Source: Xiphias gladius (Eukaryota; Chordata; Actinopteri; Istiophoriformes; Xiphiidae). Taken from it: a stretch of DNA of 64,000 nucleotides. This document shows positions 1-64,000 of the stretch, one piece after another (within the stretch, counting starts at the first letter, position 1; each line of letters begins with the position of its first letter). The notes under the pieces were generated by a model. That model did not search any database, was not told the origin of the DNA, and saw nothing but the letters and a program-made list of their open reading frames with translations. A program made the position numbers and the translations under genes. The stretch lies in assembly GCF_016859285.1 (NCBI RefSeq), contig NC_053404.1, positions 18,759,105 to 18,823,104 of the forward strand. Direction: 5' to 3'.

Positions 1-95
1 CTGGACTTCTCCAGCAGCCAGCGAGATGTGTAATTAGATTAGCTAATCAAGCGGAGGCAGAAGGGTGTTTACCTTTCATTAGCAGGTGTGTGTAC

Positions 96-99
<4 letters not shown>

Positions 100-153
<54 letters not shown>
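100..153. repeat. (GT)n microsatellite
   Basis: About 27 uninterrupted TG units inside a map3k15 intron, followed by a CT-rich tract to about 235. The rest of 1-786 is intron; I saw no exon there. Confidence 0.95.
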
Positions 154-154
<1 letters not shown>

Positions 155-758
155 TTTATCTGTTTCTCCTCTGCTGCTTCCCTTTCTCTCCTCTGACTCT
201 CTTTTTATAGCTCTCTCTCCGTCTCTCTCTCTCTGTTCAACATCAGCATTTAGAGCAGAGCACAAATGACAAATCTGCTCAGAATTGACGGCTGCAGACA
301 AAATACTTAAAGGTAAAATAAAACATAATAAGCAGGTTCTTCTTAACTCACCTGTCAGGACTAAACTAACTCTAATCTCATGTCTTCCGTCTTTTTCAAA
401 ATGAGCTATGATGTTGAATTTTTGTAGCAGAAATTCGATTTTTTTGTACAGAGCAGTTTTACCCAGATGTGATCTGGATTTCAAATGCAAACTGTAAGGT
501 CAGGGTCTATGTTTAAAAGTAGACCAGGTATACCTCAGTTTCAGTTCCTGTCTTTTTGGAATAAGGCCTCCGGTGAGGTCAAACCCGGGTTTCTAATCAG
601 CCTTTTAGATAACACAGGCCAACTTTTACTACCTGTCCAGAAAAGGCACATTTTCGAATCTTGGTTCCGGTCCAACAAAGATTTGTTGACACCGACTGTG
701 AATGAGTCAAATGCCCCTCTTTATCCGGTAGGAACAGTTGTCCCAGGTTAGTATGTAG

Positions 759-8246
<7,488 letters not shown>

Positions 8247-9215
8247 TGAGGCGCATGGACTACAACTCTGGAGGACTCTGTTTTGCAGAAACACGCACAT
8301 CCACACACTACCAGCCCTGCATGGCCGCCTCTTTCTCCTCTCTTCCTCCGCTGTGCCTTTTCATGTTGTAGCCTCCGCGTCGTACGCACAGGACTGACTG
8401 AGTCTCTGCTCATCTGTGCATCTCCCTACAGAGTCAGACTTTACCAGACCAAAGCGCTTCAGTGCAGGCACTACTTTATGTATCTTTATGTGCACTTAAA
8501 TGTGTATTTGCGCCACAATATGTACTTTTGCTTGAGGATTTTCTAAGAAAAATGCATCTTGATAAACAAGGAATCCCCCATTTCCTTCCTTTTATGTATG
8601 AAATGCCAGCTGTGGACTTGAAAGGTGACCGTAAAATGTTTGTGGCTCGTTTCTTCACGGAGAACTCAGGTTTTTACAGTCAAGAAAAAAGTATTTCAAA
8701 AACTCCATTAAAAACTTTTCAAAATTGCATCGCTCAGAACTGCTCTAAACTCGCTGATTATGCTGCAGAAGGGATTTGAAAAGGTTCTATAAATGGTTTG
8801 ATTATTTGATTGGAATTCCATTTGTAATAATTATTCCAAAACTGTGCAAAGGGGGATACACAAGCGAATGCAGGTACTATCTACTGCCCTAGTCTGTGTC
8901 AGCTAAAGCCTAGTGCCTTAACTTTTGTAAGATAAAAATAATGTAGCCACACTGAGATGATTTATTGAAACATGCACAGATCATGACCGCCAGCCCATCA
9001 CTGCCTTTATATTTGTACGCATGTTATTTATTAGTTGTGTAAGATTTCCTTTATATTCTTATTTAAGTAGCTGTTATTTTCTCCTCTGTGTGTACTTGTA
9101 TTTAAATGTTGTTGTTTTTTTTTTTTTTATTCCGACTATTATATGTACGTATGTGCTTGTCTGTTTCCTGGTTGCTTTACAACTGCAATAAACCCGGAAA
9201 TAATGGAACTGTTGT
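8247..9215 (+). other. map3k15: 3' UTR of the map3k15-like gene
   Basis: Sequence between the TGA at 8244-8246 and the first good poly(A) signal downstream. It is AT-richer than the exons. The 105-codon open frame at 8462-8779 inside it has no recognisable domain and is probably chance. The 3' end is inferred from the signal alone. Confidence 0.6.
9187..9192 (+). terminator. map3k15: Poly(A) signal AATAAA of the map3k15-like gene
   Basis: A canonical AATAAA about 940 bases after the stop codon, followed by GT-rich sequence (tgttgtcacctgtc) suited to cleavage. No earlier AATAAA was seen after the stop. Confidence 0.6.
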
Positions 9216-9829
9216 CACCTGTCACTGAGCTATTTATGTGGGCTGTGTTTAGTAAGAATAGTAAGAACTGAAGACAAAATTAAATATGACACTTTCACTT
9301 TTGTGACGTAAATTTTTCATGTCCCGACATACACCTACCGCATATTTGCGAACACATGCCTAATCATACCGACGCCCGTTGTCATTTTCATTTTTTGGCC
9401 TTCTGACATAGTCTTTAAGGACAACACAGAGGCCCCCGCAGAGTCTCGCAGAGAAAGTGAAGAGACAGAGTGACCTCAGAGTCAAAGGGGCAGCCCACAC
9501 ACACCTCACGTCACTGCTGATCTTTGTCGGATTGTATAAACTACCTTCATACCTGAGCGTCTTAGCCTATTCCACACTCCTTTTATCTGCTACCCGTAGG
9601 CCTTTTACCTGCCTGAGACCTGTTTGCCTAATTGTGTACAGCACGACCTCTTACCTACTGTCACTTCCTCTCTCGGCTCTGCAGATTTTATTATTGTTAT
9701 TTGGCTGCCTTCCAGTCTCGACGGTAAGACGGTTTTTGATCAAAGATCTGAGTAAACTACCTGCTGAGCCAAACTACTTAGTCATCGGAGTCACCTGAGG
9801 CCAAGTGCGACTTGAGGAGCGAAAGAGGC

Positions 9830-10190
9830 CATCTACGTTCGATTAGAGAAACCATCCCGCAACAGAGGAGGAGGAGGCCTATGACTACCACTCATCCCCC
9901 ACCTACGATGCTGTGCTTTTTCGTGAGATTTAGTGACCATTCACACTTGGCCCCGCGTGACTCCAACGACTCTTAACAGCTGTCGCTACAACAGCCCAGG
10001 AGCACTAAGAAACCAAGTGACATCAGTGGCCTTGATAACGACCCCACAGGGGTTAAATACCTGGGACTCCCCACCGCCCAGCCGGAAATGAAGAGGCCTC
10101 TTGGGTGAAAGGTGAAATGTCTTCAAGTGGCCACAGCCAAGTCCAGTTGCCCGTGATTCGATCCCTCTTGATTAACCATGACCCGAATGA
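9830..10190. repeat. Dispersed-repeat-like sequence downstream of map3k15
   Basis: The stretch with caacgactcttaacagctg, cttgataacgacccc and gtgaaatgtcttcaag reads like an interspersed repeat I recall from many fish genomic sequences. The class cannot be assigned by eye. The recognition is from memory, so it is tentative. Confidence 0.4.
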
Positions 10191-10194
10191 CCGA

Positions 10195-10330
10195 AAATCT
10201 ACACAGACATGCTAACGTTTAGCAGATATATATTGTTTTTACCATGTTCAAGGGATTAGTTTAGCATGTTTCCATGCTAACAATTGCCAATTAGCAGTAA
10301 ACCGAAAGTACAGGTGAGATAAGGGATCAC
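10195..10330. repeat. Fragment of a GCTAACA-rich dispersed repeat (copy 1 of 3)
   Basis: Contains gctaacgtttagcagatat, ttaccatgttcaaggg, catgctaacaattg and aattagcagtaaac. Related wording occurs at 22290-22520 and 56185-56455 in this window, so it belongs to one interspersed family. It lies just downstream of the CCL28-like gene's 3' end. Confidence 0.65.
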
Positions 10331-10422
10331 AAACCTACTGACCTACTGTAGCATACAGTAGGTGAAAGACCTGTCTTCTCTCTGCCATGATAAAAGACAA
10401 CAGATAGTTGAATGCATTTACA

Positions 10423-10428
10423 TTTATT
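10423..10428 (-). terminator. Poly(A) signal candidate for the CCL28-like gene
   Basis: TTTATT on the + strand (AATAAA on the minus strand), about 200 bases past the TAA. It is a plausible 3' end, not proven. Confidence 0.45.
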
Positions 10429-10628
10429 TTACACAATGAGCTGATGTATTTTTCCAGAGCAACGTGCATCAACGTAAGTGGCTGATACCTTCTCTAACGC
10501 ATATGGCCGCTGACAGGGATCTTTTCAGAGCCTTTTAAATAGAGACAATGTCTCAGTTCAGTAACAGAGGACTAGTATTAATAGTGATAAAGGATGGTTG
10601 TCGAGTTTGGGTACAGTGTGTTCAGGTT

Positions 10629-13304
10629 TTAGTCTTCCTCCTGTAGGCGGTCGGGGCTTCTCGTTCCCTTACGAGCTTTTCTGTTGTTGCTGGATAGAAA
10701 CACAAAACAAGTGAGTCTGCATTACTACATCACGGGGACAGAATGAGTATTGGATGGCAGCACATTGCACGGTTTAAGATTACATTACATTTTTTCTCTG
10801 TGCACTTAAAAGATAAAGGTGTGTATCAGGTTAAGACTAGAAAGAATAGGGCAGTGAAAATATGTATTGTTTGTGTAAGCTTGTTGCCATTTTGCCAATT
10901 TTTTTTGTTTTCCTCTCTTTTATTTTATTTAAGTATATTATACCACCCGCACGAGACTATAACTGACCTTCCAGTAAGCTCCCACTTGAGTTACTGTTGC
11001 TCTTCCTGTCAAGCTTTCAATTCTCGTATGGCAAATTTTTACCACTCGAAATTCTGACCGCAGCGGCGGAAATGACAACAGCAAGGAGCAGAGTTTAGCA
11101 GCTGTAGCTAGCTAGCTAATTCAGCTAACAGGCTAAACGAGTTGGGCTTCTCCGGCTGATCTTTTAACGTTTCGTTTTTTTTTTTTTCTTAAAAAAGAAC
11201 CTCGTAATGGGGTACTGAATATGCACTTGATGGCTAGAAGACTGAGGCTAAAGCTAGCAGTTCCCGGGCTAAAAGTGCAGCAATCTCATGCATATAAAGA
11301 AACGGCATTCTTGCATCATAGGGCATAGCTAGTTAGCATGGTTTGGTGGAGTGCAACTTAGTTTAATCCGAGAAAGAGCAGGATATAGCTGCTGACTTTA
11401 AGTTAATTTCTGATTTGGGGAAATACTACACAGAAGATGTGGTAGTCGTGAACAGGGCTTTTTTTCATTTTTATTTTTTTAACATAACCTGTAACCTCCA
11501 CAAGCTGATGTAACTAGTAAGTTAACGCGCTCCTTGCTTTTTGAAGTAACTCTCGATCCCTACTGTAGCTAGTTAGTGGGACGTGCTAATGATTGCAGCC
11601 TATGCTAAAGCATATTTCTTAGAATTTTGTGCTTGTGCCTTTGGTTTTGGGTAGGTTTAAAAAAAAAAAAAAAAAACAAGACTCCACCCTCGATCTGTAC
11701 TGATGTTACTCTCACTTTAACCTCATGTGCACTGCTTCGTCATCCAAGGCTCGACAGGCTTGCTCTGCCTACAGAGGGGCGGTATATCAGAAATGGAAAG
11801 TGGAAGTGGTAAAAGAGTTATTTTGTGCATTGTTAAATAGCTTTGTGTGGTTGTGTGTCCATGTTACCACAAAATTGCAAGAAGTTTTTCCATCTTGGGA
11901 GGTGTCGGGTCCACACATACTTGGCGGCGTTTCCACTTTAGTACACTTGAAGAGAAACAGAAACAATGCAAAAAGTGTCACCGTGGTACAGACTGTCTGA
12001 CGAGCAGCAAAACCGATGAACAGTTGGGAGAAAATAACACCAAAAACGGGTCAGATTGTCATGAGCGAGTCTTGTAAAAATGGGAGGTGATGTTGAGAAA
12101 TTAGAAAGTGGGTCCTCCTGAAAAGGAAAGTAAAGCCAAGCTCATGGAGTCATACTGTGTGTCATACAAAAAGAAATGCACAGGAAAAAAAAAAGGAAGG
12201 ACAAAGCAGGAGAGATAATCTTACACTGCATTAATGTTGCAACCTTCTTTGATGTTCTGCTGCTGGCACTGCACCGTCCTTCCTCTTTTCACGATGGAGT
12301 TCACAGCACGAACTTTGGAGAGAGCCGTACAACAACCACGATGCCCTGAGGCAAGAGGCAAGAGGCAGAAAAGTCGTCTGATGTTCAGAGTCAAATACTT
12401 CAGATAACATCTTGAAGGTTGCTGGCTCATACATCTTTTGAGGGGTTTAGTTTTCCACAGATGTGTTTTATGTTCCAGTGTAGTTTTTTTTCCCTTTTTT
12501 TTCAAAAACATGTCGTTAATGACTCCCTTTGATTGGACAGAATATTAATAAATTACAAGTGATATGAAGTACAGTTTGACCTGCACCGATCAGCCAAAAC
12601 ATTAAAACTGGTAACTGGTTTTAATGTTACGGCTGATCGGTGTACAGCAACCTTTATTGGATTCACAACGACAGACTTCAACTTGCAGAATTCTGGATGT
12701 GTTGCTGAATATTGCGTTGCGTCGGACTAGTCAGCAAACCCAATCCTCATGCAAATGTCTACGTAAACCAGAGGATGATGATGTAAAATGAAGCGAGAGT
12801 CTACGACTGTATTTTTGAACTTATATTTACTCAACTTGAATTATACAAGAACTGATTTTTGTGGAGAGATTGGTAGAAATTTGACATCCTAGAAGAGCTG
12901 CTACGTTCCAAGCCTGCATATAGCAACATTAGCATTCATTTGAAATCTGGCCACCTGATAAATTTAAGTCCAATATTCCCCCCTTTTTTTTAATTTTCTC
13001 TGCCTTTACGCTTTTTTGGCACAGATACAATATATGCGCAAGAAAACAAAACCCTCCCCCCAAAAAAAACTTGACAGGAAGAGGAGGCGATGTATCAGGT
13101 CAAGAATACGTACTTTAAGATAAAAAAATACATAGCGGCCATCTAGACAAGAAACACAACTTACTGCAGTCAAAAAACTGTACTGTAAATCATTTCAATC
13201 TCTGCAAACAATGACTTACCAGCCGCCTGAGCCATAGTGTGCGTGCTGGTACCCATGACGGCCAGCAAAACAAGACCTAGCATAAGAAGAGATAGCAGCC
13301 TCAT
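10629..13304 (-). CDS. ccl28-like: CC chemokine, CCL27/CCL28 type (six-cysteine, CCL28-like)
   Basis: Four exons on the minus strand: 13304-13220, 12345-12225, 11945-11868 and 10689-10629 (TAA), with junction phases 1, 2, 2, giving 114 residues. Exon 1 encodes a signal peptide (MRLLSLLMLGLVLLAVMG). Exon 2 carries the paired cysteines (HRGCCTALSKV) and TVQCQQQNIKEGCNINAV. Exon 3 reads VLKWKRRQVCVDP, the chemokine third strand. Exon 4 is a basic tail (NNRKARKGTRSP). The block GC-NINAV-VLKWKRRQVCVDP parallels CCL28 (DCDLAAVILHVKRRRICVSP). The extra cysteine eight residues before the third canonical one, plus one in the C-terminal region (AILC), matches CCL28's extra disulphide. Role inferred from family: secreted chemoattractant, mucosal or epithelial in mammals. 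CCL27 is the alternative name. Confidence 0.82.
12584..12643. repeat. Short hairpin repeat with caccgatcagcc ends
   Basis: Two arms of about 25 bases, caccgatcagcc... and ...ggctgatcggtg, are reverse complements with two mismatches around a short loop. It lies inside intron 1 of the CCL28-like gene. The arm sequence resembles the end of a fish transposon seen in many genomes (from memory), so this is probably a solo or collapsed terminal inverted repeat. Confidence 0.7.
12930..12985. repeat. Fragment of the 'ggccacctgataaatttaag' dispersed repeat
   Basis: The wording ggccacctgataaatttaag tccaatattc recurs with small changes at 29865-30150 and 49870-50060. This is a short fragment of that family in intron 1 of the CCL28-like gene. 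Confidence 0.6.
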
Positions 13305-16300
13305 TTCGCCAGAGACAATAAGCTGTGGTTCCTGCTACAGGAGTACTGGAATGGGTGTGAAGGTGACGTGGCTGAGTATTGTTTGGGGACACCCGTGGGT
13401 GTCACTGCGGGGAACACAGATCTCAGAGGGAGGGCCTACCGGTCCTTTTTTTGGGTCCGAGTTTGTATTTAGTTGCCTTAGGTTATTTCCGCATATTTCA
13501 CTGCATTTATTTAGAGAAATGTTTCTGTTTTTTTTGTTTTTTTTGTGTTTGGGTGTGGCTTGAACAGGTTAAAGTTAGGTTTTGAACCGATCGAGTAATG
13601 ATTGGTTCAAACTGCCAAATAAAATACCAGATAAGCACTGCACAGGAGCACTTGAACAATTCTTGGCCATACACAGCGAGCTGACCTTAATGTTCTGTTG
13701 GCCAAGCAAAAATGGGATTATGATCAAAGTAAGTATTTTTTATTTGTCTTGGGACCGGGTGTGATCTCCGGCTAAGTAACTTTAGAACTAGATATCAGCT
13801 CCTACGTCAAAGCCTTTCTTTACTTGTGACAAACTGTAGCGGAAGCTGCGGAGATAAGAAAAATCTAAGTGTATGTTTCCTTAACTCTGTCTTGTTTATG
13901 AAAAGCGCCGAGTCATATAATGCGACTTTGTTTTAACTGCAGTTCGACTTCACCCTCAACCCTAACCCTAGCTTGTCACTGGAAACCATGTATCGTTTAC
14001 GTTGAGTGAAATGTTCAAACCCAAGACTTTATTTTTATGGCTGCAACATTCCAGCAAATTAAAACACTGTAGGTGTCTTGAAGAGCGTTTTATCCACATT
14101 TTGCCAAAATTCAACCTGACATATTTGGTATCGTTAGAAACTCTCCGATCTCCACTAGAATGTAAAATAAAGTGCCCTGGGATTCTGACCGCGTGCGGCT
14201 TCAAAACATGAGTTTCAAACAACTGTTCCAGAGGTTTGTCATTATGTGTGATTCCCTCTACATTTTTGACACTTAGATGTAAATAGAAAAATCTTTTTTA
14301 CATCAAAAAGAATGGAACAGATGTGAATCACTATTGCCAGGCACCTTGACATCCCCAATATCAACATTACAAACATTATACAGTATATTATAGATTATAG
14401 ACAGCATCTACATAATTTGGTTATAATGGCAAAGTATAAATAAAAAGGAAGGTAAATAAAATTTTAAGCAGAGAGGATTATTGGGGCAAACCACCAGCCA
14501 CATTTCCTGTTCCAACAAATATATTATCAATTTTGTCCCTCTTGCGATGTACGAATAATTTCTCAGTCTCAGTAGGAAAAACCTTTTCCATCACACCAAT
14601 GTCTTTGATGATTTCAAACCAGTTACCTACTGTTAGTTGCTCAGCCTGTAACGTTTTATGAGTGATTGCTTTTTGGGCCGCTGCAGTAAATATTTTCAGG
14701 AGGTTGTTAATATAAGAACATTGATTATTGCAGCTTTAATGGGTCACTTTAACTCTTTTGAAGGTAAATTAAGCAAGAATTGTTTTTATTTCGATGCTGT
14801 GTGATGTGTAATGTGACCTACAGGAGCAGCCCACAATGTCATACTCAGTGTGTAAACTTCTTTGGCTGATAAACCTGAGTATGATTACAAAGGCCATTAC
14901 ACTTGTCAACAACAGATAAGGTTACTGTCACTATTTAAGCTTCAAAAGCTGGAATCTGTCAAGTGATCGAATTTGTCAGGAATGAATAAAGATGGACTTG
15001 TTTCAAGAAGGAAGTTAATTTCCTCGGCCCATAGAAGAACACGTAAACCTCCAAATAACATAAACACATTAAAAAAAAAATAAAAATCAACACATTTGGA
15101 CTCATGAGGTTAACTGAGGGCTTGTTTTACACCTGCCGCAACACGTTCCCTGTAATCCCTGTCCATTATGTTTGCATTTGCATCAATGGCGGGGCACACC
15201 TTGCCATTGTAAAAAAATGAAAACGCCTTGACAATCCCACTTTGATAATCTGTTACTATTTTAAGATCATCTATTTTTAGCTCCTCAAGGCTGTGGTATA
15301 AAAGTAGCTTTTAAAGTCTCAGCAACCTCATGCACATCATGAAATCCAGAGAATCATATGAAGAGATCTGGTCATTATGTTCTCTGAGGCTTGTACATAT
15401 TATAATTCTTATTCACTGCAAACAAGTATGTAGCCGGAGTGAATGATGACATCCATGAAGCCTTCGGGTCCTATGGAAACATCAAAATTAACACCAATGC
15501 CTAATTTATGTGTGTTTGAATTCCAAGATTTAAGTGTAAAATTATATGGAAAATACAGGGAGTTTGGTGCACACAAAGCTACATGTGCATGTGTTTAAAG
15601 AGCAGGAAACTGTTCATAGTTCTTGATATCACACAATGCACTTTGTTGATACCGAACTGATTGTGTGGTTACTGCGCCTGCGAGGTCGAACGTCTTCACC
15701 CTGCAAAAGGTCCAAATTGCGCAGAAAAATTTACGTTTTAAAAAATACCGCGTACGCGTGGACTGGGCCAGAGAGAACTGTAGCCTGCTGTTGACTGCTT
15801 AGAAAGGCCCAGGCTAAGGCTCTGCATCAGAGGGTAGCAAGTAGCCTCTTTAGAAAAAAATCAGAAGCGAAACCGTGTGATTCGGCCTTCGACTCCCGGG
15901 TTCAGCAGATGAGGAGGCGAAATTCCTCCAGTGAGGAAGACACTGGAGAAAAGAACGCAGAGGCAAGTGTTGTACCAATTCATTGCTGAAGGTAAATCTT
16001 CTGAGGGTGACGGAGTGCTCTGTACTTTCCCGTGGCGGGCGTAGCTACCACTATAATCGTGACTGTTTTATTGTGTTCGGGGCCCTTCATTATTTTTTTA
16101 TTTTTTTTTTTTATGGCAGGCACTGATTCCATACGCGGACGTTTGTGTGATCACGAAATAAACTCTGAAAGACGATCTCTGGGTGTGAAATCTGCCTTTG
16201 GACGTTCGCCGAGACTCTTGTACAGGTACCCACAAATGAAACTGAACTGAGTCGGAAAGTGTTAACGGTGTGTTCAAAAAGGCACAGCCCAAGTTACTTT

Positions 16301-18800
16301 GAGGTCAGTAAGAAGCTTTTCACTGTTTTTTATCTAGTTTTATGTTTATGTAAGTTAGGGTTCCAATATTACTGCCGATGATTTAGGATTTACAGGTTTA
16401 TTAAAAAGACCCCTGATTCATTAGAAAACTTGACATGATACTTGCTTGTTTCCTCAGACATGGATCGGAGTTCTCTTAAGGTTTCATCCTATGTTAGTTG
16501 TTGACGTCATCCAGTGGTTGACACACTGGTGCCATGTGGTTGATGTATTGCAAGCAGAGACGGTAAAAACAGACAAGCACGAGCGACGCTGCAGATGTCG
16601 CTCTGTAGAGCGAATTCGCTTGAAAGGCAGAGATGTTTTCCCAAAGGCCGAAGAAAGGGATTCTTTAATCTCTTCTGCCATCATCATAAAAGTCAGCAGG
16701 TAAGCTGACTCTTACTTATTCAAGGCCTGACTGCCCCACACTAAAACCATAAAGTGCTATCACGCCCCTTGTTTCATTTCACTTTGATCTTTGGGAGTGC
16801 TGCTCGTCAATAAGAATTAAATCATTGCTGCTATTTCCCGGCTCGCTTGATGGGAAAGCAAAAAAATGAAAATGCTCCCAGCCTGTAAAGACATGATTAT
16901 TCCAACTAACTTCATGACAGGTATTAAAATTGTTGCTGGGAGAGAGACATCACCGTAGGTCCTCAATAAACACAAGGTCCACACTGACCTTGTTTGTCCC
17001 TCTCCACTGTACACATCGTGTACGTGTTAGTAATTAGTAATTGATTTTTGGTTACTTTTTTAGGCACAATTTTATTTAGTAAAATCCACCATGGAAGCAC
17101 AATATATAGTTGAATAAATAAGGCCTTAAAACTAGAAAACCCAGGGTCCCATTCCAAAATGGGGCATCAAGATTATGTAATAATGCAAGTGTTGCGTGAT
17201 TTAAGCTTAGACAGTGGTTTGTTTTTGTGGCGCAAACGGTGTTAACAAACAAATATGCAGTTCATTTTAGAAGCCTTCAGGGCCCCCCGGGGCGTTTGCC
17301 CGCTTTGCCTGCTTGGAAATCCGGAGCACTGGTGTGAAGATTTAACGGGTCAACGGAGTCGTACGTGCACATTCCCTCGGAAGCAGACCTTCACTTTAAA
17401 AGAAAAACAAACAAACAAACAAACGCAGACACACACACACACACTATGTGCAGACTTGAGGTAAACCTCAGCTGTACATGGTTACTGATTTTTCCAGATT
17501 TTGTCAAACACATATTCCAGTAGAGTTGTCACTAGTGACTATAGCAATGATTAGATTATTTGACCTTTCTAGATCCTCGGGTATCATTTTGTCTCTTCTA
17601 TGGGGTATGTCTTTCTTGGGGCAATGCGAAATGGAATTTTGCATCGCTGCAAGGGAGGGAGTTGAATTGAAAAAAATTATAAGAGGAAGTAAAGGGAAAA
17701 AAAAACAAAAGGCCTCCAGCTGTAAGTGCCTAAAGTATACACCTCTGTGCTTACGCTCAAGAGCACACTGTTTACTATCTTATGAAAGTCATCATTAACT
17801 AAAGTTAAGATTAGCAATGCGCTCTCATATTTGGGAGTTTTTCGTCACATCACAAATACTTGAAAGGGTATTCACTCCTTAGAAAACGTGAAATACAAAC
17901 TTTTAAAGCTGCATTAATCAGATTTCAGCATTTATGGAGCCAAAAAAACAAAAAAAACAACAAAAAAAAAACAACCATAAAAACAAAAACTGTTGGTAAA
18001 CAGTTTTTTTTGCATCCACATCCAGCAGACACAGAGCAACATCAGCATTGATTTGGAGTCATTTTTATGTCAACTTGATGAATGGAAGACCAATACTTGC
18101 TCTGATTTAAGCTCTGTCTTGGTCTCTGAACAACTCCTCAGAAAAATATCATGGTCATTGGCTAAATTCAGCTAGATTGTAGATTGTGTTCACTATCAAG
18201 TTGCTAACTTTGTCTGCCTGCCGTTTGGTGCCAAGCAGGTTGCTGAGGGCGGTAAGACTGAACCATGCTCTAAATGTCCCAGTCGAAATCAAAACAATCA
18301 GCTAGAATAGGCTTAAAAAGGGTATTGTTGATTACAATACCACAAGTGTCCTATTTCAAATTAGAGAGTCGACAGCAGGGCTGTTTTTAGTAAGCTGGGG
18401 CAAGTCCAAGTCAAGTCTCAAGTCATGTCAAAGCAAGTCATATCCAGGTTAGTCAAGTTCTTCAGGTCTTGTATCACTGACCATTAAAACATTTTCTTTT
18501 AAGGTAGTGCTTTTTTCCACATTGCTGAGGTCAAGTACTTTCAATCAAAGGGTGCATTAATGAAATATGTGACCAACGGCTGTAACTGTGCAAGGACTAC
18601 TGCCGTAATTAGTTTGAGTTTTTGCCAGAATTGACAAAACTTGAGTCAAATCAACCCTCAAGTCTCAAGCAAGTCAAGCTTCACTGCAAGACAACTCCAA
18701 ATCCAACTGACTAACTGGCTTTTTTGGCCACGTAGGGCCAGTGGATTGTCTCATCGTTTTCACGTTGTCATTTCATACATTGTTTTTATTATCTATTATT
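13305..18800. other. Intergenic region between the two chemokine genes
   Basis: About 5.5 kb, AT-rich and mostly unique to the eye. It contains the isolated exon-like block at 16458-16699, a fragment at about 18200-18240 resembling the 29865 and 49870 repeat, and the caagtc-rich degenerate repeat from 18398. It should hold the divergent promoters of the CCL28-like and CCL20-like genes. Nothing else was supported. Confidence 0.6.
18398..18700. repeat. Degenerate caagtc-rich tandem repeat
   Basis: Many imperfect copies of caagtc / aagtctcaagtc, densest at 18405-18460 and again at 18630-18700. This is a low-complexity minisatellite lying 0.4-0.7 kb upstream of the CCL20-like gene. Confidence 0.6.
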
Positions 18801-19011
18801 AATTTATTGATTATAGCTACTTGAAGCCAAGTCTCGAGAAGCTTGAACTCTCAATATAAAAAACATCGACGTAGTAGCTTCGTACGATTCTATAATGCTC
18901 TATTACATTTCACAACTGTTGTTGGAGCTGTTCGGGCAGGAGCTCTTTCCCTGGCTCGCTTCCACTGCCATAACAATGGCATGTGGAATTACACAATTGT
19001 GCTCATCGGGG

Positions 19012-19021
19012 GGAAAATCCC
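19012..19021 (-). promoter_or_regulatory. kappaB-type site (GGGATTTTCC on the minus strand)
   Basis: Read on the minus strand, the ten bases match the NF-kappaB consensus GGGRNWYYCC exactly. It sits 10 bases upstream of a TATA-like box and 120 bases before the chemokine ATG, where an inflammatory chemokine promoter would carry it. Function is inferred from position and motif. Confidence 0.6.
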
Positions 19022-19031
19022 AGGGACACGC

Positions 19032-19038
19032 TATTTAA
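19032..19038 (+). promoter_or_regulatory. TATA-like box of the CCL20-like gene
   Basis: TATTTAA about 105 bases upstream of the ATG, predicting transcription start near 19060-19070 and a short CT-rich leader. Paired with the kappaB-type site immediately upstream. Confidence 0.55.
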
Positions 19039-19142
19039 GGAGTCAGTGCAATGCGGTCTCTCTCACCCTCTCTCACTCACTCTCACTCTGGACACCTCAC
19101 ACTGTCACAGACCGGCAGAGCAAGCAAACCAACTGTGGAAGC

Positions 19143-21064
19143 ATGGCAAGCGGCAATGTGCCTCTCCTGGCAGCTCTCTGCTTCCTCGTGATCCTCACCA
19201 CCTTTGTCGGCAGCACACAGTCAGGTGAGTCCCTCCGCTTCTACCGGTGATACATGCTCAATATCCTGGATTTGTATAATATTGAAGGCTTTCCGTCATA
19301 TCTGTCAGACTTTTTATGCATTTAGGAAAGGACAAGGAAAAGATAAATTTTATTTTATCGTTAGCTTTATATTTTTTTAGTACATGTGGTTTCTGCAAAT
19401 TTTAATACTCGAACAAACTGGGTATACGTAGAATTAATATTGTATAGGTTCATGAGGATTAGAAAGCAGCAGATTAAACTTTTATTATTAAAAAAGCAGG
19501 CTACCTTGTTTAACTGCTGTGTTCCCAGTATCAAAATGACAAGGCCGCTCACACTGTAGTTTTGTTTACAATCTGTTCTCGTGCGTGTCTCTGTAGCGAA
19601 CTGCTGCCTGAGGTACACCAGGCGTCCGTTGCCTTGCAAGTGGCTGCTGGGATACACCATCCAGACCATCAACACTTCCTGTGACATCAGCGCCATTGTG
19701 TGAGTTAACGGTCCAGTCTTATGCCGTGGCACAACACTGAGAAGTAGGCCGGAATTAATGGCACTTTATTGATCCCGTGGGGAAATTCAGAAGCACAGGG
19801 AGCAAGTCAAAAACAGGTAAAGACACTCAGACGAAAAATGTAACCAGTCAGGTGTCTGATAGTTATAGGAAATAGATATCAGAATAAAATTAGACACAAT
19901 AGACAATTTAGGCAGGTTGTTCATTACATAAAATGTGCAGTAATAATTAGAAATAGGGCTGGGATGAGCAATGATCATCATTCTGTTAATCTGCTTTGTC
20001 TGATGACAGTTTGAAATCACAAATTATGAAATTTGCTGTAAGCTGAGACCAGGAAAAGTCACAAGTTCTCAAATTTGAGAACCTGGAACCAGCAAATGTT
20101 GGGCATTTTCACTTAAAAAGAACGGCTTAAACAGTTAATCAATTAACCAAATAGTTACTGATGGATGTTCTTTTGATCGACTAATCAGTTAATTGACTAG
20201 TGGCTGCAGCTCTACTTAGATACAAGTTATTGTAGTGAGGTACAATGTATTACATGAATAAACACCGTTAACAGAGTAATACTGTGCAAAGGCACTTGCA
20301 ACATAAGTAACTGAAAAATATTAATATACCTTAAATAAACATGTGGCAGTGCACCCTAGTAATTAAAGTTTGGATGGCTGAGTAAAAACAACAACGTTTT
20401 TTAAAAGGGCCGGCATCGAGGAGAGTGTTGTCTTTTATCTTATTACTCATCATACCTGCTTTGTGGTTTCAGGGATGGGCTTTTTTTTTGCCCTGATTAC
20501 ACAACTGATTGATCTCGCATTCTTGACTGGCTTGTATCTAAACTGTGCAGTGGTTCCTCGTCTGTGTCTCAGCCGTAGTTAAAGAGTAACCCAAATAACT
20601 TGGCAAGTGCCGCGGCACTTTCTGAGAGCAGCCTGTTTGTGACTCTTGTGTGCGCGTGTGTTGAGGTCACGCTGCAGTAAATATTTACTAGAGACACTCT
20701 GGGGCTAGTACACTGGATTGAGACCGCGGGGAGGGAAACCGTATCTCGAGGTGTAATTAAGTGCATCCGTGCGCCTCAAGTGTGATCACTTTTTTCACTG
20801 TTTCCCCCAGCTTCCACGTTCCGGGGAGGTTTGTGTGTGCCAACCCTTCAAAGCAATGGACCCGGAGAGGGATGAAGTGTGTTGAGTGAGTTATAAACAC
20901 CCCCCTCTAGTGTGTTTAATGTAGTCTTTTCTTTATAGTATATTCATTTGGTACACTAGCTGAACCAAATTCATGTTTTGTTTTCATTTTTTTTATTTTG
21001 TAGTGAAATGAGGAGGAAGAACGCTCAGATCAACAAGGAGAGAACCACTGCCACATCAGTATAA
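19143..21064 (+). CDS. ccl20-like: CC chemokine, CCL20-like, secreted
   Basis: Four exons: 19143-19224, 19597-19699, 20811-20885 and 21004-21064 (TAA), junction phases 1, 2, 2, giving 106 residues. Exon 1 is a signal peptide (MASGNVPLLAALCFLVILTT) ending STQS. Exon 2 begins ANCCLRYTRRPLPCKW with the adjacent cysteines and ends TSCDISAIV. Exon 3 has FHVPGRFVCANPSKQW, the third strand and fourth canonical cysteine. Exon 4 is a Lys/Arg-rich tail (DEMRRKNAQINKER). CCLxYT, SCDIxAI and VCANPxxxW all match CCL20 (DCCLGYT, GCDINAI, VCANPKQTW), and human CCL20 also has four exons. Two extra cysteines (LPCKW, GMKC) probably add a third disulphide. Other fish CC names are possible. Likely induced through the kappaB-type site upstream. 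Confidence 0.87.
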
Positions 21065-21484
21065 ACTCATTGCATCGATTAATATCTGCAGCACGTAACT
21101 CTTCTTTTTACTCATTCTTGCACCCGAGAACCTAATTTGATACTGGAAAAATACTGGTAATATTGGTGCCGTTGTTCACACAAGTTTTTAAATTATTGTA
21201 ACGGGATCTATCGTCTCGATCTATCTATCTTTGTGTTACATTGTCTAATTTTTGTTCTGTTTTATGAACAGGAAGGAATAGTATTTTTAATACCTACCGT
21301 ATGGTAAGCTGTAAGCTGTAGCTAAAGTGCATCACAACAAAAAAGAATGAAAACATTGTTTTTGAGGTATCGCAACATTTTTTCTGTTAGAGAAGTAGAG
21401 TATGAAACACTGTATTCCCAAAAATGTGAGAAGTTTTGATTGTATTTGATGTTTGCCAAAGAATTTATCAAAACAGAGATTTTT

Positions 21485-21490
21485 AATAAA
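21485..21490 (+). terminator. Poly(A) signal of the CCL20-like gene
   Basis: AATAAA about 420 bases after the stop codon, the first canonical signal on this strand. It implies a 3' UTR of roughly 0.45 kb. Confidence 0.55.
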
Positions 21491-21858
21491 AGGTGTACGT
21501 CAGTATGGATTTCTTTACATTCACAGTGTCCGCACGGGTCCTTTGATACCTTCAATGCAACCTTTTAAATTACTACATTTAAAAAATACTTGAAATAAAT
21601 GCTTTTAATTTCATCTATATGGCACAAATAATACAAAAATTAGAAGAATAAACAAGATTTTGTCATAAAGTTGCACACTGTATTATGCCACAGGGGAAAC
21701 TCCTGCTGGTCAATCACATACTTTACATTCATCTTACTTTACAGTGATTAGTCAGCATTAGAATTTGGATTACAACGCCAAAAATGAAAGAAAGACTTTG
21801 AAATAATCAATGATTAAATTATCGAGGAAAAAGGTTAGAACTAAAGAAGGCAGGAGCC

Positions 21859-22255
21859 CGGTTTCCATCCAAAAGAAGTGGAAATTTTCACCAAATTTTG
21901 AGAAAATCAGCAAAATGCAATGAAAATTAATGCACATTTCCATCCAATATTAGGAAGTGGTTCATTGAGATGAACGGCTGGTGGGGCAAATTCCCCAGTT
22001 GAGTGCCATTAAACCATTGTAGAAGAAGAGGGTACAATGAGAGGATGTATTTAAAAGAGCAGCAGTCAGGCCCTCAACTGGTGAAAAACAATTTAGAAAA
22101 CATGATGAAAATGTGGCATTTCTGTTCGCTCCGTGTATTAACTTGAGGAAGGTTACAGTCTCCTCATCGCTCCACACAGCTCTGAAGCTTTTAGTCTCTT
22201 CAGTGGAGCAGAAGCTTCGGTGGACGTTTAAGTCACGTGCTTCATGTACGTTCAC
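21859..22255 (-). mobile_element. DNA-transposon remnant with a Myb/SANT-like ORF fragment
   Basis: Starts with a terminal motif (cggtttccatccaa) that also forms the ends of the MITE at 58766-58980; the next 90 bases align with that MITE. On the minus strand, 21962-22255 is open and contains FRAVWSDEETVTFLKLI, the tryptophan and acidic pattern of Myb/SANT-like DNA-binding domains carried by some fish DNA transposons (Harbinger group). Truncated and probably inactive. Class assignment is inference. Confidence 0.5.
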
Positions 22256-22289
22256 TTGGTCTGTTTCATTGCACTTTGTCGCAACTTGC

Positions 22290-22520
22290 TTTTATCGTTA
22301 CATCTAACATCATTAACATTTCCATTTCCATTTCAACCACGCATAAAAAATTAATGTTTACCATGTTCAACATCTTGATATAGCATGTCAGCATTTTAAT
22401 ATTTGCTAATTAGCACTAACCACAAAGTACAGGCGATGGGAATGCCATTACTTTTGCAGGTATTTGGTCATAAACCAAAGTACTCGAGAAAATAAAAGTT
22501 CGGCCATGGCGCTGGGGAAC
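22290..22520. repeat. GCTAACA-rich dispersed repeat (copy 2 of 3)
   Basis: Contains ttaccatgttcaacatctt, tgctaattagcactaac, gcaggtatttggtcataaac and aaagttcggcc. It shares this order of motifs with 56185-56455, so both are copies of one family. Confidence 0.7.
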
Positions 22521-22732
22521 CATGGATGTCTGAAAAAAATTCCACTTTGGTTGTATGGAAACTTTTCAACTTGTGGCTCCTGATTTTCCATTACAGATGA
22601 TTAGTAAGTGCAGCTGATCTAAAAGTGTCTAGACAGAGCACAGGCCAGACACTCAAAATCAAATGTTCCATAATGTTCAGTATTTGGTAATAAAAAGTAA
22701 TGGCAGCCTCCTTTAGATAAACTTATGGCATT

Positions 22733-22738
22733 TTTATT
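22733..22738 (-). terminator. Poly(A) signal of TLR copy A
   Basis: AATAAA on the minus strand about 70 bases past the stop of the last exon. The equivalent position is kept in copy B (32571-32576). Confidence 0.5.
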
Positions 22739-22807
22739 TTAAAACGAATTTAAAAAAAAACCAAAACAACAAAAAACCTGATACAGTGAGGAATGTATTT
22801 CATTTCT

Positions 22808-25800
22808 TCATGGTCTCTCCACCGCAGAGCGGAGGAGACTGTCCTCGCCAAGATGTTCTCTGGTCTTCAGAGCCTGGCGGAGTTTCTCCCAGAACAGTTG
22901 GGTGTGCTCTCCGGCTCGAGGCCAACTCAGGTAGGTCTGCTTCTTCAGCAGTCTCCTTATGCCGTAGTAAGGAGACAGCTGAGAGGTGGGAATCTCCTCC
23001 AGAAAGACCAGGATCAGCACGTCCTTCTGCTCATCGAACAGACGGAAGCTAGACGGGAGAAACAAAGATGGATGGAGTAGAGGCAAGGCTCGGTTATTTG
23101 TAAAGCACCTCTCAAATAGCTTGTTTTGACCAACCAACCTCGAGGTTCTCAGTTCACAATGATAAACAGTAACAGAAGCTGTAACCATCGAATGCTTTAC
23201 ATATTTGCTTGATAAATGACTTGAACATGAATATTTATCAAAACCGATTAGTCAAGTAATTGTTTCGGAACTATATTAGTTTTCCTTGGGTTAACTTGCA
23301 GGCTTGTCTTAAGTTTAACGTTATGGCAGGGTTTATGATGACCGTAATAACATGGATTTTGAGATAATTTTAACTTAAAGAAACATTCATGTGTAATTCA
23401 ACAGGTTATCCTTGAAAACTCTTTGTCTGCTTTAGTTTTATTTCAGTATCTGCTAAAAGTTCAAGTCAGTGTTTTCATTCACATTTGCAATTTGTATGTT
23501 GAAACACCAGAAATTTTTGGGGAAAAAAATGTAAATCTTTATAAGAAAGTTTTGTTTTTTTCTTTTTTGCTTTTCTGACATGTAAAAGTGGATGTGTTGA
23601 TAAAAAAAACACATCATGAAATACGTGAAGCATGTGACTTGTTTGTCACTCAAGCGTCTTGAGAACTTCAGCGTTACTCATGAAACAAACATATAAGCCA
23701 CATAACGTTTTCTACATCGTCTTCCACCATTTGAGGTTGGACTGGCTTAATTACATCATCTTGTTGCAACCTCTTCTTTTGCAGTGGTTTACTGGCGCCC
23801 AACTGGAGAATTAGCACCACCAACAGTTTGTCTTGATATGCGCAACTCCTGATATTCACAGGGCAGTAGCGGACAAACATGGACATTAATTTGCATATTA
23901 TCGCACTGATTTTCCGGAAATTTGTTTTTCACTACACTTGGATGGAAACTTGCCTTTTTTTATGTGTACCCTGTGACATTCGAACCAAAAAAACGGGAGA
24001 GAGAACAAGAAATCAGTAAGAACGTGTGTGAGAAGAAGCCTGCCAAGTCAGAATAGGATACACTAGACCTTTTCCTTCTTTTTTTGCCAGTGGCTTTGTA
24101 TTGAAAGGCTAGTTTATTCCAATACGAAGGTTAAACACATGGATCACAAACGTTTATGTGAATAGCATAACTATATAAGAACTGATTATTATATAGGCAT
24201 AGCTAGTCAACAAATAACCTTAGCATAATGTATCCCATAGACATGCATCATATAGACTTAGTGAGGCGTTTAACTGCCATGTGTCTCAGCTCAGAGATGT
24301 TTAAAGTGAGCTGACACATTACCTGGCCACCTGGATCTCTCTGGAGCACCACTCACTCTCAAGGTACCTGCGACTGATCACACAGATGGTCTTCCTGCTT
24401 CCATAAATGGCATCTGTGATGTTGTCCACGATGGGTTTACCTGAGCAAGACAAAGAGAATGAGACCATGATCACTTTTCTCCCCATGGGTTTATCTGAGT
24501 GCATTACAAAAAGTGCTACGGTGACACCTACTGAAATTTGGATGAAAGCAGGTTATAGCTTTACATGTCAATTGTACACATCATAATCAGATGGCTTTGG
24601 CTAACTTTGCATGGAAACCTATCAGAGAAAAACATCACTTTTGTCAACAGTTTTATTTTACTGCCATTGGACTCGAAATGCACTGCAGATATCTGACTTT
24701 TTCTTTTGATCATACCATCACTACCAGTATTGCATTACTGGTCTCCCCAGCTTAACCTACAATCTTGTCGGATGCAACGAGTCCAGGAGATGTGGAGATG
24801 GAATTGAAACCACTAACTGAAGTACAAGGCAGGATGAATGACAAATTACATTATTTAAGTTAGGCATAATACACAACAGGTTATCCTGAAATGCAAAAAG
24901 AACGGACCATACAAAGGCAAAGAATGCTATGACTCGAGTCCATTACAACAGATTTCACAGGTTTATCATTTTTTGCCTCATGTCTGAGGGGCAGATGTCA
25001 TCTTTCATTTGTTGTAGGACAATTTAATCCATCTTTATTTCACTTACACATGCATTCTTCTCTATTACAGTTTTCTACAATTTAAATCATTAGAGGCTAT
25101 AGTTTGATACATGTACAAGCAGCACACTCTAGTGGCTGAAGAGCCATTACCTGTAAAGTATCAAAAGTAAAAGCACTTCATGCAGAGAAATTGCCCGTGT
25201 GATGTACCATTATATCATTAGATTACTATTTCTCATCCATTCATATTTAAGCAGCATTTAACTGTTATGGTTGAGGTGGAACTAGCTTTGAACTATTTCA
25301 TATAAGGCTAATGATTATTTTCTTTAACAATCCATTAATTGTTTGGTTTGTAAAATGTAAGAAAATAGTGACAGATACCCATTAGATTTACACAGAGCTC
25401 AAAGTGATGCATCATCACATTTTAGAAGCTCAAACTATTAAATATTTGTATTAAAAATCACAAACAATTGATCACTGCGTGTATACTGTAAAGTTTTATT
25501 CTTACAATCTTTTTATTACGTAAAGTAACATTTGTTTGACTCTGATGGTCAAATAAATGTAGTGTAGTAAAAAGTACAATATATCCCTCTGACATTTAGT
25601 AGAGTAGAAGTATAAAGTTTCCTGAAATGGAAATACTTTTCGTAAGTAAATACGTCAAATATGTACTTAGGTACAGCACTTGACTAAATGTACTTGGTTC
25701 GTTATGTTTCATGCTCAGGAGACCATGAAAGTACCAGATTTCATGGGATATTTAATCAGATATTTCAGTCTGGACCAAAGAGTTGGACGGAGACACCAGT

Positions 25801-28447
25801 CAACGGACTGACATTGTCATCTCTAGAGCTGCTAGCATGACTTGAAAAAATTCTAGAAACTTAAGTAGACTGCCTTTTGAGTTGCTGATTAAAGATCAGC
25901 TGGAATAAGAGAAGTATTTATTTAATGGCAGGTGTAAAGACCAGTCTTACCAGGCTCAAAGTCACGATGGTGCAGACACACTCTCCAGCCCTGTTCTCCC
26001 TCCAGTTTGGGCAGCAACTCTCGGATGACCCAGGGCTCATCATGGGTGTTGTAGGAGATGAAGGCGTCATACTGATTAGGAGCTTGCTTGTTTTTATGCT
26101 TTGTGTCAAAGAGCATAGCCAAGAAGAGGTAGTAGGCATAGGCCAGGTGCCACCTCAGGAAATGGTAGGTGAAGGACACCACCATAAACAGGAGGACTGT
26201 GCATGTGGTGGAGATAAAGCAGATGAATTCAATATCTACTGAGCAGAGGCGGACGTCCAGTTCCAACAGTTTCTTGCCTTCAAAGCTGGCAGGATAGTTG
26301 CACTTAAAGTTATACGCATCAAAAATTTGCGTTTGGTTGTTGTTCTTTACCCACTGGAGGAACCGGGCATTATCGCAGTCACAGGTGAAACTGTTCCCTT
26401 GAAGATCCACATAAACGAGAGCTGGTACGGACTTTATTATTTCTTCACTGATAACTGAATATTGATTCTTTCTCGCCTGCAAGAACTCCAGTTTGGCTAG
26501 GTTGGCATGTAGGAGAAAATCTAGAGACCGAAGACTTGTTCTAGATACGTAAAGACTTTTAAGGTTTGGAATTGAGGAAAACAAACCTGGAGAGAGATCC
26601 ATAAGCTCATTTGAGCTAATGTCAAGTGTTTGCAGCTGAGGCGTGTACGTAAACATGTCTTCATGCAAAGATAAAAGTTGAATGTTCCTGGTATTGAAAA
26701 CCAAGAGATTTGTCAAACCTTGCAGGAAGTTGCGAGGCAAGTGAGACTTCTCCCTGCGGTGTTGTGAGGGAATAGCCAATATCTCTAGACGGGACAGCTG
26801 AGAAAATGGTGCATGAAGCAAAGCTGAACTGGTTTCATATTTAATGCGATTTTCCCTAAAATCCAGTCTTTTTAAATTTATAAGATCATTGAAAACACCC
26901 TTGTTTATTTCCTCTGCTGTAATTTTATTAATCTGCAGCAGAATCTCGGTAAGATTCGTTAGACCAATGAAACTTCCATTTTCAAGTTCACTTATTTGAT
27001 TTTCATGTAATGACAAGTTCTGGAGGGACTGTAAGCCCCTGAATTGCTCGTTTTTAAGGGCAGTGAGAGAATTTCCATTCAAAAGTAGTTGTCTAAGATT
27101 TGGCAAGTATTTTTGGAAAGCACCGTTTAACCTGGATATGTGGTTGGTCTGTAGCTTTAAAACTTGCAATCGTATTAAATCCTTGAAAACACATTCTTTT
27201 AGAGCTGAGATTTCATTCCCACCAAGGCTGAGCTCTCTAAGCATTGTCTGATTGGTGAAATCATCACATCCAAGTTTGCTGATTTTATTAGAGCTGAGAT
27301 TCAACTCTACAAGACTTGGTAGATTCCTTGTGGCAGCTGGAACAGATGAAAGCATGTTGTTCCTCAGATTCAAGATTCTTAAACTTTGAACAGATCTGAA
27401 GGCGTTGACATGGATGTTGTTTATTTGACTCTCTGCTAAATCCAACTCTGTTACATTAATGCACAACTTCAACATATGTGAACTGACGGACTTCAGTTCC
27501 TTATTGCGGAGCTGCAGTGTGGACATTGTTGGGATGGTGCAGGAAATGTTTATTAGCGCTGTGAGGTTATGATTAATTGAATTCATCCTGAGAGTTGTCA
27601 GTGAGGAGTTCACGGTCTCTAGTAATGTTTTCATGTCATCAAAAGCCATTTGAAGCCCACTAATATCAAGAATAGACACTCGACTAAAGAAAGTCTTGTT
27701 CCGCACATCCCATATCATCTGTTGCTTTCTAGAAGAGTTGCCGATTTCAAGCCAGGTGAGATTTGGAAAAACGTCTGCAGTAATACTAAAAATTGCGATT
27801 GGATTCTGAGACAAATCAAGGGATTTAAGTTCTAGCGAGTTGTTTGTCAGATCCCATGAGTGAAAAGTGGTTAAGTTATTGTTTTTAACAGACAGCTCTT
27901 TTAGATGTGGCAGGTGCTGTAATATTAAATGAACTTCTGTTATGTGCTGCAGTTTGTTGCGAGAAATGTCCAAAAACTTTAAGCTTGTCATGGGCTTAAA
28001 AGAGGTGGATGCCACAGCTTTGATGTGATTACTATTAATTCTGAGCTCGGTGAGGTTGCTCAGACCATGAAACAGATCCTCTCCAAGTTCAACAAGTTTG
28101 TTATTATTTAGATTTAACTTCTTGAGGGAAATCAGATTGGCAAAGGCACCGTTATCTATCTGCGAAATTCTGTTGAGTTTTAGGTCTAACTTTGTCAAAA
28201 CTGGTAGATTTGTGAAATCTGATACTTTTACTCTTGATATGTTGTTTTTAGACAAGTCAAAACCTATCACTGTTGAGGGAATATCTTGAGGAACAGTTCT
28301 GAGTTTACTATTGCTACATATGGCAACATCGTAACTGATTCGGCAAGTCTTCAGTGCAAATCCTGTGACTGGAACAACAAAACTGCTGATATTCAGCAAG
28401 TGGATATAAATTACGAAATGAAAAAGTTTTCTTTCTCCTGTTGCCAT
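22808..28447 (-). CDS. Toll-like receptor, TLR22/TLR23/TLR13-like, tandem copy A
   Basis: Three exons: 28447-25951, 24440-24323 and 23048-22808, phases 1 and 2, giving 951 residues. Signal peptide about 1-31; leucine-rich repeats about 50-680 (LxxLxLxxN units such as LKKLNLNNNKLVELGEDLF); C-terminal LRR cap with TCDCDNARFLQWV and later cysteines, about 680-735; membrane helix about 738-763; TIR domain from 792. Box 1 is YDAFISYNTHDE; box 2 is HHRDFEPG with the BB-loop proline; box 3 is the FW of QLFWEKL in exon 3. Introns split the TIR right after RDFEPG and after IQVA. The TIR wording (LEGEQGWRVCLHHRDFEPG, SRRYLESEWCSREIQ) is that of fish TLR11-group receptors. Ligand unknown here; signalling through MyD88-type adaptors is inferred from family. 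Reading on past 25951 gives a false 841-codon frame. Confidence 0.9.
23660..23950. mobile_element. Right-hand transposon end facing the remnant at 21859
   Basis: Ends with cttggatggaaact at 23937-23950, the inverted form of the left end at 21859. Further in, ggtttactggcgcccaactgg at about 23786-23806 is the inverted counterpart of ccagttgagtgccattaaacc at about 21996-22016. The two half-elements bracket the last exon of TLR copy A. It lies in that gene's second intron. Confidence 0.5.
24441..25950 (-). other. Intron 1 of TLR copy A
   Basis: About 1.5 kb, AT-rich, compared with 525 bases in copy B. Only the ends align with copy B by eye (for example attaaagatcagctgg near the donor). No coding content was seen. 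Confidence 0.7.
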
Positions 28448-29275
28448 TGTTTCATCCCCTTCACTCCAGGACCTATTTTAAAATCTCCGTTACAAAAGAA
28501 CAAGTGAAGTCCAACCAGTAAGAAATTGCAGTTTCTCCGTGTTTACTCCAGTTGGTTTATAAACTGCAGAAAGTAATGCTGAAAATTCAATAAAAACACA
28601 CAAATAAAGGCCATCAGAAGCAGTGACACACAACAAATACTCATAATTATAACACGATAATAAATCATTGCCATATTTTGGTCCAATATGTCATTATGGA
28701 AACAGTTTAAACATAACATCTGAGCACAGATGTTATGTTCAACCTTATTAGAAGTGCAAAAAATGGTAACACTGCAATTAAACACTTATTTTTTGCACTT
28801 AATTTCTTCTACCTTTCCCTTAAAACGCAAGGTTGTTACTCCCTTGGTCTTGTTTTCTTCCGCTATACCTACAGTTAAGCATCAGTTGGAGCTTGTCAGT
28901 ATTTTATTTGCGATAAAATGAAAGCGACAATGAAATTAGCAGGTAAATTACGGTCTTCATTATACAGTGCTTCCAAATAAACCAATGATTAAGAGACATT
29001 GTCTTGAGCATATGACGAATAATGGTTTCTGATACTTACTGTGTCACACAAAGCTATTTAATTACTGATCTCGAATCCGCGGAATCTTGTACTTCAATTA
29101 TCTTCCTTTGTTCAAATAAAAAGTTTCTGTCAATTCAAAAGAGTGAAAACAGTGTCTCTGTCGACATAACATCCAAGTGTGCATGAGAAAAAATGTTCAT
29201 CTTGCTGTTTGGCTCACCACTTTTTCTCTGCCAGTCCTCCGTTTTCTCCTTTCTATTAATCCAATGAGGAAGTGA
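28448..29275 (-). promoter_or_regulatory. 5' flank of TLR copy A, duplicated in copy B
   Basis: About 0.83 kb upstream of the start codon is about 98-99% identical to 38325-39150. Similarity breaks off abruptly after an agtgaga motif. The region probably holds the leader and proximal promoter. A plausible acceptor (ttttaaaatag) sits about 30 bases before the ATG, so a non-coding first exon further up is possible. Confidence 0.5.
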
Positions 29276-32200
29276 GAGTAGCTTCGGAGGAGGGGGCGGG
29301 GGGCTGGGGGTTTGTTGTGAATATTGACTTTGTTTTGTGCAAGATTCATCTTGATTAGTTTTTTCGTGATATTTCATTGTCATCATTGTCATTTTGTTAA
29401 TTCATGTCAGAGGACGCTAGTGTGTTTGCATTCATAAATACATTAAAAAAAACAAACTCAAATGTACTAGATGTCAATTCACTTTACTTCACTGCAAATT
29501 GGTAGTCTGGCCTCTATTCACTTCTATCTTTTTCTCTTTCTGTTTCATGCAGAGATTTGTGGTTTTACCCACTTCTGAGTAATCACTACTGTAGTGCAAA
29601 GAGACCGTCCTCCAACACCCACACTTCCTCTTCTCTGATGATACTTGACTTTTAAATGCAATGGGGTTCTTTTATATTGTGGCTTTAATCCGTGTCAGCT
29701 GTTTGTTTGGGGCAGTAGAAACAAGATGTGAAAACAACGCTGACAAATTAGCACTTTTAAGTTGATACGGCAAACTTGTTAGCAAAACGGTAGCGTATTT
29801 ACACAGCCAGCAGAGACTGTATGGAGAAACTATGGAGCAACATTGTCATTAGTATGGAGTTGTGTTTCCGGCCACCTGACAAATTTAAGTCCAATATTCA
29901 CTCTCTTTTAGCTCTGTTTTGCCCTCCACCAACTCCTGAGGGAAATATCTAGCTCTTTAGCTGCTAAATGCTCCACTGTGTTCACCAGCTATTGGCTCAC
30001 TTCGTTTGGCAGTTGGTGCTGATTAGGTAGCATACACTGTACGCTTTTAGAGCTTTTCAGCAGGCAACATGGAAGCAGTTAGACTGAACCAGAACAGTGA
30101 AGCTGTGGGCCAGAGAACCAAAACAAGGTGCTGAAAGGTGCTAAAACGCTCCATAGAATTGGGGGTGAACTGCAGTGATAATTCTCTGTGTTTCTGTCAG
30201 TACAAGCAACACCTTTCACATACACATACTAATATGATCCATTTTTAATCTAAAATATTGATTATAGAAGCTTTGAATATTGGATTTGGATTTTAACATG
30301 CTTTGTTGTCTCATTTTTGGCTGGAAAAAAGATATTTTTTGTCTTCGGCCCTTCTGAAATTCCAATAATATGAGCTGGAAAAAGTTTGATTGGTAGTTCC
30401 TCAATCAAGTAAAACAGTATGAGCTGGGAAAAATTTTAGAACCCAGAAATCTCAACATGTCAAGTCTTTACTGAGTAACTGGTATTTTCTAAAAATGTAA
30501 ATATACACTATTATGGCCAGTTGATGTTGTAGCTAAAAAAAAAAAACAAACACTTTTAATATATGCTGTACTTCAAAATAATAGTAATGTCATTGAAGTA
30601 ACAATATACTCCTCTGTACAGATGTATATAGTAATATAGTAATAGTAAGTCAACCTCTGCTGTTCAGGAAAAAAACTTCAACGCCAATGTTTGGTAAATT
30701 TGCACCATTAAACAGTTAGTGAAATGTTTTAGGTTTCAGCTGGCATCTGGTAGAAATAAATAGAAGAGCTATTTCTTGATATTCTCGTCACTATGCGTGA
30801 TTTCTTGTATATTGTATCTAGTAATGAATAATAATATCTATAAATCGTGTACTACACTTAAATGTGTAGAAATATGTGGTCCTTTTGTGTTCACAGAGTA
30901 AGACAAGCCATCAGTCTATAAACAAATAAAGTGTGATTTATTGAGGGAATTAAATCATCCACTTTGCCTCTGTAGCTCGTACCTAGCAGTGTCCCTTCAG
31001 TGTGAGAAAACAATATTTTTCCGAATGTTCATATCATCTCTAATCCCCTTTTCACTTCCTTATCTATACTTTGACAGTTCCTCAATCAAGTAAATGATTT
31101 AGCAGATCTGTGTCACAGTGTCATTATGTCAGCTATGAACATTTATGTGATTAAAAATCTCGAACAATGACTGTGAACACAACAATACGAGCAATCCGCA
31201 GAAAAGGACTGGTTCTTTTAAAGCACAAAACGGCGCTCCCAGTGCCCATAATCATTGGTGCACAAACTGGATCAAGTTATATAAAATGTTATGTAAAATA
31301 ATCTAAAAACTTATGACATGTTCCAAATACAGTGTCACCAAAAGGGGAAGAGAGGTCACAAGTTGAAACTTATCAACATGGTTGAAACATAAACAGAAGT
31401 TTGTGCCAGATATGAAAACCCAATTTTGTTGCAGTGTTTGTAGCGATAATTTTCATGTAGGGTTTCAATCACCTTGTCCCCCCATGTGCTGTGTTTTACA
31501 TGTGGAGTATAGATCTGTGAGGATTTAATGTTGGCAGGTGATGAAATTTTGATTTCTGCATTTGGTTCTCTCTCTTCGGTCTGTTCTTTGTGCTAGGCTG
31601 AGCAAACCAGCTGTTGTAGCTTCATGTTTGTGGTTTTGATCTTCTAATCTAATTCCTGAAAGATTGTCTTGTAAGTCTAGTGGTTACAGAATAACACAAA
31701 CTGTATGATTTTCCCCCCATAATTAATGTTAAGCTTTTTTGAATATACAGTAAGTTCTTAAATTGGTCTGTGTGGAGTAATATGGTGGTTTCTGAGCAAT
31801 ATCATCATAAGATACACACAAGGGGTAGAAAACAAACCAGAATAACTGAGATCAACATGAGTTGTTTCTGCATCATAAATGGCACAAACTGCAAAGGGAA
31901 GGTGTGGAAAATGTTCAACATACCAGGAAGGAAACCTCCCTGCTAGCTCAGAGTCCATAATTACCTATTATCATTTAGCGATATCATCAGAGCTCTGGAT
32001 TTTAATGAGTTGGTGGACAGTTTTGCACAGAAACCGGTTAAGGGAAAAATGCCATCATTAAGGTAAGACAGTTGACAAGGTTACTGCGTCTTTACGGCTG
32101 TTTACTTAATTTATCAAGCTCAGTGATCAGTGCTTCGTTGTGCCTCTTGGAAAATGCTTTCTCACTGGAGCTATGTGTCGTGTTGGCGCCATCAGATCCG

Positions 32201-32400
32201 AAGGCATTTGGAGGGGAAAAAAAAAAGTTTTGGAAATGCGAGGACGAATGATGCATAAAAGGTCACCTCTAAAAAGAAATTTTGCTTGTTTCCAGCTAGC
32301 TGCTTCATTTTTTAAATATGGTAAACGTCCATAACTAAGTCATCGTGGTGGCAGCGTGTCTTTCAACATGGAAGACTACTTTCAGTCATAGGTTAGTCTT
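29276..32400. other. Region between the two TLR genes
   Basis: Upstream flank of copy A. Parts align, much diverged, with the flank of copy B: the gtggtttattgagggaa block at about 30930 versus 39845, and the block at about 31425-31575 versus 40395-40540. This shows that the original duplication extended to about 31.6 kb. A dispersed repeat occupies 29865-30150. No further gene was seen. Confidence 0.6.
29865..30150. repeat. Dispersed repeat, 'ggccacctgacaaatttaag' family
   Basis: Shares with 49870-50060 the ordered blocks cacctgacaaatttaagtcc, cctccaccaactcctga, agctgctaaatgctccact and the gttcacc continuation. The copy here is longer and adds a tail with gctgaaaggtgctaaaacgc. Class unknown. 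Confidence 0.7.
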
Positions 32401-32570
32401 CCAGTTTGGTTTTATGGAAACTTTTCAATTTTATGGCCCCTGATGTAATAAAAGTGTTTAGACAGAGCACAGGCAAGAAAGTGAGCTCTGAAAATCAGAA
32501 ATTTTCCAAAATGTTCAATATTTGGTAATAAAAAGTAATGACAGCCCCTTTTAGATAAAATTATGGCAAT

Positions 32571-32576
32571 TTTATT
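32571..32576 (-). terminator. Poly(A) signal of TLR copy B
   Basis: AATAAA on the minus strand about 100 bases past the stop of copy B, in the same place as in copy A. Confidence 0.5.
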
Positions 32577-32677
32577 GTAAAAAGAACCAAAACAAAACAA
32601 AATAAAGAAAGAGTCCAAAATGACTCAAACCACTGAACTATGCTGGCTGTAAACCTCATACAGAGAATATTTCCTTT

Positions 32678-35600
32678 TTACCACTGTCTTTCCACCACAG
32701 TGAGGAGGAAGTTGTCCTCATTACAATCTTCTCTGGTCTTCAGAGCCTGGTGGAGTTTCTCCCAGAACAGTTGGGTGTGCTCTCCGGCTCGGGGCCAACT
32801 CAGGTAGGTCTGTTTCTTCAGCAGTTTCCTCATGCGGTAGTAAGGAGACAGCTGAGAGGTGGGAATCTCCTCCAGAAAGACCAGGATCAGCACGTCCTTC
32901 TGCTCATCGAACAGACGGAAGCTAAACGGGAGAAACAAAGATGGATGAGAACCTACAAAGGCAAAGTGCTGTAACTACATCTATCTGACTTTCTGACATG
33001 TTTTTCTATATATATTAAAAAAAAAAAATTATGCCATAAAAATGCGTAATTTGTGACGTAATGCGTAACATGAAAGCAGCTTTTAATGTCTGCAGCAACT
33101 ACAAAATGGACCTAAAAACCAATACACAGTATGATTACTTTGTATGTGGGGTCCCCCAGGGGTGATGTCGTCAAAAAAATATTAAGTCACATATACAATT
33201 AATCCTTTCCCTCAGTTTATTAATCCACCCACTCGGTTTATTAACAGATTTTCACATACATTTTTTTAAATCTTATATATTTTTTATATATTTTATTTTA
33301 CGACAAGACCCTTGAGGGGGGGGGGTCCCCAACTTTGGTTTTGTAATCTGATGTAGGATTTACTGCACCCTCTGCTACAGAAAGACAGGTAACTACACAG
33401 CTAAATTAAGAGGCTATTATCAAGTTAGCTGGCTAGCTTGCCAGATAGCCGCGGCTAGCCTTAGCTAAAACTAAAGCTAAGTGTTTTTATTAAAATTAAA
33501 ATATTCATTTTGATTACCATAAATGTATGAGATTTCTAAATTGCTCCTATCTGACCTGCTGTCATTCCGGACATGTCTGAACACGTTCACATGCAGGGCT
33601 TATGCGGAACAAACGAAAGCTTTAATAATAAACCGCGATATCAGACCGTTTTTCAAAAAACTACCGCCCCAATCTAGACATATGAAGCGAGCCACATGGC
33701 GAGTCGAGAATGACTCCTACGCCGAGGCAAAGTTTTTTTTTTTTTTTTATTATCAGTGTAGTAAAAAATGTCAATTGGGGTTTTGAATGTGATTTTTCTT
33801 ATTTCTGGAGCAGCCCACACAGACAGCGTAGCGTGAGGAGCACATTAGCAGAGCAGCGGCAGCCAAGATGGGGTCCAACCAGGTGGGCGAGCAAATCGAT
33901 GGGAGGTGCGTCAGTTCCCTTACTGGCCATCAGATCATAAGATCTGAGAAGACTCAAATTCCTCTGCTAAACACTTTAAGTAGTGTTCATGTCTTTCGTC
34001 AGGAAAAGAAAAATAAACTAGCTTAACATTCTTTCTTTTTTGTGTATTAGGTGTAAAAGTTATACAAGAAATACAACCTGGTACTAGCTAGCTAACGTTT
34101 CTGTTAGCCCTATAGAAACCATGCGAAACAGACTGTGATATAATGTCGGCTGGAATCGAACCGAAGACAAAAGCCTCTCTTGTGCTGTTTGTGACACACG
34201 AGTTGCACATACGTGAATTGAGCGCTGCCTTGAAAGCGTACACGTGACATTCCTGCCCCCGGTCCTGTTAACGTTTGCTCGTTCCGCCTCCGCCGTCGAC
34301 CACACACTCTCGCTTCCCCAGTGCTCTATTAGCAGTTTCCAGGAACTGCAGTACCCCCACCCGGCCACCAGATGTCCCCAGACTTTCCCTCCATTCCCGG
34401 GTCACCTGACCTTCCCTGCCCACTCACGGGCCTGTTCCTAGTTTTCCCATCAGCCTTCCCGCTATTTAAACCGGCCTCTTTCTTCATGCTTTGGCTTATT
34501 TCTTTTTGTTTTGTTTTTTTTTGTCTTGATTCTGTGCCTGTTTGCCTCCTGGCCTGCTCGTCTGTAAGTTTTGATCAATTTAGGTTATTAAAGAAGCTTC
34601 ACTGCATCTGCCTCCCCCTCGTGTCTGCGTTTGTGTCGGTTAGAGCCATAATGTGAGAATTCTAGAGAGAAATGTTGAGTTTCATTAATGACGGCTTAAC
34701 ATTGTTCTGTGCCGATTGGAATTAATCCTGTGGACAATGGAGATAATGCTGAATTTATCAAGACACACAGAAAGCGTGGAGTAAGGTTTGAGTTTGCATT
34801 TACTGGGAAGCAGGGGGAAATTAGAAATAATAGATAATACTGAATAAAGATCTAGTTCTCTCTGCCACTAGGGTAAATAAAATTTATTTTATAATTTATG
34901 GTAATTTGATAGTCAATTTATTAATTTCAGCACTTAATTTAAGTGAAGACAGTTATTAAAAGTTACCTGAATTAGCCCTTAGGCGTTTCAAATTGAAGAT
35001 AAGGTTTAAGGTGTGTGTAACTGCAGTGTTGAAGGTGACAGCTGCAACATGGGTTTTGGAGACATGTTTAAACTTTGAGAACCATAAATGTGTAGATATT
35101 AATCCAACACCTGCATAGATGATTAACATCAGCTTAATGTAACACACAGGCATGCTTCATACAAACTGTGGGCTGAAAAATTACCTGGCCACCTGGATCT
35201 CTCTGGAGCACCACTCACTCTCAAGGTATCTGCGACTGATCACACAGATGGTCTTCCTGCTTCCATAAATGGCATCTGTGATGTTGTCCACGATGGGTTT
35301 ACCTGAGGAAGAGAAAAAGGGGAAAAGCAAAACAGTCAGTGATAAAACCATAGTCACTTTTTCTCTTCATGTGTTCCTCTGATAGTGCGGTACAAAAAGT
35401 GCTACGGTGACAGCAACTGCAGTATAAATGATGGTACAAAATGACACCATCAGTACATTGTTTTTCAGATTACAGCATTTAGTGTACACTTAGAAATCTG
35501 ATGTGTTTTTGTGTCTTGAAGAATCCATGTGTAAGAAACGTACTTGAGAAAAATGCCACTTCTGTTTCACTGCCATTGCACTCAAAGGCCACAATGTGTA

Positions 35601-38324
35601 CCTCTGACTTCTATTTTACAGTAAACCCTTTCTCTTTTGATAGTATTATCACTATTTCAGCTGCACGATTGGTCTACCCACCAACACCTTTAAGCTAGTT
35701 AGAGCCACTAGCATGTCTTAAATCTAAAAACAAAAACTTAAGTAGATTATATTATGAATTGCTCATTAAAGATCAGCTGGGATAAGAGAAGAATTTATTT
35801 AATGGCAGGTGTAAAGACCAGTCTTACCAGGCTCAAAGTCACGATGGTGCAGACACACTCTCCAGCCCTGTTCTCCCTCCAGTTTGGGCAGTAACTCTCG
35901 GATGACCCAGGGCTCATCATGGGTGTTGTAGGAGATGAAGGCGTCATACTGATTAGGAGCTTGCTTGTTTTTATGCTTTGTGTCATAGAGCATAGCCAAG
36001 AAGAGGTAGTAGGCATAGGCCAGGTGCCACCTCAGGAAATGGTAGGTGAAGGACACCACCATAAACAGGAGGACTGTGCATGTGGTGGAGATAAAGCAGA
36101 TGAATTCAATATCTACTGAGCAGAGGCGGACGTCCAGTTCCAACAGTTTCTTGCCTTCAGAGTTGGCAGGATAGTTGCACTTAAAGTTATACGCATCAAA
36201 AATTTGCGTTTGGTTGTTGTTCTTTACCCACTGGAGGAACCGGGCATTATCGCAGTCACAGGTGAAACTGTTCCCTTGAAGATCCACATAAACGAGAGCT
36301 GGTACGGACTTTATTATTTCTTCACTGATAACTGAATATTGATTCTTTCTCGCCTGCAAGAACTCCAGTTTGGCTAGGTTGGCATGTAGGAGAAAATCTA
36401 GAGACCGAAGACTTGTTCTAGATACGTAAAGACTTTTAAGGTTTGGAATTGAGGAAAACAAACCTGGAGAGAGATCCATAAGCTCATTTGAGCTAATGTC
36501 AAGTGTTTGCAGCTGAGGCGTGTACGTAAACATGTCTTCATGCAAAGATAAAAGTTGAATGTTCCTGGTATTGAAAAGCAAGAGATTTGTCAAACCTTGC
36601 AGGAAGTTGCGAGGCAAGTGAGACTTCCTCCTGCGGTGTTGTGAGGGAATAGCCAATATCTCTAGACGGGACAGCTGAGAAAATGGTGCATAAAGCAAAG
36701 CTGAACTGGTTTCATATTTAATGTGATTGTCCCTCAAATCCAATCTTTTTAAATTTATAAGATCATTGAAAACACCCTTGTTTATTTCCTCTGCTGTAAT
36801 TTTATTAATCTGCAGCAGAATCTCGGTAAGATTCGTTAGACCAATGAAACTTCCATTTTCAAGTTCACTTATTTGATTTTCATGTAATGACAAGTTCTGG
36901 AGGGACTGTAAGCCCCTGAATTGCTCGTTTTTAAGGGCAGTGAGAGAATTTCTATTCAAAAGTAATTGTCTAAGATTTGGCAAGTATTTTTGGAAAGCAC
37001 CGTTTAACCTGGATATGTGGTTGGTCTGTAGCTTTAAAACTTGCAATCGTATTAAATCCTTGAAATCACATTCTTTTAGAGCTGAGATTTCATTCCCATC
37101 AAGGCTGAGCTCTCTAAGCATTGTCTGATTGGTGAAATCATCACATCCAAGTTTGCTGATTTTATTAGAGCTGAGATTCAACTCTACAAGACTTGGTAGA
37201 TTCCTTGTGGCAGCTGGAACAGATGAAAGCATGTTGCTCCTCAGATTCAAGATTCTTAAACTTTGAACAGATCTGAAGGCGTTGACATGGATGTTGTTTA
37301 TTTGACTCTCTGCTAAATCCAACTCTGTTACATTAATGCACAACTTCAACATATGTGAACTGACGGACTTCAGTTCCTTATTGCGGAGCTGCAGTGTGGA
37401 CATTGTTGGGATGGTGCAGGAAATGTTTATTAGCGCTGTGAGGTTATGATTAATTGAATTCATCCTCAGAGTTGTCAGTGAGGAGTTCACGGTCTCTAGT
37501 AATGTTTTCATGTCATCAAAAGCCATTTGAAGCCCACTAATATCAAGAGTAGACACTCGACTAAAGAAAGTCTTGTTCCGCACATCCCATATCATCTGTT
37601 GCTTTCTAGAAGAGTTGCCGATTTCAAGCCAGGTGAGATTTGGAAAAACGTCTGCAGTAATACTAAAAATTGCGATTGGATTCTTAGACAAATCAAGGGA
37701 TTTAAGTTCTAGCGAGTTGTTTGTCAGATCCCATGAGTGAAAAGTGGTTAATTTATTGTTTGTAAGATACAGCTCTTGTAGATGTGGCAGGTGCTGTAAT
37801 ATTAAATGAACTTCTGTTATGTGCTGCAGTTTGTTGCGAGAAATGTCCAAAAACTTTAAGCTTGTCATGGGCTTAAAAGAGGTGGATGCCACAGCTTTGA
37901 TGTGATTACTAATAATTCTGAGCTCGGTGAGGTTGCTCAGACCATGAAACAGATCCTCTCCAAGTTCAACAAGTCTGTTATTATTTAGATTTAACTTCTT
38001 GAGGGAAATCAGATTGGCAAAGGCACCGTTATCTATCTGCGAAATTCTGTTGAGTTTTAGGTCTAACTTTGTCAAAACTGGTAGATTTGTGAAATCTGAT
38101 ACTTTTACTCTTGGTATGTTGTTTTTAGACAAGTCCAAACCTATCACTGTTGAGGGAATATCTTGAGGAACAGTTCTGAGTCTACTATTGCTACATATGG
38201 CAACATCGTAACTGATTCGGCAAGTCTTCAGTGCAAATCCTGTGACTGGAACAACAAAACTGCTGATATTCAGCAAGTGGATATAAATTACGTAATGAAA
38301 ATGTTTTCTTTCTCCTGTTGCCAT
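32678..38324 (-). CDS. Toll-like receptor, TLR22/TLR23/TLR13-like, tandem copy B
   Basis: Same three-exon layout as copy A: 38324-35828, 35302-35185 and 32921-32678, phases 1 and 2, giving 952 residues. Exons 1 and 2 have exactly the same lengths as in copy A (2497 and 118 bases). The order is signal peptide, leucine-rich repeats, four-cysteine cap, membrane helix, then a TIR domain with YDAFISYNTHDE, RDFEPG and FW. About 27 residues of exon 1 differ, mostly in the repeats: a cluster KELSVKNNN versus QELYLTNNK near residue 180, DFRENRIK versus DLRDNHIK, and REK versus RRK. The C-terminus differs more (YYRMRKL; ending VVERQW). Both genes look intact. It lies head-to-tail with copy A, starts about 9.9 kb apart. 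TLR22, TLR23 and TLR13 are the candidate names. Confidence 0.9.
32922..35184 (-). other. Intron 2 of TLR copy B with inserted repeat DNA
   Basis: About 2.26 kb, versus 1.27 kb in copy A. It includes a GC-richer block at about 34180-34670 that looks inserted (see separate entry), a gctagct-rich patch at about 33420-33480 and poly-T and poly-G runs. No coding exon was recognised. Confidence 0.6.
34180..34670 (+). mobile_element. Probable retroelement fragment in copy B intron 2
   Basis: A block unlike its AT-rich surroundings: C-rich, with a TATA-like ctatttaaaccgg, runs of cctgcctgttt type, a late attaaagaagcttcactgc and an end near cgtgtctgcgtttgtg. This order resembles promoter, R region and tail of a fish LTR or similar retroelement. 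Absent from copy A's intron 2. Ends and class are uncertain. Confidence 0.35.
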
Positions 38325-39150
38325 TGTTTCATCCCCTTCACTCCAGGACCTATTTTAAAATCTCCGTTACAAAAGAACAAGTGAAGTCCAACCAGTAAGG
38401 AATTGCAGTTTCTCCGTGTTTACTCCAGTTGGTTTATAAACTGCAGAAAGTAATGCTGAAAATTCAATAAAAACACACAAATAAAGGCCATCAGAAGCAG
38501 TGACACACAACAAATACTCATAATTATAACACGATAATAAATCATTGCCACATTTTGGTCCAATATGTCATTATGGAAACAGTTTAAACATAACATCTGA
38601 GCACAGATGTTATGTTCAACCTTATCAGAGGTTCAAAAAATGGTAACACTGCAATTAAACACTTATTTTTTGCACTTAATTTCTTCTACCTTTCCCTTAA
38701 AACGCAAGGTTGTTACTCCCTTGGTCTTGTTTTCTTCCGCTATACCTACAGTTAAGCATCAGTTGGAGCTTGTCAGTATTTTATTTGTGATAAAATGAAA
38801 GCGACAATGAAATTAGCAGGTAAATTACGGTCTTCATTATACAGTGCTTCCAAATAAACCAATGATTAAGAGACATTGTCTTGAGCATATGACGAATAAT
38901 GGTTTCTGATACTTACTGTGTCTCACAAAGCTATTTAATTACTGATCTCGAATCCGCGGAATCTTGTACTTCAGTTATCTTCCTTTGTTCAAATAAAAAG
39001 TTTCTGTCAATTCAAAAGAGTGAAAACAGTGTCTCTGTCGACATAACGTCCAAGTGTGCATGAGAAAAAATGTTCATCTTGCTGTTTGGCTCACCACTTT
39101 TTCTCTGCCAGTCCTCCGCTTTCTCCTTTCTATTAATCCACTGAGGAAGT
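38325..39150 (-). promoter_or_regulatory. 5' flank of TLR copy B, matching copy A
   Basis: Counterpart of 28448-29275 with only about a dozen single-base differences. Identity drops sharply beyond about 39150. The shared flank implies that the two receptors may have nearly the same proximal promoter. Confidence 0.5.
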
Positions 39151-41820
39151 GAGATTAGTTGGGTGTGGCATCTTTATTTTGAAATATAGTATTTATTCAA
39201 GCCTCTCAACATTCAATGAGAAAAGAAATTAAGGAATAATGTTAAGTTTTCATTATGCAATGACTATGTTGTTCAGTATTTTCAGGAGGCTGAACTCACC
39301 ATCATCTCCTGGTAGATTCTGGCGACACTCCAAATAATTCATACTAGAGGACGCTATTGTGTTTACATACATTAATAGGTTAATAGATTTATGAAAAAAT
39401 ACAAAAGACAAATACAGCAAATGCAAATATCTTAGATGTTGATTGCAAATCCATATGTATAAATTGTATAAAAACTGTGTGTGTTTGTGTGTGTGTGTAT
39501 ACTGCATGTCATTGAGGGAACATTTTGCTTTTCTTTACAGCTGATTTACATCACACAACAGTGACTCAACTTTGATTCTAAAAAAAATCCCTGTTACGTC
39601 AAAGTTTGGGAAAAACATTATTACGCAATCCACAATGGAAATAATTAGAGTAAGAACCGCTGTTTTTTTTTTTTCTATTTAGTTTTTTCTTCTCAACGTT
39701 TTTTCACAAAGTTTTTTCTTCTTAACCACTTAAGCGTGGGTTTTGATCTTCCATCACAGTGTCCTCATTAATAAACTGTGCTTCAGTTAATCTCTTCACT
39801 GTGAAGACCGGGTGAAGTCAGCAGTTTATATAAAAACATAAATTGTGGTTTATTGAGGGAAGTAAACTGTCCACTTCCCCTCTGTAGTTAACACACGCCA
39901 CTGTCACGTAAGATTGAGGAAATGTTTTATGAGTGTGCACATGTTCTCTGATCTCCTTTACACACCCCTATCCATGTATTATTAGCTACGATTTCCTTAA
40001 CTGAGTAAATGATTTGGGCGTCACTCTGGGTGTCATTCTGTCCGCTATGAACATTTCAAAGACTGTGAACAATGACCGCAACAGTAGAAGTGAGCCACAA
40101 AAAAAAGGGGGCTCTGTCAAAACCGAATTGTGAACACGGATTCAAAGGTGAAATGTACTTTGCTCAAATTCCAGTCTGATCATTTTGTGAGGTTTGGAAG
40201 TAGGTTCTTTATAGGAGTTTTCGAGATAACATGAGAAAACTTTATCATGTGGAGCAAAACGGTAAAAAAAACAAAACAAAACAGACATGTTCCAAACACA
40301 GTGTCAACAAAAAGGAACACAAGATCACAAGTTTAAACTAATTACAAAAGATGTAATGTTTATAATATGTCCAAGATGTACAGTATATTAAGAACCTCTT
40401 GTGTTGCAGCGTTTGCAGTGACGATTTTCACGACGTATTTGCATTACTCTGGTTTCCCCTTGTATTTCACAAGTTCCGTATAGCTAAGTAGGGAAAACTG
40501 AATTGGTAAGTGATAAATTCCTAGTTTCGGCATTTGATTGTATCACTAACCCTAATCCTATTTTATCTCCAGTCGTCATGTAATTACAGAGCTAAAAGTT
40601 TAGAGCAACATCAAACCAGTGAAAAAAATTTCCCTGCTCTTCTCATCCTAACAAAACTTAAGAGCCACAGACTTAATAAAACCCGTCCAATATTTTTTTT
40701 CCAGACCACACCCCCCCGCACTACTTTGATGGTCTTTTTCTCAGCTCTCCCTACATAAAGCTGTCCGGCAACTTCAGCTAAAGTTCCAACAAAGGCGAAA
40801 AACCTGAACCCATCACAGCAAAAGTCTCTGCCCTTGTTTCCAATGGTAGCAGAGGTTAAAGTACCACTGCTTTCTTTCACTGTGTGACTACCGTCAACTT
40901 CACTTGGCACCAGCAGAGGTCTCAGTTGGGAAGGGAAACTCAAGGCCAGCCTCGCTCAGTTCACTGGATTACACCCTCTGTAACGCCTGTGCATACATCC
41001 ACCTACAGAGGAGATGACGCAGCAGTGGATCAAATCAAAAGAAACCAGATCCGATTTTTATCTCCAGTACGTCTTGTCTCCTCCTTTGTTACAGCCGAAC
41101 TGTGTGCGCAGTGTACTCGCTTGCCTGCATCCATGTCTGTATGAATGTGGGTGAAATGCATGTCAGGTGAGTATGTCCTCCTTTAACACACACACACACA
41201 CACACACTAATACTAATTTAACACAATACATCTTAAATGATTTGATTAAACTGAGTAATGTTCTAATCATACTCTCATTATATGATCACACTGACTCAAA
41301 TTACTAGAATGTGTTAAGTTAACATCCCACTGGAAATCATAAATATGTATAAGAATTCATTAGTGAGACTTGGAAGAGCTTTATTCACCAATATAAGAAA
41401 AATGTGGCACAATTACTGCAGCGCTGGAAATATAGATAGAAAAGGGGAATATGCCACCACATGTTAGTGTCACGAGAATTCCTTTAAATGCATCTTATGA
41501 CAATGCAGTGATGTTGGGAACGTGACTAACAAGGAAGGTAGATTAATTGTGTGTTTTGTCAAAGAAAAGGTCTTAAAGGACTGGTTCGGCTAAGTGGTAG
41601 CTGGTACCGAGGTCGTTTTTTTGGTATATTGGGTGAATTTGGTTCTTTAATATTGTGTTCCGCTGTATTTCCTGATCCAAATAGTACCCGACGCGAGCTA
41701 GAGGTGGAAATCACAACTCACTTCACCTTGTTCATTTCAGTTCAAGGATTCAGTCACTCACTATGTAGTTTTTTCATATATATATATATTTCCCCCCCTA
41801 AGCTAAGTGGTCGCATTTAG
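39151..41820. other. Intergenic region upstream of TLR copy B
   Basis: Diverged duplicate of copy A's flank up to about 40.54 kb, then single-copy-looking sequence. Short (GT)n at about 39478-39500 and (CA)n at about 41188-41208. The minus-strand 110-codon frame at 40611-40943 has no family features. No gene was called. Confidence 0.6.
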
Positions 41821-41824
41821 TGTT

Positions 41825-42060
41825 AAAATGCACTTCCTCGTGTACATCGGCAAGTGAACGCATCACCATTCAAAGGCACTCCAGCGCGTATAAAAAGTAA
41901 ATGAACGCATCCCGACCCAAAATGCAGTATGAGTGTTGTACGTCAGTAAGTGAGCACATCACCATTCGAATGTGCTTCATTAAGTACTTCGGTAAGTGAA
42001 CGCATCACCGTCCGAACGCACTTCAGTATACAGTATGTGTCGGTAAGCGAACGCATCACA
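41825..42060. repeat. Degenerate minisatellite, unit about 60 bp
   Basis: Four imperfect repeats, each around cggtaagtgaacgcatcacc: at about 41847, 41938, 41989 and 42041. Spacing is uneven, so the array is old. It sits about 2.3 kb upstream of the cnksr2 start. Confidence 0.65.
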
Positions 42061-42239
42061 GCACAGCAGCCTATTATTTGCAAAAGAAGTCACATTTTGA
42101 GTGTTTTTGTGGCTTTCGCCGCCTGTTAACGACCCTTTTAATGTGATTTTTTCATGCTACACCCAGACTTCCCTATTGTACCAGTAGCCCGGGGTCTTTG
42201 ACCCCACAGACATCAGCAGACACTTTGTATCTTCCCCGG

Positions 42240-42960
42240 CGATGCTTCACTGCGGCCCCCTTTCAGCTGTCCAGCTTGCGGAGGGGTCCCTCTGCCTTCA
42301 GCCTGGTCTTCAGCTGAAGGACCGCGCCCCCTGGGCTGAGACCAGGCAGCTGACTCGGCCCAGTCGAGGATATTCCGCCCCCGTCACCCTGAAAAGCTCC
42401 GTGGTTTGCTTTGGCCCCCCGCCGTTTCAGGGTCCTTGTCCTCCTCTTGGTGCGTTTGGCTGAGTCCGAATCCGCGTCCATCCTGTTGACTCCGTGAAAT
42501 CATCACTAAATGGCAGCCGTACACATCCGAGCCATAACGAAACCACCGCCATGTTTGACAGACGAGGTGGTGGCTTTGGGGTCATGAACCGTTTCCCGTT
42601 TTTCCTCCAAGGCTTTCCTTTTTCCATCAGCTCGACAGATGTTGATTTTTCTTCCCCCGTGCCCTGGAACTTTGTTCCGCAACGCCACCGGTTTCTTTTG
42701 GTGTGTGTTTCCGCAGCCCGGCCCTTTCTATCCGTGAGGTTCACCGGGGGCTTTGCAGCTTGTGGCTGAGAACCCTCTGAGGTTCTGGCCTCGAAGTCTT
42801 CTCCTGATCGCTGACAGAGAAAACTATACGGCCGCGTCCGGGAGAGCCTTCTTTGCTGTGCAGTAAAACGGGTCTTTCTTCACCCTGGACATGATTTTCC
42901 GCTCGTCCACAAGACCTTCGCGCCTCGGTCCACATTTTCCAGTTCTCCTGCCTGAATCTG
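42240..42960 (-). pseudogene. Broken Tc1/mariner-type transposase
   Basis: Minus-strand frames carry Tc1 transposase signatures in the right order, but in different frames. VDERKIMSRVKKDP (helix-turn-helix part) is near 42900; WRKNGKRFMTPK near 42590 continues as SVKHGGGFVMARMCTAA, the hallmark VKHGGGxVMxWxC motif with a lost tryptophan. Towards 42270 come a decayed WPSQSPDLNP-like stretch and LKTRLKAEGPLRKL, the conserved tail. Frame changes and stops make it inactive. It is unusually GC-rich for a Tc1 relic. Terminal repeats were not located. Confidence 0.7.
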
Positions 42961-43079
42961 CTTTTTTTTAAATTTTTTACACTGTTGATTTTAGCAAACC
43001 AACTCTCTCTGATATCTCTCTGATAGATTTTTTTTGCTTTTATTTACTTATTATCTAGCCTCATTATTATCTTCTTCGC

Positions 43080-58609
<15,530 letters not shown>

Positions 58610-58765
58610 TAATACGTTTAGAGGCTCTGTGTTACTCTTTGTTTTTCCTCTACATAGATATGGAGTGTTGAGTTAACATGGAGACTGGAGTCTTCGTTCA
58701 AAAAACTATTATATGACTATTAAAACTATTTTTCATAGAAGGAAAAGCACAACTATTATTTATAG

Positions 58766-58980
58766 GTAGGTTTCCATCCACAGGTGGCGCAAATAAAAAC
58801 CAAATTTTGAGAAATTCGGCTAAAGAAAATGTGAATTCATGCACGTTTCCATCCACTTAATTTGGGGGTAAAAACTTTTTTGCGATATTTCAAGATTTTT
58901 TGGGGGGAAATTTTTTTTCATTCGCAAATTGAAAATGCATGTTACATGGTAAATACATGAAAACAGGTGGATGGAAACAA
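58766..58980. mobile_element. MITE with 'gtttccatccac' terminal inverted repeats
   Basis: About 215 bases running from ggtttccatccac to gtggatggaaac, a perfect inverted pair at the ends. The first 90 bases align with the left end of the remnant at 21859. There is no coding capacity. A non-autonomous DNA transposon, family unknown. Confidence 0.75.
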
Positions 58981-61900
58981 ACCCAATGACATTAACAATG
59001 TCTCCAGAATTCAGATGTCATTTATTATATTGTTTACACCTGTGCTTTTCCCTCTGTGACATGTCAAAATGTCCCCAAAAAGGCCCACTAAAGGCCCTGC
59101 ACACCCACACAGGTAATTTCAGTCATTTCAGTTACAAGAATACAATTTTAGCACATCCTTGAAATGCAGGCAGAATGGGAAGTACAGGGAAAAAAACCTT
59201 TCGTTATTCCAACTTGGGAACGTTCACGCCTAAACGATCTACTTTTGTTTTTTATTTTTTAGCAGTTTGTTAACATGTGAAACCAGATGCAAACATACAG
59301 TGAACGGCTCCTATTAAATCAGCTGAATTAATCGTATTAGTGTTCATGAGGGATTTGTTTGGATGTAGCGGTTAGCAGTGGTGGCCTTGCAGCCATTTTG
59401 CCAAAGATTTGCTTAAAAGATCTGTCGTTCCATTCGCCAAGTGGGAGATATCTTTGCTATCAGAAATATGGATATCTTCCACTCGGAATTACAACTAGGA
59501 GACTGATGTGAAGGGTTTCTCGGGGCTTTGAGGTTTACCTGAAACTGTTGTATCCTTCCTCCTATTAACAATGTGATAGAGAAGATTATTGATGCTGGAT
59601 GGGGCTCATCAGTCTAATTTCTAGGATGCTTTCAGTTGGAGCATGGGAGAGGCAGCAGTAGTTTTGGGTGGTAGGTGCATACTTTTTATGTTTGAAGACT
59701 AGTTTCAGAATCAATCGTTTCTGTTATGTCCTGTTGTTAATGATTTTCCAAGTCAATCAATCACTGACTCAGTCGGTTGTTCTTTATTGTCCCTAAGGTT
59801 GAAAAAAGGAAATCTGCTCCGTAGCCAGGGGACATCAGATAGTCATTTCTCAGTTAAATACAACAGTGGAACCAGAAGAAGACTAGAAGAAAACCAAACC
59901 GCCCTAAAGCAAAAATTAAAAAAAAAGGATAAAAGAATAATCCCCCAGAAAACCTGGTCTAACCAGAAGGTCCAGAGACAAAGAGATTCTTAAATACAGA
60001 TTAAGAGGTTGGAGCTGCAACGAACCCGTGTGTGCCAAAACATTTGCCAGATACCGAACGAGCGCTAAAGGCAGCACAAAGTACGACACAAGCAATGGCA
60101 ATATTTTTCACTGCAAATAAAGTCTGTGTGACTAAAGCTGCGAAGACACAGACCAGAAATAATAAAGTAACATTTTAATCTCACAAAAAAAGTCAACATT
60201 ACAGATAGATGGTTTGTTTGACTGACCGAAAAATTAATTAGCAATAATTAACAATTATTCATTTAAATCATTTCAGTGGTTCTGGGATCAAAAATGTAAA
60301 TACTTTCGGGGGGGGGGGGGTTCCAGGTTTTCCTGTATTTTGTGACATTTTACAGGCTCTACCACTATCTGTCATCTAAAATAATCTTTACTCGCAGTCT
60401 TCCCCCTGATTAAGTGTTTGTTCCAGCACCGGTAAAAGCGGAAGTTTTCTACTATGCTTCTCTACTTCCACAAACTAAAGCTCCAACCGGCAAAACACAA
60501 ACTCTCCTGCACCGTCTCCTACAGCTGTTGGCTGTCGACATCTTTAGAGAATTTTTTTTTATTTTTTCCTCTCAAAGGAACAATGAAAAACCTTTTTTTT
60601 TTTTTTTTTTTTTTCCACCATGTTTCTCCATCTCTCTCTCTCCCTGGCTCTCATCTTCTCTCTGTCACCTCATTTATTCATGACTCGACACGTTCTCCTG
60701 CACAGACCGCGCACATCAGATACAAAACTAAAGGTCCCCGACATCGGTTCTTGAAATGCCAGGCAGCCACATCTGTCCTCAGGCCATCTGGACGCACACA
60801 CACGGGCACACACACACACACACGGACCCATGTCCACAAGCACACTCCATAGACGGTCGGGGTGTGTTAGACCCATAGAAACAGCCACACACTAGTACAA
60901 AACACACACTCGCAGACCCACTCCCACATCCGCACGCGCTGACGCACACTTATGCAAGCACACAGGGGGTCGCCCACGCACGGTGATGCAACTGTAAATG
61001 GCGAAGCGACACTGAGAGAGGGATAAGCGCAGCAGAGCCGCCGCTGCATGCTCTCCGTTTGTCAAAGACGCACTGTCAAAGGCAGATTTGACATGCACAC
61101 GATCCCACCAGAGCTTTTACTTCAATGAAATATCATCTTCAATTGATTTCTGCTGCAGAGGAATAACAAATGAGCGAGTAAAACAAGCTCTTTTTTTCTT
61201 TTTTTTTTTATTGAAATAAGAGCTGCGTGGTGGATGGTAATGACTTCATTAAAAGACACTAATGGCATGGAAAAGGTTATGATTTCCATGCATGTTAAGC
61301 CAGAATCTGTCTTGTATTAATAGCTGCAAGATGACTCCTTCCTAAAAGGTTTGCAACGGAGGCAAATTAGCATAAAGCGTGTTAAAACCTGAACTTTCGT
61401 CTCCTTTCGATCGCTGGTTATGAGACCTCTCAAGGACAGTGCAGCTCGGCGCTCAGCCAGCAAACGTACAGCATCTTTCTAGTTTCCTTCTAAGTGACTT
61501 GAGAAGGCATTTTGCAGCCTTTCGTGTGTGAAATGAGAGCATTGGTATATCTCATCTTTTTTTATGCCTTTTTTTTAATACACTTAATACCTTTTATTAA
61601 ATTCCCTCAGAGTCTTCACTTGATATATCATTTGAGTCTGGACAGACATGGATGTAAACTTTCCAATGCCGGTGGTGCCTCTGATACCCTGATGTCCCTT
61701 TTTTATATATAGCATATGGACTTTTTCTCTCTCTCTGCGGTGACCCTTTTGGTCTCCACGCAGACACCAAATCGACACGGTGCAGGAGGCAAAAACCCCT
61801 TCCTCTTCAATACTGTCGGGGAGAAAAGTGAGTCCATCTCACCACGATGAATGAAATTTGCGGCCGTGTTTTTGTTTCTCCGTACTCCTCATTTCCACTT

Positions 61901-63462
61901 TTATATGCCCATTTGAAAGCACCTACCTGTGAATCAATAACGTGGCCATAGAGACTAGAGTCTGTGTGTGGTGCATTTTGCGGATACCTTCAAAATGCAC
62001 TAGTTCTTTTATTTATTTATTTTTTTATTGCTATTTTTAACCGATGTAGTGAATGAGCAGACTTCAAAATTTTCATTCAAGTATGGGGGGTTGGGGCTGC
62101 GTGCTATTGACTCAATTGACAAGATCCAGTGGGGAGTAGCTCATAATTTGATGTGGTGATATTTCGGGAGGCGACAGGCTTTGGCTGTTGAGTCATTTGA
62201 TAAGCACCGACACCCGCAGCATACAGCGACCGTGTCACACAGAAAATAGTAGTAGTAGATGAGGTTTGATAGACGGGACGTGCAACATATTGTCCGTCTT
62301 CTAAAAGTTGTAAAGGTTGACACAGGAAATGTGGAGGGAGAGGTGCTGAAATCCGGGAGCTGGCTGAGATTTGAGCTGTTATCCAGGTCAAATGTGGACT
62401 CATCTCTGGTGATCTTTTATCTCGCGTGAGTCATGAACTCACTTTGTTCTATTCTGTAGCTGTAATTTACAACTTGTCTTTTCATATCAAACTATCAGAT
62501 AACGTGGAGGAGGGGAATGGCATGACTAACGTTCTATATTTGGACACCTTCGGGTGTATTGTCTCTCCTATACAATTGCCATTTGCTGCAGACAAAAAGG
62601 AAGGTTGTGTTCAAATCTGAATCCAGTTTTTTTTTTTTTTTTGCAGCTTGATACTAGTCAGCAGAAAGTAGAAGACGGTGTTCACGTTCACCGTCAGCTC
62701 GGTACATACTGTAAGCTGGACGAGAATGTCAATATTTGATGATTCTGCAAAACCCAGGGCTACGTTCAGTGCCAAAGAAAAAAAAAAAAAAAAAAAAACC
62801 CACCTTCTGCGAAATCAGTGCATGGCAGCTAAAGTCTCATTACTGTTAGACTGGGGAAGGACTGTGGTTATGGCAAACATGGCAAGTAATGATGAAAACT
62901 AACCCTGCGGGAGAGTCGGGCGCAGTACATCGCCGTCCACCACCCTGAGCTCCACACACTCGCTCCGCCCGTGCTACGTAAAGGGGCAACGCCGCTTTTT
63001 GCATTGGCGTTGGAATGTTGGAAATCGGAATCATACTGGACTGAGCTGTAGTCTGCTCAGATAGGACCAAACCCCTGGGCACCGTACTACACTCACGATA
63101 GAATATCAAAAGTAACAGCAACAACAGCAACAACAACAATGCTTAAATATTAATCGATTCTGTCCCTCCTGTCATTATTCTTTGTCTAAAAGATCCCAAT
63201 GCTTTGGGAGATGTACAAAGGAAGTTCAATGTTGCCGGGGTGTCAGTTATTTAGCTACAGGCTAAGAGTGGTAACCCTGTTTTTTTTTTTGTTTTTTTTT
63301 AGCATATATATAGGTTTACATTTTGGCAAATTGGCAGCATTAAAAGTCAAATAAGCTTTCAGTGGCTCCTGTTTGCGTTGAACCCACTGATGTGCCGACA
63401 AATATAAGTGGATCACTCTGATACTGAAGAAGACTTAAAAACTGTGATGATTCTCAGGCAAG

Positions 63463-63558
63463 TTCTGGGGTCATTAGGAGCGTCTTTTTTTTCTATGAAT
63501 TCCAAGCCGAATTACGGACATTAATTCGCGATGGACATTGGAGTTAATGACCCCAGAA
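63463..63558. repeat. Inverted repeat, MITE-like (14-bp arms)
   Basis: ttctggggtcatta at 63463-63476 and its perfect reverse complement at 63545-63558 bound 96 bases of AT-rich DNA. Could be a tiny MITE or a chance palindrome pair. Confidence 0.6.
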
Positions 63559-63759
63559 AGTGTACGTCTCAATGAATCCAAAACACATGTGCATCATGTC
63601 TGTGTGTCCAGGTTCGACTGGATTCTGACTCAAATTGTGGCACCGAGGGTTTTAGTAGCTTAACTGACCGTAACTGCATTTCACCTCACGCAGCTGGACT
63701 CAGGTGTTTCTCTTGCTTTCTGTCTAGCCAGTGTCAAAGCATCCCAGCTGGCTCTTGCT

Positions 63760-63778
63760 GGGGGGGGGGGGGGGGGCA
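63760..63778. repeat. Poly-G run
   Basis: About 18 consecutive guanines, a G-quadruplex-prone and error-prone tract in cnksr2 intron 3. Confidence 0.9.
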
Positions 63779-64000
63779 GCACTCGTGTTTTCCGAGTGCT
63801 GTTTGAGGGTTGGAGCCCGATGGTGAGCAAACAGTCTGTGTAGCCTTAGGTTCTGCGTATATATAGCACTCAGCCTCAATACTGATGACCCAAATCACAC
63901 ACACACCACAGATAAATCGTGCACCAGAGGCTGTGGCCGAATTTTAATCTGGGGCTTTAGAACAATGAAGCAAAGTAGTGGTGTTCGTCTTCGTCTGTTT

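Follow-up and report, generated by a model that had tools for sequence, protein, structure and literature searches.

A sharply bounded, near-identical tract in two otherwise diverged tandem tlr22-type genes of Xiphias gladius probably reflects recent gene conversion after an old duplication

Gene conversion between Toll-like receptor (TLR) genes has been documented both for mammals and for birds. In mammalian TLR1 and TLR6, it covers sharply bounded tracts of 0.9-1.0 kb, and as described in the relevant part of that paper, the tract includes the transmembrane segment and takes most of the TIR domain, the N-terminal ectodomain having diverged and the C-terminal part being homogenised (PMC2077338). 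Avian TLR1A/TLR1B and TLR2A/TLR2B are also cases of recent conversion between paralogues, and TLR2A/B show an N-terminal tract and two separate tracts; these genes belong to the TLR1 family, and the tract edges were studied in coding and 3'UTR sequence, and the word 'promoter' is absent from the article (PMC3125219). A newt study states, in its passage on the subject, that TLR duplication and conversion in mammals and birds mainly concern the TLR1 family and that fish have many TLR duplications (PMC4316619). As for tlr22, the corresponding passages describe a single-exon gene in cyprinids and salmonids and a multi-exon gene in higher teleosts (PMC3549756), one tlr22 in each of the notothenioids studied (PMC8882821), and twelve copies in Atlantic cod (PMC4850435). 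The word 'conversion' is absent from both cod tlr22 papers (PMC3549756, PMC4850435), as is the term 'gene conversion' from the mudskipper paper (PMC6403153), and in PMC7721727 and PMC10300353 the term occurs only within a cited title. Among the matches listed from open-licence PMC texts, no title or abstract beginning reported conversion between tlr22 genes.

The tlr22-type pair described here is a new example of probable TLR conversion, with the polarity along the gene reversed. As in TLR1/TLR6, the paralogues are arranged in tandem and the tract is sharp and includes the transmembrane coding sequence; unlike in TLR1/TLR6, the 5' non-coding DNA, the whole ectodomain and the membrane anchor would have been homogenised here, and it is the C-terminal tail that has diverged (PMC2077338).

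The two genes lie within the window analysed, a 64-kb stretch of Xiphias gladius DNA with a GC content of 42% and no N. Both are open and on the minus strand. Gene A (951 aa) has coding exons at 28447-25951, 24440-24323 and 23048-22808, and gene B (952 aa) at 38324-35828, 35302-35185 and 32921-32678; given this predicted splicing, the reading frame is uninterrupted from end to end in both. Coding exon 1 encodes the N-terminus, the LRR ectodomain, the transmembrane stretch and the start of the TIR domain, exon 2 a further part of the TIR domain, and exon 3 its end and the tail. The LRR ectodomain was detected by Pfam LRR_8 (2e-77 in A, 5e-71 in B), and the TLR13 ectodomain was the best PDB match to it. 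Pfam TIR gave 6e-24 in gene A, the only copy scanned, and the TIR sequence of gene B is nearly the same; the transmembrane stretch was recognised by eye. Furthermore, a good donor, ACA/GTAAGT (29040/29039), and an acceptor, TTTTCAG (28579), precede the first coding exon of gene A, and therefore a 5'UTR exon is predicted, followed by a 5'UTR intron of 461 bases. The intron would span 28579-29039 in gene A and 38456-38916 in gene B, and the proximal 5' flank together with the putative 5'UTR exon occupies 29040-29276 in gene A, all on the minus strand.

The position, exon plan and length of the genes point to tandem tlr22 genes, and we refer to them as tlr22-type; having several exons, they are probably of the higher-teleost kind. 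In the relevant passages, teleost tlr22 sits in a region with sh3kbp1, map3k15 and cnksr2 (PMC6403153), and sh3kbp1 and map3k15 are placed near tlr22 in a second study as well (PMC3549756). In the window, kinase exons of the ASK family lie at 759-3825 on the plus strand; the kinase piece best matches MAP3K5 structures, two HisK-N-like pieces belong to the ASK signalosome, and the exons are called map3k15-like by position only. On the other side, cnksr2-like exons at 56501-58609 on the plus strand encode SAM (best PDB match CNKSR2) and CRIC domains. The sh3kbp1 gene was not seen within the 64-kb window. Mudskipper tlr22a has 4 exons and encodes 950 aa, in agreement with three coding exons and a predicted 5'UTR exon here, the passage being silent on where the extra exon lies, and the tlr23 genes in the part of the table seen have 3-5 exons and 915-960 aa (PMC6403153). 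Because exon number and length are so similar in tlr23, exon plan and length alone cannot split tlr22 from tlr23.

BLAST paired 25824-29281 with 35700-39158 at 98.15% identity over 3460 columns. When cut to its sharp edges, the tract spans 25884-29276 in gene A and 35761-39153 in gene B (minus strand), the two copies being of equal length and gap-free, with 46 differences in 3393 positions (98.6% identity). The sequence-only reading had reported near-identical blocks of about 3.3 kb at 25951-29275 and 35828-39150; their identity was confirmed over the slightly longer tract, and of their limits the one at 25951 did not hold, as it is a splice site and the likeness continues over about 45-65 bases of intron 1, dropping from 25881 on. 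At either end of the tract, a few tens of bases suffice for the identity to disappear. At the upstream end, the tract stops at CTCACTTCCTC, which is common to both copies and which we take to resemble an ETS/PU.1 site. If transcription starts near CTCACTTCCTC, a putative start, the tract would include little promoter beyond the core. Thus, the earlier description of a tract over 'exon 1 and promoter' stood for exon 1, and the supposed promoter part is mostly the predicted 5'UTR exon and 5'UTR intron.

The differences are few in every element of the tract: 6/238 in the 5' flank and 5'UTR exon (29044-29281), 5/464 in the interval counted for the 5'UTR intron (28580-29043; 98.9% identical), 1/132 in the remaining 5'UTR, and 32/2497 in coding exon 1. 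The non-coding DNA at the 5' end, including the predicted intron, therefore amounts to 12 differences in 834 positions. The differences are evenly spread at the 100-base scale (p=0.30) and clustered locally, 14 adjacent gaps being of 12 bases or less as compared with 6.8 expected (p=0.0026; the 12-base cut-off was picked after the data were seen). In coding exon 1, 31 codons have changed, 27 non-synonymously and 4 synonymously, and the NG86 estimates are dN 0.0145 and dS 0.0073, dN being close to the non-coding rate of 12/834. The dN/dS values and the non-coding identity therefore indicate that the likeness of the tract has not been kept by selection at the protein level; ordinary constraint (omega 0.4) was disfavoured (p=2e-4). 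Neutral rates in fish are about 2.5-7e-9 per site per year, and if these apply, the 1.4% non-coding divergence suggests an age of about 1-3 million years for the tract.

Outside the tract, the two copies are very different. Intron 1 is 1510 bases long in A versus 525 in B, and intron 2 is 1274 versus 2263, exactly the lengths given earlier. Full-length alignments reached 57% identity for intron 1, 47% for intron 2 and 45% for 1.2 kb upstream, values that are chance-like taken alone. We compared four flank segments by local Smith-Waterman (SW) alignment with 60 dinucleotide shuffles each, together with two deliberately mismatched pairs. The scores were 174.5 upstream (shuffles 21±3), 83 for intron 1 (17±2), 33.5 for intron 2 (19±2, the largest 23.5) and 117 for the 3'UTR and its flank (18±3), and the mismatched pairs gave shuffle-like scores of 20.0 and 19.5. 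The flank homology above the shuffles indicates that the flanks are old paralogous sequence. The outermost detected homology places the old duplicated unit at 22540-31575 for A and 32399-40547 for B (minus strand). Upstream, homology becomes strong from 30587 in A (about 1.3 kb past the tract) and from 39506 in B (about 0.35 kb past it); closer to the 5' end of the tract, the alignment is limited to 49 bases (29398-29446 with 39335-39383, 82%). A repeat search in the introns and upstream DNA returned short repeats only, and a tRNA scan none. Close to the tract in gene A, there is a dispersed repeat.

Where introns 1 and 2 and the upstream DNA can be aligned, about 27-30% of the positions mismatch. 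K80 distances were 0.39 upstream, 0.34 in intron 1, 0.36 in intron 2 and 0.135 in the best stretch of the 3'UTR; note that the intron and upstream values are rough, as these local alignments have 70-73% identity and unrelated controls 68-69%, so that the distances, not the scores, are near the noise floor. Given that the 3'UTR is less diverged than the introns, the age of the duplication is uncertain. Even at the mismatch rate of the least-diverged flank (0.124), the chance of only 12 differences in 834 positions would be about 2e-32. On either side of the tract, the flanks are homologous and collinear yet diverged, and with the tract itself nearly identical, it follows that a young tract sits in an old duplication. 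Uniform identity along the whole duplicated unit, which the sequence-only reading had set as the result that would speak against it, did not appear, and its proposal of an older duplication followed by recent conversion gains support from the two ages found in one unit (5/464 versus about 27-30%).

The likeness of the last two exons appears to have a related origin. Exon 2 is identical at 117 of 118 positions, the identity ending at both splice sites bar a few bases. In exon 3, 219 of 241 aligned bases are identical, with 3 gap columns in addition; the copies are alike from 26 bases before the exon start (in intron 2, with one mismatch) to about 22857 and diverged after it, so that no difference occurs in the first 29 codons and six occur in the first 65, of which 2 are synonymous and 4 non-synonymous. 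Over exons 2 and 3, synonymous differences number 3 in 69.5 sites before the drop as compared with 4 in 10 after it (Fisher p=0.004), and the deficit gave 5e-6 against 25% mismatch but only p=0.022 against the 3'UTR, the least diverged flank. TIR exon 2 and the greater part of exon 3 are too alike for their adjoining introns, so that homogenisation was probably patchy by exon. We think that separate short conversions touched these exons, a weaker case than that of the main tract. The earlier claim that 'just' the ectodomain, transmembrane and promoter block was converted thus describes the main tract and leaves out the parts of TIR exons 2 and 3 that were probably homogenised too. Given that the patches follow exons, conversion from fully spliced mRNA or cDNA was considered as well. 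It was rejected for the main tract because the predicted 5'UTR intron lies within the tract, as do about 45 bases of intron 1. The exon 3 patch also speaks against a cDNA template, since it extends over 26 intron 2 bases that contain a single mismatch (p=0.003 at 27% mismatch). Exon 2 alone is compatible with such a template.

We infer with good confidence that the genes were duplicated in tandem long ago and that interlocus gene conversion acted on them recently. We observed a bounded tract of high identity, older homologous flanks on both sides of it, and non-coding and synonymous sites that share the identity. In this scenario, tlr22 between map3k15 and cnksr2 would have been duplicated in tandem long ago as a unit of about 8-9 kb. 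Much later, one copy would have been repaired non-reciprocally with the other as template. About 3.4 kb would have been replaced, from near the transcription start through the 5'UTR intron and the sequence encoding the ectodomain and transmembrane segment into the TIR domain, whose first part is included; TIR exon 2 and the greater part of exon 3 were probably made alike by short extra patches. The tract edges would fall where little homology was by then left in the introns and the upstream DNA, and since the tract ends at poor homology, its length was probably set by the homology that remained. A length of 3.4 kb is long for a single conversion event, the TLR1/TLR6 tracts measuring 0.9-1.0 kb (PMC2077338), and several events or a double crossover may equally have produced it. 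In sea bass, which is without full-length PRDM9, recombination is raised at CpG-island transcription starts according to the relevant passage (PMC11703093), and by this analogy it is plausible that conversion started near the promoter. A phylogeny of the ectodomains would give the age of the conversion instead of that of the duplication, and genes A and B could be mistaken for each other when expression or mapping work relies on short reads.

The two ages within one unit, with non-coding DNA differing by 1.1% in the 5'UTR intron versus 27-30% in the flanks, also bear on other explanations. With old flanks on both sides, neither a lone crossover nor a single recent duplication fits. A crossover mosaic, in which unequal exchange removed the middle of an older array of at least three copies or a recent 5' duplicate was joined to an older 3' part by two exchanges, would give a product geometry similar to that of conversion, and tandem tlr22 arrays are described for cod in the passage considered (PMC4850435). 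However, each crossover leaves one breakpoint, so that with old homology on both sides two close exchanges would be needed, and a tblastn search of the 64-kb window found no third TLR gene, the only two weak matches being of 41 aa (E 0.11/0.10) and 30 aa (E 1.0). We consider such a mosaic improbable.

A single recent duplication, a haplotype duplication and protein-level constraint were rejected on the two-age pattern. Scrambling of introns and flanks by insertions, deletions and transposons after one recent duplication would explain the strongly unequal intron lengths, and the repeat in gene A would suit it; the alignable parts of introns 1 and 2 and of the upstream DNA nevertheless show 27-30% substitutions, not indels alone, and the predicted 5'UTR intron of these same genes is only 1.1% different, leaving this history a very slim chance. 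An assembly artefact, whether by haplotypes placed in tandem or by short-read polishing that pulled the copies together, is highly improbable and only slightly easier to entertain: the flanks are far too diverged for haplotypes, the tract retains 46 differences scattered along its length, the coding ones mostly amino-acid changing, unlike a copy made by polishing, and the window is free of N. Least probable of all is strong constraint, regulatory and on protein function, that would have preserved the block since the old duplication. The TIR domain encoded by exons 2 and 3 is a conserved signalling domain, as this explanation would have it, but coding exon 1 has 27 non-synonymous versus 4 synonymous codon differences and the predicted 5'UTR intron is 98.9% identical.

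After conversion, new differences would have arisen between the ectodomains, most of them altering an amino acid. Copies of tlr22, the map3k15 neighbourhood and amino-acid-changing divergence of the ectodomain are likewise described in the relevant parts of the cod (PMC3549756, PMC4850435) and mudskipper (PMC6403153) papers. Positive selection in coding exon 1 was considered and is not demonstrated, as the 28 non-synonymous among 32 changes are not significantly above the neutral expectation (p=0.14); in the ectodomain (codons 1-740), 27 changes are non-synonymous versus 3 synonymous (27/30, p=0.078). The changes lean to particular positions of the LRRs, whose placement is our own. Among the 20 best-scoring repeats, which leave 9 of the 27 amino-acid differences outside, 9 of 18 changes fall at the variable positions of the LxxLxLxx beta-strand (3.9 expected, p=0.007) and 15 of 18 in the 11-residue strand motif (8.3 expected, p=0.002). 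In cod, by comparison, the selected sites lie mostly on the convex side or in loops, as reported in the passages considered (PMC3549756, PMC4850435). The strand changes could reflect selection on the ligand-facing surface, short stretches that escaped conversion, or a minor conversion event with a further copy as donor, and the remaining differences between A and B are good candidates for tests of ligand specificity. We also entertain, as a rather doubtful extension, a cycle of resetting and diversification in a paired nucleic-acid sensor, in which exon-wise conversion from near the transcription start would recur, introns would drift, and selection would re-diversify the ligand-facing LRR strands; if so, the pair would explore new specificities from a shared, expressed template. 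The selection and LRR-position tests are post hoc, having been chosen after the data were seen. With all 29 placed repeats included, 10 of 24 changes were at variable strand positions (p=0.015). Five changes lie in one repeat (codons 183-191), and without that repeat the count is 6 of 13.

Outside the coding sequences of the two tandem tlr22-type genes, the 3'UTR and 3' flank (22540-22807 in gene A versus 32399-32677 in gene B) in its best stretch showed a substitution distance (K80) between copies of 0.135. Introns 1 and 2 were clearly more diverged than this stretch, with K80 values of 0.34-0.36. The low divergence of the 3'UTR and 3' flank would fit either constraint or an older conversion, both of which are compatible with it.

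Self-comparison of the window revealed a dispersed repeat at 29855-29990, 49873-50008 and 12946-12987. The first two copies share 84% identity, and the third is shorter and matches part of the first at 88%. Gene A has one copy (29855-29990) upstream of the high-identity tract. In addition, 21860-21946 and 58769-58855 form a direct match of 87 bases (77%), possibly representing a degraded transposon family.

On the plus strand, an open frame at 18825-19247 contains an ATG followed by a stretch that, judged by eye, resembles a signal peptide; a Pfam scan of this frame returned no match. Two imperfect palindromes of ~59 bases, located at 5208-5266 and 12584-12642, matched their own reverse complements at 90% and 85%, respectively.
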